Positions 1 through 64,000 of a stretch of DNA of 64,000 bases are shown here, in pieces (the first letter of the stretch is position 1; every line of letters starts with the position of its first letter). The translations under genes were made by a program, and so were the position numbers. The DNA lies in contig BDLO01000001.1 in NCBI GenBank assembly GCA_001950395.1, positions 1,091,979 through 1,155,978 on the forward strand, read 5' to 3'. Source of the stretch: Coriobacteriaceae bacterium EMTCatB1 (GTDB taxonomy: Bacteria; Actinomycetota; Coriobacteriia; Anaerosomatales; Anaerosomataceae). Below the pieces are notes generated by a model, which was given only the letters and a program-made list of their open reading frames with translations, made no database searches and was not told where the DNA came from.

Positions 1-1610
1 GCGGCGTACGCGCTCGGGATGGTCGTCGTGACCTGGAGCTGATCGACGCCCGTCTCTGTGATGATGCGGACCTCGTTTGCGCCGTCGTCGGTCACCACGA
101 TGTCGTCCGAAAGCCCGCCGGTGACGTCGCCGAACGCCATGCCGCTCGACGAAGCGCCCACCGCTACGGTCGTCACGGGCGCGAGCGTGTTGCCGTCCCA
201 CCGGTAGACGTGCAGCGTGCTGCCGCCTCGGTCAAGCGCGAGCACTTCTGGCAGGCCGTCCAGGTCGCCCAGCACGTCTGCGACGCCGACGAACTCCGCG
301 CTCGCTGGGATGGCGACGTCGGCGCGCGAAAGGCCCGTGAGAGGATCGGCGCGCAGGATGCTGAGCTTCGCGACGTCAGCGTATCCGACGATCGCCTCAG
401 CGACGCCGTCCCCATCGACGTCGCCCATCGCGACGTCGGAGACGGCCCCCGCAGGCTCGGACTCTCGCGGCCCCACGAGCGGCCACGGCGCGACGGTCGC
501 CTCGCTCACTGCGAGCGCAAGCGTGCTGTATGCGGTGCCGGTCGCATCCGGCGACAGGCCGGCGAGCACCTCGAGGTGCGTCGCGGCCGCAGCCGGGTAC
601 GCGGTCGCGGAGACATCGGTGCTCGCAGGACCGTCCGCGTCGTGGCAGCGGTCGCATAGAGCGCGCCCGTCGACTTCGAGCAGCTTCGGCACAGCCGTGC
701 CAGATCCGTCGTTCGACCCCATCGGCGCGTGGCAGTTCTGGCACTCGCCCACCAGCCGTGATGCGCCAGCGGCCGGCCACTCGCCCGCGATGGCGACCGT
801 GGCGTTCGAGCTGGCGTGCGCAGACGACGGGTACGCCGATTCGCCGGGGTACGTGCCCGCAGGATCGGGATGGCAGGCGAAGCACAGCGTGCGGTCGTTC
901 GCGGCGATCGTCACCGTGGCGGCGAGAGCGGGCGACGCGATCTGGCTCACGATGAGCGGCGCGATGGCCGAGCCGTGGGCGACGTGGCAGTTCGAGCACC
1001 GGATCTTGGTGCCGTTCGCAGGCTCCGGCAGCGCAGCGAAGTGCGCGGTCTGTTTGAAGATGCCGAGCCCGTCCCAGACGTCGTTCTGCCGGTCTTCGAA
1101 GTGGCAGGTCGCGCAGTACTCCTCGCGCTCGAAGAAGGCCGTGCCCGTCGACGTCCGGGCCCGCAGCAGGTACGGGTAGGGCACGCCGGTCGTGACTTCG
1201 TCTGAGCCGTGCGAGTCGTGGCAGCTGCTGCACTGGATGACGCTCGGCCCGTACGGTGCGCTTGCAGGCGCGAGGTCGTGCGCGGAGGTCGCCAGGAACG
1301 ACGACTGCACGTCCGTGCCTGAGCCCAGCGCGTCCACGCCGTGGCACGCGTAGCAGAGCATCGTGTCGCCGGACGTGCCCGACGCGTCGGCCGCGGCGAG
1401 CACGAGCGCATTGGCGGTGGGCTCCCAGCTGTCGGCAGCCGAACGGCCGAACGGCGCGGTTGCGGTGTGCGTGCGGTGGCACATCGCGCAGGTATCGGGC
1501 GCGGTGTCACTTGCGACGTGCGGGGCCGTCTGTGCGTACGCAGGCGCGGCGGCCAGCGCACCAGCCACCGCTACGAACGCCGCAATCACCGCAAGCCGAC
1601 GAACCCGCAT
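1..1610 (-). CDS. Octaheme c-type cytochrome fused to FG-GAP-like repeats (C-terminus beyond window)
   Basis: Reads from ATG at 1610 leftwards and stays open at base 1, so about 536 residues are visible and the end is missing. A signal peptide (MRVRRLAVIAAFVAVAG...) predicts export. Eight CxxCH haem motifs follow in order: CAMCH, CYACH, CSSCH, CATCH, CSNCH, CFACH, CQNCH, CDRCH. The first four and later ones are often followed by H-G-S or H-T, as in doubled-CXXCH cytochromes. After the last haem (near base 643) the chain changes to acidic VCBS/FG-GAP-like repeats, for example DVAMGDVDGDGVAEAI near bases 390-437, a calcium-binding beta-propeller signature. The first haem segment (CxxCHRxHTA) resembles that of the 6-heme cytochrome at 9011-10180. 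Likely an extracytoplasmic electron-transfer protein with a propeller for docking. The RBS is CAGGGGAG upstream of ATG. It is last in the run that starts with formate dehydrogenase, but it has its own candidate promoter. Confidence 0.85.
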   Translation of the reverse strand, partial: MRVRRLAVIAAFVAVAGALAAAPAYAQTAPHVASDTAPDTCAMCHRTHTATAPFGRSAADSWEPTANALVLAAADASGTSGDTMLCYACHGVDALGSGTDVQSSFLATSAHDLAPASAPYGPSVIQCSSCHDSHGSDEVTTGVPYPYLLRARTSTGTAFFEREEYCATCHFEDRQNDVWDGLGIFKQTAHFAALPEPANGTKIRCSNCHVAHGSAIAPLIVSQIASPALAATVTIAANDRTLCFACHPDPAGTYPGESAYPSSAHASSNATVAIAGEWPAAGASRLVGECQNCHAPMGSNDGSGTAVPKLLEVDGRALCDRCHDADGPASTDVSATAYPAAAATHLEVLAGLSPDATGTAYSTLALAVSEATVAPWPLVGPRESEPAGAVSDVAMGDVDGDGVAEAIVGYADVAKLSILRADPLTGLSRADVAIPASAEFVGVADVLGDLDGLPEVLALDRGGSTLHVYRWDGNTLAPVTTVAVGASSSGMAFGDVTGGLSDDIVVTDDGANEVRIITETGVDQLQVTTTIPSAYA

Positions 1611-1656
1611 ACCCCGCTCCCCTGCGCGCTACGCGCGCGCAAAACGACGCACCCAC

Positions 1657-1662
1657 AGTATA
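1657..1662 (-). promoter_or_regulatory. Candidate -10 box (TATACT) for the octaheme cytochrome
   Basis: On the minus strand TATACT (5/6 match to TATAAT) lies 47 bases before the ATG at 1610. No good -35 is seen 16-18 bases further upstream. A GC-rich hairpin (GCGCGC repeats, about 1622-1640) sits in the leader. A second hairpin at 1720-1736 (CCCTG, 7-base loop, CAGGG) follows the stop of the upstream gene but lacks a T-run. These suggest, weakly, that the cytochrome can be transcribed separately. Confidence 0.35.
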
Positions 1663-1739
1663 CGCGACAGGATCCGCTCGACATCGCACGATTGTGTGTT
1701 CTCGCTCGATGCGGTGCTACCCTGCCTCGAACAGGGCCT

Positions 1740-4700
1740 CTACTTTATCGCCCTCAGCACCGCGTTCCTCACCATCTGCGAGACGGCGCCCGTGCCGCCG
1801 AAGAAGCGGACCTTCGAGATGAAGCGCTTGTTTTCAGCAAGCGCCGTCCTCGTCGGGTCGGGAAGCGAGGCGGTCTTGGTGAGCAGGACCACCGAGCCCA
1901 AGCGCCCGAGCGAGGCGCCAGCAGAAAGCGCGTCGGGGAAGTTCTCGCCGGTGGCGATGCCCACGCCGTCGAAGGAGAGGCCTGCCTGCACGCTTTTCTG
2001 CGCGACTTGGGCGGCGGTGGCGTAGCGGTCGGCGCCCCACCAGCGCTCGGTCGAGCAGGGCACGCCTGCTGCAACCGCGTCCACGGCCGAGGTGGATACG
2101 ACGCTTCCGCCGCCGAGCGCGACCGCGTGCGTCACGCCTGCGGCCTTCATGGCGGAGATGAGGACGGCGTCTGCGCCCGTCTTGGGGTCGACGAGGTAGA
2201 TGGGCCGGCCCTTGGCCGCGGCGAGCGGACCTGCGCCGAGCGCGTCGGGGAAGTTCGCGCCGGTGGCCAGGAACGCCGTCCCGTCGTAGGAGGCGCCTTT
2301 GAGCGCGACGACCATGGCGGCCACCGCGTGGGCCGTGGCGTAGCGGTCGCGCCCCTCCACCCGCACGACCTTGTCTTGCCCGACCACGCCTGCAAGCGCG
2401 GTCGCGACGGCGCTCGACACCGCGCCTGTCCCCCCGACGATGTAGGCCTTGGAAGCCCCGAGGCGCGCGACCTCGGCAGCGACCTCTGCAGGAAGCGCCG
2501 TAGGCTCCGTGAGCAGCACGGGGCCGCCTGCCGCGCCTGCGAGCGCAGACCCGCCGAGCGCGTCAGGCCAGTTCCTGGCGGTGGCGATCACGACCGCGGG
2601 GGCGCCCTGCGGGAACGCGAGCTTGGAGGCCTCGATGGCGGTGGCGATGCGGGTGGCGCCTTGCACCGGCACGCTCGTCGGCGTCGAGCCGGTGGGTCGC
2701 ACGACTTCGAACAGCGCCGTGCGCGTCCCCTCGACGTTGCCCGCTACGTCCATCGAGCCGTACGCGAGCTCGTAAGCGCCGAGCGTCGTCACGTTCACTG
2801 CCGTTCCGTACACCCGGGTCCCGCCGTTCAGCGACCACCAGGTGCTCGCCACTCCCGAGCCGGAGCCGTCGTCTGGGCTCAGCACGATCGCCGCAGAGCC
2901 CTCGTAGAGAGCGTTCACGTTCGCCCACGTGGCCGGCGGGTCGACGTCCACGCGAATCTTCCTGTGCTGCGGCGCGCTCCACGTCCCATACGCGTCCACT
3001 GCACGCACGTGGAACCAGTGCTCGCCCGTCGGAAGATCCGAGAAGGCGATCGACGTCGCCGTCGTGTCGACGGACGTGTCTGGCACCGTGTCCGGGATCT
3101 GGTCGAGCGCGTACGAGTACCCGGCGACGCCGTTCGCGTCCGTCGCGGTCCACGAGAGCACGGCGTCGTCGAGCCGGTACCACACCGCCTCAGACGGGTG
3201 CGACGGAGACGACACAGAAAGGGACGGCGGCGTGGCGTCGACCAGGAACTGCACGGTCTTCGTCGTCTCGACGTTGCCCGCGAAGTCGACGGAGGCGTAC
3301 GCGAGCGTGTGCGTCCCGTCCGTGCTCGCCACGACGGTCGACCCCGTTCCGGGCACGCCGTCGAGCACCCATCGAGTGACCGACACGCCCGAGAGCGCGT
3401 CGGCCGCGTGGAGACCCACCACGCACGGAGTCGCGGTGCACACGGCGCTGTGGTCGTCCGTGGTTGCCGGCGGCGTCAGATCGACGCGCACCGCCCGCCG
3501 CTGCGTGCCGCCCCATCGGCCGAGCGTGTCTTTGGCTCGCACGCAGAAGTACCACACGCCCTCGCCAGGGACCACAAGCGACGCGGAAGGCGCCGCCGTG
3601 TCGACGACTTCATCGGGAACGCAGCCCGCATCGGACGAGAGCTCGTAGGAATACCCCACGACACCCACGTTGCTGCTGGCATCCCAGGAGAAGGACGCTG
3701 CAGTCGCGGAGTACCACGACGACGCCACGGGGTGCGTGGAGGACTGCAGGTCCACCACCGCCGGCAGCACCGAGTCGATCACGAACTGCACGGTCTTCGT
3801 CGCTTCCGTGTTGCCGACCGCGTCCACGGACGCGTACGCGAGCGTGTGCGTCCCGTCGCCGCTCGCGTTCACCACCGTGCCCGTGCCGGGCGTGCCGTCG
3901 AGCGTCCAGCGCGTCAGCGCGACGCCAGAGTGCGCGTCAGACGGTGCTAGCGTGATCGTGGCGTCCCCCGGATACAGGCTCGCCGCGTCGTCAAGCGTCG
4001 TAGGCGGCGTGACATCGATGCGCACCTTCAGGTGCGACGGCGCGCTCCAGTTGCCGTAGCCGTCTACCGCACGCAGGTGGAACCACCACTCGCCCGACGA
4101 CAGATCGGAGAACGAGGCCGAGACGCCGGTCGTCGCGACCGTCGCGGGCGGAATCGTGTCCGGCGACTGGTCGAGCGCATACGAGTAGCCAGCGACGCCC
4201 GCTGGGTCCGTGGCGCTCCACGAGAACGAAGGCGAAGCGTTCGCGTACCAGGTCGCATCCGATGGGTGCGTCGGCGACGTGAGCGACGTGACGAGAGGCG
4301 GCGTCACGTCAGGCTGCGGCCTGCGCCAGGTCGCGCCGTCCTCGGTGAGGACGATCGTCCCGTACCTGCCGACCGCCCACGCACGCGAGCCGAACGCCGC
4401 GAGGTCGTACAGGTCGTTCGCCGTCGGGCTGGCGACCTGCGTCCACGTCTGGCCGCCGTTCGTCGTCTTGAGGATGACGCCTCCCGCGCCGACCGCCCAG
4501 CCCACGGATGCGTCGATCATCTCGACGGCGTTGAGCGTGCTCGTGACCGGCGAGGAGCCCTCCGACCACGTGGATCCACCGTTGCTCGTGTAGAAGACAC
4601 GCCCTTGCGCACCGACTGCGATGCCGGTCGCCGTCGTCGCGAACGACACGTCCCGCAGCGAGACAGGTGCGCCCACTGACTGCTGGTACCAGCTGACGCC

Positions 4701-5414
4701 GCCATTCGTGGTCGCGTAGACGGTCGCCGTCGTCACCGCAGGGAAGTAGTCGGCGCCCACGACCCAGCCCCGCGACGCATCGACGAAATCGGCTCCGAAG
4801 AACTCGCCTTTGCCGACGGGATCGCCGCCCGTCTCGCCTTCTGGGTCGGGATACCTGCACGGCCTCAGCACCGGCTGGCTCCCCCAGTACGCGCCGCCGT
4901 TGCCTTCCGTGCGCCACGCCTGTTCGGGAACGTAGGGAAGCCCCCCGAACGGGTTGTAACCGCCGACGAAGAGCCCCACGTAGTTCGTCGGACCAGGCGG
5001 GAGAGCCAGCCGGTCGACGTTGATGTACTCGAGGTACGGCTCTGGCGTGACGTTGCCGTTCAGAAGCGTCCATGTCTGACCGCCGTCGGTCGTCCCGAAC
5101 GCCTTGCGGTCGAAGCTGACGGCGACGCCTTGCGAAGCGCTCCAGAACGCGACGCCACGCAAGTCCTCGGTGCCGCTGCGCACCTGGACCCAGTTCTCGC
5201 CACCGTTCGTGGTCTTGGCGATCACGCCGTTCGAGCCAGCGGCAAACCCCGTGCTTGCGTCGAGGAAGAAGACCGAGCGCAGATCGACTGCAGGCACGCC
5301 CGTCGGCGAGAGAGCGAGGTCGGGCGATTTCGCAGATGCGCAAGGGAAGTTGAACCCGATAAGAGCCACGACCAGAAGCGCACCGAGGACGCGATGCACT
5401 CGCGAAAGACGCAT
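1740..5414 (-). CDS. Cell-wall-anchored surface protein: BNR/YCF48-like propeller, Ig-like repeats, three CWB2 repeats
   Basis: A 1224-residue exported protein. Residues 1-28 are a signal peptide ending in ASA. Residues about 35-365 hold repeats of the form TTNGGxxW (TTNGGENW, TTDGGQTW, TTNGGVSW, TSNGGSTW, TTNGGQTW), the BNR/YCF48-like beta-propeller signature. Residues about 370-900 alternate two Ig-like modules: a fibronectin-like one (THPSDATWY... GYSYALDQ...) and an OmpL47-like one (PPTTLDD... SGV..TRW.LDG.PGTG...). Residues about 905-1224 carry three type-2 cell-wall-binding repeats (NWPDALGG, NFPDALGA, NFPDALSA), which in Gram-positives bind anionic wall polymers. It therefore probably sits in the wall facing outward. 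It follows the NHL protein by 63 bases in the same direction as the cytochrome genes. Its partner or substrate is unknown; adhesion or cytochrome scaffolding are both possible. Confidence 0.85.
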   Translation of the reverse strand: MRLSRVHRVLGALLVVALIGFNFPCASAKSPDLALSPTGVPAVDLRSVFFLDASTGFAAGSNGVIAKTTNGGENWVQVRSGTEDLRGVAFWSASQGVAVSFDRKAFGTTDGGQTWTLLNGNVTPEPYLEYINVDRLALPPGPTNYVGLFVGGYNPFGGLPYVPEQAWRTEGNGGAYWGSQPVLRPCRYPDPEGETGGDPVGKGEFFGADFVDASRGWVVGADYFPAVTTATVYATTNGGVSWYQQSVGAPVSLRDVSFATTATGIAVGAQGRVFYTSNGGSTWSEGSSPVTSTLNAVEMIDASVGWAVGAGGVILKTTNGGQTWTQVASPTANDLYDLAAFGSRAWAVGRYGTIVLTEDGATWRRPQPDVTPPLVTSLTSPTHPSDATWYANASPSFSWSATDPAGVAGYSYALDQSPDTIPPATVATTGVSASFSDLSSGEWWFHLRAVDGYGNWSAPSHLKVRIDVTPPTTLDDAASLYPGDATITLAPSDAHSGVALTRWTLDGTPGTGTVVNASGDGTHTLAYASVDAVGNTEATKTVQFVIDSVLPAVVDLQSSTHPVASSWYSATAASFSWDASSNVGVVGYSYELSSDAGCVPDEVVDTAAPSASLVVPGEGVWYFCVRAKDTLGRWGGTQRRAVRVDLTPPATTDDHSAVCTATPCVVGLHAADALSGVSVTRWVLDGVPGTGSTVVASTDGTHTLAYASVDFAGNVETTKTVQFLVDATPPSLSVSSPSHPSEAVWYRLDDAVLSWTATDANGVAGYSYALDQIPDTVPDTSVDTTATSIAFSDLPTGEHWFHVRAVDAYGTWSAPQHRKIRVDVDPPATWANVNALYEGSAAIVLSPDDGSGSGVASTWWSLNGGTRVYGTAVNVTTLGAYELAYGSMDVAGNVEGTRTALFEVVRPTGSTPTSVPVQGATRIATAIEASKLAFPQGAPAVVIATARNWPDALGGSALAGAAGGPVLLTEPTALPAEVAAEVARLGASKAYIVGGTGAVSSAVATALAGVVGQDKVVRVEGRDRYATAHAVAAMVVALKGASYDGTAFLATGANFPDALGAGPLAAAKGRPIYLVDPKTGADAVLISAMKAAGVTHAVALGGGSVVSTSAVDAVAAGVPCSTERWWGADRYATAAQVAQKSVQAGLSFDGVGIATGENFPDALSAGASLGRLGSVVLLTKTASLPDPTRTALAENKRFISKVRFFGGTGAVSQMVRNAVLRAIK

Positions 5415-5477
5415 GAGACGATCACACTCCTTCGGCGTTGCCGGCCGCCGCGAGGAAGCGAGCGAATACCGTGCCGC

Positions 5478-6707
5478 CTATTGTAGCACCGCGGTGCCGT
5501 CGTCCGGTGGACCGCCATGGTCCATGAGCCGATCGCGTCTCCAGAGTGAGACTGCGACGACCGCCAGCACCAGCGCAGACGCGAACGAGACCAGTGCGAC
5601 GCCGACGTACGGCGCGCGGTTCGAGGCGTCGGACCCGAACAGCCGGCGGGCCGGAGCGTCCGCACTCTCCCACTCCACGCGCCAGACCTGGATCCTCCGG
5701 TTGCCGGTGTCTGCGACGAACAGACGGCTCCCGTCGGCGGAGACCGCCACGTCGTTCGGAATCTGCAAGCGTCCTGCTATGGTGCCCGGCTCGCCGAAGC
5801 GCCCGAGCTCCTCGCCTCGCACGTTCCACAGCACGATGTCGTTCCCGAGCGTGTCGACACCAGCGACTGCCGTGACCTCGCCGCTTGCTGCAGGGATGGG
5901 CGCAAGCCCCCTGACGAGACCTCCAAGACTCATCGCGCGAAGATACCGGCCGGATTCGTCGAAGACGACCACCCGTCCGTGGTTGCTGTCGGACACCCAC
6001 AGCTCGTGGCCGACCAGGGCAACGTCGTTGGGGTAGTCCAGCGCCACGACCACCTGCGAATGGCTGCCAGGGCCTCCGATCTCCTGTGCGACTCGACCAG
6101 ACGCGTCCAGAGCCAGGACGCGATGGCGAGCTGAGACGTCGGTGACCCACACGGTGCCGTCCTCGCCCGCAGCGACTCCCAGCGGCGCCCACGAGGTCGC
6201 CTCCGCGCTCCGCGTAGCGGCTCCGCTCTCACGAGGCCAGCGCGGCTCAAGCCGCCGCAGCTCGCTTTCCCCGGGCACGAACCAGAACAACGCACCGAGC
6301 TTCCTGTCGGTGACGTACACGCGGTCCGTTTGCGGGTCGCACGCGACGTACGTCGGAGCGACGAGCGTGCCGCTGCCAACGATGCTCTCCGGAACCCCAC
6401 GCTCGTCGAAAACGCGCACGACGCCCGCGACCGAGTCGGCGACGAAGATGCGGCTGCGCAGCGAAGCGACGCTCACTGGCCGCTCGAGCGGCTGGTCTCC
6501 GGGCATCGGGAACGCGGCTTCGTAGTACAGCTGGACGGTTCCGGCTCCTTCGGCCGCGGAGGGCACGGCTTTCAGCGGCTCGGGCATGAGCGCGAGCGCG
6601 CTCGCGCCGATGGCGGCGAGCACGGCGGCCGCTACCCCTGCCCGCACCGCCGCTTTCTTCGCGCGCGGCGCGGCCCCAGCGACGTCTCGCGTCCGCTCAG
6701 GACCCAC
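5478..6707 (-). CDS. Membrane-anchored NHL-repeat beta-propeller protein
   Basis: 409 residues. A positively charged N-terminus (RAKKAAVRAG) leads into one transmembrane helix (about 22-40). Then come about six NHL repeats with the usual pattern V-A-xx-G-x-x-(W/L)-V-T-D and R-V-x-V-F-D (for example GTVWVTDVSARHRVLALD and HELWVSDSNHGRVVVFD). A second helix (ALVSFASALVLAVVAVSLW, about 372-390) precedes a short tail. The propeller is therefore held at the outer face of the membrane. NHL propellers bind proteins or ligands and have no catalytic residues recognisable here. The gene starts 4 bases after the lipoprotein stop, so it is co-transcribed with it. A second protein of this design is at 14909-16423, in the other cytochrome operon. 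Confidence 0.8.
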   Translation of the reverse strand: MGPERTRDVAGAAPRAKKAAVRAGVAAAVLAAIGASALALMPEPLKAVPSAAEGAGTVQLYYEAAFPMPGDQPLERPVSVASLRSRIFVADSVAGVVRVFDERGVPESIVGSGTLVAPTYVACDPQTDRVYVTDRKLGALFWFVPGESELRRLEPRWPRESGAATRSAEATSWAPLGVAAGEDGTVWVTDVSARHRVLALDASGRVAQEIGGPGSHSQVVVALDYPNDVALVGHELWVSDSNHGRVVVFDESGRYLRAMSLGGLVRGLAPIPAASGEVTAVAGVDTLGNDIVLWNVRGEELGRFGEPGTIAGRLQIPNDVAVSADGSRLFVADTGNRRIQVWRVEWESADAPARRLFGSDASNRAPYVGVALVSFASALVLAVVAVSLWRRDRLMDHGGPPDDGTAVLQ

Positions 6708-6711
6708 CGCT

Positions 6712-7533
6712 CTACGAGCCGATCGCCTCGCCGACCTTGACGAGCGCCGGCTTGAGGTCCGCAGGCTTCCCGGAGCGCACGTGCATCTCGATGGTCACGA
6801 GAAGCGAGCCGTCCGTGAACGCGAGCGCGGCATATCCGCTACGGGTGCCGAACCTCCCCTGCTTGCCCGCAACGGTGACGCTCGCGGCGTCGTTGGGATA
6901 GGTCTGTTTGAAGGTCTCGAGCCCGGATGCGGCGCGCTTTGCGTCCACCATCTGTTCGACCATGATGACCATCAAGTCGGCGTTGCCCGTGAGCGGAATG
7001 TAGTCGCGCGTGATGGACGCCGGGTCGGCGGTGATGCCCTGCGCGGTGTATCCGTCGAGGGAGTCCGGCACGTACTTGAGAAGGTTCGCCACCGGCCCGA
7101 CCGGTTCCTCGCCTCCCGCGGTCGACGTCCCCGGCTGGGAGCCGCCGCCGGGCGCAGGCGTGCCGCCGCCAGAGATCTCGTCGAGCTGCTGCTTGGCTTT
7201 CCCGCCAGCGTACGTCGGGTCTTTCGCGACGATCGCCGCGAGCTTGGCCTTCGCGGCATTGGTGTCGCCTTGGGCGAGCGCCTGCTGCGCGGCCTCCCAC
7301 AGCCCCGCAAGCCCCTGGTGCCGCTCGCAGGTCGTCACCTTGGTCTTGACCGAGTACTTCGAGACCTCGGAGACAGGGACCTGGATCTCCTTCGTGTTGT
7401 CCTCGATGACCTCGCCTGCGGTGCACAGCACGACCTCGCCAGTGCGAACGGTCACCATCTTGCGAGCGCACCCGGTGACGGGCACCGAGACCAGAAGCGC
7501 GAGAGCCACAACAACGCCGACGAACTGCTTCAC
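6712..7533 (-). CDS. Putative lipoprotein of unknown function, in the cytochrome/formate dehydrogenase operon
   Basis: 273 residues. The start MKQFVGVVVALALLVSVPVTGC is a lipoprotein signal with lipobox VTGC (Cys22), so the mature protein is lipid-anchored outside the membrane. Residues about 30-70 contain two further cysteines (VVLC, TTCERH). Residues 75-115 look like a TPR-type helical pair (LWEAAQQALAQGDTNAAKAKLAAIVAKDP). A Gly/Pro/Ser/Thr linker (about 120-145) joins this to a C-terminal domain of about 120 residues that I do not recognise. The start codon overlaps the stop of the upstream membrane-protein gene by 4 bases (ATGA), so translation is coupled. The product is presumably an accessory part of the surface redox assembly; no function is assigned. 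Confidence 0.7.
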   Translation of the reverse strand: MKQFVGVVVALALLVSVPVTGCARKMVTVRTGEVVLCTAGEVIEDNTKEIQVPVSEVSKYSVKTKVTTCERHQGLAGLWEAAQQALAQGDTNAAKAKLAAIVAKDPTYAGGKAKQQLDEISGGGTPAPGGGSQPGTSTAGGEEPVGPVANLLKYVPDSLDGYTAQGITADPASITRDYIPLTGNADLMVIMVEQMVDAKRAASGLETFKQTYPNDAASVTVAGKQGRFGTRSGYAALAFTDGSLLVTIEMHVRSGKPADLKPALVKVGEAIGS

Positions 7534-9035
7534 GAAGCATCACCCCTGTCCTGCGCGCCACGCTTCTTCGCCAGGCGCGTCAGCCACAACAGTAGCGCGA
7601 GCGAGAGCACCGCGCCACCGAACGACAGCCATAGCCACGGCGCGCTGAGCGTCGAGAACGCGATCGAGGCGTACTCGCTGCCGTAGTCCACCTGGATCTC
7701 CGAGGGTATCGCGCTCGACCAGGTGTGCAGCGGGGTCGCCCACACTGCAGGAAACGCCGCTGCCGCCACCAGGAGAGCCCACAGCACACGCGGCCTGCGA
7801 GTCGGGCGGAATGCGCATGCCGCTGCGCCGAGCGCGAGGCCGAGCACCGCCCAGCCGCCCACCGTCTCCAGCCCGAGCAGCGTGAACGACGCCTGGAACG
7901 TCGAGCCGTCCGCTCGCGTCGCCGAGACGCGCGCCACGAGCGCAGGCGTGGCGAGCGCGACCAGCCCGGACGCAAGGGCCGCAGCAGCCAGCACGCGCGC
8001 TGCAGCAGTCACGCCTCGCTGCTCGAAGTCCGCAGGCTCCTCTTGCTGAAGCCCAGCGACGATTGCCGCACCTGCAGTCGCGACGACGCCCCCCGCGGCG
8101 GCCTCTACCAGCAGGATCGGCTGGATGCCGAACGGCCGCAACGCCTGCTCGAGGGCCGTGACCCCAGTGAGCGCCACCGCCGGCAGGAACCACGCGCCCG
8201 CGAGAAGCGGCGCACCCCCGCGGCGCAGCAGCACGAGCCCGAGCACGGCCACCGCAGCCGAAAGCCCCGCGATCGCCCACCACGAAGGTTCGCGCACGGC
8301 AGACGAAAGACCTGCGATCTGCCACCGCGAGATGGCGAGCGCCACGGCGCTGGCGAACGCTCCGGCGCCGCTCGCGAGCGCTGCCTCAGCGAGCTTCCCG
8401 CGCTTTCGAGCGCGGTCGAGCGACCACCACGCGGCGGCCCACAGCACGCCCGCGGCAAGCATGAGCGCTTCCTCGAGCCGATACCGCACGAAGATCGAGA
8501 ACGAGCTCGGCCGCTCCCAGTTGGCGACCACACCCGCAACGCCGGCGCACGCGAGCACGACGCCCGCCAGCCGACGTGGCGCACGTCCTTCGCGCCACGA
8601 GCCGGACAGCGCAAGCGCAGCCGCCCACCCGGCAGTCGTGAGGAACAACACCTCGCTTCCGGGGGGCGCGTCGCTCATGCGATTCGATGCCACCAACAGC
8701 GGCGCCACAACGAAGCCGGCGGCGCCCAGGGCGAAGTGCGCGAGCGCTCGCGAAGAGCCGAGGCCGCCCAGCCGGCGGCCCCACGCAGCGGCCGCGAGGC
8801 CGGCTGCCGACCCGAGCGCCGAGGCCAGCGCGATCGCCGCAGGCGCGAGCGTCCGCATGCCGGCCGACTCGAACGCGAACCGCACGGCCACGCAGGCCGC
8901 GAGCAATATCGCGAGCGCCACGCCCGCGAACGAGCGCAGCGCGAAGGAGGGGCCGGTCGCCCGGCCCCTCCCGTCGCTTCGGCCGCCAGGAGGCTGGCCT
9001 GTGCGTGTCGCTACTTGTTGTGGCATGCCTCGCAC
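7530..9035 (-). CDS. Polytopic integral membrane protein, about 14 helices, function unknown
   Basis: Up to 501 residues, almost entirely hydrophobic helices separated by short arginine-rich or glycine-rich loops; I count about 13-14 segments. There is a faint resemblance to EamA/DMT-type permeases in repeated small-residue helices, but no diagnostic motif. The last loop before the final helix is long and polar (about 435-470) and probably external. The start is uncertain. GTG at 9035 or ATG at 9026 both overlap the end of the preceding cytochrome gene, and the first 30 residues (polar, Gly/Arg-rich) may not be translated, because a perfect hairpin lies at 8946-8971. A later GTG near 8927 is another possibility. 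Its place between a 6-heme cytochrome and a lipoprotein suggests a membrane component of the same redox chain, which is inference. Confidence 0.65.
   Translation of the reverse strand: MRGMPQQVATRTGQPPGGRSDGRGRATGPSFALRSFAGVALAILLAACVAVRFAFESAGMRTLAPAAIALASALGSAAGLAAAAWGRRLGGLGSSRALAHFALGAAGFVVAPLLVASNRMSDAPPGSEVLFLTTAGWAAALALSGSWREGRAPRRLAGVVLACAGVAGVVANWERPSSFSIFVRYRLEEALMLAAGVLWAAAWWSLDRARKRGKLAEAALASGAGAFASAVALAISRWQIAGLSSAVREPSWWAIAGLSAAVAVLGLVLLRRGGAPLLAGAWFLPAVALTGVTALEQALRPFGIQPILLVEAAAGGVVATAGAAIVAGLQQEEPADFEQRGVTAAARVLAAAALASGLVALATPALVARVSATRADGSTFQASFTLLGLETVGGWAVLGLALGAAACAFRPTRRPRVLWALLVAAAAFPAVWATPLHTWSSAIPSEIQVDYGSEYASIAFSTLSAPWLWLSFGGAVLSLALLLWLTRLAKKRGAQDRGDAS
8946..8971 (-). 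other. Perfect 11-bp GC-rich hairpin just downstream of the 6-heme cytochrome stop
   Basis: The arms GGAGGGGCCGG and CCGGCCCCTCC pair perfectly around a 4-base loop. On the minus strand the hairpin lies about 40 bases after the cytochrome stop codon (9011) and is followed only by TTCG, so it is a poor classical terminator. It could act as a 3'-end stabiliser that keeps cytochrome mRNA in excess over the downstream membrane genes. It also argues that the next gene may start later than its first possible codon. Confidence 0.5.
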
Positions 9036-10180
9036 ACGTAGCGGTTGTTGCCGCGCAGGAGCGCGTTGCCGTCCTCAGGCGGGACGCCGTTGGTGCCGGT
9101 GTCCGGCTGCGGGTCGGTCGCGTCTGCGATGTTCGCGTAGCCCGTCATGATGGCGGACGAGCCGTGCGCGACGTGGCAGGTCAGGCAGTCCATCCAGTCG
9201 GTGGCGTCGTTGCTGTTCGCATCCGCCCAGCCGTCGTGCGCGAGCGGCAGCGGGTTGGTCGTCACGATGATCGACCGGTACCCGGCGAAGTTGGACAGCG
9301 GGACATTCACGGGGTGGCGGTACCGCATGACGTAGCCGTAGCCGTCGGCGGCATCGTAGGTGCTCTCAGCGCTCGTGTACTGCGTGTGGCACGCAGCGCA
9401 CCATGCGCTGATGCCCTTGCTGGTGTCGCTGCCTGGCGCCTTGGCGTACCGCGGCGTCGTGTAGTCCGGCTTGTAGGTGGCCACCTGCGAAGCGCCTGGC
9501 TCGTGAAGCAGCCAGCCGCCCGTCGGATAGCCTTCCTCAGCGGAGATCACGTACGGCTGCGGGGTGGGGTTCACCGGGTCGACGCTGCCGTCGTACCCAC
9601 CGACCGTGACGCCGTTGACGATGTCCTTCAGCAGGCGATAGTTGGACGACCCATGCACGTCGTGGCATACGGTGCACGAGATGTCGACCTGCACGCCGCC
9701 GACGGAGATGATCCCATCACGGCCGGTCGTGCCGCCGCCGTACGCGACCCACGTCGTCCCGTTCGGGTAGTGGATCGTCGGGAATACCGCCGGATCGAAG
9801 CCGCCGCCGTTCAGCGGCTCGCCGAAGGAGTTGTACGCCCGGTCAGAACCGGTGTCAGCGCCGTCGTCGGCCTCGAACACGCCGTCAAAGACGTTCGTGT
9901 CAGCGCCGAGCATCGCCGAGCCGTGGCAGGTGTAGCAGAACTCGTCGATCGTGGTCGCGGTGCCCAAGAGCAGCGCGGACTGGCTTGCCGAGTTCGTGTC
10001 CACCCACGTGATCGGGCTTGCGGCGGTGTGCGCACGGTGGCAACCGGCGCACGCGTCGGTGCTCATGGTGTAGCTGCCGTGCACGGAGTAGTTCGCGTAT
10101 GCAACGCCGGGCGCGAGGAGCAGGCCGGCTGCAACCGCGACAGCGAGGATTGCAAGCGCATGTCGCTTCACAGTCATCAC
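9011..10180 (-). CDS. Hexaheme c-type cytochrome
   Basis: 389 residues with a cleavable signal peptide (MMTVKRHALAILAVAVAAGLLLAPGVAYA). Six CxxCH motifs: CAGCH, CYTCH, CTVCH, CAACH, CLTCH and CEACH, the last three residues from the C-terminus. Several are followed by H-G-S or V-H-G, as in doubled-CXXCH families, and extra histidines (HRAHTA, MRYRHPVN, LAHDGW) can serve as distal ligands. Tyr/Gly/Asn-rich spacers between haems suggest an extracytoplasmic protein with exposed loops. The gene overlaps the stop of the Fe-S subunit gene by 4 bases, so it is translationally coupled to formate dehydrogenase. It is the natural candidate for electron acceptor of that enzyme, in place of the usual cytochrome b subunit. 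That role is inferred from the operon. Confidence 0.88.
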   Translation of the reverse strand: MMTVKRHALAILAVAVAAGLLLAPGVAYANYSVHGSYTMSTDACAGCHRAHTAASPITWVDTNSASQSALLLGTATTIDEFCYTCHGSAMLGADTNVFDGVFEADDGADTGSDRAYNSFGEPLNGGGFDPAVFPTIHYPNGTTWVAYGGGTTGRDGIISVGGVQVDISCTVCHDVHGSSNYRLLKDIVNGVTVGGYDGSVDPVNPTPQPYVISAEEGYPTGGWLLHEPGASQVATYKPDYTTPRYAKAPGSDTSKGISAWCAACHTQYTSAESTYDAADGYGYVMRYRHPVNVPLSNFAGYRSIIVTTNPLPLAHDGWADANSNDATDWMDCLTCHVAHGSSAIMTGYANIADATDPQPDTGTNGVPPEDGNALLRGNNRYVCEACHNK

Positions 10181-11031
10181 ACCTCCCCTTCGACGCCGGA
10201 TGCCAACGCCTGCCGACGGGCGATGACGGCCGCGAGGCCGCCCGCGAGCAGTGTCGGCACGAGCGCCGCTTTCGCGAACGGACCGGAGACCAAGGACGAG
10301 ATGAGCGGGGTCACATGGTCTTCCACGTACGGGTCTGCCTTCGGCGGGACGAGCAGGACCTTCCGGCTCGCCCAGAACATGCTACCGTCACCGACGGCCG
10401 AGATGAAGCCGTTGGCGGGATCGTTGATGTAGGCAAGGATGTTCGCCCTCGTGTCCCACATCATCGCGCGCGCCGGGCAGGTGTACACGCAGCTCGGCTG
10501 GTGCGCCTTCTCAGGCACGGCAGCGATCTCGGCAGCCGTGGCCTTCGTCGGCAGGGGCGTGCCATACGAGCTGATCAAGCTCTCGCCCGCGCCCGCACGA
10601 CCGTAGCACAGCGTGCACTTCCACGCCTTGGCGGTCGAGTACAGGTCAGAACCGACGCCGACCTTCGGGTAGCCGCCGCGGCCGCAGTCGATCTGGCACT
10701 GGTAGATGCACTTGACTCCCTTGGAGTTTGTGCCGCCCGGGTTGCACAGCTCGGGGTCGACCATCACGGCGCCGTTCGACATCTTCTTGATGGCTCCGAA
10801 CGGGCAGCGCTTCGCGCACGGCGGGTTGGTGCAGTGCCAGCAGCTGAACCGCATGAACGGACCCATGTCGACGCGCTTTTGGGACTTGATGATGACACGC
10901 TGATCCGGCGCGGTCTTGTGGACGCCGGGGTTCAGAGCCTTCATCTTCCAGGTGCGCTTGCAGGAGATGACGCAGCCGTTGCAACGCATGCACTTGTCGA
11001 CGTCCTGCAGGATAGCCATCACGTTACCCAT
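10177..11031 (-). CDS. fdhB: Formate dehydrogenase iron-sulfur subunit with C-terminal membrane anchor
   Basis: 284 residues of the DmsB/FdnH/NrfC family of four-cluster ferredoxin subunits. Cysteine groups in order: CMRCNGCVISC (14-24), CWHCTNPPCAKRCP, CIYQCQIDC with KCTLC, and SCVYTCPARAMMW. These fit four [4Fe-4S] sites carrying electrons from the molybdopterin subunit. A hydrophobic segment near the C-terminus (about 252-272, AKAALVPTLLAGGLAAVIA) followed by RR is the single anchoring helix also found in FdnH. There is no signal sequence, so it would be co-exported with the TAT-targeted catalytic subunit. It begins 15 bases after the catalytic gene and overlaps the next gene (the 6-heme cytochrome) by 4 bases. 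No NarI/FdnI-type cytochrome b gene follows, so the electron exit is probably the cytochrome. Confidence 0.9.
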   Translation of the reverse strand: MGNVMAILQDVDKCMRCNGCVISCKRTWKMKALNPGVHKTAPDQRVIIKSQKRVDMGPFMRFSCWHCTNPPCAKRCPFGAIKKMSNGAVMVDPELCNPGGTNSKGVKCIYQCQIDCGRGGYPKVGVGSDLYSTAKAWKCTLCYGRAGAGESLISSYGTPLPTKATAAEIAAVPEKAHQPSCVYTCPARAMMWDTRANILAYINDPANGFISAVGDGSMFWASRKVLLVPPKADPYVEDHVTPLISSLVSGPFAKAALVPTLLAGGLAAVIARRQALASGVEGEV

Positions 11032-11045
11032 TGCTCATCACCTCC

Positions 11046-14000
11046 TTAAGCCTTCTCGATTCGGCAGAGACACGCCTTGTACTCTGGGATCGTCGTGTTC
11101 GCGTCCCACGCGTCGATGCACAGGTCGTTCGCACGCGAGCCCACACCGAGGCCGCGATCGCCCCAGTGCCACGGGATCGCCACGACGCCTGGCGCCACGC
11201 GCTGGTTCGCCAGCGTGCCGACGCCCACGCGCGCCTTGAAGCCCTTGGCCCAGCCGGAGATCGTCGTACGGGCCTCCTCATCGGTCGTGCTGTTGGAGCG
11301 CGCCGTGATGACGTTGACGTAGTCGCCGTCCTTGATGCCGTACTTGAGGGCATCGACCGAGTTGATCTCGATCCACGGCTCGGGCTCCATCTCCACGTTC
11401 CACGGGTTGTTGCGGGTGATCGGGCCGCCCTGGAAGTGCTCGACGCACCGGATGGTGGTGAGCACGAGCGGATACTGATCAACCGTGCCGCGCGGCGTGG
11501 TGGTGCCGACGGTGCTGAGCAGCGAGGCGCCCGCAGCCGTGTTCTGGCCCCAACGAGCGACCAGGTCGGGACGCGGCGACTCGTACGGCTCCGTGAACGC
11601 CGGGAAGCGACCGGGCAGGTAGTGCGGATCGCCGATGCCGGCGTCGGGCTGGTCCTTGAGGAAGCTGTACTTGCGGTACAGCGTCGACCAGTCCGCCAGG
11701 GCGTTCGTGTTGTTCACGAACAGCCGGGCGGTGTACCCAGGCGCCACGAACACGTCACTCACGTCGCCCGAAAGCTCGCCGTTGTTGTAGAAGATGCGGC
11801 GGTTGAGGAGCCACGCCCAGCCGTACCGCGGGTACTGCAGGGAGTCGCCTGCCAAGTCGCCGTTGCGGGACTTAGCGCGGTTGGCCTTGCCCCAGTTGGC
11901 GCCGACGGCCGGCTGCACGTCGCCAGTGTCGGTGTTGTACCCAGACGCCACACCATTGCCCGAGTAGATCCACATGGTGCCGGCGTACGACGTGCTGTCG
12001 CCGTTGTTGCCGTCGAGCGGCGAGCACATCTCCTTGAAGATCTCCTCCGCGACGACCTCGCTGCCGTACATCGTGACGCCCTCGGCGTCCGTGGCAGTCA
12101 GGCTCTCGAAGTCGCTCACACCGTCCCAGCCGTACTTCGCGTACAGCACGTCCCACGCATTGCTGCCGGCTCCACCGGGCCGATCGCTCATTTGGGCCCA
12201 CTGCGCCTCGATGTGGCTGAACGCGCCTGCGGCGTGCAGCGCCTTGGCGAAGCGGAGCAGCAGCTCGAGGTCAGACTTGCTGTTGCCCTTGGGCGCGCGC
12301 GCGCGGTCACGCCACTGGATCCAGCGGCCCGAGCTTGTGACTGAGCCCGCTTCCTCGACGTGCGAGCACGCCGGGAGCAGGTACGTGACGCCAGTGGACT
12401 TGCGCTTGCACTGCGCCGTCTCGTTGGCGAACATGTCGACCACGACGAGCAGGTCCAGGTTCTCCAGACCCTGGCGAACGGCGCTCTGGTTCGGCTCGGT
12501 GACGGCCGGGTTCTGACCCCAGACCACGGCGGCCTGGACCTCGCCGGTGATCATCCGCCGGAACGCCTCGATGTGCTGATACCCGTTGCCCTTCGGCCAA
12601 CAGGCGTACAGCGCGTCAAAGTCAGAGCTGCTGTAGCGTCCGTTGACGGACTTGCGCTCGCCGAACCACTCCACCGTCATGTTGTAGAACCCGCGCTGCT
12701 GCAAACCGAGCTTCGACGGGTCGTACGGGTCCTTCGCGCCGGTTCCGACGACCCGGTTGCCGAACAGGGTGTTCGAGTAGTCCGGATAGGTCGTTCCGAC
12801 GCCAGGGTTACCCGAATAGCCGGGGATGAGGTCGAACAGCAGACCCATGTCCGTCGAGCCCTGGACGTTGTGGATGCCGCGCAGCGCGTTGATGCCGCCG
12901 CCGGCACGACCCATGTTGCCCATGAGCGTCTGGATGACTGCGTACGACCGGACACCCTGCGAGCCGGTGGTGAACTGCGTGGCGCCCATCGCGTACATGA
13001 TGCACGCCGCACGATAGCCGGCAGCAGTCGGCGTTGCGGAAGCAGCGCCGAAGTCGCTCGACGCGAAGCGGCTGTTCTCGATCCACGCCTGCGCAACAGC
13101 GGCGATGTCCGCCTCCGTGCAGCCGCAGATGTCAGCCACGGTCGCCGCGTCGTACGGCGCCACGTGCGTGCGCAGCTTCTGGAACACGCAGTCCGGGTCG
13201 TCGATGTCAGCGGCAAGCACCGGGAAGTTGGAGATGGTCTCCGAACCGACTGTGAGCGTGGCGCGCTGATAGTCATCACCAGCGGTGTTGACCTTGAAGC
13301 GCGAGTCGCAGTACTTGGGCCAGTTCGTCACCGTGACGTTGTTGCCGCTGTCCGCGATGAACGTGCGGCTCGCCGTCGAGTTAGGCGCCGTGCTGTTGTG
13401 CCACGCGAAGAAGTTGTCAGCGATGGTGCTGCTGCCCTTGTTCGCGTACATCCAGTCGATGATCGCCTTGATGACGCCGTTGATGAAGGCGATGTTGGTG
13501 CCTGGACGGATGCGGACGTAGCGGTCGTGCTTGCGCTGGTCGTTCGGGTTCGACGCGTCGTACGGCACGCCCGTGAGGCGCGCGGTGCGCGTCTGCCGCG
13601 GGTCGACGACGATCAGCCCCGCGTTGCGGCCACGGCCGTAGGCGTCGAACCGGGCCTGGTTCACGTGCCCGATCGACGCGGGGTGGTTCTCAGCGGGGTT
13701 GGCGCCGATCACGAGGAACAGCGTCGAGTTGTCCAGGTCGACCCAGTTGTTGGTCATCGCGCCTCGTCCGAATGTGCGGCCAAGACCGGCCACCGTGGAC
13801 GAGTGTCATATACGGGCCTGGTGCTCGACGTTGCTCGTGCCGAAGTTCGCGATGATCTTGCGGTACAGGTAGTTCGGCTCGTTGTTCATGTGCGACGAGC
13901 CGAAGAACATGACCTTCTTCGAGTTCGACGCGGCCGTGCCGCCCGGCGTGATGGTGCCGCGAATCGAGACGAGCTGCGTCGCAATCTCAGTCATCGCGGT

Positions 14001-14426
14001 GTCGAGAGAGATCTCCTGCCACGGGTCGTTTCCGGTGCGCTTCCACGCGCGGCCCGTGAAGTCGAAGCCGTCCACCGCAGCGGTGTGCTCGGGAACGCCC
14101 AGGCGCCTGGGGTTCGTGACGAGCTGGTAAGAGCCGGCGCCCTTGGCGCACAAGCCACCGCGGTTTGTCGGGGAGTTCGGATCGCCGTAGATGTCGAGCA
14201 CAGTGCCGTCTGCCGCGACGTCCACCTTCTGGCCGCACTGCGCAGAGCAGTACGGGCAGGTGGTGGTGTAGGTCGCCGCGACGTCGGCGGCATTGGCTCG
14301 AGACGGCGTGAACACGAGATCGGCGCCGGCCGCCCCGACGACAGCCGCTGCGGCGCCGGCCTTCAGGAAGTCGCGCCGAGTGAGCTCGAACTTCCCTCCA
14401 GTGCCTTCTTTGTCGTGTGTAGCCAT
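11046..14426 (-). CDS. fdhA: TAT-exported selenocysteine formate dehydrogenase, molybdopterin catalytic subunit (UGA at 13806-13808 read as Sec)
   Basis: One gene interrupted by an in-frame TGA. Upstream of it the frame ends EHQARI and downstream it resumes HSSTVAGLGRTFGRGAMTN. This is the active-site signature of FdnG-type formate dehydrogenases, in which Sec occupies the TGA position and the next His is catalytic. The full product is 1126 residues with Sec207. Residues 14-46 hold a twin-arginine signal (TRRDFLKAG...). A CPYCSAQC plus distal Cys motif binds the proximal [4Fe-4S] cluster, and the rest is the bis-MGD molybdopterin oxidoreductase fold (formate + quinone or cytochrome -> CO2). 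Start chosen at ATG 14426 (GGAGAGG upstream), which puts RR at the usual distance; an in-frame start at 14489 would add 21 unrelated residues. It is somewhat longer than E. coli FdnG (about 1015). Expression needs SelA/B/C/D from elsewhere. The metal could be W instead of Mo. Confidence 0.93.
13776..13808 (-). promoter_or_regulatory. Bacterial SECIS element with its UGA(Sec) codon
   Basis: The UGA is at 13808-13806. Eighteen bases after it on the mRNA comes GGUCUU (13787-13782) as apical loop, flanked by a 6-bp stem GUGGCC (13793-13788) / GGCCGC (13781-13776) with one G-U pair. The loop starting G-G-U and the 18-base distance equal those of the E. coli fdhF element recognised by SelB. This supports recoding of UGA as selenocysteine and not a true stop or a sequencing error. 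Confidence 0.9.
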
Positions 14427-14540
14427 ACCCTTACCTCTCCGTTCAGTCGGTACTCCTGCGGTTCTTCCGCACCGAGTCCTTCGGTCCACACTCGACTACC
14501 TCGCCAGCGCCACCTCCTTCCGTCGGCCGTCATCGGGGGT

Positions 14541-14584
14541 AAACAAAGACCGGCCAGCACGCTCGCATCGGCGTGTGACCGGTC
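14541..14584 (-). terminator. Rho-independent terminator-like hairpin inside the fdh leader (attenuator)
   Basis: On the minus strand the stem GACCGG..CACGC pairs with GCGTG..CCGGTC (14584-14549) and is followed directly by TTTGTTT (14547-14541). It lies upstream of the coding start by about 115 bases and downstream of the predicted promoter, so it would stop transcripts before fdhA unless read through or remodelled. Confidence 0.6.
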
Positions 14585-14817
14585 CTGTCGTCCGTATACG
14601 GCCTCCCTTACCCACATCGCGCGCCACCGTGGCCCTCGCTGAGGCCCACGGCTGCGCTCGTCCCCTTTCCGATGCGGGAGGCGCCGCAGTTTCCCACGAC
14701 ACCCTATCGGCCCGAAGTCCTTGGCTTTCCGCTGTAGGCGCTCCGGGCTCGGAGACGTCAACGGCCTTCTTCTGTTCTGTTCGACAACGCCTGCCGGGGT
14801 CCTTGCCGAACATGGGC

Positions 14818-14835
14818 TTGTAACACCGGTTACAA
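14818..14835. promoter_or_regulatory. 18-bp palindromic operator, 7-4-7, upstream of fdhA
   Basis: TTGTAAC-ACCG-GTTACAA is a perfect palindrome apart from its centre. It lies just after the predicted -10 box, a position typical for repression. The 7-4-7 spacing with TTGT...ACAA ends is that of Rex sites; CRP/FNR-family (HcpR-like) sites with GTAAC/GTTAC halves are an alternative. A related site overlaps the promoter of the second cytochrome operon at 22202-22219. Confidence 0.6.
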
Positions 14836-14848
14836 GGCCACGCCTTAG

Positions 14849-14877
14849 AGCGTAGCGCCCCCGTTCCGTCGTGTCAA
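14849..14877 (-). promoter_or_regulatory. Predicted sigma-70-type promoter of the formate dehydrogenase operon
   Basis: Minus strand TTGACA (14877-14872), 17-base spacer, TACGCT (14854-14849). The -35 is a perfect consensus and the -10 is weak, which fits a regulated promoter. The same -35 and a similar -10 occur before the cytochrome b operon. Confidence 0.55.
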
Positions 14878-14908
14878 CAACCTGTCGATCGCCGATCTCG
14901 GCATGGTG

Positions 14909-16423
14909 CTAACGCTTCGCCCGCCGGTCGTGCTCGTTCACGAACGCCTCGGCGTCGAAGACCTGCGCGTCAAGCGCTCGCGCCACGCGTGCGAGATCTG
15001 TTTCTTGCGTGCCAAGCCGGCCGGTGCGCTGGATGAGCGAAAGCAGGATCGCGGTGTCGCGGTCGATGCCGATCTTCTCGATGAGGTCCGCCACGTCCGA
15101 CTCTGAGTGCGGCTCGCCAGCAAGCAGGTCGCCGAGCCGCACGCCGCCGAGCACGACGTCCGCCAGCCGCTCGTACTCTGCCTTCGGCACGATGAGTCGC
15201 AGGCGCTTCTGCTGCAGCGCATCCATGCGACCCAGCGCGGCGACCGCTTCGAGGAAGTCCTCGGTCACGACCACCTTGCGCTTGCGGAACGCGAGCGGCA
15301 GAAGCAGCAGCAACAGCGGCGAGAGGCACAGCCCCCACTGGACCGGCTTCTCGGGCGGCGTGACGGGCGGAACGACTGTGCTCGGCCAGCCCCAGACCTG
15401 CACTTGGTGGTTCTCGCGATCCGTGATGAACATGCGGCCACGCTTGTCGAGGGCGATGTCGTTCGGGTACTGGAACTGGCCAGGCCCGACGCCCGGCCCG
15501 CCGAACGACACCAGCCGCGCGCCCTGGAGATCGTAGGCATCGACGGCGTGCGCGAGCGGATCGACCACGAGCAGCCGCTGCTGCGAATCGATGACCATGC
15601 CGCGAGGAGTGCCCGACGTGGGGAGGATGCGCAAGAAGCGCCCCTGAGTGTCGAAGACTTGCACACGCCGGTTGTTGCCATCCGCGACAAAAACCTCCCC
15701 GTTCGGACCGATCGCGATGCTGTTCGGGAAGTAGAACGACCCCGGCGACTCTTGCATCCGGTTCGCCTGCACGGTGTTGCCGAACCGCAGGACCTCGGTG
15801 CCGTCCTGCTCGAACACGAGCACGCGGTGACCGCGCGTCTGACCGACGTCGCACACGTAGACCTTGCCGTCAGGGCCGAAGGTCACCGAGATCGGCGCCC
15901 ACGTCTTCGCAGCGTCGCTCTTCGGCACGAACCGCCTCTTGAAGGTGCCGTCCTTGTCGAAAACGAAGATGCCGCGGAGCATACGATCGGTGACCCAGAT
16001 CTCGCCCGACGGGCTCTCGGCGACGCGGCCCGGCTGCGCCAGGTGCGTCGCCTCGTCGCTCGCGAGCGCTCCGAAGCTGAACAGGTACGACCCGTCCACG
16101 CGGTACACGCGGACGACGTCGCTCTTCAGGTCGGTCACGTAGACGCGGTCGTCCTTGGTGACGTACACGCCGATCGGCTTGGCGAGGGCGTCCTTGCCCT
16201 CCGGACCGGCGATCGCGTACAGGAACTCCGGCGGCTGCACCGCCTCAGTGCCGCCGGTCACGAACGGGATCGGGAGCCGCCGGTTCGTCTGGTAGTACAG
16301 GGCCGAGTAGGTCAACAGGGCCAAAAGCAAGACGAGGAGGACGAGCAGGACGATCTTCCTGCGCTTGCTCCGCCGCTCTCTGTCTGCGAGGTACCGGTCC
16401 AGCCGGACAGATGCTTCAGCCAC
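14909..16423 (-). CDS. Membrane-spanning NHL-repeat protein with a cytoplasmic C-terminal domain
   Basis: 504 residues. A basic N-terminus (RERRSKRRK) precedes a strong transmembrane helix (about 24-43). Residues about 65-355 form about six NHL repeats (RVYVTDLKSDVVRVYRVDG, EVFVADGNNRRVQVFD, RMFITDRENHQVQVW), a complete external beta-propeller. A Pro-rich linker leads to a second helix (about 366-385) ending in RKRK. A charged domain of about 115 residues follows inside the cell (about 390-504, acidic/leucine-rich, unrecognised; it may resemble PIN-like folds). Propeller outside plus soluble domain inside could sense or assemble the cytochrome complex across the membrane; that is inference. 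It is last in the cytochrome b operon, 18 bases after the TPR gene. Confidence 0.8.
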   Translation of the reverse strand: MAEASVRLDRYLADRERRSKRRKIVLLVLLVLLLALLTYSALYYQTNRRLPIPFVTGGTEAVQPPEFLYAIAGPEGKDALAKPIGVYVTKDDRVYVTDLKSDVVRVYRVDGSYLFSFGALASDEATHLAQPGRVAESPSGEIWVTDRMLRGIFVFDKDGTFKRRFVPKSDAAKTWAPISVTFGPDGKVYVCDVGQTRGHRVLVFEQDGTEVLRFGNTVQANRMQESPGSFYFPNSIAIGPNGEVFVADGNNRRVQVFDTQGRFLRILPTSGTPRGMVIDSQQRLLVVDPLAHAVDAYDLQGARLVSFGGPGVGPGQFQYPNDIALDKRGRMFITDRENHQVQVWGWPSTVVPPVTPPEKPVQWGLCLSPLLLLLLPLAFRKRKVVVTEDFLEAVAALGRMDALQQKRLRLIVPKAEYERLADVVLGGVRLGDLLAGEPHSESDVADLIEKIGIDRDTAILLSLIQRTGRLGTQETDLARVARALDAQVFDAEAFVNEHDRRAKR

Positions 16424-16441
16424 GTCGCACGCTCCGAGGTC

Positions 16442-17458
16442 TCACTGCTTCTTCGTCAACTCGTTCAGCGCTGCCGTCGCCTCAGGATCCTCCGGGGCGA
16501 GCTGCAGCACCTTCTCCCACGCGTCCGCCGCGTCCTTCGCGCTCCCGAGCTCCTGCAAGAGCCGCGCCTTGATCCGCGCAGCCTCCAGGTTCTTTGGATC
16601 GAGCGCGGACGCGATCCGCGCTTCGACGAGCGCCGCCTTCTTGTCCGTCGCCAGCAGCGACTTGGCCTTGGCGAGCCTGTCAGCGAACGGCCCGAGCTTC
16701 TCGAGTTCCTGCAACGGTTCCGGTTGCCCTGGAGCGCCGTCGATCGCTCGCCGGAACGCCTCTGCCGCTCCCGCGAGGTCGCCGTCATTCACGAGGAGCC
16801 GGCCGAGGTCGTAGTTCGCCTCGGGCAGCAGCGGATCGAACGCGAGCGCGGTCTCGAGCTCCTGACGCGACTTGTCGGCGATGCCGAGCTCGCGGTACGC
16901 CACTGAGAGCGCGTAGTGCGTGTCCGATGCGTCGCGCCTGATGCGTAGCGCCTCTTTCAGGTAGCCCGCTGCGTCCTCGTACTGCTTGCGCTTGATGAGC
17001 GTGACGCCGAGGTAGTAGTAGGCGCGCTCCAGCCGGTTGTCCGCGTTGGCGAACTGCCCGCCTCGCAGCTTGTCGATGATCCTCCGGAAGTAGCCCTCGG
17101 CAGTGGCCCACTGCTGCTGCTTGAGCGCGATCATCCCAAGCCCTTCGAGCGCCGCGGGGTTGTCCTCGTCGAGCTTGAGGGCAGCCTGGAACTGCTCGAT
17201 GGCGTCGTTGAGGCGACCCTGCCCAGCGAGCGCCTGCGCCAGGAGGATCCGGGCGTTCGGATTCCTCGGATCCTTGCGAACGGCCTCGGCGAGATTTTCG
17301 ACGGCGCGCGCCGCGATCGTGGTGCTCTGGGTGCGCCGGTTGTAGTCCCACGCTGTGTACGCGAGATAGAGCAGCGCGACGACCACGAGCGCGGCGACGG
17401 CTTTCAGAGCGTAATCGAGCTGACGGCTTGAAAGGCGGAACTTCACGGTACTGGTCAC
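16442..17458 (-). CDS. Membrane-anchored TPR-repeat protein
   Basis: 338 residues. One transmembrane helix near the N-terminus (about 19-38, ALKAVAALVVVALLYLAYTAW). The rest is about seven tetratricopeptide repeats (for example NARILLAQALAGQGRLNDAIEQFQAALKLDEDNP and DTHYALSVAYRELGIADKSRQELETALAFDP), forming a protein-binding superhelix. Such proteins often accompany multiheme cytochromes as assembly or scaffold factors (compare CcmH/NrfG and OmcS-cluster partners). It lies 9 bases after the 20-heme cytochrome and 18 before the NHL protein, in one transcription unit. The inside or outside location of the TPR part is not certain: by the positive-inside rule the basic RRTQS after the helix leaves it ambiguous. 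Confidence 0.8.
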   Translation of the reverse strand: MTSTVKFRLSSRQLDYALKAVAALVVVALLYLAYTAWDYNRRTQSTTIAARAVENLAEAVRKDPRNPNARILLAQALAGQGRLNDAIEQFQAALKLDEDNPAALEGLGMIALKQQQWATAEGYFRRIIDKLRGGQFANADNRLERAYYYLGVTLIKRKQYEDAAGYLKEALRIRRDASDTHYALSVAYRELGIADKSRQELETALAFDPLLPEANYDLGRLLVNDGDLAGAAEAFRRAIDGAPGQPEPLQELEKLGPFADRLAKAKSLLATDKKAALVEARIASALDPKNLEAARIKARLLQELGSAKDAADAWEKVLQLAPEDPEATAALNELTKKQ

Positions 17459-17467
17459 TCCTGCTCG

Positions 17468-19060
17468 TCAGATCTTCAAGTCGGTATGGCAGCGTCGGCA
17501 GAGCTCGGAGCCGGGCCAGGGCGCGATCTGGAGCCGGTTCACGTCGAGGGCGCCGTGGCAATCGTAGCACGCGCGCAAGTCGTGTGGGCCTGACAGCTGG
17601 CTCGTGACGTGCACCTCGGAGAACCCGAACCCGACGTGGCACTCCGAACAGAGGTACGGCTTGCCCTTCTTCTTCGCGACGTCGAAGTGCACGGCATGCT
17701 CCGCGAGCGGCGCATTCTTGATCTTCGTGGCGGGCTCAGTGCGCATCTCCGGATGGCACTTCACGCAGTTCTCGCGCACCAGCTCCACCGAGCGCACGTC
17801 CTGGTGATGGCACTCCTGGCAGGTCCGCCGGTCCTTGTGGCAGACGTTGCAGTCCTTCCCCAAGGACCCGTTCTGCTTCGAGTGCGCCGCTAACCAGTTC
17901 GACGGGTGCGGCATCGTCGTCTGGTGGCACTTCGTGCACGACGCCGACTCGTGGCACACCGCGCACAGCCCCTCTTGCGCCAGGTACTTGCCGCCGTGGT
18001 CGGTTCGCCACTGCGCTTTCCGGTGATCCGCTGGGATGACTTTCCGGCTCGTCCGACCGTCCGCCATCTTCACCCCGCCGTTGTGGCACTTCACGCACGC
18101 GCTCGACCTGTGGCACATCGAGCAGTAGGTCGGCTCGTTGCGCGCGCGGTCGCGGTGCCCGCCGCTCAAGAACTTCTTGGTGTGGTTCACCGGCACGAGC
18201 TGGAACTCCTTCGGATGGCAGGCGTCGCACTTCTCCGGCGCAACCTCGCCCTTGTCGCTGTGTACGAGCCCGTGGCACCGGTAGCAGTCCTGCATCGCGT
18301 TCAAGAGCGTGCCTTGCGGCTGGTGCGGGAACTTCGGATGGCACGTCGCGCACTTGTAGGCGCGCTTCAGGTGCGTGTCGTGCGTGAAAATGATGCGCCC
18401 CGGCTTGATGCCGTTGATGTCCGCGTGGCAGAACACGCACTGTCCTACGGTCACCGGCTCGTCGACGTCGATGAGCACCGAGGGCTCCTCGGGCTTGATG
18501 GGCACGGAGCGCAGGTACACCGAGGGCATCGGGCCGATCTCGGGCTTCTCGCGCGCATGGCACTCGTCGCAGTCCTTCTTCGGCTCGTGGCAGAGCAGGC
18601 AGCCGTTCACATTGCCTTTGGACGCGACGGCGTGCGGCTTCGCTTTCCAGTCCTTCACGTGCGAGGCCGGCCTGAGCGTGAAGTCCTTGGTGTGGCAGTC
18701 GCGGCAGTCGCCGCTGGCGATGAGCCCCGACGGGCCGTGCACCAGCCCGTGACAGGAGAAGCACGTCTGCATCGTCGGGCGCGTGGTCTTGCCATCGCGA
18801 TGCGGCGTGGCTACGTGGCAGGCAGAGCACTCGACGGTGAGGTGAGACGCATGGCTGAAGATGAGGCCGGGTGCCTTGGCCGCACCGATCGAGGCATGGC
18901 ACGGGACGCAATTGCGTGGCTCGATGGGCCCCGTGAGGTCGACCGGTGGCGTGTCGGTCTGCGTCAGAGCCGTCTCTGGGGCGCTCGCGACGAAGGCGGC
19001 CGCCAGGAGCGCGGCGGCCGCCAGCTTCAGAGCACGTCTGACGACGGCGCTCTTGCGCAT
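17468..19060 (-). CDS. 20-heme c-type cytochrome
   Basis: About 530 residues: signal peptide (RKSAVVRRALKLAAAALLAAAFVASA) and then 20 CxxCH motifs, roughly one haem per 25 residues. In order: CVPCH, CSACH, CFSCH, CRDCH, CLLCH, CDECH, CVFCH, CATCH, CYRCH, CDACH, CSMCH, CVKCH, CAVCH, CTKCH, CNVCH, CQECH, CVKCH, CSECH, CYDCH, CRRCH. The pattern F-S-H-x-x-H before a haem repeats in the halves 'LIFSHASHLTVECSACH' and 'IIFTHDTHLKRAYKCATCH', so an internal duplication of a NrfH/cytochrome-c3-like unit is likely. There is no obvious wall or membrane anchor. It is probably a long-range electron wire outside the membrane. Start taken at ATG 19060; an in-frame TTG at 19081 would overlap the preceding gene. 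Second-last electron carrier of the operon. Confidence 0.93.
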   Translation of the reverse strand: MRKSAVVRRALKLAAAALLAAAFVASAPETALTQTDTPPVDLTGPIEPRNCVPCHASIGAAKAPGLIFSHASHLTVECSACHVATPHRDGKTTRPTMQTCFSCHGLVHGPSGLIASGDCRDCHTKDFTLRPASHVKDWKAKPHAVASKGNVNGCLLCHEPKKDCDECHAREKPEIGPMPSVYLRSVPIKPEEPSVLIDVDEPVTVGQCVFCHADINGIKPGRIIFTHDTHLKRAYKCATCHPKFPHQPQGTLLNAMQDCYRCHGLVHSDKGEVAPEKCDACHPKEFQLVPVNHTKKFLSGGHRDRARNEPTYCSMCHRSSACVKCHNGGVKMADGRTSRKVIPADHRKAQWRTDHGGKYLAQEGLCAVCHESASCTKCHQTTMPHPSNWLAAHSKQNGSLGKDCNVCHKDRRTCQECHHQDVRSVELVRENCVKCHPEMRTEPATKIKNAPLAEHAVHFDVAKKKGKPYLCSECHVGFGFSEVHVTSQLSGPHDLRACYDCHGALDVNRLQIAPWPGSELCRRCHTDLKI

Positions 19061-19064
19061 CCTC

Positions 19065-20306
19065 CTAGTCGCGACCTCCAAGTATCGAGCCGACGAGGCG
19101 TAGGAGCCCGTTGTTCTGCCTGACGGCGACCTTCTTGTGGATCAGGTCCCGCGACGCGCGGACGAACGACTCGCTGGAGTCCTTGTGCTGATGGCACCGC
19201 GCGCACGTCTCGGGCAGGTTCGCTGGATCGACAGGAGACGCCGGATCTCCCGCCGCCTTCACGTCGTGGGCGTCGTGGCAGTCCCAGCACGCGGGGGCGT
19301 CTTTCGCTCCGCGCTTGTACGCGGCGCCGTGGTAGTAGTCGCTGTACGAATCCCAGTAGTCCTGATGGCACGTGCCGCACATCGACTCAGCTGACGCGTG
19401 CAGCGCCTCGCTCGCCTCCTTGGTGTCCAGCCGCTGGATGTCGTGGCCGCGGTGGCACGACCCGCACGTCGCCGACCTCAGGTTGCCCTTCGCGATCTCC
19501 TTGGCGTGCACCGACTCGGCGTACTTCTTCGCCTGGGCGTCGTGGTCGTGGCACTCGGCGCACGCCAGCCCAGCGTTGACGTTCCACAGCGGCGTGGCTG
19601 GCTTGACCTCCGCGTAGGCGAAGTCCGGATGGCACTTCTGGCAGCTCAAGTCCCGATGCGCAGAGCGCTCGAGCCCTGTGACTTGGAACGACTTCACGCC
19701 GGTGCTCGTGGTGCGCACGAGGTTGGGGCTGCCGTGGCACGCCTGGCAGCCCGTCCCGGCGTCGTAGAGGAACGGAACCGGCGGCTTCCACTGGACGCCC
19801 GTCTTGATGTGGCAGTCGTCGCACTGCTTGAGCGTGTGGCACATCGCGCACTTGGTCGTGAGCTCGTCACGCGCGGGCTGCACGTGCGGCGTCTCCGCCC
19901 AGTCCTCGGTGTGGAACGCGGGCCGCAGCGGCTTGCCCGTGGAGTAGTGGCAGTCGTAGCACTTGCCCGTCGCGAGCACGCCCTGCGGTCCGTGGACGAG
20001 CGCGTGGCAGTTGAAGCACTGCTTCATGTCCATCTTGAGCGTGCCTTCGGGCCGGTGGGGGAACTGCGTGTGGCAGCTCGAGCACGCGTACGTGATGTGG
20101 TTGCCGTGGCTGAACTTCACCGGGAACGTGTCCGGCGTCTTGGCTACGTTGCCGTGGCACGGGGCGCACTTGTCGGCGAAGACGGTCCCGCCGATGTCGA
20201 TCGTGAGCCCGTACGCGACGGCGCTCCACCCGATGGTCGCGCACGCGAGCGCTGCCGCCGCGAGCGCAATCGAGACAAGCCTGCCGGAGCGTGTCTCTGC
20301 TCTCAC
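19065..20306 (-). CDS. 13-heme c-type cytochrome
   Basis: 413 residues: signal peptide (about 1-33, ending VAYG) and 13 CxxCH motifs (CAPCH, CSSCH, CFNCH, CYDCH, CAMCH, CDDCH, CQACH, CQKCH, CAECH, CGSCH, CGTCH, CWDCH, CARCH). The C-terminal half, from CQACH on, matches the neighbouring 300-residue cytochrome, including the shared stretch HGAAYKRGAKDAPACWDCH. The N-terminal half matches the FSH..H..CSACH..CFNCHxLVHGP pattern of the 20-heme protein. It thus looks like a fusion of both designs. The C-terminus (LIHKKVAVRQNNGLLRLVG) is amphipathic and may touch the membrane or cytochrome b. It lies 48 bases after the 7-haem-site gene, same operon. Confidence 0.92.
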   Translation of the reverse strand: MRAETRSGRLVSIALAAAALACATIGWSAVAYGLTIDIGGTVFADKCAPCHGNVAKTPDTFPVKFSHGNHITYACSSCHTQFPHRPEGTLKMDMKQCFNCHALVHGPQGVLATGKCYDCHYSTGKPLRPAFHTEDWAETPHVQPARDELTTKCAMCHTLKQCDDCHIKTGVQWKPPVPFLYDAGTGCQACHGSPNLVRTTSTGVKSFQVTGLERSAHRDLSCQKCHPDFAYAEVKPATPLWNVNAGLACAECHDHDAQAKKYAESVHAKEIAKGNLRSATCGSCHRGHDIQRLDTKEASEALHASAESMCGTCHQDYWDSYSDYYHGAAYKRGAKDAPACWDCHDAHDVKAAGDPASPVDPANLPETCARCHQHKDSSESFVRASRDLIHKKVAVRQNNGLLRLVGSILGGRD

Positions 20307-20354
20307 TTCTCGATCCCCTACCCTTCTCGGACCTCGGATTCCACGTGCCGCCTG

Positions 20355-21257
20355 CTAACCTTTCAGAATGAACCCGAACAGCTGCCGGAGAACCTTGTAC
20401 ACGGGATTGTCCTGCTTCGCTTGCCGTTTGTGATGTATCGCGTCGACGTACGACGCCACGAAGTCCTCGTCGACGGTGCTGCGCTTATGGCACCCCTCCT
20501 GGCCGCACGTCTCGACGAGGTTGGCCTCGTTCACGCGGGACTTGCGGTCCTTCGCGGGCAGGATGTCGTGCCATCCGTGGCAGTCCCAGCACGCTGGGGC
20601 GTCCTTCGCGCCGCGCTTGTACGCAGCTCCGTGGTAGTAGTCGTCGTAACTCTCCCAGTAGTCCTGGTGGCACCGCCCGCACACGTCCCAGCCTGAGGCG
20701 TGCAAGGCAGCCTGTCCGGCCTTCGAGTCCGTAAGCTTCTGGATCGCGTGGCTGCCGTGGCAATCGCCGCACAGCGGCTTCGACGCTTCGACGCTCACAC
20801 GTGTGCCGGTGGCGTCGACGGCGCGCTGGTGCACGCCCTTTCCGAACGCCACGAACTGCTCGTCGTGGCAGTTGCGGCACGCGGTCTTCGCGGTGACTTG
20901 CCAGTCGACGTCGGTGTCGTGGGGCAGCTTGTACGCAAAGTCCAAGTGGCACGCGACGCACTGTTCCTTGCCGTGGACCGACAGGCCGTACTCGTCCGGC
21001 GCCACGTAGTAGCTCGTGATCTTCCCGGCTTTCAAGCGCACGAGATCCGGATCCCCGTGACACACGAGACAGCCGGCCTTGCTCTGCGTCGGCAACGTGA
21101 AGTCGAGATCGTACCCCGTCGTCACGCGCGACGCCGGCGCCGTAGCGACGAGCGAGGGCGTCGCAGCAACAGCCGCACCCGCCCAAGCGACTACGAGCAG
21201 GAAGCACAGCGCGAACGCTCGAGCGAGCCCCCAGTGTCCTCGTACTCGAGATGTCAC
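20355..21257 (-). CDS. Multiheme c-type cytochrome, six CxxCH plus one CX4CH site
   Basis: 300 residues with an N-terminal signal peptide or anchor (about 12-32). Haem motifs: CLVCH, CVACH, CRNCH, CGDCH, CGRCH, CWDCH, and then CGQEGCH, a CX4CH motif. At the corresponding place the 13-heme paralogue has ordinary CARCH, so the longer loop is probably a genuine seventh haem site of the kind known in cytochrome c3/HAO-type proteins. The conserved DYYHGAAYKRG segment lies between haems 5 and 6. The C-terminus (IHHKRQAKQDNPVYKVLRQLFGFILKG) is basic and hydrophobic. It is adjacent to the cytochrome b gene (3-base gap) and is the likely first acceptor of electrons leaving the membrane subunit. Confidence 0.9.
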   Translation of the reverse strand: MTSRVRGHWGLARAFALCFLLVVAWAGAAVAATPSLVATAPASRVTTGYDLDFTLPTQSKAGCLVCHGDPDLVRLKAGKITSYYVAPDEYGLSVHGKEQCVACHLDFAYKLPHDTDVDWQVTAKTACRNCHDEQFVAFGKGVHQRAVDATGTRVSVEASKPLCGDCHGSHAIQKLTDSKAGQAALHASGWDVCGRCHQDYWESYDDYYHGAAYKRGAKDAPACWDCHGWHDILPAKDRKSRVNEANLVETCGQEGCHKRSTVDEDFVASYVDAIHHKRQAKQDNPVYKVLRQLFGFILKG

Positions 21258-21260
21258 GGG

Positions 21261-22106
21261 CTAGTCCCCTTCTGCATGCGCAGCAGCGAGACCTGCGGCG
21301 CCCTCGTGCTCCTCATCGTGATGGGCGTACGCATCCGGGTAGATGGTGAGCTTCTTGATGCCGAAGAAGTCGAGCGAGCAGGGCAGATCCTCGGCGACTG
21401 CAAGATACATGTGCACCGTCACGAGGATGATGAAGATCCAGTTGACGCTGTAGTGGATGATGCGGGCCCACGCACCGGCGAGCGCGACGCTGCCTGGAAG
21501 CCAGCCAAGCAGCACCTCGCGTGGCGAGAGCCCGAACAGGATCGGTTGCGTGAGGAGCGCGATGCCAGTGAGCCCCTGGACGAGCATGAGCACCGCGAAC
21601 AGGTCGTAGGTGATCTTCTGCATCACGTTGTACTTGGCGACGTGCGGCTTCTTGTTGCTCAGGTAGAAGTAGTACATCGCCACGCCGAGCATCGACTGCA
21701 AGTCCTTCTTGGTGATGGCGAACTCCTTGTAGTCGCGCTCCTTCGAGAAGAACGCGTACCACAGCCGCCAGAAGTAGTTCACGCCCACGATGAAAGCAGC
21801 CACGTAGTGCAGGTAGCGCATGGCCGTCCGGCCTCCGTCGAAGAACGGGAACCGGATGTACATGCCCGAGAAGGCGAGCAGCCCCATCATCGCCAGGTGC
21901 TGGAAATGCATGAACTTCGGCAGCGCCGGCGGCGCCCAGTCGTGCTTGGGCCACTCGTGCAGGAACCACTTCTTCTTGAAGCGTCCCGTCGGAATGCCGA
22001 GCACGAACAGGTGGACGACGAAGAACGCCACCAGCACGAGCAGCCAGACCGTGGTGAACACCACGTCGAGCCAGACGTTCACCTGAGTGAGCAGAATCGC
22101 CAACAC
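21261..22106 (-). CDS. Di-heme cytochrome b (b561/HyaC/FdnI-like) membrane subunit
   Basis: 281 residues, four or five transmembrane helices (about 10-35, 67-85, 98-118, 165-190, 215-240). Candidate haem-ligand histidines sit in helices: KFMHFQHLAMMG, RYLHYVAAF, RIIHYSVNW and LVTVHMYLAV, as in hydrogenase/formate-dehydrogenase cytochrome b. It would pass electrons between the menaquinone pool and the periplasm-side multiheme cytochromes encoded next. The His/Glu-rich tail (AYAHHDEEHEG) could bind metal. It starts at GTG 22106 (GGTAGGGG just before) and is first in the operon, about 100 bases after a predicted promoter. Family assignment is by topology and histidine pattern only. Confidence 0.82.
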   Translation of the reverse strand: MLAILLTQVNVWLDVVFTTVWLLVLVAFFVVHLFVLGIPTGRFKKKWFLHEWPKHDWAPPALPKFMHFQHLAMMGLLAFSGMYIRFPFFDGGRTAMRYLHYVAAFIVGVNYFWRLWYAFFSKERDYKEFAITKKDLQSMLGVAMYYFYLSNKKPHVAKYNVMQKITYDLFAVLMLVQGLTGIALLTQPILFGLSPREVLLGWLPGSVALAGAWARIIHYSVNWIFIILVTVHMYLAVAEDLPCSLDFFGIKKLTIYPDAYAHHDEEHEGAAGLAAAHAEGD

Positions 22107-22201
22107 CCCCTACCCGTCCGATGCGACAAGAGCCGCATCGACCAACCGAACCTCGCAGCCGACCATGCCCGGGCGCTTCACCGGAGCGCGCCCAACGCGG
22201 C

Positions 22202-22219
22202 TTGTAACACCAAAAACAA
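22202..22219. promoter_or_regulatory. Operator related to the fdh palindrome, at the cytochrome b operon promoter
   Basis: Plus strand TTGTAAC-ACCA-AAAACAA. The half TTGTAACACC and the flanking GGC/GCC are identical to those at 14818-14835; the other half is degenerate but keeps ACAA. It overlaps the end of the -10 box, a position for a repressor. Same inferred Rex-like or CRP/FNR-like regulator. Confidence 0.5.
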
Positions 22220-22248
22220 GGGTACGGTTCGCTTCGTGAGCGTGTCAA
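22219..22248 (-). promoter_or_regulatory. Predicted promoter of the cytochrome b / multiheme operon
   Basis: Minus strand TTGACA (22248-22243), 18-base spacer, TACCCT (22224-22219). The -35 with its following CG equals that of the fdh promoter. It overlaps the 3' end of the region just before the slyD-like gene stop at 22269. Confidence 0.5.
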
Positions 22249-22268
22249 CGCAAGCGCGCGACCGGCTC

Positions 22269-22703
22269 TCACCGCTCGACTATCTCCACCAGTTCTATCT
22301 CGAAGGTAAGTGTCCTGCCTGCAAGCGGGTGGTTGAAGTCGAGGGTGACGGTCATGAGGTCGTCGCTGATCGCGCTCACAGTGGCCGCGAGCTGCGTCCC
22401 GTCGTCAGCGATAACGCTCACGACGTCTCCGATCTCGGGCGCCGCTTCACCGAACAGGTCGATCGGCACTTCCTGAACCGCTTCCTCGTACCGAGGGCCG
22501 TACGCTTCCTCGGGAGGGATGGTCGTCACGGCTTTCTCGCCGACCTCAAGCCCGATGACCGCCGCCTCAAAGCCCGGGATGACATCGCCTTCGCCGAGCG
22601 TGAACAGAAGCGGAGCGCGACCCTCGCTCGAATCGAAGACCGTCCCGTCTTCGAGCGTGCCGCGGTAGTGGACGGTGACGGTATCACCTGAGCGTGCTGG
22701 CAT
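22269..22703 (-). CDS. slyD: FKBP-type peptidyl-prolyl cis-trans isomerase, SlyD-like
   Basis: 144 residues. The FKBP core is split by the insert-in-flap domain typical of SlyD: core start VTVHYRGTLEDGTVFDSSEG with FTLGEGDVIPGFEAAVIGLEVGEK, then the insert (about 70-120, IPIDLF... IGDVVSVIADDG... MTVTLDFNHPLAG), and the closing strand TLTFEIELVEI. It catalyses Xaa-Pro isomerisation and acts as a chaperone in the cytosol. Unlike E. coli SlyD it ends directly after the core, with no His/Cys-rich nickel-binding tail. ATG at 22703 has AGGCAGCAGG upstream. It follows the RDD gene by 66 bases on the same strand and lies just before the cytochrome operon promoter. Confidence 0.9.
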   Translation of the reverse strand: MPARSGDTVTVHYRGTLEDGTVFDSSEGRAPLLFTLGEGDVIPGFEAAVIGLEVGEKAVTTIPPEEAYGPRYEEAVQEVPIDLFGEAAPEIGDVVSVIADDGTQLAATVSAISDDLMTVTLDFNHPLAGRTLTFEIELVEIVER

Positions 22704-22769
22704 CCTGCTGCCTCCTGTCGCCTCGTCCGGACTGATGAGACGCCCGATCGCGGGCGACTACGCGTTACC

Positions 22770-23510
22770 CTAGCCCGAGGAGTGCTCCGCGTCAATGCGG
22801 CCGCGAAGCCCGGCGAGGTCGGCCAGACGGCCGGCGAGCACCGGTTCGTCCCATCCCGGCTGCGGCTCTTCGCCGTACAGCGACAGCAGCTCGACCGCGA
22901 CCTGCCAGCGAGCACCGGGCGTGAGCTGCGGCCGCCGCTCCAGGTACTCGCTCACGAGCGCGTGCTCGGGCCTGAGCAGCGTCTTTGGATCGGGCAACGC
23001 GAACTCGCCGGGATCGCGGACGACGACGGTGCCCGCTGCCATGTCGCCGAGCCGCTTGCCTGACTTCGACAGCAGCGCCGCGACGATGCCCACAGCGTAG
23101 TAACCGGGCAGCATGTCGACGATGCGCAGCACGTTGCGGATGACCGAGTCCGTGAACCGGACGGGGCCGCCATCGTCTCGCACGACGCGGATGCCGAGAC
23201 GTCGCTTCCCCGGCGTCCTGCCGCCGCGCACCACCTCGCCGAACAGGAAGTACCCCCAGTAGGTGACGAACGCCGCCGCCACGAACGCGGCGAGCACCCA
23301 CGGCGTGGCGACCGTGGCCCCCAGCGCCTCAGCGAGCGTCGCGAGAAGCGCCGCCACGCCGCCTTCGACGAGCACGATGAGCCCGACCAGCACCGTGTCG
23401 ATGACGATGGCTGCGCCGCGCGAGCCCACGCCCGCCAACTGGTACGAGAACGCGACGGCTTCGGGGGTCTCGACCATCAAGGTCGACGGATGCTCGTGCT
23501 CGTCCGACAT
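22770..23510 (-). CDS. RDD-family membrane protein
   Basis: 246 residues. RDD domain with three to four helices: R in VGSRGAAIVIDTVLVG (first Arg/Asp pair), then helices about 60-85, the GGRTPGKRRLGIRVVRDDGG signature, RNVLRIVDMLP and the last helix GYYAVGIVAALLS, then KRLGDMAAGTVVV. A soluble tail (about 180-246) is acidic and leucine-rich. Start chosen at ATG 23510 (GGAGCGCTG before); the frame is open further but the extra residues look unrelated. It is divergent from the SpoIIM-like gene, with 84 bases between. In actinobacteria RDD, SpoIIM-like, DUF58, MoxR and DUF4129 genes habitually cluster, as they do here; function unknown. Confidence 0.85.
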   Translation of the reverse strand: MSDEHEHPSTLMVETPEAVAFSYQLAGVGSRGAAIVIDTVLVGLIVLVEGGVAALLATLAEALGATVATPWVLAAFVAAAFVTYWGYFLFGEVVRGGRTPGKRRLGIRVVRDDGGPVRFTDSVIRNVLRIVDMLPGYYAVGIVAALLSKSGKRLGDMAAGTVVVRDPGEFALPDPKTLLRPEHALVSEYLERRPQLTPGARWQVAVELLSLYGEEPQPGWDEPVLAGRLADLAGLRGRIDAEHSSG

Positions 23511-23594
23511 CAGCGCTCCTCGCCTCGACGCCGTCCTCCGGTGCCGCTCAGACGATGCTAGCATAGGCACGACGACGGACTTCGAGAGGATGCC

Positions 23595-24560
23595 GTGGAA
23601 GAACGCGAGTTCGTCGAGGAGTCGCGTGCCGCGTGGCAGCGGCTGGCCGACATGACGCGAGAGGCGCGGGCACGCGGAGTCGGCGCGCTCCCTGCCGCAT
23701 CTCTCAAACGCATGCACGAGGACTACCGCAGGGCGGCGGCCGACCTCGCGTACGCGCAGACGCACTTCCCTGGCTCGGAGTCCGAGCGGGCGCTCAACGC
23801 GCTCGTCTCGCAGGCGCACGGCGTGCTGTACGCAAGGAGCGGCGGCCGGCTGGCCCAGGCGGCCCGATTCCTCACAGTGGAGTACCCGCGCTTGGTCCGC
23901 GCGCACTGGCACGCGATCGCGCTCTCGGCGCTCCTCCTCTTCGGATCCAGCGTCCTCGGTGCGGTCATCGCAGCCGCCGACCCCGCCCTCGCCCGGATGC
24001 TTCTGCCGCAGATGTTCCGCGACGTCCTCGGCGAGCAGGACTGGTCTGCGCCGAAAGACGCCTTCTCAGGGCTCGCGCCGCTCGTCTCTGCGGCGATCAC
24101 CAGCAACAACATCCAGGTGTCGCTGTACGCCTTCGCCGGAGGCATCACGTTCGGGGCGCTGACCGTGTACGCGCTCGTGCAAAACGGCCTCATGCTCGGC
24201 ATCCTCGCAGGCGCGATCGGCACCGGAAGCCACGCGCTCGAGTTCTGGTCGCTTATCGTCCCGCACGGCGCGTTGGAGCTGCCAGCGATCGTCTTAGCGG
24301 GCGCCGCGGGGCTGACGCTCGCGCGCGCGCTCGTCGCGCCCGGAGACCTGCCCCGCGCCGACGCGCTCAAAGCCGCGTCCCGGCCCGCCGTGCTGTTGGT
24401 GCTCGGCGCGATACCGCTGCTCGTCGTGGCTGGCGCAATCGAGGGCTTCTTGACGCCGGCGCAGTTCGACCCGGTCGCGAAGGTCGCGTTCGGCGGCGCG
24501 ATGGCGTTCCTGCTCGCGACGTACGTGCTCCTGCCTGGCCGCGAGCGGAAAGCGCGCTAG
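23595..24560 (+). CDS. SpoIIM-like (stage II sporulation protein M family) membrane protein
   Basis: 321 residues, GTG start at 23595. The N-terminal about 90 residues are soluble and helical (EEREFVEESRAAWQRLADM...), then the membrane domain has about six helices, including the family segment NNIQVSLYAFAGGITFGALTVYALVQNGLMLG and the later GALELPAIVLAGAAGLTLA with the conserved HG.LELPA motif. Despite its name the family is widespread in non-sporulating actinobacteria, beside RDD and MoxR/DUF58 genes, and has no settled role. Its stop codon overlaps the stop of the DUF58 gene on the opposite strand (24557-24560). Confidence 0.87.
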   Translation: MEEREFVEESRAAWQRLADMTREARARGVGALPAASLKRMHEDYRRAAADLAYAQTHFPGSESERALNALVSQAHGVLYARSGGRLAQAARFLTVEYPRLVRAHWHAIALSALLLFGSSVLGAVIAAADPALARMLLPQMFRDVLGEQDWSAPKDAFSGLAPLVSAAITSNNIQVSLYAFAGGITFGALTVYALVQNGLMLGILAGAIGTGSHALEFWSLIVPHGALELPAIVLAGAAGLTLARALVAPGDLPRADALKAASRPAVLLVLGAIPLLVVAGAIEGFLTPAQFDPVAKVAFGGAMAFLLATYVLLPGRERKAR

Positions 24561-25900
24561 AGCTGGCCGCGCGCCTTGATCTCCAGGTAGCGGTTGACGG
24601 CCGCTACCGAGAGGTCATCGGGATCGACGTCGAGCACGAGCGCGCCTCTCGACGCAAGCATCCGCAGCGCCTCGGCCTTGTCGCGCAGCAGGTCCTCGGC
24701 GACCGCGGCAGCGAAGGCGTCCTCTACCGTCGTGACGTCTGCGATCGCACGCTCCTCGAGCGCCCGATTGCGTTGGGTCGCCACGAGCGCCAGGTGACGC
24801 GGCGCAAGCCCCGAGAGCACCGTAAGCAGCCGCTTCGACGGCTCGGCGCCTGCGACGTCCGTGAACAAGACGACGAGCGAGCGTCTTGAGAGGTTCTGGG
24901 CGAGGTATCGGAGCGCGCGCTCGTAGTCGGGCTCCTCGATGCGCGGCTGCGCGTCGTAGAGGGCTTCGAGCAGCACGCCGAACTGCCGACGCCCCTTGCG
25001 GGGCGACACGAAGCGCTCGACGTCGCGGCCGAAGATCAGAAGCCCCACGTGATCTCCCATCTCGAGCCCGAGGTACGCGAGGAGCAGCGCGGCGTTCACC
25101 GCCCGATCCAGCTTCGTCAGCGTCCCCGCCCTCGCCGCCATGAGACGCCCAGCGTCGAGAGCGATCACCAGTGTCTGGCTCCGCTCGGGCTCGTGCTGCC
25201 GCACCATCGGCCGCCCGCGACGCGCGGTGGCTTTCCAGTCGATGTCGCGGAAAGAGTCGCCGGGCTGGTACTCGCGAAGCGACTCGAACTCCGTGCCGGC
25301 ACCGGCGAGCCGCGCGGCGCGGATCCCGATCTCGTGCAGCTTGCCGCGACGTGCGAGAAGCGCGTAGCCGCGCACGGCGGTGATGTCCGGATACACCGAG
25401 CACCGCTGGGCGCACGGCACGGCCTCCTGCCGGAAGACGATCCCGAGCGGACCGAGCGCCCGCACGCCGACGTCGCCGAACACGAACGCCCCGCGCGAAG
25501 GGGGCGTGAACGCGAGCGAGACCTCGGCCTCGCCGTGGGCCGCCACGTCGACCGGACCGGCGAGACGCTCGCCCGCGAACCCCGCCGGCGGCGTCTCGCG
25601 CACCAGCAGGCGGGCGGGCCGAGCGCTCGCGTTGCGCAGCGTAAGGACGACAGGGTTTGGAACGCCGATCGACAGCTTGTCGGGCAGCGCGCGCTCGACC
25701 GAGATCGCGCCGCGGGGCGGCAGCAGACGCGCGTCGAACGCGGCAGCCGCCGCGCAGCAGGCAGCGACGACCGCCGCCGCGATCCAGGCCCCGCGCCCCG
25801 GTGCGAGCAGCGGCACGCCGGAGAGCAGCACGAACGCGAGAGCCGCCCGCGTCGTGGGGAGCGGGACTGTGCCGAGCGTCTGCTTGATGCGGCGGATCAT
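24557..25900 (-). CDS. DUF58 domain protein (vWA-like), partner of MoxR ATPase
   Basis: 447 residues. Two transmembrane helices (about 16-54) come first, then a beta-rich external-like segment (about 60-150). The DUF58 signature YQPGDSFRDIDWKATAR is near residues 210-227, followed by RPMVRQHEPERSQTLVIALDAGR, where a von Willebrand A-like fold begins. The aspartate in VIALD stands where a MIDAS metal site would start. It ends VDPDDLSVAAVNRYLEIKARGQL. Proteins of this kind pair with MoxR AAA+ ATPases as chaperone or insertion factors. The start overlaps the moxR stop (ATGA), so the two are coupled. Last gene of the long minus-strand run from panB. Confidence 0.88.
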   Translation of the reverse strand: MIRRIKQTLGTVPLPTTRAALAFVLLSGVPLLAPGRGAWIAAAVVAACCAAAAAFDARLLPPRGAISVERALPDKLSIGVPNPVVLTLRNASARPARLLVRETPPAGFAGERLAGPVDVAAHGEAEVSLAFTPPSRGAFVFGDVGVRALGPLGIVFRQEAVPCAQRCSVYPDITAVRGYALLARRGKLHEIGIRAARLAGAGTEFESLREYQPGDSFRDIDWKATARRGRPMVRQHEPERSQTLVIALDAGRLMAARAGTLTKLDRAVNAALLLAYLGLEMGDHVGLLIFGRDVERFVSPRKGRRQFGVLLEALYDAQPRIEEPDYERALRYLAQNLSRRSLVVLFTDVAGAEPSKRLLTVLSGLAPRHLALVATQRNRALEERAIADVTTVEDAFAAAVAEDLLRDKAEALRMLASRGALVLDVDPDDLSVAAVNRYLEIKARGQL

Positions 25901-26856
25901 CTCGGAACGGGCACGCTCTCGAGAACGTCTGCGATCACGCTGTCCGGCTCGGTCCCCTCGATCTCGACCTCAGGCCGCAGCAGGATGCGGTGCCTCAGGC
26001 CAGGGAGCGCGGAGGTCTTCACGTCGTCGGGGGTCACGTAGGTGCGGCCGTCCAAGAGAGCGCGGGCCTTGGCCGCGACGAGCACGCTCACGCCTGCCCG
26101 CGGGCTGGCGCCCAAGAAGACCGCCGGGTGCTCGCGCGTCGCTCGCGCGATGGCGCTCGCGTAGTCGAGCACGCCCTCGTCGACCACCACCGAGTCGAGC
26201 TCGGCACGCGCCGCGAGCACGTCCGCGCCGGTCGCCACGGGCCGAAGCCCGAGCGCGGCGAAGTCCGGCATCTCCATGCCGCCGGAGTGGCGCGCCAAGA
26301 TGGCGCGCTCGTCGGCGGCAGAGGGGTACGGCACCACGACTTTCTGCGCGAAGCGGTCGAGCTGCGCCTCGGGCAGCGGGTACGTCCCCTCGTACTCCAC
26401 CGGGTTCTGGGTGGCCACCACCAGGAACGGCGACGGAAGCGGATGCACGACGCCGTCGATGGTCACCGACTGCTCCTGCATGGCTTCGAGCAGCGCCGCC
26501 TGCGTCTTCGGCGGGGTGCGGTTGATCTCGTCAGCGAGCACCAGGTTCGCGAAGATCGGCCCGCGGCGCAGGTAGAACTCCTGCCGCTCGGCGTCGAACA
26601 CGTTGGTGCCGACGACGTCGGCCGGCATCATGTCGGGCGAGAACTGGATCCGCTTGAACGAGACGTCGAGCGCGTGCGCCACTGCGCGCGCGATCAACGT
26701 CTTCGCGGTGCCGGGCACGCCCTCGATGAGCACGTGGCCGCCGGTGATCAGCCCGACGAGCAGGGCGTCGATCACCTCGGTCTGGCCCACCACCGCTTTC
26801 GCGACCTCTCCTCGCACCGCCTCCGCGAGCCGTGCCGCTTTCGCCGCGTCTGCCAT
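25897..26856 (-). CDS. MoxR-family AAA+ ATPase
   Basis: 319 residues. Walker A GVPGTAKT (about 45-52), Walker B LVLADEINR (about 105-113), sensor region VVATQNPVEYEGTYPLPEAQLDRF and arginine finger segment. The C-terminal lid includes SPRAGVSVLVAAKARALLDGRTYVTPDDV. MoxR proteins act with vWA/DUF58 partners in protein complex maturation. Start ATG 26856; the stop of the DUF4350 gene immediately precedes it. Followed by DUF58 with 4-base overlap. Confidence 0.93.
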   Translation of the reverse strand: MADAAKAARLAEAVRGEVAKAVVGQTEVIDALLVGLITGGHVLIEGVPGTAKTLIARAVAHALDVSFKRIQFSPDMMPADVVGTNVFDAERQEFYLRRGPIFANLVLADEINRTPPKTQAALLEAMQEQSVTIDGVVHPLPSPFLVVATQNPVEYEGTYPLPEAQLDRFAQKVVVPYPSAADERAILARHSGGMEMPDFAALGLRPVATGADVLAARAELDSVVVDEGVLDYASAIARATREHPAVFLGASPRAGVSVLVAAKARALLDGRTYVTPDDVKTSALPGLRHRILLRPEVEIEGTEPDSVIADVLESVPVPR

Positions 26857-27966
26857 CTACCGCTCGACCTCCCGTCGTGCCTGGACCACGAGGCGGGCCG
26901 CCTCGCGGAACTCGTCTTCCGTCATCCTATCGCGTGCGAGCAGCTCGTCTGCCCGTGCAAGCGCTTCCCCGGCTGCCGGATGCCGTCGTATGCCCGCCAC
27001 TGGCGAGCCGTACCGCCGCGCAAGCGCTCGCGAAAGCCCGTCGCGGATCGTCGCGAGCGCTTCGCGATGCGCTCCTGCCCGGCGGTAGAGGGCAGCGAGC
27101 GACTCGATGTAGGCAAGCCTGCGCGCCTGCGGCTCCTCGTACGCCGGAACCGGCGGGCCGGTGCGGCGCGAGCGGGCGAGCAGCAGGAGCGCGACGCCGG
27201 CTGCGGCGAGCAGCACGGCCGCCTGGCCGGACGGCCCGAGCCGCTCGAACGCGCTGCCGCCGCGCGCGAAGCCCTGGTGGTACTCGTCGAACCACACCGG
27301 CTGCCCGGAGGCGAAGATGCGGAGTGCGAGAAGCGCGTTGTCGGCCTCCGAGAGGTGCGCGTTGGTGAGCGCAGCTGCGTCTGCGAGCCACACGACCTCG
27401 CCGCTCTCGACGGCCGCGACGGCGAGGATCGCTCCGGCATCGTCGCCGGCGATCTCCACCCACGCGGGGTCGTCCGCGAGCAGACGACCGGACTGCACCG
27501 AGATGCGGTCGACGCCCTCGAGGAGCGGTCCGCGGGCGAGGGCGGGCACCTCCGCCACGTCGCCGCGGGCGACGTCCGCTCTCAGCCCCAGCGCGTCGAC
27601 GACGTCGAGCCCAGCGCTGCCCGCAAGCACGACGCACCCGCCGCGGCGGACCCATGCGGCGAGGGAGTCGAGCTGCGCGTCGGTGAACTCGACCTGAAGC
27701 GGCGCTTCGCCGACGATCGCGATGCAGCCCGAACGAGGCAGCACGTCGAACTGCTGGAGCGGCCGCACGTCCACGCCGGATCCGTCGAGGTAGCGGTAGA
27801 GCACGCGCAGCCCCTCGGGAGCGGAGCTGAAGACGCTCGGGACGGGTATCCGCTCGCTCGCGCGGCTGAAGGCGGCAGAGACCGCGAGCGCGTACAGCGC
27901 GATGACGGCAACAGTCACGCCGAGCGCCACGGCAAGCACGGGGTCGATCTTCGCGCGCCACTTCAC
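26857..27966 (-). CDS. DUF4350-type membrane protein
   Basis: 369 residues, starting at GTG 27966, which overlaps the previous stop (GTGA). One N-terminal helix (about 7-26) leads to an external-type domain of about 190 residues with the DUF4350 features: S-x-GLRVLYRYLDGSGVDVRPL, then GCIAIVGEAPLQ..., LAAWVRRGGCVVLAGS and WLADAAALTNAHL. WFDEYHQGFARG precedes the second helix (about 240-262), and a cytoplasmic tail follows. In homologues this gene sits between MoxR and DUF4129 genes, as here. The fold resembles a Rossmann-like GATase/ABC-auxiliary domain; no activity is known. Confidence 0.85.
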   Translation of the reverse strand: MKWRAKIDPVLAVALGVTVAVIALYALAVSAAFSRASERIPVPSVFSSAPEGLRVLYRYLDGSGVDVRPLQQFDVLPRSGCIAIVGEAPLQVEFTDAQLDSLAAWVRRGGCVVLAGSAGLDVVDALGLRADVARGDVAEVPALARGPLLEGVDRISVQSGRLLADDPAWVEIAGDDAGAILAVAAVESGEVVWLADAAALTNAHLSEADNALLALRIFASGQPVWFDEYHQGFARGGSAFERLGPSGQAAVLLAAAGVALLLLARSRRTGPPVPAYEEPQARRLAYIESLAALYRRAGAHREALATIRDGLSRALARRYGSPVAGIRRHPAAGEALARADELLARDRMTEDEFREAARLVVQARREVER

Positions 27967-28946
27967 CGCGGCGCACCTCCCCCGCTCGCAGCTGCCAGCG
28001 TCTCGAGGTAGGCCTGTCGAGCGCGGTCGTACCCCTCGCGCTTCGGGTCTTGATGCCCGTACCACGCCGGCTCGAAGACGCGCGCAAGCTCCGCGAACGG
28101 CGGGTGCGCGTGCGGAGCGTGCTCCGCCACGTCGCGGAGGATCTCTCGGGTGGTGCGCGTCTTGGCGACCGGGACGACGCCGCGCTCGACGAGCGCCCGC
28201 GCGGCTCCGCCGAAAAGCGCGCGCACGGCTTCTCGCAGCCGTCCGGCAGCGGCTTCGGCGTCGGCGTACGCCAGGGCGTCTTCCGGCAGGTCGCGCGCGG
28301 CCTCGACGACCGGCTCCGCGCTGGATCCTGCCGATTCCCCTCGACGCCGCCTCGCACGACCTGTGCCGCGCACGGCGCTGAGCACCCGCCAGATCAGCCA
28401 CGCCGCCACGAGCGCGCTCACCGCCAGCGCGACGTAGTACGCGACCTCGAAGCCTGAGGAGGCGGCGCGGGAGCCGAACACCGACGACAACAGCCGCTCC
28501 AGCCACGAGAACAGCCTCTCTTGCAGCTTGCGGAGGAACTCCTGCGCTGCAGAGCCCCCGGCGACGCCCTCCTCGGCCATGATGCGGCTCAGCAGGGCCG
28601 GATCGTGGCGCACGCTCGAGGCGGCTTTTCGCTCGAGCGCGGCGAGCGAACGCGCGTGGGCGGCGAGGTCGTCGCGCGCCCTCGCCCTCTCCGAGCCCGA
28701 GCGCGCCTGCCGGAGGCTCTCCACGAGGTCGAGCGCCTGCTCGTCACCGATCGCTGCGAGCGGCGGCTCCACCTCGTCGGCGAGCCGCTCGGCAGACGCC
28801 GCGTCGTACGGCTTCGAGCGCTCCAGCAGTCGCACGGCCTCGTCGAGCGAGGACGCGGGAGCTGCAGCGGCCAGAGGGGCCGCACACGCCACGGCGAGTG
28901 CTGCGACCAGCGCCGCGACGAGAAGCGATGCCCTCCAGCGTCTCAT
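27963..28946 (-). CDS. DUF4129 domain membrane protein
   Basis: 327 residues. A signal peptide or first helix (about 8-28, with AVACAAP lipobox-like) is followed by a helical, probably external part (about 35-165). A transmembrane helix (about 175-195, YYVALAVSALVAAWLIW) and a cytosolic DUF4129 tail (about 245-327) follow, with the family pattern REAVRALFGGAARALVERGVVP... TTREIL... FEPAWYGHQDPKREGYDRA. The next gene overlaps by 4 bases. In actinobacteria DUF4129 proteins are linked with MoxR/DUF58; some are fused to transglutaminase domains, which is absent here. Confidence 0.85.
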   Translation of the reverse strand: MRRWRASLLVAALVAALAVACAAPLAAAAPASSLDEAVRLLERSKPYDAASAERLADEVEPPLAAIGDEQALDLVESLRQARSGSERARARDDLAAHARSLAALERKAASSVRHDPALLSRIMAEEGVAGGSAAQEFLRKLQERLFSWLERLLSSVFGSRAASSGFEVAYYVALAVSALVAAWLIWRVLSAVRGTGRARRRRGESAGSSAEPVVEAARDLPEDALAYADAEAAAGRLREAVRALFGGAARALVERGVVPVAKTRTTREILRDVAEHAPHAHPPFAELARVFEPAWYGHQDPKREGYDRARQAYLETLAAASGGGAPR

Positions 28947-29809
28947 GCCCTACGAGCCGCGATCTCCCGCGCCCGCACGATGAGGTCCATACCCTCGGAG
29001 CGCGCGCGAAGGTCGGCGTACAGGGACGCGAGCGCGAGCGGCATGATGGGCGCGACGAGCGTCATCGCCGCCCCGAGCACGAGCCCTTCGACGATCTTCC
29101 ACACGAGCGGCGTCTGCTGGAACACCGCGTCGGGATTCTGCGCCGCCACGACGATCTGCCGGATGATGAGCGGCGAGGCGAGCGCTCCTTCGAACAGAGT
29201 GACGAGGGTCGTGACGATCACGAGGTACCCCAGCGCCCGCCAGAAGTGCCTCTTCACGAGCTCGTACGACCGCCGTATCGCGTCCGCGGTGTTCGCGCGT
29301 TCGAGCACCGTGATCGCAGCGGCAAGCGAGAGCAGCGCCCACACGACGATGCCGCCCGCGAACAGAGCGAAGAAGCTCACGACGGCAGCGATCGAGACCA
29401 GCATCTGCACGAGGTACGAGGTCAGCAGGTACCACCCGTACCGAGGGAGCCCCGCTTTCAGGAACGCCTTGTTGTCGCTCACGCTTCCGTCAAGCATCTG
29501 CGGGAACGCCGCGAGGATGGTGGCGTCGAGGTACGCGCGTCCGAGCACCATCAGCCACGCGCCAGACGCAGAAACCGCGTAGCCGGCAAGCATGTCGAAG
29601 CCGAACGTCGCTGGCGCGTCGGAGGCGGATCCGGCGACGATCGACTCGAATAGCCCGCGCAGGTAGAAGTCCTGCCCGAGGCCGACGAGCAGCGCCGCCG
29701 GGAATACCGAGATCGCAGCGGCCAGAAGGATCGGGCGCGCGTTGGCGCGGTACGTCGCGATGGCGTCGTCGATGAGGACGCCCACGTCTCGAGGCCGGAG
29801 ATCCTTCAT
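28943..29809 (-). CDS. Six-helix membrane protein, glycerophosphodiesterase-membrane-domain-like
   Basis: 288 residues, start ATG 29809 overlapping the birA stop (ATGA). It begins KDLRPRDVGVLIDDAIATYRAN, the soluble lead-in found in the YciC / GPDPase-membrane-domain group. Six hydrophobic segments follow (about 28-45, 75-97, 125-150, 153-175, 200-225, 235-265) and a basic tail. No catalytic site is seen, so it probably has a structural or transport role. Part of the DUF4129-MoxR gene set, in which a protein of this size is usual. Confidence 0.75.
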   Translation of the reverse strand: MKDLRPRDVGVLIDDAIATYRANARPILLAAAISVFPAALLVGLGQDFYLRGLFESIVAGSASDAPATFGFDMLAGYAVSASGAWLMVLGRAYLDATILAAFPQMLDGSVSDNKAFLKAGLPRYGWYLLTSYLVQMLVSIAAVVSFFALFAGGIVVWALLSLAAAITVLERANTADAIRRSYELVKRHFWRALGYLVIVTTLVTLFEGALASPLIIRQIVVAAQNPDAVFQQTPLVWKIVEGLVLGAAMTLVAPIMPLALASLYADLRARSEGMDLIVRAREIAARRA

Positions 29810-30774
29810 CGCTCGCCTCCAGCCGGCGCGAGCGTGACCTCGCCCGCCACGACCGGCACCGGCCCTGTCGCGGTGCGCACGAGAAGCCTCCCCATCCCGT
29901 CGACGCCCATCGCCTCGCCTGCGGCGATCGCGACGCCAGTGGAGTCGCGCGCCGTGACCTCGCGACCCGTCAGCAGGTGCCGCCGTTCGTACTGCTCCAC
30001 GAGACCGGCGAAACCGGCCCGAAGGAACTCGCGGTACGCCTGCGAGATCCCGTCGAGCGCGATCGCCACGACCTCCGCCGGCCGCATCCGCGAGACTTCG
30101 TCGAGCGAGGCCGCCTCGGCGGCCAGCTGCGGGGTCCGCCGGACGTTGATGCCGCAGCCCGCGACCACCCACTTGACGCGGTCGGCCTCCGCCGACATCT
30201 CCAAAAGCACGCCGCCGAGCTTGCGCCAGCCGAGGTAGACGTCGTTCGGCCACTTCAGCATCACCGGAACGCCCGCTGCTTCGAGCGCCGCAGCGACGCC
30301 AAGCGAACACACCAGCGCGAGCGGTGGAGCGTCTGCGGGCGGGAGCGGAGGGCGGAGCAGCACGGAGAAGTACGCGCCGCCTCTCGGGGAGACCCACTGC
30401 CGCCCGAGCCGGCCACGGCCGGCCGTCTGCTCGGCCGCGACCACGACGGCGCCTTCCGGCGCGCCGTCCCTCGCAAGCCGCTTGCAGTCGTCGTTGGTGG
30501 ACGCGGTGACGACAGCACCCTCGAAGCGGTTCCAGAACGGGTCGGTCACCAGCCGCTCGACCTCCGTCGGGACCGCCTCCTCAGGCAGCCCGACGAGGCG
30601 GTAGCCCCTCCGATTCGCCGAGTCGATCTCGTAGCCGAGGGCACGGAGCGCCTCCACCTGCTTGGCGACGGCCGTGCGGCTGATGCCGAGCTCTTTGGCG
30701 ATGCTTTCGCCCGAGACGAAGCCGCCCTCGGCGGCGGCGAGCCTTGCGGCGACCTCAGCCCTGCGGCTCCGCAT
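29806..30774 (-). CDS. birA: Bifunctional biotin--protein ligase / biotin operon repressor
   Basis: 322 residues. N-terminal winged helix (about 1-60, GESIAKELGISRTAVAKQVEALRALGYEI) for DNA binding. The catalytic domain has the biotin/ATP signature GRGRLGRQW (about 120-128), KWPNDVYL with the catalytic lysine (about 174), GGVLLEM and the GCGINV strand. A C-terminal SH3-like domain (about 270-322) is present. It makes biotinyl-AMP and attaches biotin to carboxylases, and with its HTH probably represses biotin genes. Start taken at ATG 30774, which fits the known N-terminus although it overlaps the DedA gene by 20 bases. Confidence 0.95.
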   Translation of the reverse strand: MRSRRAEVAARLAAAEGGFVSGESIAKELGISRTAVAKQVEALRALGYEIDSANRRGYRLVGLPEEAVPTEVERLVTDPFWNRFEGAVVTASTNDDCKRLARDGAPEGAVVVAAEQTAGRGRLGRQWVSPRGGAYFSVLLRPPLPPADAPPLALVCSLGVAAALEAAGVPVMLKWPNDVYLGWRKLGGVLLEMSAEADRVKWVVAGCGINVRRTPQLAAEAASLDEVSRMRPAEVVAIALDGISQAYREFLRAGFAGLVEQYERRHLLTGREVTARDSTGVAIAAGEAMGVDGMGRLLVRTATGPVPVVAGEVTLAPAGGER

Positions 30775-31441
30775 GTTCGCTGGCCTCCTCCTCGGCCTCC
30801 CGCGCGAGCTCCTCGACTTTGGCCCGCAGGTATCTCCTGCGGCCCATCCACAGCACCACGAGCATCCCGATGAGCAGCGCGAGCCCCGCCCAGGTGATGT
30901 CGCGCGCGATCGCGAGCGCCTTGTCGAAATTCTCGCCGAACACCCGCCCAAGCACCACCATGAGCGTCGTGTACGCGAGCGCACCCGCGAGCGTGTACGC
31001 CTCGAACAGCGCGATGCGCATCTTCGAAGCCCCGGCGATGACGGGCACGAAGTTCTTGAACACCGCGGCGAACCGGGCTATCAGCACCGTCTTCGGTCCG
31101 TGCCGCTCGAAGTACTCCTCAGCCGCGAGGATCCGCTCGGCGTCGACGACGCGGCCGCCGTACCGCTCGAGCGCCTGCCGGCCTCCCTTCCGCCCGAAGA
31201 AGTACGAGATGTTCGAACCCGTGACGGTGCCGATGATCGAGCACAGGAAGACCAGCCGGACGTCGAGATGGCCTTTGACCGTCAGGAACCCGGCGGCCAT
31301 GACGATGGTCTCGCCGGGAGTGAACGAGCCGATGACGAACAGGTTCTCGAGGATGGTGAACACGACGACCAGCAGGTACCCCCAGCTGTCGAGCAGCGAG
31401 AGCACCCAATCCAGCGGCGCGATCCCGGTGTGCGGCGTCAC
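30755..31441 (-). CDS. DedA-family inner-membrane protein
   Basis: 228 residues from GTG 31441 (overlapping the upstream stop as GTGA). DedA/SNARE-associated features: first helix WGYLLVVVFTILENLFVIGSFTPGETIVMAAG, then FFGRKGGRQALERYGG and the re-entrant motif RFAAVFKNFVPVIAGASKM (the conserved R-F-x-x-x-x-R/K...P-x-x-A-G). Helices follow near 140-165 and 185-205, then a charged tail. DedA proteins act as lipid-carrier (undecaprenyl phosphate) or phospholipid flippases. The start of birA lies inside its end. Confidence 0.9.
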   Translation of the reverse strand: MTPHTGIAPLDWVLSLLDSWGYLLVVVFTILENLFVIGSFTPGETIVMAAGFLTVKGHLDVRLVFLCSIIGTVTGSNISYFFGRKGGRQALERYGGRVVDAERILAAEEYFERHGPKTVLIARFAAVFKNFVPVIAGASKMRIALFEAYTLAGALAYTTLMVVLGRVFGENFDKALAIARDITWAGLALLIGMLVVLWMGRRRYLRAKVEELAREAEEEASEHAEPQG

Positions 31442-31890
31442 AGACGGCCTCCTTGCGCGTCGTCGCCCTCGAGCCACCGCTGCCAGTCGCTTGCGCGCGG
31501 GAACATCGTCACGCACCCGAGGAGCGCGAACCCGAGCGTCAAGTAGAGGTCGAGGGCTGAGCGCGTCATCGGCACGAGCACCGCTCCGACGACGCTGGGC
31601 GCGACCGCTGCCCACACGAGGTCCCGCGAAAGCCGGCGAGCGCTCGCCACCGCAGCCTCATCGCTGCCAGCGCCTTCGATCGCGCGCGTCTTGAGCGCTC
31701 GGCCGAACACGACGGCGCCTGCTGCGAGCGCAAGCAGCATCGAGCGCAGCCCGGCCGGCGGCTGCGGCCAGTCCGGGAGCACCGCGATCGCCGCCTGCTG
31801 CCAGGCCAGCGACACGAGCGGGACCGCGAGCACGACAGCATGCCGCTTGAACCAACGGAGATACTCGGCTCGGACACGCTGCGCCTCCAC
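31438..31890 (-). CDS. Small membrane protein of unknown family
   Basis: 150 residues, four hydrophobic segments (about 18-36, 46-66, 88-108, 113-130). The sequence is Ala/Leu/Arg-rich without recognised motifs. Charged ends (MEAQRVRAEYLRWFKRH and DWQRWLEGDD) suggest both termini inside. It is joined to nadC (29-base gap) and to the DedA gene (4-base overlap), so it is expressed with them. No function assigned. Confidence 0.65.
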   Translation of the reverse strand: MEAQRVRAEYLRWFKRHAVVLAVPLVSLAWQQAAIAVLPDWPQPPAGLRSMLLALAAGAVVFGRALKTRAIEGAGSDEAAVASARRLSRDLVWAAVAPSVVGAVLVPMTRSALDLYLTLGFALLGCVTMFPRASDWQRWLEGDDAQGGRL

Positions 31891-31919
31891 GGATCACCTG
31901 CCTCGCCGCACGAGATGGG

Positions 31920-32831
31920 TCACGCTTCGTCCAAACCGTAGTCTACCGGCAAAGCGAGCGTGATGCGGCTCGTCGATACGCGGTCGACGCCGATCGCCGC
32001 AAGCGTCGGCAGCCGCTCGATGGTCACGCTGCCTGAGACCTCCACCTCGACGGCGCGCCCGACGTGCGCGCTGGCGTCCCGGACGGCCCGCACCGCCTCG
32101 GCGACGGCAGCGTCGTCCATGTTGTCGAGCATCACGACGTCGGCGCCCGCCTCCACTGCCGCAACCGCGTCCGCGGCGCTTTCGACCTCCACCTCGACGA
32201 GAAGCTCCGGGTGCGCCGCTCTCGCGCGCCTCACCGCATCGGAGATGCTGCCTGCGCGCGCGACGTGGTTGTCCTTCACGAGCACCATGTCCCACAACCC
32301 GGCGCGGTGGTTGTGCGCACCGCCCGCGGCCACCGCGTGCTTGCTCAATGCGCGCAGCCCAGGGAACGTCTTGCGCGTGTCGTACACCCTGAGCGAAGGT
32401 CCTGCCGCGCGCTGCCACCGCCTCGCCTCCGTGGCGATCCCCGAGAACACCATGAGGAAGTCGAGCGCGGTTCGCTCCGCCGCGAGCACGATCCGGGCGG
32501 GCCCTTCGACCCGCACCACGGGCGTCCCAGGCGCCGCCTCGTCGCCCTCCGAGCACAGCGGCTCTGCCCGCACCGCGCCCGGCTCGCCTGCCGCCTCAGC
32601 CAAGAGCTCGAACGTGCGGACCGCAGCCACGACGCCGCACACGACGCACCCCTGCCTCGCAACCGCGACGCCCGTGAAGCGCTCGTCGCCTGAGAAGAGC
32701 GCTGACGTCGTGACGTCGCGCTCGAGCACAACCGGCCCTGCGCCAAGAAGCGCGGACGGGTCCACGCCCAGATCCTCCGAGAGCGCACGGATGACGGCGT
32801 CGTCGATCTCGCGCGCGTGGAGCTCTTTCAT
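31920..32831 (-). CDS. nadC: Nicotinate-nucleotide pyrophosphorylase (carboxylating)
   Basis: 303 residues, start ATG 32831 overlapping the nadB stop. Converts quinolinate + PRPP to nicotinate mononucleotide, third step of de novo NAD synthesis. Diagnostic segments: RTALDFLMVFSGIAT, YDTRKTFPGLRALSKHAVAAGGAHNHRAGLWDMVLVKDNH (about 150-185, with substrate-binding Arg/Lys/His), VEVEVESAADA and VDRVSTSRITLALPVDYGLD near the end (about 280-303). Length is usual for the family. Follows nadA-nadB in pathway order. Confidence 0.96.
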   Translation of the reverse strand: MKELHAREIDDAVIRALSEDLGVDPSALLGAGPVVLERDVTTSALFSGDERFTGVAVARQGCVVCGVVAAVRTFELLAEAAGEPGAVRAEPLCSEGDEAAPGTPVVRVEGPARIVLAAERTALDFLMVFSGIATEARRWQRAAGPSLRVYDTRKTFPGLRALSKHAVAAGGAHNHRAGLWDMVLVKDNHVARAGSISDAVRRARAAHPELLVEVEVESAADAVAAVEAGADVVMLDNMDDAAVAEAVRAVRDASAHVGRAVEVEVSGSVTIERLPTLAAIGVDRVSTSRITLALPVDYGLDEA

Positions 32832-34483
32832 CGCGCCACCTCCTGCGTTTCGCCGACCGGCATCCGCAGCGGCTCGCGCTCGCCTCGCCTCCACGCCAGG
32901 CGACACCGCCAACGCTCGTCGTCGCGTGCTGGGAAGTCCGACCTGAAGTGCACGCCTCGGCTCTCCGTGCGCTCGCGCGCCGCGCGAGCAATCAGCGCCG
33001 CGACCGTGACGAGGTTGCGGCACTCCATGGCGGCCGCGTCGAGCGCAGGCCCGCCGAGTCCGGCCGCGAGCTCAGACAGCTCCGCGCAAGCCGCCGCCAG
33101 CCCCTCTTCGGCACGCGTCACGCCCACGCGCTCGCTCATGAGCCGCTGCACGCGCCCTCTGACGAGCGCCGTCCCGCACGCGGCATCGCCCTCGACAGAC
33201 GCGACCAACCGCGCGGGTGCTGGGCGCGGGCGCGCACGCTCGAGGACGCGCGCGATGCGGCGGCTGAACACGAGCCCCTCGAGAAGCGAGTTGCTCGCGA
33301 GCCGGTTCGCGCCGTGCAGCCCGCTCGACGCCGCCTCTCCTGACGCGTACAGGCCGGGAAGAGAGGTGCGCCCGTCGCCGTCGGTGAGCACCCCGCCGAC
33401 CATGTAATGCGCCGCCGGCGCCACGGGCACGAGGTCGCGCGAAAGGTCGAACCCCGCCTCCTCGCACGCCCGCCAGATCGTGGGGAACCTTCGCCGCAAG
33501 AACTCCTCGCCCAAGTGGCGCGCGTCGAGCCACACGTTCGGCCGCCCGCAGCGCGCCATCACCCGCTCGATCTCGCGGCTCACCACGTCACGTGGGGCGA
33601 GCTCCGCGAGCGGGTGCGCATCGAGCATGAAGCGCTTGTGCTCGCAGTCGAGCAGGTACGCGCCTTCGCCGCGCAGCGCCTCGGTGATGAGGGACTTCGG
33701 GCTCGCTCCCGAGTCGAGCGCGGTGGGGTGGAACTGCACGAACTCCACGTCGGCCACGAGCGCACCCGCGCGCCACGCGGCCGCGATGCCGTCTCCCGTG
33801 GCGACCTCGGGATTCGTGGTGACGCGGTAGACCTGCCCGCACCCCCCGGTGGCGAGCACCGTCGCTCCCGACCACACGACGACGGGCTCGCTCGCGCCGC
33901 GCTCGAGCACGAGTGCGCCGACGCACCCGCGCTCGTCAGTCAGCAGGTCGACGAGGAACGCTTCTTCGAGGATCTCGATGCCGTCGTGCGCCCACGCAGC
34001 CGCCGTGAGCGCATCTTGCACCTCCGCGCCAGTGGCGTCGCCCGAGTGCAGCACGCGCGGCAGGCTGTGGCCGCCCTCCCGAGCGAGCGCGATGCCGCCC
34101 TCCGGCGTGCGGTCGAACGCCACGCCGAGCGCCTCGAGCTCGGCGAGCGCCTCGGGCGCCTCGCTCACCACCGCGCGCACGACGGCTGGGTCGCACAGCC
34201 CCTGCCCCACGACGAGCGTGTCGGCGACGTGGAGCTCCACGGAGTCGGCCTCTCCCACGGCGCCTGCGATGCCGCCCTGCGCGTACCATGTGTTCGTCTC
34301 GGACAAGCGCGCCTTGGTGATCAAGAGCACCTTCGCGAAGCTCGCGGCGTGAAGGGCAGCGACGAGCCCCGCGATGCCGCTCCCGACCACGAGCACGTCG
34401 CAGCGCCGGTGCGCAAGCGCGTCGGTGTCGAACGGCAGCAGGTACCGCCTGTCGAGCGGCCCGAGGTCGAGCGGCGCGCTCAC
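32828..34483 (-). CDS. nadB: L-aspartate oxidase
   Basis: About 551 residues. FAD-binding VLVVGSGIAGLVAALHAA (about 24-41); SETNTWYAQGGIAGA, GQGLCDP, EGGHSLPRVLHSGDATG and HYMVGGVLTDGDGRTSLPGLYASGEAASSGLHGANRLASNSLLEGLVF are all typical of aspartate oxidase or fumarate-reductase-type flavoproteins. It oxidises L-aspartate to iminoaspartate, the substrate of NadA. In an anaerobe the electron acceptor would be fumarate instead of oxygen. Start GTG 34483, with the alternative GTG 34492 overlapping the nadA stop. Confidence 0.95.
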   Translation of the reverse strand: MSAPLDLGPLDRRYLLPFDTDALAHRRCDVLVVGSGIAGLVAALHAASFAKVLLITKARLSETNTWYAQGGIAGAVGEADSVELHVADTLVVGQGLCDPAVVRAVVSEAPEALAELEALGVAFDRTPEGGIALAREGGHSLPRVLHSGDATGAEVQDALTAAAWAHDGIEILEEAFLVDLLTDERGCVGALVLERGASEPVVVWSGATVLATGGCGQVYRVTTNPEVATGDGIAAAWRAGALVADVEFVQFHPTALDSGASPKSLITEALRGEGAYLLDCEHKRFMLDAHPLAELAPRDVVSREIERVMARCGRPNVWLDARHLGEEFLRRRFPTIWRACEEAGFDLSRDLVPVAPAAHYMVGGVLTDGDGRTSLPGLYASGEAASSGLHGANRLASNSLLEGLVFSRRIARVLERARPRPAPARLVASVEGDAACGTALVRGRVQRLMSERVGVTRAEEGLAAACAELSELAAGLGGPALDAAAMECRNLVTVAALIARAARERTESRGVHFRSDFPARDDERWRCRLAWRRGEREPLRMPVGETQEVAR

Positions 34484-34488
34484 GGGCC

Positions 34489-35412
34489 TCACCCGATCGC
34501 GATCATGCGCTCGACCGCGGCGTGCGCCCGCGCGCGCACGTCGTCGGGCACCCGGACCTCGCCAGACATCTGGAGCAGGCAGTCGCAGACCTTCTCCAAG
34601 GTCGTCAGCTTCATGCTCGGGCAGAGCATCGGCGGGCATACGCCGAAGAAGCGCTTGCCGGGCGCTGCTTTCTCAAGCCCGTGCATCAGCCCCTCCTCGG
34701 TGACCACCACGAACTCCTCGGCGTCGGAAGCGACCGCGTGTCGGAGCATCCCCGAGGTCGAGAGCACCGCGTCTGCGAGCGCGACCACCTCCGGCCTGCA
34801 CTCGGGGTGCACGAGCACCTCGGCGTCCGGATGCTCGCGGGCCGCTTCCTCGACCGCCTCGACCTGCACGCGGTCGTGCGTCGGGCAGAAGCCGTCCCAG
34901 GGGATGATTTCGACCTCCGGGACCTGTGCCGCGACCCACGCGGCGAGGTTGCGGTCGGGCGCGAACAGGACGCGCTCGACCCCCAGCGACCGCACGACCT
35001 CAGGCGCGTTCGCCGAGGTGCAGCACACCTCCGAGACCGCTTTCACCTCCGCGGACGAGTTCACGTAGGTGACGAGCGGCACGCCGGGATGCTCGGCCTT
35101 GAACGCCATTGCCTGCTCTGCAGTGATCATGTCCGCCATCGGGCAGCCGGCTGCCGGCTCCGGCATGAGCACGGTCTTGTCGGGAGCCAGGATCTTCGCG
35201 GTCTCGGCCATGAAGTGCACGCCCGCGAAGACGATGACCTCCGCGTCCGTGCCCGCCGCCTGCCTGGAAAGCCCGAGCGAGTCCCCCACGAAGTCGGCGA
35301 CGTCTTGCACTTCGGGCCGCTGGTAGTTGTGCGCCAGGATGACGGCTCCGCGCTCGGCCGCAAGCCGCCGGATCTCATCGACGAGCCCGCTGATGTCAGA
35401 CCTGCCGGTCAA
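34489..35412 (-). CDS. nadA: Quinolinate synthase A
   Basis: 307 residues from TTG 35412 (GGGGAGG just upstream); earlier codons in frame would overlap panC. Condenses iminoaspartate and DHAP to quinolinate using one [4Fe-4S] cluster. The three cluster cysteines are recognisable: GCPMADM (Cys90), VHPEC (Cys205) and PPMLCPSMKL (near 265). Other markers are AHNYQRPEVQDVADFVGDSL and TYVNSSAEVKA. Oxygen-sensitive cluster use is consistent with an anaerobe. Twenty-five bases after panC. Confidence 0.95.
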   Translation of the reverse strand: MTGRSDISGLVDEIRRLAAERGAVILAHNYQRPEVQDVADFVGDSLGLSRQAAGTDAEVIVFAGVHFMAETAKILAPDKTVLMPEPAAGCPMADMITAEQAMAFKAEHPGVPLVTYVNSSAEVKAVSEVCCTSANAPEVVRSLGVERVLFAPDRNLAAWVAAQVPEVEIIPWDGFCPTHDRVQVEAVEEAAREHPDAEVLVHPECRPEVVALADAVLSTSGMLRHAVASDAEEFVVVTEEGLMHGLEKAAPGKRFFGVCPPMLCPSMKLTTLEKVCDCLLQMSGEVRVPDDVRARAHAAVERMIAIG

Positions 35413-35437
35413 CCCCTCCCCTTTCCTCGTGGCGCCG

Positions 35438-36283
35438 TCACGCCGACGGCATCGCCATGTTGTCGATGAGCCGCGTCGACCCGACCCGGGCCGCGACGAT
35501 TGCCCTAGCGCCTGCCACGCTCGTCGCACGCGCGAGCGTCTTCGGATCCACGAGGGCCGCGTAGTCGAGCTGCGCGAGCGGCTCGGCCTCGACCGTGTCG
35601 CGCATCGCGCGCTCGAGGTACTCCACGTCGGTCTCGCCCCCGCACGCGAGCGTCTCCGCCTCGCGGAGAGCTCGGTACAGCACGGTCGCCGCGGCACGCT
35701 CCTCGCGCGTGAGGTACGCGTTGCGGCTCGACATCGCGAGACCATCCGGCTCGCGGACGATCGGGCAACCGACGACCTTCACCGGGAAGTCGAGGTCGGC
35801 CACCATCCGCTTGACGATCACGAGCTGCTGGAAGTCCTTCTCGCCGAAGAACGCGAGGTCGGGCGCCACGAGCGAGAACAGCTTGGCGACGATCGTGCAC
35901 ACGCCGCGGAAGTGCCCTGGCCGTGACGCGCCCTCCCACACCTCACCGAGAGGCCCCGGATCGACGGTCACCTGCGCGTCGGGCGCGTACATCGCCTCGG
36001 TGCTCGGCGTAAAGACAGCATCTACGCCTTCAGCGGCAAGCGCCGCCAGATCGCGCTGCAGGTCGCGCGGGTACGCCTCGAAGTCTTCGCCGGGGCCGAA
36101 CTGCGTAGGGTTCACGAAGATCGACACCGCCACGACGTCTGCACGCGCCCGCGCGGCGCGTACGAGCGACAGGTGCCCCTCGTGGAGCGCTCCCATCGTC
36201 GGCACGAGAGCGACCCGCTTCCCCTCGCGCCGCGCCTCGAGCACGAGCTGCCGGATCTCCTCTTTCGAAACGGCCTGCTCCAC
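35438..36283 (-). CDS. panC: Pantothenate synthetase
   Basis: 281 residues. ATP-dependent ligation of pantoate and beta-alanine. The HIGH-type motif PTMGALHEGHLSLV is at about 28-41; VSIFVNPTQFGPGEDFEAYPR, FFGEKDFQQLVIVKRMVADL and IVREPDGLAMSSRNAYL (KMSKS-like) follow. Full family length. It lies 6 bases after panB. The third enzyme, PanD (aspartate decarboxylase), is not in this window. Confidence 0.96.
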   Translation of the reverse strand: MEQAVSKEEIRQLVLEARREGKRVALVPTMGALHEGHLSLVRAARARADVVAVSIFVNPTQFGPGEDFEAYPRDLQRDLAALAAEGVDAVFTPSTEAMYAPDAQVTVDPGPLGEVWEGASRPGHFRGVCTIVAKLFSLVAPDLAFFGEKDFQQLVIVKRMVADLDFPVKVVGCPIVREPDGLAMSSRNAYLTREERAAATVLYRALREAETLACGGETDVEYLERAMRDTVEAEPLAQLDYAALVDPKTLARATSVAGARAIVAARVGSTRLIDNMAMPSA

Positions 36284-36289
36284 CGCGGA

Positions 36290-37177
36290 TCACTCCTCGT
36301 CCGGTGCGTGTGCGGCCGTGCGCGGCAGCGCGGTCTCGAGCTCCGCGACGACCGTCTCGCTCGCGTGGGTCGCGTTGGCCTCGCCGGGGAACGTCCCCTC
36401 GCGCACCTCTCGCACGTACGCGGCGAGCGCGTCTGCGAGCACGCGCTCCGCGTCCGCGTACCGCTTCGCGTGCTTCGGCGTGAAGGTCGAAAGCCCCACG
36501 AGGTCGTGGAAGACCTGCACCTGGCCGTCGCACGAGGGGCCTGCGCCGATGCCGATCGTCGGGATCTCCAGCTCCTCTGTGACGATGGCGGCGACTTCTG
36601 CCGGCACGAGCTCGAGCACCACTGCGAACGCGCCGGCCGCTTCGAGAGCGAGCGCGTCCTCGACGAGCGCGATGGCCTCGCCCGTCTCCTTGGCTCGCAC
36701 GCGGTAGCCGCCGAACACGTTTACCGACTGCGGCGTGAGCCCGAGGTGCCCCATCACCGGGATTCCTGCGGCCACCATGCGCTCCACGAGCGGCGCGATG
36801 CTGCGACCGCCTTCCACCTTCACGGCGGCAGCGCCCGCCTCGGCCAGCAGCCGCACGGCGTTGGCGACCGCGTCGTCGGGAGACGCCTGGTACGAGCCGA
36901 ACGGCATGTCGGCGACGACCAGAGGCCGCACGACCGTGCGCGCCACGGCAGCGGTGTGGCGCAGCATGTCGTCGAGCGTGACCGGCAGCGTGCTCGCGTA
37001 CCCGAGCACCGTCATGCCGAGCGAGTCGCCGACGAGCACCGCGTCCGCGCCCGCGGCCTCGGCGACACGCGCAGAGGGGGCGTCGTAGGCGGTGACCATC
37101 ACGATCGGATCGCCCGAGCGCTTCATCTCGCCGAAGGTGGCGACCGTCACCCGCTCCAGGCTCGTTCGAGCACTCAT
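36290..37177 (-). CDS. panB: 3-methyl-2-oxobutanoate hydroxymethyltransferase
   Basis: 295 residues, ATG 37177 with AAGGAG upstream. First step of pantothenate synthesis (ketoisovalerate + methylene-THF -> ketopantoate). Family segments: VMVTAYDAPSARVAEAAGADAVLVGDSLGM, PVTLDDMLRHTAAVAR, DMPFGSYQ, AVKVEGG, VMGHLGLTPQSVNVFGGYRVRAK, IPTIGIGAGPSCDGQVQVFHDL. First gene of the long minus-strand cofactor run. Divergent from the aldehyde oxidoreductase gene. Confidence 0.96.
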   Translation of the reverse strand: MSARTSLERVTVATFGEMKRSGDPIVMVTAYDAPSARVAEAAGADAVLVGDSLGMTVLGYASTLPVTLDDMLRHTAAVARTVVRPLVVADMPFGSYQASPDDAVANAVRLLAEAGAAAVKVEGGRSIAPLVERMVAAGIPVMGHLGLTPQSVNVFGGYRVRAKETGEAIALVEDALALEAAGAFAVVLELVPAEVAAIVTEELEIPTIGIGAGPSCDGQVQVFHDLVGLSTFTPKHAKRYADAERVLADALAAYVREVREGTFPGEANATHASETVVAELETALPRTAAHAPDEE

Positions 37178-37248
37178 CGCACCGCTCCTTTCCGGCAGTC
37201 CCGGCCCCGGTTCCGGGGTCCAGGCAGCCTCCACAGGTGGGGCGTCCA

Positions 37249-37257
37249 AGTATAGCA
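37249..37257 (-). promoter_or_regulatory. Extended -10 promoter candidate for the panB operon
   Basis: Minus strand TGC-TATACT (5/6 to TATAAT with an extended TG), 72 bases before the panB start. No convincing -35. A perfect hairpin, CCCCGG-AA-CCGGGG, is present in the leader at 37205-37218. Confidence 0.45.
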
Positions 37258-37370
37258 CCGGGAAAGTCGGCGAGCGGCGACGCGAGGAATGCATAACGGG
37301 CCGCTGTTAGGGCATACACATTGTTTAGACGCGCGCACAGGGGGTGCACGGCGAACACGAGGAGGCGCCT

Positions 37371-39161
37371 ATGAAGAAGATCGTGCGCATCGACATGTCC
37401 GATCTGAGCGTGAGGACCGAGCCGCTTCCTGAGAAGTGGTCGCGCTACGGCGGTCGCGCTCTGACGGACGCGATCGTGTTCTCGGAGGTCCCTCCGACGG
37501 CAGACCCGCTGGGACCCGAGAACAAGCTCGTCTTCGCGCCCGGAATCCTCGGCGGGACGACCGCCCCGAACGGAGGCCGTCTGTCGGCCGGCGCGAAGAG
37601 CCCGCTCACGGGCGGCATCAAGGAGTCGAACTCTGGCGGCCAGGCGGCGCACGCCCTTGCGAAGCTCGGGATCGCCGCACTGGTGATCGAAGGCGCCCCC
37701 GCAGACAAGGACGCCCGTTACCTCATCAAGGTCGCCGCCGACGGCTCCGTCGAACTGAAGCGGGTGGACGAGTGGGCCGGGGCCGGCAACTACGCGGTCT
37801 CGGACGGCATCAAGCAGATGATGGGCGACGTCAAGCGGTACGCCACCATCTCCATCGGTCCCGCTGGCGAGATGGGGATGAAGATGGCCGGCATCGCGGT
37901 CAGCGACCCTGACGGCTATCCGAACCGCTTCCTCGGCCGTGGCGGCCTGGGCGCGGTCATGGGCTCCAAGGGCGTCAAAGCGATCGTGCTCGTCGACGAG
38001 GGGCTGCCTACGGTCGAGCACGCCGACCGCGACGCGTTCAACGCGGCCGTCAAGAAGTTCGCGGCCGCACTGCGGGAGCACGCAGTGACCGGTCAGGGCC
38101 TGCCCACCTACGGCACCAACGTCCTCGCCAACATCATCAACGAGGCGGGCGGGTATCCGACGCGCAACTTCTCGAGCGGCCGCTTCGAGCTCGTCGAGAA
38201 CATCTCCGGCGAGACGCAGCGCGAGGTCACGCTGGAGCGCGGTGGCAACGTCAAGCACGGCTGCCATACCGGCTGCGTCATCCAGTGCTCGCGGTACTGG
38301 GTTGACAAGGACGGCAACTACGTCACGAAGGGTCCCGAGTACGAGAGCGTGTGGTCGCTCGGCGCTGACTGTGGCATCGGCGACCTCGACGACGTCGCGG
38401 CGCTCGATAGAGCGTGCGGCGACATCGGCATCGACACCATCGAGACGGGCGTGATGCTCGGCGTGTACATGGATTCGGGTCGCTTGGCTTTCGGCGACGG
38501 CAAGGGCGCGCTGCGCTTGCTCGAAGAGGAGATCCGCAAGGGCACCGACCTCGGTCGGATCCTCGGCGACGGCGCTGAGGCCACAGGCAAGGCGTTCGAC
38601 GTCAAGCGCATCCCGGTGGTGAAGCACCAGGGCCTGCCGGCGTACGATCCGCGGCCGATCCAAGGCATCGGCGTCACCTACGCCACGTCTCCGATGGGCG
38701 CCGACCACACGGCCGGCTACTCCATCACCGCAAACGTCCTCAACGTCGGCGGCACCGTGGATCCGTTGAAGCCAGACGGGCAAGCTGAGCTCTCCAAGGG
38801 CCTGCAGATCGCGACCGGCATGCTCGACTCGATGGGAATGTGCATCTTCGTCGCATTCGCGGTGCTCGACATCCCAGAGGCGTTCGACGCCATCTTCGAG
38901 ATGGCCACGGCGCACACTGGTCAGGCATGGGACGCCGACGCGCTCATGGAGCTCGGCAAGGAGACGCTCACGATGGAGCGCCTCTACAACGAGGCGATAG
39001 GCTTCAAGCCGGAAGACGACCGCCTGCCGCGGTTCTTCTACGAGGAGAAGCTGCCGCCGCACGACGCCGTGTTCTCCGTGTCTGACGCCGACCTGGACTC
39101 GGTCTTCGACTTCGTGCCGGAGACCGCTGCCAAGATGGGCGTCTCGAAGCCTGGCGCGTGA
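37371..39161 (+). CDS. Tungsten-type aldehyde:ferredoxin oxidoreductase
   Basis: 596 residues from ATG 37371 with strong RBS GAGGAGG. Family N-terminus with WSRYGGRALTD; APGILGGTTAPNGGRLSAGAKSPLTGGIKESNSGG resembles the pterin-binding AOR segment, and RGGLGAVMGSKGVKAIVL the next. The [4Fe-4S] cluster uses Cys298, Cys302 and Cys306 (GCHTGCVIQC) with Cys491 (GMCIFVAF) near the C-terminus, as in AOR homologues. AORs hold a bis-pterin W cofactor and oxidise aldehydes to acids, reducing ferredoxin, or run in reverse. It is followed by MoaD-like and ThiF-like genes, a pairing typical of this family and consistent with supply of the pterin thiolates. The substrate is not deducible. Confidence 0.93.
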   Translation: MKKIVRIDMSDLSVRTEPLPEKWSRYGGRALTDAIVFSEVPPTADPLGPENKLVFAPGILGGTTAPNGGRLSAGAKSPLTGGIKESNSGGQAAHALAKLGIAALVIEGAPADKDARYLIKVAADGSVELKRVDEWAGAGNYAVSDGIKQMMGDVKRYATISIGPAGEMGMKMAGIAVSDPDGYPNRFLGRGGLGAVMGSKGVKAIVLVDEGLPTVEHADRDAFNAAVKKFAAALREHAVTGQGLPTYGTNVLANIINEAGGYPTRNFSSGRFELVENISGETQREVTLERGGNVKHGCHTGCVIQCSRYWVDKDGNYVTKGPEYESVWSLGADCGIGDLDDVAALDRACGDIGIDTIETGVMLGVYMDSGRLAFGDGKGALRLLEEEIRKGTDLGRILGDGAEATGKAFDVKRIPVVKHQGLPAYDPRPIQGIGVTYATSPMGADHTAGYSITANVLNVGGTVDPLKPDGQAELSKGLQIATGMLDSMGMCIFVAFAVLDIPEAFDAIFEMATAHTGQAWDADALMELGKETLTMERLYNEAIGFKPEDDRLPRFFYEEKLPPHDAVFSVSDADLDSVFDFVPETAAKMGVSKPGA

Positions 39162-39170
39162 GGCGAAGCT

Positions 39171-39407
39171 GTGCGCGTCGAGCTCGCATTGTTCGCGTCG
39201 CTCAGGCGCTACCTGCCTGAGGGCGAGACGGGACACGAGCGGACGATCGACCTGCCCGACGGCACGACCGTCGGGCAGGTCATCGCTATGCTTGGACTGC
39301 CGGATGAGCCGCGGGTCGTGTTCGTGAACGGCCGCCACGCCCCGGACGACCACGTGCTTCGCGACGGCGACCGGCTCGCCGTGTTCCCGCCGGTGGCGGG
39401 CGGGTGA
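39171..39407 (+). CDS. MoaD/ThiS-family sulfur carrier protein
   Basis: 78 residues, GTG start, beta-grasp fold: LALFASLRRYLPEG... TVGQVIAMLGLP... VFVNGRHAPDDHVLRDGDRLAVFPPVAGG. The C-terminal Gly-Gly is the site that is adenylated and thiocarboxylated. The FPPVAGG end is MoaD-type, so it likely feeds dithiolene formation of the W/Mo cofactor for the preceding AOR. Overlaps the ThiF-like gene by 4 bases. Confidence 0.9.
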   Translation: MRVELALFASLRRYLPEGETGHERTIDLPDGTTVGQVIAMLGLPDEPRVVFVNGRHAPDDHVLRDGDRLAVFPPVAGG

Positions 39408-40012
39408 TCGCCGTGGCGCTTTCCGAGAGCGAGCGCGTCCGCCGACGGCTTCGCGATGCCCGCGTCGGCATCGTCGGCCTGGGCGGGCTCGGCTCGAACG
39501 TGGCGTGGATGCTCGTGCGCGCGGGCGTGGGGGCGCTCGTGCTCGCAGACCACGACGTGGTGGACGCGAGCAACCTCGATCGCCAGTTCTACTTCCTCGA
39601 CCAGATCGGGCTTCCTAAGACCGAGGCGCTTGCCTCGAATCTGCGCCGCATCCGGCCAGACGTCCAGCTCGACCTGCACCGGGTGCGCGTCAGCCGCGAG
39701 AACCTGCCCCACCTGTTCGCTGGCTGCGACGTCGTGGTGGAGGCGGTCGACGCGGCCTCCGAGAAGGCGGCGGTCATCGAAGGGTGCTGCGACGCGCTCC
39801 CCGAGACGCCGCTCGTCGCGGCGTCAGGGATCGCCGGGGCCGGATCTGCGAACAGCATCGTCACGCGACGCCTTGGCGAGAAGGTGTGGCTGTGCGGGGA
39901 CGCCGAGACACCGGCAGACGGCCACGCGCTGGTGGCGAGCAGAGTGGCGGCCGCAGCCGCCCACCAGGCGCACATGGTGGTCCGCATCTTGCTCGGCGAC
40001 CCCGAACCGTGA
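39404..40012 (+). CDS. ThiF/MoeB-like E1-type adenylyltransferase, short form
   Basis: 202 residues. Rossmann nucleotide site GIVGLGGLGSNVAWMLVRAGVG, then VLADHDVVDASNLDRQFYFLDQIGLPKTEAL (with adenylation Arg/Gln) and DVVVEAVDAASEKA. It is shorter than MoeB (about 250) and lacks the two CxxC zinc pairs and rhodanese domain. A single cysteine in VWLCGDAE may be the acceptor. It should activate the Gly-Gly of the MoaD-like protein encoded just before. The stop is 11 bases from the convergent folK end. Confidence 0.88.
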   Translation: MIAVALSESERVRRRLRDARVGIVGLGGLGSNVAWMLVRAGVGALVLADHDVVDASNLDRQFYFLDQIGLPKTEALASNLRRIRPDVQLDLHRVRVSRENLPHLFAGCDVVVEAVDAASEKAAVIEGCCDALPETPLVAASGIAGAGSANSIVTRRLGEKVWLCGDAETPADGHALVASRVAAAAAHQAHMVVRILLGDPEP

Positions 40013-40023
40013 CGCCGGCTCGC

Positions 40024-41088
40024 CTAGTCGTCGTCGAGCGACTCAAGCAGCCGGCCAGCGGCCTTCGCTTCCTGAAGCACGCGGAGGGCGTCCGCTTCGC
40101 GCTCCTTCGGCACGAGCAGGCGCACTGTCTCGACCAGCGGCAGATACGGAGCGCGCGGCGGGTGGAACATCACCGGGATGCCGGCGTCTTCGAGCAGTCC
40201 TTTGTGCAGCAACGCCTCCACCGGGTTCTCGGTCCACACGCGCTGGAACGTCTCGATGGCCACCCACTCGCCTGCGGCATCGGGCACGCTCTCGGCCGGC
40301 TCGCGCCCCGGCTCCCCGATCGCGGCGGGTTCCGCCGCCACGAACTCGACGCCCTCGCCCCGTGACGGCTCCGGCGGCGTGAGGCGCTCGAAGCCTGGGA
40401 CGGGTCCGATCACGCCCGTGATCCGCCCGAGCGTCGCGCTCTCGCGCGTGAGCTTCGAGCCGTCGGGGAGCGTCACGTCTGGCACGACCTCCAGGAGCGG
40501 CACCACGACGAACTCGCGCTCGCGGAGCCGGGGGTGCGGGATGGTGAGCTGCGGGCTTTCCCACTCCTCGTCGTCGAACAGAAGGATGTCGATGTCGATC
40601 GTGCGCGGTCCGAAACGCGCGCCCTCGCGCACGCGCCCGAGCTCGGACTCGATCCGCTGGCACTCCTCGAGGAGCTGGTCCGCCCGCAGCGCCGTCGCGA
40701 CGGCCGCTACCGCGTTGGCGTACGGCGGCTGACCGGGCTCGCCCCACGGCTCGCTCTCGTACAGGTGGCTCACCACCGCAACGGTGGTCTCCGGAAGCTC
40801 GTCGATGCGGCGCACCGCCTCGGCGATCGCAGACGCGCGGTCGCCGAGGTTCGCTCCGAGCCCGAGGAGCGCCATCGAGCGGTGACGGACCTCTTCGCTC
40901 ACCGGCCAGCTCAGCAGCGCGCGCCAGTGCGGCAGCCGCTCCTCGTCTGACGCGGCCCGGAAGCGCGGCTCGCCGGGCGCGACGCCACGCACCGCCGCCT
41001 CAGCGCGCTCGAGGGCCTCCGGGTCGTCGACCTCCGCCTCGCCGAAACCGTGGAGCGTCTGTCGGTACGCGTCGTCGAGCTCACTCAT
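40024..41088 (-). CDS. folK: Dihydropteridine pyrophosphokinase (HPPK) with extra N- and C-terminal domains
   Basis: 354 residues, twice the usual HPPK length. Residues about 1-65 are an unassigned acidic extension. Residues about 68-210 are HPPK: LLGLGANLGDRASAIAEAVRRI, LYESEPWG, NAVAAVATALRADQLLEECQRIESELGRVRE, RFGPRTIDIDILLFDDE and IPHPRLREREFVVVPLLEV. A linker (about 230-280) and a C-terminal DUF2007-like domain (EWVAIETFQRVWTENPVEALLHKGLLEDAGIPVMF ... READALRVLQEAKAAG) follow. Transfers pyrophosphate from ATP to hydroxymethyldihydropterin, before FolP. Start ATG 41088 overlaps the folP stop. Confidence 0.9.
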   Translation of the reverse strand: MSELDDAYRQTLHGFGEAEVDDPEALERAEAAVRGVAPGEPRFRAASDEERLPHWRALLSWPVSEEVRHRSMALLGLGANLGDRASAIAEAVRRIDELPETTVAVVSHLYESEPWGEPGQPPYANAVAAVATALRADQLLEECQRIESELGRVREGARFGPRTIDIDILLFDDEEWESPQLTIPHPRLREREFVVVPLLEVVPDVTLPDGSKLTRESATLGRITGVIGPVPGFERLTPPEPSRGEGVEFVAAEPAAIGEPGREPAESVPDAAGEWVAIETFQRVWTENPVEALLHKGLLEDAGIPVMFHPPRAPYLPLVETVRLLVPKEREADALRVLQEAKAAGRLLESLDDD

Positions 41089-41927
41089 GCGCCGCTCCCT
41101 TCCAGCGCGCCCCACACGGTGAGCGCCTGCTTCGTCTCGCGGACGTCGTGCACGCGCACGATGCTCGCCCCGTGCGCCGCCGCCCACAGCGCCACCGCGA
41201 CGCTTCCGCCGAGGCGCCGCTTCGGCTCGGGCTCGCCGGTGAGGTCGCCGATCATGCGCTTGCGAGACGCCCCCACGAGCACGGGGTACCCGAGCGACGC
41301 GAGTTCAGAGAGGGCGCGCAGCAGCGCGAGGTTGTGGTCGAGCGTCTTGCCGAAGCCGATGCCGGGATCCACGCAGATGCGCTCCGGCGCCACGCCAGCC
41401 GCCACGAGCGCGGTCGCCTGCCGCTCGAGGAACGCTCGCACCTCTACCACGACGTCGTCGTAGCGCGGGTTCGCCTGCATGCTCTTCGGCTCGCCGAGCA
41501 TGTGCATGACGACAAGCCCCGCGTCGCTTGCGGCCGCGACCTCGACCATCGCCGAATCGCGGAAGCCCGCGACGTCGTTCACGATGCTCGCGCCTGAGGC
41601 GAGCGCAGCGTGGGCCACCTCGGCGTGCCGGGTGTCGATCGAGACGGGGACACCCGCCTCGCGCGCCAGCCGCTCCACGACCGGCAGCACCCGCGCCGAC
41701 TCGACGTCGGGCGGCACCTCATCCGAGCCAGGCCGGGTGGACTCGCCGCCCACGTCGAGGATGTCCGCGCCCTCGCGCACGAGCCGAAGCCCGTGCTCGA
41801 CCGCGGCGTCGGCCGTCGCGTGCTCGCCGCCGTCGGAGAACGAGTCCGGCGTGACGTTCACGATGCCCATGACGAGCGGCCGCTCGAGCGAAAGCGGGTA
41901 CCGCCCGCACTGCCACACGCGGCTCAC
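41085..41927 (-). CDS. folP: Dihydropteroate synthase
   Basis: 280 residues from GTG 41927 (AGGAGG before). DHPS markers: MGIVNVTPDSFSDGGEH, GADILDVGGESTRPGSDEV, VSIDTRHAEVAHAALASGASIVNDVAGF, VVMHMLGEPKSMQANPRYDDVVVEV, DPGIGFGKTLDHNLALLRAL, VGASRKRMIG. Joins pABA to the pterin. Eight bases after folE. Confidence 0.96.
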   Translation of the reverse strand: MSRVWQCGRYPLSLERPLVMGIVNVTPDSFSDGGEHATADAAVEHGLRLVREGADILDVGGESTRPGSDEVPPDVESARVLPVVERLAREAGVPVSIDTRHAEVAHAALASGASIVNDVAGFRDSAMVEVAAASDAGLVVMHMLGEPKSMQANPRYDDVVVEVRAFLERQATALVAAGVAPERICVDPGIGFGKTLDHNLALLRALSELASLGYPVLVGASRKRMIGDLTGEPEPKRRLGGSVAVALWAAAHGASIVRVHDVRETKQALTVWGALEGSGA

Positions 41928-41935
41928 GGCGCCTC

Positions 41936-42502
41936 CTACCGGGCTCCCTTGATGAGCGACATCGCCTCGGCGCGCGTGGCGATGTTGCGCGCGAAGATGC
42001 CGCGCACTGCAGAGGTCGTGGTGATCGCGCCCGGCTTGCGGACGCCGCGCATCGACATGCACAGGTGCTCGGCCTCGATCACCACGAGCACGCCTTGCGG
42101 GTCGAGGTGCTCCACGAGCGTGTCGGCGATCTGCGAGGTCATGCGCTCCTGCACCTGCGGCCGTCGCGCGAAGACGTCGACCACGCGCGCGAGCTTCGAC
42201 AGCCCGCAGATGCGCCCGTCCTTGCCTGGGACGTACGCGACGTGCGCCTTGCCCATGAACGGCACCAGGTGGTGCTCGCACATCGAGTACAGCGGGATGT
42301 CGCGGACGAGCACCATCTCCTGGTGGCCCTCGTTGAACGACACGACGAAGTGCTCGGCGGGGTCCTGCTCGAGGCCGGCGAAGATCTCCGCGAACATGTC
42401 AGCGACGCGGCGAGGCGTCTCGACGAGCCCTTCGCGCTCGGGATCCTCGCCGATGCCTTCCAGGATCAGACGGACGCCGCGCTCGATCTTCTCGCGGTCC
42501 AT
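41936..42502 (-). CDS. folE: GTP cyclohydrolase I
   Basis: 188 residues, full length. Zinc ligands Cys in [11 protein letters not shown] and Cys in [10 protein letters not shown] with the catalytic His; [41 protein letters not shown] are typical. Converts GTP to dihydroneopterin triphosphate. First of the folate run folE-folP-folK; no folB (dihydroneopterin aldolase) gene is present next to it. Confidence 0.96.
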
Positions 42503-42559
42503 GCGCGCTCCTTCGCTCGAAACGACACGCAGATTCTAGCGCACGGAGCCGCGCGGCCC

Positions 42560-43462
42560 TTACAGCAGCGTCTCGACGGCAGCGATCGCCTGGAGCGCTG
42601 CGGCCAGGCCGTGCGAGCCAGCCGCCAGCAGATCGTCGAGGGCCGCGCCCGCCGCGAGCTCATCGAGGGTGCGGGCGAGCCCGTCGTCGAACGGGATCTC
42701 GCCTACGACGGGGAGCCCTTCAGCGTCCGCAAGGCGCCGGATGCGCTCAGCTCCGTCGTCCGACAGGTCGGCCTTGTTGAGCACGACCGCCACGCGCACG
42801 CCGAGCCGACGCGCGAGCTCGACCAGCCGCGCGAGGTCGTGCTCGCCTGAGATGGTCGGTTCGGCCACGGCCACGACGAGGTCGGTGTTCGTCACGGACG
42901 CGATGACGGGACAGCCGACGCCTGGGGGGCCGTCGACGACGAGCAGCTCGGCGGCAGTGCGGTCCGCGACCTCGCGTGCAGCGCCACGGACTTCGGTGAC
43001 GAGCTTGCCCGAGAGGTCCGCGCCCGGCTCAAGCTCGCCGTAGACGAGCGGCCCGACCGCCGACGCCGCCGTGACGATCCTGCCGGCGATGCTGCTCGTC
43101 ATGGCGATGGCGTGGTCCGGGCACTGCGACACGCACGCTCCGCACCCCTCGCACGAGAAGGCGTCGACCGTAAGCGTCGGCCGGGTGAAGCTCACCAAGC
43201 CCGGCACGATCGCGTCGAAGCGGCACACGCGCGCGCACGCGCCGCAGCCGCGACACACGTCTTGGTCGATCACCGCGACCGAGCCGCCGGGAAACGGCCG
43301 CGACGACTCCTCGCTCGCCGCGAGCGCGATGGGCAGGTTAGCGGCCTCAACGTCGCAATCCGCGAGCACGACCCCGCGTCGCGCCCACACGTGGCTCGCG
43401 AGCGCCGTGAGCGTAGTCTTGCCGGTGCCTCCCTTGCCGGAGGCGAACACGACCGTCCTCAT
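42560..43462 (-). CDS. MinD/NBP35-type ATPase with inserted ferredoxin domain (2)
   Basis: 300 residues. Deviant Walker A ASGKGGTGKTTLTALAS (about 7-23), then after ADCDVEAANLPIAL a two-cluster ferredoxin insert: CRGCGACARVCRFDA and CEGCGACVSQCPDHA. The second half contains LLVVDGPPGVGCPVI and EPTISGEHDLARLVELARRLG. Proteins of this type load or move metal-sulfur or nitrogenase-like clusters and form pairs in ORP-like clusters. Start ATG 43462 overlaps the partner gene's stop. Distinct from the adjacent paralogue mainly by its shorter N-terminus. Confidence 0.92.
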   Translation of the reverse strand: MRTVVFASGKGGTGKTTLTALASHVWARRGVVLADCDVEAANLPIALAASEESSRPFPGGSVAVIDQDVCRGCGACARVCRFDAIVPGLVSFTRPTLTVDAFSCEGCGACVSQCPDHAIAMTSSIAGRIVTAASAVGPLVYGELEPGADLSGKLVTEVRGAAREVADRTAAELLVVDGPPGVGCPVIASVTNTDLVVAVAEPTISGEHDLARLVELARRLGVRVAVVLNKADLSDDGAERIRRLADAEGLPVVGEIPFDDGLARTLDELAAGAALDDLLAAGSHGLAAALQAIAAVETLL

Positions 43463-44373
43463 TCCTCGGCCTTTCCAGCGAGCGCGGCCACGCCGTCGAG
43501 CAGCGTCGCGAACCACGTCGCGCCGTCGGGATGCTCGTCGATGACGAGGCCGCCGCGCGCGTAGATCTCCGCCACGCGGCGGTCGAACGGGATCTCGAGC
43601 AAGACCGGCACTCTCTGCTTCGCAGCGAACGCGCCGACGTCGGCGCGCCCGGAGCCCGCGCGGTTCACGACGATCCCCATCGGCGTGTCCAGATCGCGCC
43701 CGAGCCGCACCGCGAACGCGAGGTCGTGCAGGCCGAACGGCGTCGGCTCCGTCACCAGCACGAGCGCGTCCGCGTCCCGCATCGCCGCCACCGCCGAGCA
43801 CGAGACGCCCGGCGGCGCGTCGAGCACCGTCACTGAGCGCGCGAAGACGGCCGCGCGCTTGCGAGCCGCTCGGATGACGTCGGGGCTCTTCACCTGCCCG
43901 ACGTCGAGCCGCCCCGTCACGACGTCGATCACCGTGGGCGCGGCGACGCCGCCTGCGATGCTTCCCCACTCCACCTCGCCGACGCGCGTCGCCACCTCGC
44001 GGATCGCATCCACCGGGCACGCGCGCGTGCAGCGGCCGCACCCGTGGCACAGCTCCTCGAAGACGACCGCCTTGCCTCCCAGGATGCGGATCGCGCCGTA
44101 CGCGCACTCCTGCCGGCACGCTCCGCAGCCCGTGCACGCTTCAGCATCGACCTCCGCGAGCAGGAAGGTCACGTCCGCCGAGCCGCGCTTCTCGCCGCGC
44201 AGAAACAGCGCATCGTTGGGCGCCTCTACGTCGCAGTCGACGAGCGCGACCGGTGTGCCCGACCGCGCCGCCGCCACCGCGAGGTTGGTGGCGACGAGCG
44301 TCTTTCCGGTCCCGCCCTTGCCGGACGCGACGGCGATCTTGACTTTCCTCAGCGCTAAGCTCGACCCGAGCAT
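43459..44373 (-). CDS. MinD/NBP35-type ATPase with inserted ferredoxin domain (1)
   Basis: 304 residues. Walker A VASGKGGTGKTLVATNLA (about 15-32), ALVDCDVEAPNDALFL, ferredoxin insert CTGCGACRQECAYGA and CHGCGRCTRACPVDA, then VTVLDAPPGVSCSAVAAMRDAD and EPTPFGLHDLAFAVRLGRDL. Paralogue of the next gene; together they may form a heterodimeric cluster-handling ATPase. Three bases after the NifX-like gene, in the PadR-led operon. Confidence 0.92.
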   Translation of the reverse strand: MLGSSLALRKVKIAVASGKGGTGKTLVATNLAVAAARSGTPVALVDCDVEAPNDALFLRGEKRGSADVTFLLAEVDAEACTGCGACRQECAYGAIRILGGKAVVFEELCHGCGRCTRACPVDAIREVATRVGEVEWGSIAGGVAAPTVIDVVTGRLDVGQVKSPDVIRAARKRAAVFARSVTVLDAPPGVSCSAVAAMRDADALVLVTEPTPFGLHDLAFAVRLGRDLDTPMGIVVNRAGSGRADVGAFAAKQRVPVLLEIPFDRRVAEIYARGGLVIDEHPDGATWFATLLDGVAALAGKAEE

Positions 44374-44376
44374 CTG

Positions 44377-44760
44377 TTAGTGACCGTGTCCGCCGCAGAC
44401 GTAGCCGGGGTCGATGAGCTCCATCTCGCCGGCCAGGAACGCCTCCACCGCATCGGCCACGATCGGACGCTCGTTGTCGAAGTACACCGCGATGCCCGCG
44501 TCGGTGAAGCCCGCGAGCGGCCGTGCGCCGATGCCGGCCACGACGAGCGCGTTCACGCCGTGCGACGCCAGAAGCTCCACGGGCCGCAAGCAGCCGCCCT
44601 CGACGTGCGGCGGGTTGTCGACGACCCGCACCGAGGCGACCTGTCCGTCCTCGATCTCGACGACGGTGAAGCAGTCGCACCGCCCGAAGTGCCCAGAACG
44701 CTCGCTGTCGAGCCCGCCTTCGCCGACTGACGGGATCGCCATGACCACCTTCTCGCTCAC
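44377..44760 (-). CDS. Dinitrogenase iron-molybdenum cofactor (NifX/NifB-C-terminal-like) protein (1)
   Basis: 127 residues of the Di-Nase_FeMo-co fold: MAIPSVGEGGLDSERSGHFGRCDCFTVVEIEDG, then VNALVVAGIGARPLAGFTDAGIAVYFD and a C-terminus CGGHGH. The histidine/cysteine end could bind metal. Small proteins of this family carry or sense cofactors; no nif genes are in this window, so an ORP-type role (orange protein) is more likely than nitrogenase. Thirty-seven bases after its paralogue. Confidence 0.9.
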   Translation of the reverse strand: MSEKVVMAIPSVGEGGLDSERSGHFGRCDCFTVVEIEDGQVASVRVVDNPPHVEGGCLRPVELLASHGVNALVVAGIGARPLAGFTDAGIAVYFDNERPIVADAVEAFLAGEMELIDPGYVCGGHGH

Positions 44761-44797
44761 CGGAACCTCCTTATCTGCTGCGACCGCCGCGGCCGCG

Positions 44798-45157
44798 CTA
44801 CTCCTGATGCGATTCGCCCGCTGCGTCGATGCGCGCGAGCGCGCCTGCCGTGAACGCCTCGATCGCCTCGCGCACCGTCATGCCGCTGCCCACGTACCCC
44901 TCGATGCCGAGCGATCCCAGCACGCGGAACGCGTTCGGCCCGAGGTGGCCGGTGATCACCGCGGTGGCGCCTGCGTTCGACACCGTCTCGGCCGCGCCGA
45001 AGCCGGCGCCTTGCATCGCGTTGCGGTTGGCGGCGTTGTCGATCGCCTCGAACGACTGCGTCTCGGTATCGTAGACGATGAACCACATCGCGCGCCCGAA
45101 CTTGTCGTCGACCCTGCTGTCGAGATCCGGGCCGAGCGCAGAGACAGCGACCTTCAC
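44798..45157 (-). CDS. Dinitrogenase iron-molybdenum cofactor-like protein (2)
   Basis: 119 residues from GTG 45157 (GGGAGG upstream; GTGA overlaps the PadR stop). KVAVSALGPDLDSRVDDKFGRAMWFIVYDTETQSFEAI and AVITGHLGPNAFRVLGSLGIEGYVGSGMTVREAIEAF are typical of this fold. It lacks the Cys/His tail of its paralogue. Same operon as both ferredoxin-type ATPases. Confidence 0.88.
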   Translation of the reverse strand: MKVAVSALGPDLDSRVDDKFGRAMWFIVYDTETQSFEAIDNAANRNAMQGAGFGAAETVSNAGATAVITGHLGPNAFRVLGSLGIEGYVGSGMTVREAIEAFTAGALARIDAAGESHQE

Positions 45158-45591
45158 GATGACCTCCCGTCCTGTCTGTCGGCGCCGCACACGCCCGCCA
45201 CCGCCGCGTCGATCGCGTCGACCGCCCGTGCGAACAGGTCGCGGCTCGCAGCGAGGTGCTCGCGCCAGTGCTGGAGCACCGCGACGCCGTCGGCCGTGAT
45301 CGAGTAGCGGCGGCGCTGCGGGCCAGCGTCTGCCTGCTCCCACTCGGAGACGACGAGCCCCTCGGCCTCCAGGCGCCTGAGCGTCCGGTACAGCCCGCCC
45401 AGGTCGACGCCGAGCAGCCCGCCGGTCATCTCCTCGATGGTCTGTGCGAGCTCGTATCCGTGCCGTGACGAGGACGCGAGCCCCGCGAGCACCAGTGGCT
45501 CCACGAGCGCCCATCGCCCCCGCCCGACCTGCCTTTGCGTGCCGTCTGCGGCCTCGCAGCAGCGACGCCGTCCATACATTCCGTTCGGCAT
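45154..45591 (-). CDS. PadR-family transcriptional regulator
   Basis: 145 residues. N-terminal cysteine pair CCEAADG; winged helix of PadR type: EPLVLAGLASSSRHGYELAQTIEEMTG... LYRTLRRLEAEGLVVSEWE....QRRRYSITADGVAVLQHWREHL. Adjacent N-terminal cysteines may sense metal or redox state, which is inference. It lies first in the operon of NifX-like and MinD-like genes and very likely controls it; a dyad is present in its own promoter. Confidence 0.92.
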   Translation of the reverse strand: MPNGMYGRRRCCEAADGTQRQVGRGRWALVEPLVLAGLASSSRHGYELAQTIEEMTGGLLGVDLGGLYRTLRRLEAEGLVVSEWEQADAGPQRRRYSITADGVAVLQHWREHLAASRDLFARAVDAIDAAVAGVCGADRQDGRSS

Positions 45592-45619
45592 ACTGCGCCT
45601 CCTTGCTTGCGTCAGGTAT

Positions 45620-45649
45620 ATGACTACATCACATAGATGAAGAAGTCAA
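45620..45649 (-). promoter_or_regulatory. PadR operon promoter with imperfect dyad
   Basis: Minus strand TTGACT (45649-45644), 17 bases, TAGTCA (45626-45621). The sequence TATGTGATG-TAGTCATATA across the -10 is an imperfect dyad of the ATGT-N8-CAT kind bound by PadR proteins, which suggests autoregulation. RBS GGAGG before ATG 45591. Confidence 0.5.
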
Positions 45650-45694
45650 TAGCAGCATGCCGAATGCGCGTCCAGGCCCACCCGCTCGCTGTGC

Positions 45695-46465
45695 TCAGCG
45701 AAGGGCGTCGCGCCGTCCGAACGCGATCAGCGCCGTCGCAACCGCAGCGTGCACGACGGCCATCGCGGCGACAGACACCCCGGTGATCGCCACGCCCAGC
45801 GTGTTGCCGGCCACGTGGAAGATCGTCACGGGCAGAAGGCTTCTCTTGGCGCCGTTGTAGAGCCAGGTGTACACGAACGAGACGGCCACCGTCCCTACGG
45901 ACCACGGCAGGAACGGCCGCTCGGACATCGGGTTGCCGACCCAGAAGAAGAGCGGCAGGTGCCACAGCCCCCACATGACGCCCACGACGAGCGTCGCGAC
46001 CAGCGCGCCGTGGCGCTCCTGCAGCCGCGGCAGCGCGAACCCGCGCCACCCGACCTCCTCCCACGGATTCGATAGCAGCGAAGTCACGAGCGCGCCGACG
46101 ACGGTCGCCGCGGCCACGCCGCCTGCCGGCACGCGAGGCGCCTCCAGCCCGGCGACGTCCGTCAAGGCCTTGCCCGCCAGCAACGCAAGCGCCGGGAGCA
46201 GGCACGCCACGGCCAGCCATGGCGCGCCGACACGCCACTCGACGAGCGGCCGCAGCAGGCGGTCGACCGCGCCCTCGCCGTCCACGCGGCGTGCGACGAC
46301 CGCAGCAGCCAGCGCAGGCCCGGCGGCAGGCAGGAGCAGCAGCGGGAACACGGCAGGCCCTGGGAGCGAGATCGCACCGCGCGAGTAGGCGACGATCGGA
46401 ACCCAGCCCGCCCACGAGATCGCGAAGGCCAGAGCGTAGAACCAGCCGACCGGGTGCTTCCTCAT
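45695..46465 (-). CDS. CPBP-family intramembrane metalloprotease
   Basis: 256 residues, about eight helices. Abi/CPBP (CAAX protease 2) motifs: NPWEEVGWRGFALPRLQ (glutamate pair, about 130), GLWHLPLFFWVG (His), and IFHVAGNTLGVA. Cleaves membrane-associated peptides or acts in bacteriocin-type self-immunity in other species; here it stands alone between the PadR operon and a DUF1801 gene. Confidence 0.9.
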   Translation of the reverse strand: MRKHPVGWFYALAFAISWAGWVPIVAYSRGAISLPGPAVFPLLLLPAAGPALAAAVVARRVDGEGAVDRLLRPLVEWRVGAPWLAVACLLPALALLAGKALTDVAGLEAPRVPAGGVAAATVVGALVTSLLSNPWEEVGWRGFALPRLQERHGALVATLVVGVMWGLWHLPLFFWVGNPMSERPFLPWSVGTVAVSFVYTWLYNGAKRSLLPVTIFHVAGNTLGVAITGVSVAAMAVVHAAVATALIAFGRRDALR

Positions 46466-46480
46466 CGCCCGCTCCGTGCT

Positions 46481-46915
46481 TCAGCCCACAGCTCGCTTCA
46501 CGAGCTCGGTGATCCGCTCCTCCTCAGCGGGCGTGAGCGCAGCGAGCGCGAAGGCGACCGGCCACATCGCGCCCTCGTCCAAGCGCGCCGCATCGCTGAA
46601 GCCGAGCGTCGCGTACCGGGCTTTGAACTTGCTCGCGCTCTGGAAGAAGCAGACGACCTTGCCGCCTTTCGCGTAGGCCGGCATGCCGTACCAGAGCCTC
46701 GGCACGAGGTCGGGAGCAGCAGCCATGACGATGCGGTGCACCTGCTCTGCCAGGTCGCGGTCCGGCTCGGGCAGTTCAGCGATCTTCGCGAGCACCGCCG
46801 CCTCGCCCTCGACTCTGCCCTTCTCGGCCTTCAGCTCCTGGGCGCGCTCCCGCATCGCCGCGCGCTCGTCGTCCGAGAACCCCGCGCTCTCAGCCGCACC
46901 GGTCTTACGAGCCAT
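46481..46915 (-). CDS. DUF1801 (YdhG-like) small protein
   Basis: 144 residues from ATG 46915. A charged lead ([33 protein letters not shown]) precedes the DUF1801 core [57 protein letters not shown]. The fold is related to the Fe-chaperone frataxin-like/CyaY-type or SRPBCC-like set; the function is not established. An in-frame open start at 47044 is ignored because it adds unrelated residues. Confidence 0.8.
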
Positions 46916-47053
46916 CAGCGATCCCCCCCTCGGGGAGAGACTGCCCGGGATCGAGGCGCTCGGGCGACACAAGGCCCGCATGGCGTTGTCTGGACGAATC
47001 GGCTGGCGCAAGCGCTTCGCGCCCGAACCGACACCGGAAATCACCGGTGACCA

Positions 47054-50000
47054 TCACTTGCCCAAAACCTTCTCGAACAACTTGTGCACATACTCCTGGT
47101 CATCACTGAACAAGACGCCGCGCTTGTCAATCTCGTCACGCTTCATGTCCCAAAGCCGCTCCACCACATGGACGGGTGTACTTGAGATGATGAACGAGTG
47201 CAACCGAATACTGGAGTCACCGAGCCGATCCTGTAGGTTCTTGATCGTCTCGTGAAACCGTACCTTGGGATCGTTCGCCCGAACCTGGCGCACGCCCTTC
47301 GGGTCGACAAACACGACGTGGCGAACTCCTTGTGCATCCTTCACCCATACGATGAAGTCCGGGTAGAAGTTGCCGGCCTCGAAGAACCCGACGCCCGAAC
47401 CCCGGCTGAGGTTGCGAAGCACGTAGAGCTCAGCGCCCGCCAAGATTCCAGAAGCGCCCTGCGAACGATCCGCCTCAATGAACGACGCCAAGTCCTCAAC
47501 GAACTTGCGCTCGCCTTTGTTGAGTGGTGCGGGCGATACCTCAAGCGGAACCGGGCCATCCGAGTACAACAACGGCTTGTACAGGTGATCTTCGCTCCAG
47601 ATGGTGCCGAGACCCTGATAGGACCAGGGGCCGTAATCGCCGCGCTCGATGCGCTCCACAAGCGCCTGGATTCGTGCAATCGTGTCCGTCTTCCCGGCAT
47701 CGACCACGATTCGATAGCCCTCGACCGGCGGATCGTCGCTCACGCGCGGGAAGTTGCGGTCGTCAGGGGCTAGCGACCTGTACTCGAGATGCGGCATCTC
47801 CCACTCCCGCTTGCAGAAAGCGTAGTAGCGTTCCACGTAGCGCTTTAGCAGCACCCCGGCAATCTCCTGCCACAGACGCACCTTCTCCATGGAGTCGGGC
47901 TTCATCTGAGCACTCGGTATTTCCAACCGGTACCACGTAGTGTCCTCGAGCAGTCGCTTGATTGCAGTTCGCGGCAGGTTGAGGTTGTACCAGCCACGCT
48001 CGGCCTTGAAACGCTCGAGCTCGAAGAAAAGCGCATCGAGATTGAGCAACGATACGTGCTCCGGTGTGAACGACTGCACTTCCGGGCGCCAGCCCTCGTC
48101 CTCGGTCAACCGAAGCGAGCTTATGGCTTGAATCTTCGGATACCAGTTGACGATGACCTTGTTGTCTTGCAGCCAGGCGGTCGCGGGACGCCTGTCGGGA
48201 TCGGGTGGCGCAAGCGTGGGAACGGGACCCAGGCGCCGGAAGGCGTCGCCAAAGCTCGTCTGTACGCCGCCGATGCGCTCCTTCAGCCGAATGGTCGGCA
48301 GGTCATACCACGGGGTGGTGCGCACGATGGGCACCACGATCTCCACCTGCGGATCGACAGGTAGCCCCTCACTCTCGAGGAAGTCACGGAACTGCGCCAT
48401 GTAGTCTGCCCGGACGCCGAAGATGCCGAGCGTTTCGAGGATCTCGATGTGCACCGGCGGCCGGACCTCAGGCGGTAGCGACGCTCTCGAACTGCGCTTG
48501 AGGCTCTTCCCGAAGCCCTTGAGACGCACTCCCCGACCGAACAGCTGGATGATTTGAGCACCCTCACCACGACCGACGTTCATGAGTCCCATCGTGCTGA
48601 CGCGCCAGCTGTTCCAGCCCTCGGTGAACTTCTTGGAGCCGATGAGCAGCTTGATCGGCGAGTCCGACTTGTTGATCGACTCGAAGAGGGAGTCCGCAAA
48701 CTCCCGATCGACCGCGTCAAGACCGCGCTCCGCGCACAGCTTAAGGAGCTTGGCGTCGTCGCCGACATTGATCACGCCGAAGGGCTCGTTGTCGCCGACC
48801 TTCAGGGCTATCTCGCCCGTCGCACCCTTGAGGTTCTCAAGATGCAGCGTTCCGCCGCCCGGCGCATTGAAGACCAGCTGGAGGACCTCTTCGTACGCCT
48901 GTTCGGGTGATACGCCTTCGGCGTCCAAGTGCTTGAATCGGCCTGCGAACAGATTGCGTCCACTGCTCGTGACCAAGCCGCCCGAGAGCACACGCCGAAT
49001 ACGCTCGACGGCAGATCGGCGGTCTCCAAGGTAGCGCGCCAGGAACTCAAGTATCTCGATGACATCGGAGACCTGCCGACGATTCTCGGTGCGCACCGCG
49101 TTCACGCTGCCGCCTACGAACACCCATAGTGGTCGCTCGATATTGAAGATTCGAAAGTCGTTCACGTAGCGCTCATATAGCCGCAGTTGTTGATAGAAAG
49201 AGAGAAGGCATGCGGTCAAATACGAGTCCATCCACTCCTGGTCGGAGCTGTCCTCGAGGTTGGCGATCTGGTAGTCCTTGCCGAAGCCGTCGCCGTAGAA
49301 GTAGCGGTACGAGTAGTCGAACAGAATACCCTTGGCGTACGTGTCCGTGAGCTTCGGCGAGTTGCGCACCGCCTGCGAGAAGGTGGCCGAGTACTCGAAC
49401 GAGAAACCCTGCTCGCACAGCGCATTCCGAAAGCGCATCCACGCGCCCCCTTCGCCACCCGAGGCGCCGCGATGCCCCTCGTCGATGAGAACGAGGTTGT
49501 TGCCCTCGAAGGCCTCCACGGCGACCGTCTTGTCGCCCATGTCCTCCTTGAGCTTGTGGATGTCGATGATCTCGACCGCTTTGCCGGCGAAGAGGCTCCG
49601 GCCGTCCTTCGAGAAGAGCTCCGCCTCGATGCCTGACGCCTCAAGCTCGCCGAGATGCTGGCCGGAGAGCCCCTCGTTGGGGGTGAGGAGGATGACCCTG
49701 TTGAGGTCGGCGGCACGTCCACGACGCTCCAGCCAGTGCTTGTACTGCAGGATGTTGACGTGCATCAGCAGCGTCTTGCCGCTGCCTGTGGCCATCCAGA
49801 ACGCGAGTTTGTTGAGTTGCGGTGCGGCTTCCGCGTCAAGGTCGAAGCGCTCGAGGCGATCGACGGCTGCCGTTGCACCGTCGTTGTACGCTGCCACCTG
49901 CGCGTCCAGCGCCGAGAGGAGCGCCGCAGGGTCACGGAAGTATCGGTCAAGGTAGATCTCTGTGAACAGCAGCGCCAGGTACTGGAAGTACTTCCAGGTG

Positions 50001-50305
50001 ATCGGCTCATCGCCGCGTGCCACTCGCCGCTCGCTGATCCGCTGCGTGTGCCGCACGATGTTCTGGTCGTACTCCAGCAGCGCCAGGTCCGGCAGCTCGG
50101 GGCGCTCGCTCTCCGGGATGCGCAGCACCAGCTCATGGTGGAATCGATGGACGTTGTCCCCATCAAGTCCCTCAAGGCGCTCATCACGGAGGAACTCCGC
50201 GAGCTCCTCGAATCGCTTGACGCCGAGAAGCGAGAGTGCCCACTGGTTGACCACGAGTTTGCGCTCGAACGGCAACCTTGGCTGGCGAGATGGGCGTGCG
50301 CTCAT
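47054..50305 (-). CDS. Type III-like restriction subunit Res (superfamily II helicase + PD-(D/E)xK nuclease)
   Basis: 1083 residues from ATG 50305. Walker A MATGSGKTLLMH (about 170), DEGH box LVLIDEGHRG (about 272), YSATF motif and the second helicase lobe with LIGSKKFTEGWNSWRVSTMGLMNVGRGEGAQIIQLFGRGVRLKG. Near the C-terminus YPDFIVW (about 983) and VVFVDPKG (about 1000) fit a PD-(D/E)xK nuclease. It would translocate on and cut foreign DNA unprotected by the neighbouring methyltransferase. Less GC-rich than the flanks. It is separated from the Fic gene by 106 bases holding an operator array, so nuclease expression can be controlled apart from the methyltransferase. Confidence 0.9.
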   Translation of the reverse strand: MSARPSRQPRLPFERKLVVNQWALSLLGVKRFEELAEFLRDERLEGLDGDNVHRFHHELVLRIPESERPELPDLALLEYDQNIVRHTQRISERRVARGDEPITWKYFQYLALLFTEIYLDRYFRDPAALLSALDAQVAAYNDGATAAVDRLERFDLDAEAAPQLNKLAFWMATGSGKTLLMHVNILQYKHWLERRGRAADLNRVILLTPNEGLSGQHLGELEASGIEAELFSKDGRSLFAGKAVEIIDIHKLKEDMGDKTVAVEAFEGNNLVLIDEGHRGASGGEGGAWMRFRNALCEQGFSFEYSATFSQAVRNSPKLTDTYAKGILFDYSYRYFYGDGFGKDYQIANLEDSSDQEWMDSYLTACLLSFYQQLRLYERYVNDFRIFNIERPLWVFVGGSVNAVRTENRRQVSDVIEILEFLARYLGDRRSAVERIRRVLSGGLVTSSGRNLFAGRFKHLDAEGVSPEQAYEEVLQLVFNAPGGGTLHLENLKGATGEIALKVGDNEPFGVINVGDDAKLLKLCAERGLDAVDREFADSLFESINKSDSPIKLLIGSKKFTEGWNSWRVSTMGLMNVGRGEGAQIIQLFGRGVRLKGFGKSLKRSSRASLPPEVRPPVHIEILETLGIFGVRADYMAQFRDFLESEGLPVDPQVEIVVPIVRTTPWYDLPTIRLKERIGGVQTSFGDAFRRLGPVPTLAPPDPDRRPATAWLQDNKVIVNWYPKIQAISSLRLTEDEGWRPEVQSFTPEHVSLLNLDALFFELERFKAERGWYNLNLPRTAIKRLLEDTTWYRLEIPSAQMKPDSMEKVRLWQEIAGVLLKRYVERYYAFCKREWEMPHLEYRSLAPDDRNFPRVSDDPPVEGYRIVVDAGKTDTIARIQALVERIERGDYGPWSYQGLGTIWSEDHLYKPLLYSDGPVPLEVSPAPLNKGERKFVEDLASFIEADRSQGASGILAGAELYVLRNLSRGSGVGFFEAGNFYPDFIVWVKDAQGVRHVVFVDPKGVRQVRANDPKVRFHETIKNLQDRLGDSSIRLHSFIISSTPVHVVERLWDMKRDEIDKRGVLFSDDQEYVHKLFEKVLGK

Positions 50306-50325
50306 GATGCCACCCGGCGTTTGTC

Positions 50326-50405
50326 TTGCACGTGCGGGCAACAAGTGCCTTTGTATAGCACTTTGCGACTGTAAGTGCATGACAAAATCGATTGCGTTGC
50401 ACGTG
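50326..50405. promoter_or_regulatory. Nested operator array between fic and res
   Basis: AAGTGC (50343-50348), 9 bases, GCACTT (50358-50363), 9 bases, AAGTGC (50373-50378): three half-sites in strictly 15-base steps, forming two overlapping inverted repeats. Outside them TTGCACGTG recurs at 50326-50334 and 50397-50405. A minus-strand extended -10, TGC-TATACA (50360-50352), lies in the middle, so a bound protein would occlude the res promoter. The regulator is not identified. Confidence 0.6.
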
Positions 50406-50411
50406 TGCACA

Positions 50412-51524
50412 TCAAGGCGTGATCCGCCCTTCTGCAGCGTCCAGCAGCTCGTCGAAGCTGTAGACGCCTGGCTTGCGTCCGCTCGCGGGTTCGATCTCCT
50501 CGACGATGCCACCCTCATGCAATGCATTGAGGATTCGTCGGGCCGCATCACGCGGAATCCCTGAATGGTTGACGAAGTCCGACGCCGAGAAGACCGGCGT
50601 CTCAAACACCCAGTCGAGCGCACGAATCACATGCTGAGAACGCGTCAGCTCGGGCAGACGCTCTTTCATCTGCTCATAGAGCCGCATGATGGAGGTCGCG
50701 CGCGCCAGGTTGTCTTCCGCCTGCACGCGCACCGCGTCGAGGAAGAAGGCGCACCAGCCGGTCCAGTCGTCGTCACGTGACACCGCGTAGAGGCGGTCGA
50801 GGTATTCGTCGCGCCGCGCGTCGAAGTACGCGCTGATGTAGAAGATGGGACGATGGATCAGCCCTGCCTGCCACATGAAGAGCGGAACGATCATGCGGCC
50901 CACGCGACCGTTGCCATCGAGGAACGGGTGCAACGCCTCGAACTCAGCGTGTGCGACGGCGAGCTGCACCAGGCGGTCTGGCTGCTCTGAGTGCAGATAG
51001 CGCTCCCAGCGGGCCATCCCTTCTTCTAAGCGGTCCGGCTCGATGGGGACGAAGCGCGCGGCCTCGATGGTGCTGCCGGGCGCCCCGATCCAGTTCTGTT
51101 CGGTTCGATAGCGTCCGGGCGACTTGTAGGTGCCACGCACGCCTTGGAGCAGGACACGATGCGCTTCCTTGATGACCCTGCCCGAAAGCGGCATCGTCTC
51201 GAGAAGACGCTGCGCTTCACGCACGGCAGCACGGTAGTTGAGCACCTCCTGGATGTCCTCACGCCGCGCTTCGTGCGCCGCCTTGCGTCCCGCTTCGTAC
51301 TCGAGCACTTCCCCCATCGTGGCCTGCGTCCCTTCGATGCGCGAGGACAGCACCGCCTCGTTGGTGGTGAGCGGCGATAGCAAGACGTCGGGGTTGGGCA
51401 TGGCCTGCAGGAGGCCGTCGAAGCGCGCAACAGCTGCGGCGGACGGCCCCAAGAACGGGATTAGACGCTCCCAGCCGATACTCGCGGGAGGGAACTTGCC
51501 CTCGTGATAGCGCACCGCAGCCAT
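50412..51524 (-). CDS. Fic-domain AMP-transferase with N-terminal inhibitory helix
   Basis: 370 residues. The inhibitory motif SSRIEGT (60-66) and catalytic [12 protein letters not shown] (about 196-207) are both intact, so this is a class II, self-inhibited Fic protein. It ends with a winged-helix-like domain ([34 protein letters not shown]). It would transfer AMP from ATP to a protein; the target is unknown. The start overlaps the methyltransferase stop by one base (TGATG), so translation is coupled, and it sits between the methyltransferase and the nuclease of the defence island, as part of it. The alternative GTG 51527 adds one residue. Confidence 0.92.
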
Positions 51525-54500
51525 CACACGTCCTCCACGTCGAACATGAGGCGGAAGAACTCCTCCTCGATCAGGCGCACCTTCCAGCGGTCGTCGACGC
51601 CTTTCAGATTCTCAAGGTTGTTGTCGCCGTTGACGTAGATGAGGTCGAACTCGCTGTCCTTGGCCGAGTAGCCCTGGCGCGTAAACCACTCGTCGAGCAC
51701 GAGGTTGTCCTGCTCGATGCCTTGAACATCGTCGCCCCCGGGCCTGGTGCGCCAGATCACAAGCACCCTGCGCCCATCGGGAGCCTCGCCCGTGACCGTG
51801 CGGAACCACCAACTGCCGTCCGCCTCCGGCTTGAGCCGCCCATCCAGCCTCAGACGGCCCTCGTCATCGCGTTTGAACGCCGCCGAGAAGGACTGTGGTG
51901 CCGCGATGTGACGAACCCGCAAGCCCAGCAGCCAGTTGAAGGTCTCCAGCAGGTCAACTGCGACTTCGCGTGTCTCGTCGGACCCAGGCCGCTTGACTTT
52001 GAGGGTGTAGGCACGCGGGTCTATGAACTGCTCCACGTTCAGAAGCGACGCGCTTCCACGGCTCTCGACGTCCAGCAGGTAGCTGAGGAAATACTGCTCC
52101 TTCAGCCCGCCGGCACCGCTTGCGACCGGCGCATCGAGCAGGGACTGCTGCGAATCCGAGCGCTTCAGCTCGAGGTTGTTCAGCGTGTCTTCGTACGATT
52201 CGAGCCGTACGATCTTGAAGACGCGAGGCGAGCGCTCGGCCTCTTCCGGGGTGCACAGTCTCTTCGGGCGCCCGTCCTTCCACTCTGGCGCGAAGGTCAC
52301 CTTCTTCAGACGCGGGACAAGCACCGTGTCGAAGTACTGGTCCATCTCTAAGAGGATGAATTTGCGCGAGCCGCCATCCTCGCGATTGAGGTTGATGACT
52401 GCATGGCCTGTCGTTCCGGAACCAGCAAAATAGTCTAGAGCGAGACCGCCGGCGGGAGTAAACCACCCTGCTAGGTCGGCAACCAGACGTACTGGCTTGG
52501 GCCTGTCGAAAGTGTGCTTGCCCATGATTGAAACGAGTTGGGCTGTCTGTTCGCTCACCATGCCATATCGAGGCAGAAGCGAAGGCGGGGTGATTACACT
52601 GCGCTCTTTGCGGCACTTGAGCTTGCCAGCCGCATTGAAGTAGAACTCCACAACTCGTTGGCCCTTACTGTCTACCGTTGGTTGTCCGGAGAACCATGAG
52701 GTCATTTGCGCTTTCTGTGTCCAGCCCGCGTTCAGAGTGATTTCCTCAGTCGTCCTTCCACCGCGGGCCTCGAAGCGGCCGCGTACTACTCGGACGGTCT
52801 CGGAGCCGCCGAACGTCCCGCTGAGTACAGTGCCATCCGGCGCATCAAACCGCACACCTGCAGGGAAGGTGAAATCGCTGGCGGGGTTGGCTTTAGAAAT
52901 CTTCTTGAGTGCGCCGGCCTCAATGAACCCCCCACCACCTGTGATGCCACGTAGCTGCGACACCTCACGTGCGAAAGCGATCACGTACTCGTGATAGCGC
53001 TTAAAGATGCCCTGTTGCTGCGAATGCTGCTTGTCCCAAATCAGCTGCGCCAGGAAGTTGCGTGCTCCAAGAATGCTCGCCATTAGGTACTTGAGGCTCT
53101 CTGACTCGTGGTCATCGATGCTGGAAAAGATGACCCCATCTCCAGCCTGCAGCGCACGCGATGCCCCTAGACGATCCACCATCATGCTTGCCCAACTCGA
53201 GTGCTGATAGCTGTCCTTGTAGACGAACCCGTCGTCGCCCGTGTTGTACGGCGGATCGATGTAGATGCACTTGACCTGCTCGCGGTAGCGTGCCCGCATG
53301 AGTGACAGCGCCTGGAAGTTCTCGCTCTGGAACAGCACGCCATCGGTGAGCTCGTCGATGTCGCCAATCGCTTCGAGAAGCCGCTCGACGAAAGCCCGCT
53401 CGAAGTGCCGTGTATCAATCATCAGAGTCGGATAGGCAACCACAAACTCGGGGGTGAGCGGCTCTGAGTATGCCGGCCGCTCAAGATCTGGCTGCAACTT
53501 GTCGATGCCGTGCAATGCCACCCATTCGGCGCGCTGGGCATCGTTCGCTGCAACTTCGGCGAGCAGCTCCTTGCGCGTCGCCGCATCTTCGATGCCGAGA
53601 ATCGTCGCGATCGACACGCACCAGCTCGTCTCGGTCACGAACTTCTTCTTGAGCCAGAGTTTCTTCTGGAAGTCCTCGAGCTGCGCCAAGAACTCGATGA
53701 TCTTGAGCGCGATACGGCGGATGACCTTAATCTTGGAGAGGTACTGCTCGACGCGTGGCGCGGTCTCGTCTTCGATGTCGTCGAGACGCATGACTTCGCT
53801 CTTGATGTAGAAGTCGAGCTCTCGGCGCAGGAAACCGCCCAGGTCCTTGTGGATGAAGTAGTCGAAGGTGTTGCGCGCGGTGTACCTATCCAGGTGCGCT
53901 CGCAGGCGCGAGTAGTCCGCGCGTGAGCCATCGGCCTTGATGTGCTTCTCGGAAAGCGCGCGGATCCACCGCGCGAGCGACGGGTCGCTTACAGCCTCGA
54001 CGCGCTCCACGGCCGCATCCAGCAGGTCCTTCTGCGAGGGCGGCTTGTCTTTGCCCTCCCGCAGAGCCTCCGGCCAATCCGCGATGGTCGCCGGTCGGTA
54101 CTCGAATCGCAAGACGAGCTCGGATACGCCGCCTTCGCCTGGCTCCTCGGCGATGAAGTCGTCTGCGGCGAGAACGAAGACGCGCTTCTTCCCTTCGGCC
54201 TCCTTGACGTTGCCGTGCTCTCCCTCTGCGGCGTCGACCAGGCGGAAGTGCACGCGCATGGGGTCAGCGTCATCATCAGGGCGAAGGCGGAAAGCGTAGT
54301 CGCGCAGGTACTCGGCGGTCTTGATGTAGTACTGGTCGTGGTTTGCCCAGTAGAGCTTGACCTCTTCGCCCTCGTAGGGGATCGCGTAGACGCCCTCCTT
54401 GTAGCGGCGCAACGAGATGAAATCGCCCTCGTGGTAGTAGCGTGAGAAGAATCGGTAGAGGTGGTCGTAGACCTCGGCCTCGAGCGCGCCCAAGTCTACG

Positions 54501-54802
54501 GCCTCGTTCTCGAGTCGCTCGCGGAGCTCTCGGACCTTGGGAAGCGAGTCGGGGTCAGCTCCGAGCGATGTCGCCTGGGCGATCGCCTCGTCGAGCTCGG
54601 CTTGGAGCGCCGCCTTGTCTGCAGGCTGATAAGTGGCGAGCGCGTCCTTGACCTGCGGCAGCAAATCGTTCTCGAGGAACGCTGTGATCTCGTCGCTTCG
54701 CGCATGGAGGATGCGGTAGATTCCGAAGTCGAGCTCAGGCTGGTCGAGCTGGAAGAGCTCGCGCAGCTTGGCTACGAGACGATCGAAGCGCGGGTTCGAC
54801 AT
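51524..54802 (-). CDS. Long beta-class adenine-N6 DNA methyltransferase (type III Mod-like)
   Basis: 1092 residues, far above the usual 600-700 of type III Mod. The N-terminal about 480 residues are helical (starts [35 protein letters not shown]). Catalytic motif [14 protein letters not shown] (about 513) comes before the AdoMet motif [15 protein letters not shown] (about 787), the beta-class order; the stretch between is the probable target-recognition domain. The C-terminus (about 850-1092) has no recognised fold. It modifies host DNA to protect it from the Res protein. ATG 54802 chosen (AAGGAG before); GTG 54808 is an alternative. Confidence 0.93.
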
Positions 54803-54838
54803 CGACACTCCTTCACCTCGAGAGCGAACGGTTCGTTG

Positions 54839-57793
54839 CTAAGCGACAGCCCATTCGATTGTGAATAACTCCTCTGACACCGTCCTCTGCGCCAAGCGTG
54901 ATTCTAGTTCTGCAATCAGCGCGTCACGCTTCTCCATGATTTGATCCTCCACATCGAAAATCTCCTGCCGCTGCCTGCGCTGCAGTCGCTCTAGCTGTGC
55001 GATGCGCTGCTGAATGTCATGCTGCTCCGCAAGCGTTTCTGCTTGCCGGGCCTCACGTCTGAGCGCCTTGATCTTCTCCTTGGTATCCTTCAGCGCCTTC
55101 TCTGCCGCAAAGATGAGGTCGTCAGCCCACTGCTCCAAGCGCTCGCGTGCCTCGTTGAAGTGACGGCTGTTGGCTTCAAGAGACTGGCTTATGGTCGCCT
55201 CTGCATGCCGTCGCGCTTCGGCCGCCAGCTGACGAGCGATACGCTGGGGCGGACCTGCCTCGGCAGACACGACTCGACCCCCAATGGCAAACAGCTTCTC
55301 TGCTGTCTCCTGGTCAAGAGCCTGACCATCCTCAGTCAGCATCGTGAAGAGCAGATACTCCTCGCGCTCATATGCCTCTATAGAGAGACGCTGCAGATGG
55401 AGATAGCCACACATGCCCTTGAGGTCTTCTATTACGCTCACGTGCGTCGGATGGTTGGAGACGTCGAATTCGAGACGAGCATAAGGCGTGCCCAGATTCT
55501 TCGCCTGATTGAGCACCCACTCCCCCAAGGGATGCGTAAGACGGTATAGGAAGGCGTCCAGCGCCGTTACCAGCTCTGGATCTGCGTCTCCTGGCTCGTT
55601 CTTTGAAATCAGGTGGTAGCGGCCGAGCCGCGCGTCCGGAAAAGGTTTGGTTATCAGATCGAAAGCCAACGCTTCATCGAGGAACCGCGCGTAGGGTTTC
55701 AAGATGAACTTTGTAACTGCCCAGAACCGGCGGCTCACGCGATCCAGGTGCACCTGCGCGTCAGCAAGTCGAAGCCGCAGACGCTCATGCACGTCCTCAT
55801 CAAAGTGTTCGAGCAGCAATCGACGTGTGTCGTCTAAGCGACTGCGAATCTGTTCGTCAAGCTCCTCCTGCAAAGCAGCAAACGCAGCATCAATCTCTTC
55901 TGCCGTGCGGCAATTCTCGTAAATCTCCAGAATCCTCTTCTCGAAATCGACTCCGGATTCGATTACACCTAGAACATCGTCAGACGCACCGAACACGCCG
56001 CTGAACAGCTTGAACTTCTCTGACAGAAGCTGTAAGACACGTCTGTCCACCTCGTTGCGCTCGTTTAGGAAATTCACTACGACCACGTCATGCTTCTGCC
56101 CATAGCGATGGCAACGTCCTATGCGCTGTTCAATCCGCTGAGGATTCCAGGGAAGGTCGTAGTTGATCACAAGCGAGCAGAACTGGAGGTTGACACCCTC
56201 GGCCCCCGCCTCCGTAGCAATCATGATGTCTGCATAATCTCGGAAATGCTCTATGAGGGCATTGCGCACGTCGACGTCACGTGAACCGGTCACGCGCCCG
56301 CTTTCGGCATTTCGGGCAACCCAGGACTCGTAGATTCTTGTAGCCTCAGGGCTGGAGTTGCTTCCGTTGAAAACCACGACTCGACCGGCATAGCCATTCG
56401 CTTCGAGAAACGCTTTCAAGTAATCTTGTGTGCGACGAGACTCAGTGAAGACAAGCGCCTTGCGGGCTGCACCCAGCTGTTCCATCTGCTCGAAACCGAG
56501 ACTCAATGCCTTCAGAAGAGCCCGCGCCTTGGCATCTTCACCAACGCTGCGAGCCCACTCCGCAAGACGGCGCAGCTCCTCGATCTCTTCGGCAAGCCGA
56601 ACCGGGTCGAAGTCCTCTTCTCCAGGCTCTCCGTTCTCTTCGTCATCCCAGGCAATCTCTTCGAGCAGATCCTCTTCTATCTCCTCGCCGTCGATCAGCA
56701 TCTCGGCCAGCTCGGCTCCCGTTACGGAAACACGTCGGTCGCGTATCCCTTCTAGGCGGCTCCGTAGAGCGTCCAGCGTCCCAGCGATCGCTGCCGGCGA
56801 AGACGCGAGCAGCTTGCGGATGATCAAGCCGGTCAGATGGCGTTGTCTCCCAGGAAGCGCATATCCGTCACTCCTGGCCAGATAGGCAGTGACCGCTTCA
56901 TACAGCTTCTGTTCTTGATCCGTGGGGGTGAAAGGCACTGTAAGAGGGCGGCGCTCTGTGTAACGGACGTACTCGAGGACTTGATTCCGAAGCGTGCGCT
57001 TGCAGAATCGCGACAACCGTCGTCTCAGCGCCGCCAAGTCGCTTCCGGCTCCGGTGTACAGTGAGCGGAAGGAATTCACGTCGCCGAAGAGACGCTCATC
57101 AATGAGTGTCGACAGCCCATAGAGCTCCAGTAACGAGTTTTGCAGCGGAGTTGCCGTCAACAAGATCGTCCGTCGGCCTTCGGTCGCGTATCTGATGGCT
57201 TGCCCGGTCACATTGCTTGGGCGGTAGGCGTTGCGCAGTTTGTGCGCTTCGTCAATCACAACGAGATCCCACGCGACAGAGCGGATCTCATCCGCCAACC
57301 GCGCAGCGTATGGCATCGAAATGATGACTATCGCGCGCGGGTTGAATGGATCGCGTGCCTCGCGCCGGGCCTGACGAACGGCCTTCGCATCGATTATCGC
57401 GGTAGGCAGGTTGAACTTCTCTCCGAGCTCAAGCGCCCATTGCTTGCGCAGAGAGGCCGGACATATCACCAGCAACCTTCGCCGACGCTCCGCCCAGTAC
57501 TGGCACAGCACGATGCCCGCCTCGATTGTCTTGCCGAGCCCAACCTCGTCAGCAAGAAGAGCCCCACTCGACAGAGGCGATTCCAGCGCAAACAGGGCTG
57601 CTTCAATCTGATGTGGGTTCAAGTCGACTGCGGCATCGAAAAGCGCCGTTGAGAGGCGATCGAGGCCCTCAGAAGAGCGTCGCGTAAGATCGTAGGCGTA
57701 GTACTTTGCATGGTAGGGCGTGATGCTCGCCAACATCGTTTGAGGTGCTGTGTCTGGTTTGGCTGAGTTCCTGTGCTCCGCAAGAGGTTTCAT
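54839..57793 (-). CDS. Snf2/RapA-type SF2 helicase-translocase of the defence island
   Basis: 984 residues. Walker A ADEVGLGKTIEAG (82-94), DEAH in VVIDEAHKLRN, TATPLQNSLLELYG, then the second lobe KALVFTESRRTQDYLKAFL and motif VI QRIGRCHRYGQ. Acidic coiled segment near 350-400; long coiled coil near the C-terminus (about 850-960, KALKDTKEKIKALRREARQAETLAEQ). Resembles RapA and DISARM DrmD. Probably a DNA translocase feeding or sensing invaders. First gene of the island; the lower GC is visible throughout. Upstream, 57794-58067 has no gene. Confidence 0.93.
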   Translation of the reverse strand: MKPLAEHRNSAKPDTAPQTMLASITPYHAKYYAYDLTRRSSEGLDRLSTALFDAAVDLNPHQIEAALFALESPLSSGALLADEVGLGKTIEAGIVLCQYWAERRRRLLVICPASLRKQWALELGEKFNLPTAIIDAKAVRQARREARDPFNPRAIVIISMPYAARLADEIRSVAWDLVVIDEAHKLRNAYRPSNVTGQAIRYATEGRRTILLTATPLQNSLLELYGLSTLIDERLFGDVNSFRSLYTGAGSDLAALRRRLSRFCKRTLRNQVLEYVRYTERRPLTVPFTPTDQEQKLYEAVTAYLARSDGYALPGRQRHLTGLIIRKLLASSPAAIAGTLDALRSRLEGIRDRRVSVTGAELAEMLIDGEEIEEDLLEEIAWDDEENGEPGEEDFDPVRLAEEIEELRRLAEWARSVGEDAKARALLKALSLGFEQMEQLGAARKALVFTESRRTQDYLKAFLEANGYAGRVVVFNGSNSSPEATRIYESWVARNAESGRVTGSRDVDVRNALIEHFRDYADIMIATEAGAEGVNLQFCSLVINYDLPWNPQRIEQRIGRCHRYGQKHDVVVVNFLNERNEVDRRVLQLLSEKFKLFSGVFGASDDVLGVIESGVDFEKRILEIYENCRTAEEIDAAFAALQEELDEQIRSRLDDTRRLLLEHFDEDVHERLRLRLADAQVHLDRVSRRFWAVTKFILKPYARFLDEALAFDLITKPFPDARLGRYHLISKNEPGDADPELVTALDAFLYRLTHPLGEWVLNQAKNLGTPYARLEFDVSNHPTHVSVIEDLKGMCGYLHLQRLSIEAYEREEYLLFTMLTEDGQALDQETAEKLFAIGGRVVSAEAGPPQRIARQLAAEARRHAEATISQSLEANSRHFNEARERLEQWADDLIFAAEKALKDTKEKIKALRREARQAETLAEQHDIQQRIAQLERLQRRQRQEIFDVEDQIMEKRDALIAELESRLAQRTVSEELFTIEWAVA

Positions 57794-57989
57794 CCCGCTT
57801 CCCCATCACCGCCTTCTCGCTGCAACTGCGCCGTAAGGCATTAACCGGGCACCACACCCCAAAGAAGAATGCCAGCCATAGAACCTCGCGCAGGACTCAG
57901 CGCCCCGCTGTCCTCTCTTACTGACGATTGTCCGTGCCGCTACTCACACACTATGCGCACGCGGAAGCATGCGCTTGCCGATTCGCAAC

Positions 57990-58019
57990 TAGAATACAGC
58001 AGAGCTGGTTGGGCTCTGC
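57990..58019 (-). terminator. Terminator-like hairpin after ftsH
   Basis: Minus strand GCAGAGC, 7-base loop, GCTCTGC (58019-57999) followed by TGTATTCT. A second small stem, CCCG-TTTT-CGGG, is at 58054-58043. They separate ftsH from the defence operon. The rest of 57794-58067 (274 bases) contains no recognisable gene or promoter. Confidence 0.5.
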
Positions 58020-58067
58020 CCTCGCAATCGAGTAGAAAGCCGCCCGAAAACGGGAGCCCCCGCCCCC

Positions 58068-60059
58068 CTACGCAGGCGTCACGGGCGGCACTGTTGGCGG
58101 CGGCACGTCGACGATCGGGCGCGTGTCCTCCGGCTGCTCGGGCTTCTCCTCGCGCTCGCGCTCCTTGCGGCGGGGCTTGCGGCCCTCGGTCTCGGCCTTC
58201 GCCTGCCGCTCGGCTTCCTGCTTGAGGTACTCCTCCCAGGTGCCGTCGAGGAGCGCTTTGAGCTCGTCCTTGTCGACGGTCTCCCGCTCGATGAGCACCG
58301 ACGCGATCTGGTCGAGCTGCTCGCGCCGCTCGGTGAGGATGTTCCGCGCCCGGTCGAACGCCTCGTCGATCAGGCGCCGCACTTCCTTGTCGATCTCGTA
58401 GGCGATCTCCTGGCTGTAGTTCGGCGTCGCAGAGAAGTCGCGGCCGAGGAAGACCTCGTGCTGGTCCTCGCCAAGCGTCATCGGCCCCAGCCGGTCGGAC
58501 ATGCCGTAGCGCGTCACCATCTGCCGCGCGAGCTTGGTCGCCCGCTCTAGGTCGTTGCTGGCGCCGGTGGTGACGTCGCCGATCGCGATCTCCTCGGCCA
58601 CACGGCCGCCGAGCAGCATCGCGAGCTCGTCGAGCATCTCGCCTTTCGTGCTCAAGAACTTGTCCTCCGTCGGCAGCGCGAGCGTGTACCCCAGCGCGCG
58701 GCCGCGCGAGATGATGCTGATCTTGTGGATCGGGTCGGTGTTCGGGAGCACGTGGCCGACGAGCGCGTGGCCCGCCTCGTGGTACGCGATGACGCGCTTC
58801 TCCTTCTCGGAGATGAGACGGCTCTTCTTCTCCGGACCGGCGATGACGCGCTCGATGGCCTCCTCGAGCTCCTCCATCTCGATGCGCTTCTTGCCGTGGC
58901 GCGCCGCGAGCAGCGCCGCCTCGTTCACCATGTTCGCGAGATCCGCGCCGGTGAAGCCCGGCGTCCGGCGTGCGAGCACCTCGAGGTCGATGTCGTCGGC
59001 CATCGGCTTGCCGCGCGTGTGGATCTTGAGGATCTCCACGCGTCCTTTGAGGTCCGGGCGGTCCACGACGATCTGCCGGTCGAAGCGACCGGGACGAAGC
59101 AGCGCCGCGTCGAGCACGTCGGGACGGTTCGTGGCCGCCATGATGATGACGTTGTCCTTGATGTCGAAGCCGTCCATCTCCACGAGCAGCTGGTTCAGCG
59201 TCTGCTCGCGCTCGTCGTGACCGCCGCCGAGCCCGGCGCCGCGCATGCGGCCCACGGCGTCGAGCTCGTCGATGAAGACGATGCACGGCGCCGCGGCTTT
59301 CGCCTGCTCGAACAGGTCGCGCACGCGGCTCGCGCCCACGCCGACGAACATCTCGACGAAATCAGAGCCCGAGATCGAGAAGAACGGCACGCCGGCCTCG
59401 CCCGCGACCGCGCGCGCGAGCAGCGTCTTGCCGGTGCCCGGAGGCCCGACGAGCAGCACGCCTTTCGGGATCTTGGCGCCGAGGGCCTGGAACTTGCCCG
59501 GGTTGCTCAAGAACTCCTTGATCTCCTGAAGCTCCTCGACCGCCTCGTCGACGCCCGCGACGTCCTTGAAGGTGATCCGCGGCATGTCGCGGGACATGCG
59601 CTTGGCGCGCGCCTTGCCGAACGACATCACCTTGGAGTTGCCGCCCTGCATCTGGTTCAAGAAGAAGAGCATGACGCCCACGATGAGGATCGCGGGGATG
59701 AGCTGCGAGAGCAGCGCGACCCACCACTGGGAGTCCGCGGTGTTGGCGCGGTAGTCCTTGAGCGGCGGATTCTCGGCAATCACCTGCGCGAACCAGTCCT
59801 CGCCGAGGTACGTGGTGTTGTACTGGCGTGTCTCTTTCTTGGCTTTGGCTTCGGCGTTGGGATAGTAGTCGCCGCGCACGCGCTGCTCGCGCACGATCAC
59901 CTCGGCGTTCACGACCCGTCCGTCTTTGAGCGCCTGCACGAAGGCAGAGGTGGGAAGGTCGTCGACGCGGCCCTGCGTCTCGAAGTTGTTCGCGACGAAC
60001 AGCAGCGCTACCGCTATCAGCAGCAGGTAGAGCAGCGCAGTCCTCAAGTTCCGGTTCAA
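58068..60059 (-). CDS. ftsH: ATP-dependent zinc metalloprotease FtsH
   Basis: 663 residues. Two transmembrane helices (about 7-25 and 112-135) flank a small external domain. AAA+ module: [16 protein letters not shown] (about 206), [30 protein letters not shown]. Zinc site HEAGH (about 430). The tail is Lys/Arg/Glu/Pro-rich. Degrades misfolded or short-lived membrane and soluble proteins. Thirteen bases after hpt; order tilS-hpt-ftsH as in Bacillus and many actinobacteria. Confidence 0.97.
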
Positions 60060-60072
60060 TGCACGCTCCTTG

Positions 60073-60624
60073 TCACGAGGTCTGGGTGTAGACCTCCGGT
60101 TTCAGCACGCCGATGTACGGAAGGTTCCGGTACTTCTCCGCGTAATCAAGTCCATACCCCACCACGAACTCGTCGGGCACGGAGAAGCCGACGTACTTGC
60201 AGTCGATCGGCACGCGCTGCTTGCCCTCCTTGGCGAGCAGCGTGACGACCTCGAGGCTCCTCGGCTTGCGCGACGCGAGGTTGCGGAGGAGGTACTTCAG
60301 CGTAAGCCCAGTGTCGAGGATGTCCTCGACCACCAGCACGTCACGGTCCGCGATGACCTCGTCGAGGTCCTTGATGATGCGCACGACGCCAGACGACTTC
60401 GTGGACGAGCCGTACGACGACACCGCCATGAAGTCGATCTCCGCCGGTCCGTCGATCGCGCGCGCCAGGTCCGCGACGAAGAGCGCGGCGCCCCGCAGCA
60501 CGGCGACCAGCAGCAGCGAAGAGCCCTCGTAGTCGTGCGCGATCTGCGCGCCGAGCTCGCGCACGCGCTGCTGGATCTGCTCCTCGGTGAGCACGATGTG
60601 ATCGATGTCGGGGTGCAGCTGCAT
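60073..60624 (-). CDS. hpt: Hypoxanthine phosphoribosyltransferase
   Basis: 183 residues from ATG 60624 (GGAAGG upstream). PRPP motif [71 protein letters not shown]. Salvages hypoxanthine/guanine to IMP/GMP. Middle gene of tilS-hpt-ftsH. In-frame sequence further upstream overlaps tilS and is not needed. Confidence 0.96.
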
Positions 60625-60662
60625 CCTCGCCGTTCCTTCCTCGCACGCTTCGCTGCGACCGC

Positions 60663-62060
60663 TCACGGCCGCTCCCATTCCACCACCACGACGCGCTTCG
60701 TCGCGTCGGTCACCTTGAACCGCTCGCTCGTCACGAGCCCCGCCACCCAGGCGACGTCGCCCGAGCTGCGCACCACCGGCGTCACCGGTCGCAACCGCTT
60801 GGGCACCTTCGCGTCGACGAAGACGTCGTGCAGCTTCTTCGTGCCCGCCATGCCGAGCGGCTGGATCCGATCGCCGGGTCGCGGTGCGTCGACGAGGAGC
60901 GGCAGCCCGAGCGCGTCCGCGTCCAGCACGGCCGCATCGCGCGTCGCGGGCATCTCGCCCGGTTCGGCGTAGCGCGCCGTCATCGCGCCGGCGACGCCCA
61001 GGTCCACGCGTCCGGGGACTTCGAGCAGACAAGGTTCGACCGGAGCGGGCGTATCCGCGCGCCGGGAAACTGCAAGTGTAGCGTACTCCGTCTCGGCTCG
61101 CAGGCCGAAGGGAAGATCGCGCGCGAAATCTTCACACGAAAGCCCGTCGACGATCGCCTCGACGTGCTCGGCCTCGAGCCGTCCTGCCTCCGGGAACGCC
61201 GCGGCGAGCACCGCGCGCACCGTCCTTCGCGCCATCGCTCGCGAGAGCGTCGCCATGCGGGCGCGGTCGAGCTCGACGCGACCCGGCGCGACCGTCGCGA
61301 AGTCGCGCGCGAACGCCTCGGCCATCTCGGCGAGCAGGTCGTCCTCATCCGCGAGGATGCCAAGCGTGCGCTCGGTCGTCCGCGCGAACGCGGGGAACCG
61401 CGTCTCGATGAGCGGGAGCAGCTCGGCCCGGATCCACGCGCGCGTGCGTGCGGTGTCGGCGTTCGTCGCATCTTCTCGCCACGAGGCCCCCTGGGAGGCC
61501 AACCACTCGCGCACCTCGGCCCGCCGCGCCGCGATGAGCGGCCTGACGATGCGGCCGCGCACAGGCCGGATGCCGCGAAGCCCGCTCGCGCCGGCGCCCG
61601 CAAGCAGCCGCATCAGGAAGGTCTCGACGTGGTCGTCGAGCGTGTGCGCGACAGCGATGCGCACGTGCGAGCGCGAGGCGCCCAGCGCGTCTGCGAGCGC
61701 GTCTGCCTCCTGCTCGGCGAAACGGTAGCGCACCCTGCGGCCAGCGTCCTCGAGGTTGAGGCCCTCGGCCGCAGCGTAGGCAGCGACGTCGTAGCGCACC
61801 ACCCGGCACGGCACGCCGAACTCCGCACAGAGCGCCTCGACGAAGGCGGCATCGGCCGCAGCGTCGTCGCCACGCAGCATGTGGTCGACATGCAGCACGC
61901 GCAGTCTGCCCGCGAAATCGCCGAGCGCCCCTGAGGCGAGGAGCCGGAGCAGCGCGACCGAGTCGGCGCCGCCGGACACGAGCGTCACCACTGCGCCGCC
62001 CTCAGGGAACATGCGGTGCTCGAGCGCGGTCGCGCGCGCGATGTCGGGAAGCGACATCAT
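60663..62060 (-). CDS. tilS: tRNA(Ile)-lysidine synthase
   Basis: 465 residues. PP-loop SGGADS (about 29-34); [72 protein letters not shown]-terminal TilS domains end [15 protein letters not shown]. Adds lysidine to the anticodon wobble C of the AUA-reading tRNA; essential. Start ATG 62060 (with a second ATG following); no clear RBS, so an upstream start is possible. Confidence 0.94.
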
Positions 62061-62092
62061 GTGAGAAGCGTACGCGGGTGCGAGCGCAGACG

Positions 62093-62638
62093 CTAGAGCG
62101 AAGCGGTCGAGGCTGCGCCTTGCTGCGCGTCGTCCACCAGCTCGATCACCCATCGTGCCGCGAGCCCCACGAGAACGGCGCAGTGCGACCAGCGCTCTGG
62201 CGCGCTCATGCCGCCGTGCCGTTCGGCGACCTCGTGGCACGTCGTCGCCTGCTCATAGGAGATCCAACGCCGCCTCAGCTCGGCCGCGGCGTCGTAGCTC
62301 GGCTCCCAGGGATCGCTCGCGGCGCGCCTCCCAAGCACGATGCCCGAAGCCATCACCGCGCCCGCCAGGGCTCCGCAGATGCAGCGCGAGCCGCCAAGCC
62401 CCTCGCAGAAGCCGGACGCCATGCGGTGCACGCCGTCTGGCATCGGCATGCCGAGCGCTTCGTTGACGGCCTTGACGACGGACTCGCCGCACCACAGGCC
62501 GTTCTGGTAGTAGGCCGCGGCCACGGCCTCGGCCCGGTCCGCGCGGCTTGACGCGTTCAGCGCTCCAAGAGCCCGAGGCCGTTGGGGCGTCGCGGTCGAG
62601 ACTATCGGCTCCGTACGCGGGTGATCTCGTGAAATCAT
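62093..62638 (-). CDS. C_GCAxxG_C_C family cysteine-rich protein
   Basis: 181 residues. LWCGESVVKAVNEALG... GFCEGLGGSRCICGALAGAVMASGIVLG..., then TTCHE and SHCAV. The pattern of a Cys before a Gly-rich helix with CICGALAG fits the C_GCAxxG_C_C family of probable redox proteins, often split-Soret-like or exported with TAT in relatives; here no signal is seen. The first 25 residues (ISRDHPRTEPIVSTATPQR) look disordered and the start is uncertain. Precedes tilS by 32 bases. Confidence 0.8.
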   Translation of the reverse strand: MISRDHPRTEPIVSTATPQRPRALGALNASSRADRAEAVAAAYYQNGLWCGESVVKAVNEALGMPMPDGVHRMASGFCEGLGGSRCICGALAGAVMASGIVLGRRAASDPWEPSYDAAAELRRRWISYEQATTCHEVAERHGGMSAPERWSHCAVLVGLAARWVIELVDDAQQGAASTASL

Positions 62639-62650
62639 ATGAATTCCGTA

Positions 62651-62678
62651 TGTGACCGATTACTGTTTCCGATACAAT
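62651..62678 (+). promoter_or_regulatory. Weak promoter candidate for the osmoprotectant ABC operon
   Basis: TGTGAC (62651-62656), 16-base spacer, TACAAT (62673-62678), 64 bases before the GTG at 62743. The -10 is 5/6; the -35 is poor. This AT-richer 100-base stretch is the divergent region with the gene at 62093-62638. Confidence 0.35.
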
Positions 62679-62742
62679 ACCGCTCATCGGCGAACAAGCC
62701 AAGCGGGTACGAACTCGTCAGACCGAGGGAAAGGAGCACCAG

Positions 62743-63705
62743 GTGAGATCACGGTCGTTGCTCGTGCTGTTGGCAGCGGTGCTCGCTGCATCGATGCTCG
62801 TCGGCGGCTGCGCAAAGCAGCAGGATGCGACCGGCGGCGGCGAGACCAAGAAGGAGGGTCCGACCGTCCGCGTCGCGTCGCTTCTGGACTCCGAAGGCGT
62901 CGTGCTGGGCTCGATGGTCATCCAGATGCTCGACGCGAACGGCATCCCCACCGAGGACAAGACGAAGTTCGGTACTCCCGACGTGGTCCGCAAAGCGCTC
63001 CTCGCCGGCGACGTCGACGCCACGATCGACTACACCGGCTCGGGCCAGTACTACGTCGGACCCGAGGGCGACCCGCTGTGGAGCGACCCCGAGAAGGGCT
63101 ACCAGACCATCAAGGAGAAGGACCTCGAGAACGGTCTCGTCTGGCTCACTCCGTCTCCGGCGAACAACAGCGAGTACTTGGGCGTCAAGAAGGACTTCGC
63201 CGAGGCCAACGGCTTGCAGTCGATGGAGGACTTCGCTCGGTACGTGAACGGCGGCGGGAAGGTCAAGCTGATCGGCGACCAGTCGTGGATGGACAGCCCG
63301 GCGGGTCTGAAGGCGTACGAGGCCGCCTACGGATTCACCCTGCGCGACGATCAGAAGATCGGGCTTGCCAACGGCGTCACTGCGCAGTTCATCCAGGCGC
63401 TCGTCAACGGCACCGACGGCGTCAACGTCGCCGAGGTGTACGCCACGGACGGCGGTCTCGCGGAGCAGGGCATCCTCGTTCTCGCCGACCCGAAGAACAC
63501 CCCTCCCGTGTACCGGCCGACGCCCGTGTTCCGCAAGGAGATCATCGAGGCGTATCCTGAGATCGAGGCGATCCTCAAGCCGGTGTTCGAGTCGTTGACG
63601 ACAGAGACGCTCCAGGAGCTGAACCGCCAGGTCGCGTTCGGCGGCAAGTCCGGCAAGGACGTCGCGCGCGAGTACCTCGTGTCGAAAGGGTTCTTGCAGC
63701 AGTAG
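62743..63705 (+). CDS. Glycine-betaine/osmoprotectant ABC transporter substrate-binding lipoprotein (OpuC/OsmF-like)
   Basis: 320 residues from GTG 62743 (AAAGGAG before). Lipobox LVGGC (Cys23) gives a membrane-attached lipoprotein. PF04069-like features: RVASLLDSEGVVLGSMVIQMLDANGIPTEDKTKFGTPDVVRKALLAGDVDATIDYTGSG, WLTPSPANNSEYLGVKKDFAEANGL, PTPVFRKEIIEAYPEIEAILKPVFESLT. Aromatic residues (Tyr, Trp) in YTGSG and WLTPSPANN suit a quaternary-amine cage. Nineteen bases before a permease start. Confidence 0.9.
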   Translation: MRSRSLLVLLAAVLAASMLVGGCAKQQDATGGGETKKEGPTVRVASLLDSEGVVLGSMVIQMLDANGIPTEDKTKFGTPDVVRKALLAGDVDATIDYTGSGQYYVGPEGDPLWSDPEKGYQTIKEKDLENGLVWLTPSPANNSEYLGVKKDFAEANGLQSMEDFARYVNGGGKVKLIGDQSWMDSPAGLKAYEAAYGFTLRDDQKIGLANGVTAQFIQALVNGTDGVNVAEVYATDGGLAEQGILVLADPKNTPPVYRPTPVFRKEIIEAYPEIEAILKPVFESLTTETLQELNRQVAFGGKSGKDVAREYLVSKGFLQQ

Positions 63706-63723
63706 CGCGGACAAGAGACGAGC

Positions 63724-64000
63724 GTGGACAGCCCCAGCCTCTCGCTTCACGAACGGGCCAGGGCCGTCGCGGCAGCGGGCGCAACGCTCGGCGTCGCGGC
63801 GGCTTGTGGCCCGTTCGGCTTGATCGTGCGAGCGAACCGCATCGCCCGTGGAGAAGCGATTGCGCTCGTCTCGGCGCTCGGCGGGTGGGGCATCGCGCTC
63901 GTCGCGTGCTGGGCGGCAGTCGCCGCGCTCGCGCTCTCACGCGCTCCGCTGCGGCTCCGCGGCGTCGCGTGCTCGCTCGTCGCTGGCGCCGTCCCGGTCG
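63724..64000 (+). CDS. ABC transporter permease N-terminus (partial, osmoprotectant uptake)
   Basis: Begins with GTG 63724 and stays open to the window end (92 codons). Hydrophobic segments VAAAGATLGVAAACGPFGLIV and EAIALVSALGGWGIALVACWAAVAALAL indicate a polytopic membrane protein; it directly follows the substrate-binding gene, so it is most likely its permease. The start lacks the usual short lead-in of OpuCB, so extra N-terminal helices are likely. Confidence 0.7.
   Translation, partial: MDSPSLSLHERARAVAAAGATLGVAAACGPFGLIVRANRIARGEAIALVSALGGWGIALVACWAAVAALALSRAPLRLRGVACSLVAGAVPV

Follow-up and report, generated by a model that had tools for sequence, protein, structure and literature searches.

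A multihaem cytochrome operon as the probable conduit half of a respiratory module with interchangeable dehydrogenase heads in a Coriobacteriaceae bacterium

Gram-positive extracellular electron transfer is understood in only a few Firmicutes. In Desulfovibrio, an exported formate dehydrogenase or NiFe(Se) hydrogenase, which lacks its own quinone subunit, donates electrons to multihaem cytochromes. CbcB of Geobacter sulfurreducens is a protein of the PF01292 type and its partner CbcA carries seven haems. According to the portion of the published account considered here, CbcBA (a cytochrome b plus a multihaem cytochrome c) is an inner-membrane quinol:cytochrome c oxidoreductase used in low-potential extracellular respiration (PMC10553843, citing Joshi 2021). 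The methanophenazine:cytochrome c oxidoreductase (Mco) of ANME archaea places a VhtC hydrogenase-type cytochrome b beside a 7- or 11-haem cytochrome, in cells with no outer membrane (PMC9012536). The Gram-positive Fe(III) reducer Dethiobacter alkaliphilus has clusters of NHL, TPR and multihaem genes (PMC10376724, in part), similar to those described below. A cluster of multihaem cytochromes and a molybdopterin enzyme in Parvivirga hydrogeniphila (MCL4079376-90) was mentioned in 2022, and the available parts of that paper make it very probable that this is our cluster as carried by a close relative (PMC9686372). The same parts report that isolate Es71-Z0120 (1,840,996 bp, 67.65% G+C, 9 contigs) uses H2 or formate for Fe(III) respiration, and place the formate dehydrogenase (FDH) in the reductive glycine pathway, as the enzyme that reduces CO2 (PMC9686372). 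This isolate is apparently congeneric with our source bacterium.

We analysed a 64,000-nucleotide stretch of the genome of Coriobacteriaceae bacterium EMTCatB1 (the window). The genes between 14909 and 22106 lie exactly where the initial annotation placed them, all on the minus strand, and continue into a second group:

22269..22703, minus strand: FKBP-type peptidyl-prolyl isomerase (FKBP models)
21261..22106, minus strand: cytb, cytochrome b561 / Ni-Fe-hydrogenase-type membrane cytochrome b, 281 aa (PF01292, 63.8 bits)
20355..21257, minus strand: c7, secreted cytochrome best read as heptahaem, 300 aa (6 CxxCH + CX4CH)
19065..20306, minus strand: c13, secreted 13-haem cytochrome (6-haem module A + 7-haem module B)
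17468..19081, minus strand: c20, secreted 20-haem cytochrome (modules A + A' + 8-haem C)
16442..17458, minus strand: TPR protein with N-terminal membrane anchor (TPR families; TM 17-35; position conserved)
14909..16423, minus strand: NHL beta-propeller protein with two TM segments (PF01436; TM 24-42 and 361-379)
14646..14766, minus strand: molybdenum/tungsten cofactor riboswitch RF01055, ahead of fdhA (61.5 bits, cut-off 36)
11046..14426, minus strand: FdhA, Tat-exported selenocysteine formate dehydrogenase catalytic subunit (ATG start at 14426)
10177..11031, minus strand: FdhB, 4x[4Fe-4S]-type electron-transfer subunit with C-terminal TM (ferredoxin-type models)
9011..10180, minus strand: c6b, secreted hexahaem cytochrome (PF09699 and PF22113)
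7530..9035, minus strand: o9035, conserved downstream gene (position conserved)
6712..7533, minus strand: o7533, conserved downstream protein with a lipobox-like start (position conserved)

The FKBP gene is found upstream of cytb in loci of one family (f1; L038-L045, L058, L062) and is absent there in other families, and is probably a neighbour rather than a core part. The real start codon of c20 is possibly at 19060. The C-terminal tail of the NHL protein is probably cytoplasmic. Neither o9035 nor o7533 has a match in Pfam or NCBIfam.

Recounting the haem-binding motifs gave the 39 CxxCH sites of the initial annotation (20 in c20, 13 in c13 and six in c7), plus one CX4CH at c7 residue 251; shuffled versions of the three proteins have on average 0.05-0.21 motifs and at most 3. 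The annotation had given c7 six haems and one more in brackets. The six stand, and the alignment of homologues bears on the other: this column is CxxCH in ~40% of them, with CX4-, CX5-, CX8- and CX15CH among the others, and neither its His nor the partner His varies. Thus c7 is best read as heptahaem, with the CX4CH as a genuine seventh site; a spurious motif is ruled out by the same alignment. Each haem of c7 and c20 is matched by one invariant extra His (7 + 7 and 20 + 20), so that the two proteins look like bis-His relays, and c6b likewise has six haem His and six further conserved His. An obvious catalytic open haem is not apparent in any of the three. Module B of c13 is homologous to c7, and the homology among A and B modules persists after the haem motifs are masked.

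In cytb, His 32, 67, 70, 100, 155, 218 and 232 are invariant. Its only PDB relative is HyaC (4gd3, E 7.5e-5), and it scores 75.3 bits against TIGR02125, under the cut-off of 121.5. The genome has one other PF01292 protein, adjoining a hydrogenase unlinked to the cluster; this and our other whole-genome statements rest on family searches of the genome. The conduit proteins have only marginal sequence matches to multihaem proteins in the PDB, and c7 matches a 278-aa 'cytochrome c' (28pb, E 2e-6). Scores against the nanowire_3heme model TIGR04257 fall short of the cut-off of 40, at 19.8 and 22.4 bits. AlphaFold2 models had mean pLDDT 54 and pTM 0.35 for c20 (22 sequences), and 51 and 0.26 for c13 (20 sequences). 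The genome is rich in multihaem proteins, with 353 haem-codon patterns against 89 in the control.

Downstream of the NHL gene, a gap of ~0.4 kb holds the separate Mo/W riboswitch, and the conduit and FDH halves may therefore be regulated separately; the riboswitch is also present in six of eight relatives. FdhA has a Tat motif (RRDFLK) and an in-frame TGA codon (13806-13808; Sec228, context EHQARIUHSSTVAGL) that is kept by all relatives checked, and selB is encoded in the genome. It is the sole PF00384 protein (molybdopterin oxidoreductase) of the complete genome. This Sec-containing, FdnG-like catalytic subunit and the ferredoxin-type FdhB resemble FdnGHI, but FdnI is not adjacent and the hexahaem c6b stands in its place. 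Hence the initial annotation, which saw no FeS partner, was correct for the conduit genes and not for the region beyond them, where FdhB, Sec-FdhA and c6b occupy 9011-14426. It had also said that the conduit looked complete, which our results do not support: wherever the sequence is readable in the order Anaerosomatales, a dehydrogenase head follows, and then a further multihaem cytochrome if the contig reaches it.

The gene order cytb-c7-c13-c20-TPR-NHL is common to ~15 families of the order, and cytb and c7 adjoin in nearly all loci with both on the contig. This synteny, the PF01292 match and the invariant bis-His sites agree with the original idea of an electron conduit with a quinone-type cytochrome b. 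Among 41 distinct loci of the order with a readable downstream gene, the head is a formate dehydrogenase in 31 and a periplasmic-type [NiFe] hydrogenase in 10. Directly after the conduit, 39 distinct loci have genes for FdhA and FdhB (29) or for the NiFe small and large subunits (10), and then c6b if the contig extends so far; two more contigs stop within the N-terminus of the same Tat-exported FDH, and two others break off after a TupABC-like tungstate transporter. The NiFe heads resemble the NiFeSe hydrogenase HysAB, and their L1 motif contains one or two selenocysteines in some relatives. Both versions occur at separate loci of one genome in three cases (G063, L046/L056; isolate C14-13, L085/L095; bin117, L113/L114), and both heads lie within a single locus in L137/L138. 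On the c20 tree, parsimony gives three changes between NiFe and FDH, which together with the AU test (p = 0.0498) disfavours the NiFe version as a single side branch; repeated head exchange is likely, if not firmly shown.

The conduit signature is present in ~70% of sampled genomes of the order. In 69 genomes of the order, c6b and c7 are both present in 40 and both missing in 18, with only one of them in 8 and 3 (Fisher p 7e-8, nominal since the genomes are related). Anaerosoma tenue is not an Fe(III) reducer, according to the portion of its description considered, and its putative genome (G013) is without c7 and c6b. A scan of named genomes for c20 with strict peptide patterns returned only Coriobacteriia-type or unplaced Actinomycetota records. 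A profile search found relatives in further classes of the phylum, which rules out a family unique to the order or to Coriobacteriia. In these other classes both head versions occur, and the set is kept with altered gene order, with c6b-FdhA-FdhB in L133 and L135; at L130 the conduit is full and no head adjoins it, and L139 shows no head.

In our view the operon probably supplies the conduit for a conserved extracytoplasmic respiratory module with interchangeable dehydrogenase heads, a menaquinone link and outward delivery. The exported head would oxidize its donor outside the membrane, using the Sec/Mo(W) formate dehydrogenase and its FeS subunit here and the [NiFe] hydrogenase in some relatives. 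Through presumed physical contact, electrons would then pass to c6b, a dedicated hexahaem acceptor, and on to the shared bis-His multihaem relay of c7, c13 and c20. The cytochrome b561-c7 pair could tie this relay to menaquinone, with cytb as the proposed menaquinone site, and c20, sometimes with c13, would move electrons outward to an extracellular acceptor, e.g. Fe(III). The TPR and NHL proteins may be membrane-anchored docking or assembly factors. Transfer from membrane to wall, as the initial annotation had it, is a step that we infer, because c7, c13 and c20 all lack a wall anchor; ~9 kb beyond the cluster lies a gene for a CWB2 wall-binding protein.

The pairing of a PF01292 cytochrome b gene with that of a heptahaem cytochrome resembles the described make-up of CbcBA, and a HyaC-type cytochrome b beside a 7-haem cytochrome recalls Mco. 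The conduit might therefore be an independent menaquinol:extracellular-acceptor oxidoreductase of the CbcBA/Mco type, with the dehydrogenase a mere genomic neighbour that feeds the quinone pool or another path. The separate, riboswitch-controlled FDH unit and the headless conduit at L130 would fit this explanation, but we think it unlikely. Two unrelated heads alternate strictly, with the same c6b wherever the contig reaches, and the set is conserved despite reordering in other classes; both are hard to attribute to chance. Moreover, the FDH copies L046, L049 and L068 keep c7 and c20 without cytb and c13. Compared with CbcBA, the cluster adds the 13- and 20-haem proteins, TPR, NHL and the tie to FDH or hydrogenase, in a cell with no outer membrane. 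Mco is archaeal, has S-layer-fused cytochromes and lacks a dehydrogenase head, whereas the head is kept in all 41 typed loci here.

An improbable alternative is that the periplasmic FDH reduces menaquinone through c6b, c7 and cytb, the last acting as a remote FdnI-like gamma subunit, while c13 and c20 are a haem store or exchange pool and nothing is extracellular. FdhA is indeed FdnG-like, and cytb, a member of the hydrogenase/FdnI superfamily, is the sole candidate gamma subunit in the genome besides the hydrogenase's own. However, cytb scores only 19.6 against the FdnI model TIGR01583 (cut-off 115.85) and is missing beside some relatives' FDH copies, and the 33 haems of c13 and c20 far exceed the need of a quinone link. 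The cultured, apparently congeneric strain is also an obligate Fe(III) reducer, in the available parts of its description (PMC9686372).

We would be surprised if electrons flowed inward, from Fe(II) or partner cells, to reduce CO2 to formate or yield H2 for the reductive glycine pathway. Formate dehydrogenase and hydrogenase are reversible enzymes, and the cluster holds the only FDH of the genome, the counterpart of which was assigned to CO2 reduction for autotrophy in the parts of the 2022 paper noted above (PMC9686372). Against this, the CO2/formate couple (about -0.43 V) is uphill from the usual extracellular donors, formate made externally would need import, and by the same partial account the cultured strain oxidizes formate or H2 with Fe(III) (PMC9686372).

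The cluster shares the exported-head plan of the Desulfovibrio FDH/HysAB and cytochrome c3 networks (Hmc, Qrc, Tmc), and differs in its cytb561-c7 membrane module, large multihaems and Gram-positive cell. A diverged version of one of the characterised complexes of sulfate reducers (Hmc, Nhc, Tmc or Qrc) is scarcely credible, despite this plan and the HysAB-like NiFe heads, since no NrfD-type subunit, HmcA or TmcA was seen in the scanned conduit and FDH genes, the HmcB model gives 37.9 bits on FdhB (cut-off 420) and close PDB relatives were not found. Nor does the cluster have the outer-membrane beta-barrel of Mtr/Pcc systems, and the DmsE model TIGR03508 reaches at most 40.6 bits (cut-off 192.2). 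These results bear out the initial annotation, which had noted no porin or NrfD partner and set the operon apart from Mtr, Hmc and Tmc.

The module with interchangeable heads thus remains our preferred reading. A broader version, in which one 7/13/20-haem conduit is a phylum-wide Actinomycetota machine fed directly by exchangeable exported dehydrogenases via the hexahaem adaptor, with or without the quinone pool, is offered tentatively, at somewhat below even chances. The equivalent cluster in Parvivirga was already mentioned in 2022. In the parts of PMC9686372 and PMC10376724 considered, the relevant genes appear in homology lists, and the cytb-c7-c13-c20 architecture, the Sec-FDH/NiFe alternation, the c6b partner and the order- and phylum-wide conservation are not described. 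In the literature we came across neither the head exchange nor the phylum-wide pattern.

As a gene signature, the conduit set recurs within a subsurface order and, beyond it, in further classes of the phylum, and it hints at the donor of each copy, formate or H2. It suggests modular oxidation of formate or H2 on rust-like minerals. Members of the order are in culture, so that the direction of electron flow, its dependence on quinones and the partners involved are directly testable. If the proposal is true, formate- or H2-driven mineral respiration would be predictable from genome data alone.

The complete 1.84-Mb genome of Coriobacteriaceae bacterium EMTCatB1 encodes, in the 64-kb window (67.7% G+C), six closely spaced minus-strand genes for a putative electron conduit, followed by a riboswitch:

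22106-21261, minus strand: cytochrome b, cytb (PF01292, Ni-Fe-hydrogenase type, 63.8 bits)
20355-21257 (start at 21257), minus strand: heptahaem cytochrome c7 (six CxxCH, one CX4CH)
20306-19065, minus strand: c13 (13 haem motifs)
19081-17468, minus strand: c20 (20 haem motifs)
17458-16442, minus strand: TPR gene
16423-14909, minus strand: NHL gene
14646-14766: Moco riboswitch RF01055, between NHL and fdhA (61.5 bits)

The haem counts of the initial annotation were exact for all three cytochromes, and shuffled copies are expected to contain 0.05-0.2 motifs. Each cytochrome has a single N-terminal hydrophobic signal-like segment and no further membrane segments. Residues 361-504 of the NHL protein comprise a second TM segment and a probably cytoplasmic tail of ~125 aa, with a possible role in signalling or docking.

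The initial annotation captured the conduit but left out the downstream genes, which encode FdhA, FdhB and a hexahaem cytochrome (c6b), in that order. The riboswitch, also found in 6 of 8 relatives, occupies a ~0.4-kb gap. FdhA, the sole PF00384 protein of the genome, carries the Tat motif RRDFLK, and its reading frame contains a TGA codon at 13806-13808 (EHQARI-U-HSSTVAGL). TGA occupies this position in all relatives read there, and selB is present. Downstream of c6b is a second NHL-repeat protein (5478-6707). A 1224-aa surface protein (1740-5414), also beyond the FDH block, has a Ycf48-like propeller, an Ig-like domain and three CWB2 wall-binding stretches and may anchor the system to the wall. 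The last gene of the same strand block (window 1-1610 and L037:12650-15589) encodes a 979-aa cytochrome with 13 CxxCH, whose window-side part matches FG-GAP and MtrC/F-like domains.

Alignments of 24-34 relatives per cytochrome were used to count non-motif histidines conserved in 93-100% of rows. There are 7 in c7 (7 haems), 12 in c13 plus a thirteenth at 87% (13 haems), 20 in c20 (20 haems) and 6 in c6b (6 haems). Because these numbers match the haem numbers, we infer that all four relay electrons through low-spin haems and do not act as open-haem reductases. In local alignments, controlled by masking the haem motifs, c13 resolves into modules A(6)+B(7) and c20 into A+A'+C(8); module B is a c7 homologue.

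Across a class-wide sample, c7 occurs in 48 of 298 genomes, all in the order of the source genome (Anaerosomatales; ~15 families). We compared neighbourhoods of 34 of these c7 loci and 45 named loci from a public-genome scan; most keep the order cytb-c7-c13-c20-TPR-NHL. After removal of duplicates, the conduit is followed by FdhA-FdhB in 29 loci and by [NiFe] hydrogenase small and large subunits in 10, and c6b follows either dehydrogenase head wherever the contig is long enough. Two more conduit contigs stop inside the FDH N-terminus. Another two (L097, L101) stop, in translations read by eye, in a TupABC-like tungstate transporter directly after the conduit, a hint that the FDH of some members may use tungsten instead of molybdenum. 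Several genomes hold both an FDH and a NiFe copy. The NiFe state requires three changes on the c20 tree (47 rows), and monophyly of the NiFe loci is rejected at the borderline by an AU test (p = 0.0498). Loci L046, L049 and L068 lack cytb and c13 (c7-c20-TPR-NHL-FDH), as does L067, which ends before the head; L095 and L117 have an additional c20-like gene, with 11 haems, upstream of c20. c7 and c6b tend to occur together in the 69 genomes of the order: 40 have both, 18 neither and 11 are discordant (nominal Fisher p 7e-8). The module is present in genome G003 and absent from G013.

Outside the class, the c7 profile matches 32 of 396 genomes of the phylum. There cytb-c7-c20-TPR-NHL recurs, with 20 or 14 haems in c20. 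The conduit adjoins NiFe and c6b at L129, c6b-FdhA-FdhB in changed order at L133 and L135, and both heads at L137 and L138; at L144 it adjoins only NiFe, after which the contig ends; no head was found nearby at L130 and L139.

In the conduit-adjoining [NiFe] large subunits of L129 and L144 (other classes) and L095 (same order as the source), in-frame TGA codons coincide exactly with active-site cysteines of L1 (two TGA in RIUAVU and in RIUGVU; one in RICGVU), and L4 is intact (DPCIAC). Selenocysteine would thus replace one or both of the L1 cysteines in these hydrogenases; one limited literature search found no earlier report of such an enzyme. The genome's two PF01292 proteins are the conduit cytb and one adjoining an unlinked hydrogenase (G000:C1:409573-411072; L118, L063), a predicted NiFeSe-type enzyme because TGA lies in its L4 motif (DPUIGC).

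Most likely, the exported dehydrogenase would oxidise formate (or H2), its electrons passing through FeS clusters to c6b and then a shared bis-His relay; electron exchange with menaquinone would run through cytb and c7, on the pattern of CbcBA (PMC10553843) or Mco (PMC9012536), and c13 and c20 would carry electrons outward. Some module copies have no cytb, which suggests a route from the head to c20 that bypasses the quinone pool. Other Gram-positive multihaem clusters also contain TPR and NHL partners, for which a role in assembly has been proposed (PMC10376724). According to PMC9686372, strain Es71-Z0120 (1,840,996 bp, 67.65% G+C, 9 contigs) lives obligately by Fe(III) reduction with H2 or formate, and its cluster MCL4079376-90 includes multihaems and the formate dehydrogenase MCL4079382-3; Fe(III) is not used by Anaerosoma tenue (2,107,022 bp, 6 contigs). 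This physiology fits the proposed outward path. The same authors regard the equivalent cluster as a probable Fe(III)-reduction determinant and assign the FDH to CO2 reduction. The individual parts are of known kinds. In open-licence literature we found no earlier description of the conserved conduit architecture, nor of two interchangeable heads with a common hexahaem adaptor.

The CX4CH column of c7 is CxxCH in ~40% of homologues (n=35 aligned). At this seventh haem (residue 251 of the window protein), CX2CH, CX4CH, CX5CH, CX8CH and CX15CH spacings occur within one family (variants include L043, L057 and L065), and all c7 sequences retain both the histidine of this site and an additional one close to the C-terminus (His275). 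Thus c7 is a predicted heptahaem protein whose last site drifts in spacing, and its variants offer a natural series for haem-attachment tolerance.
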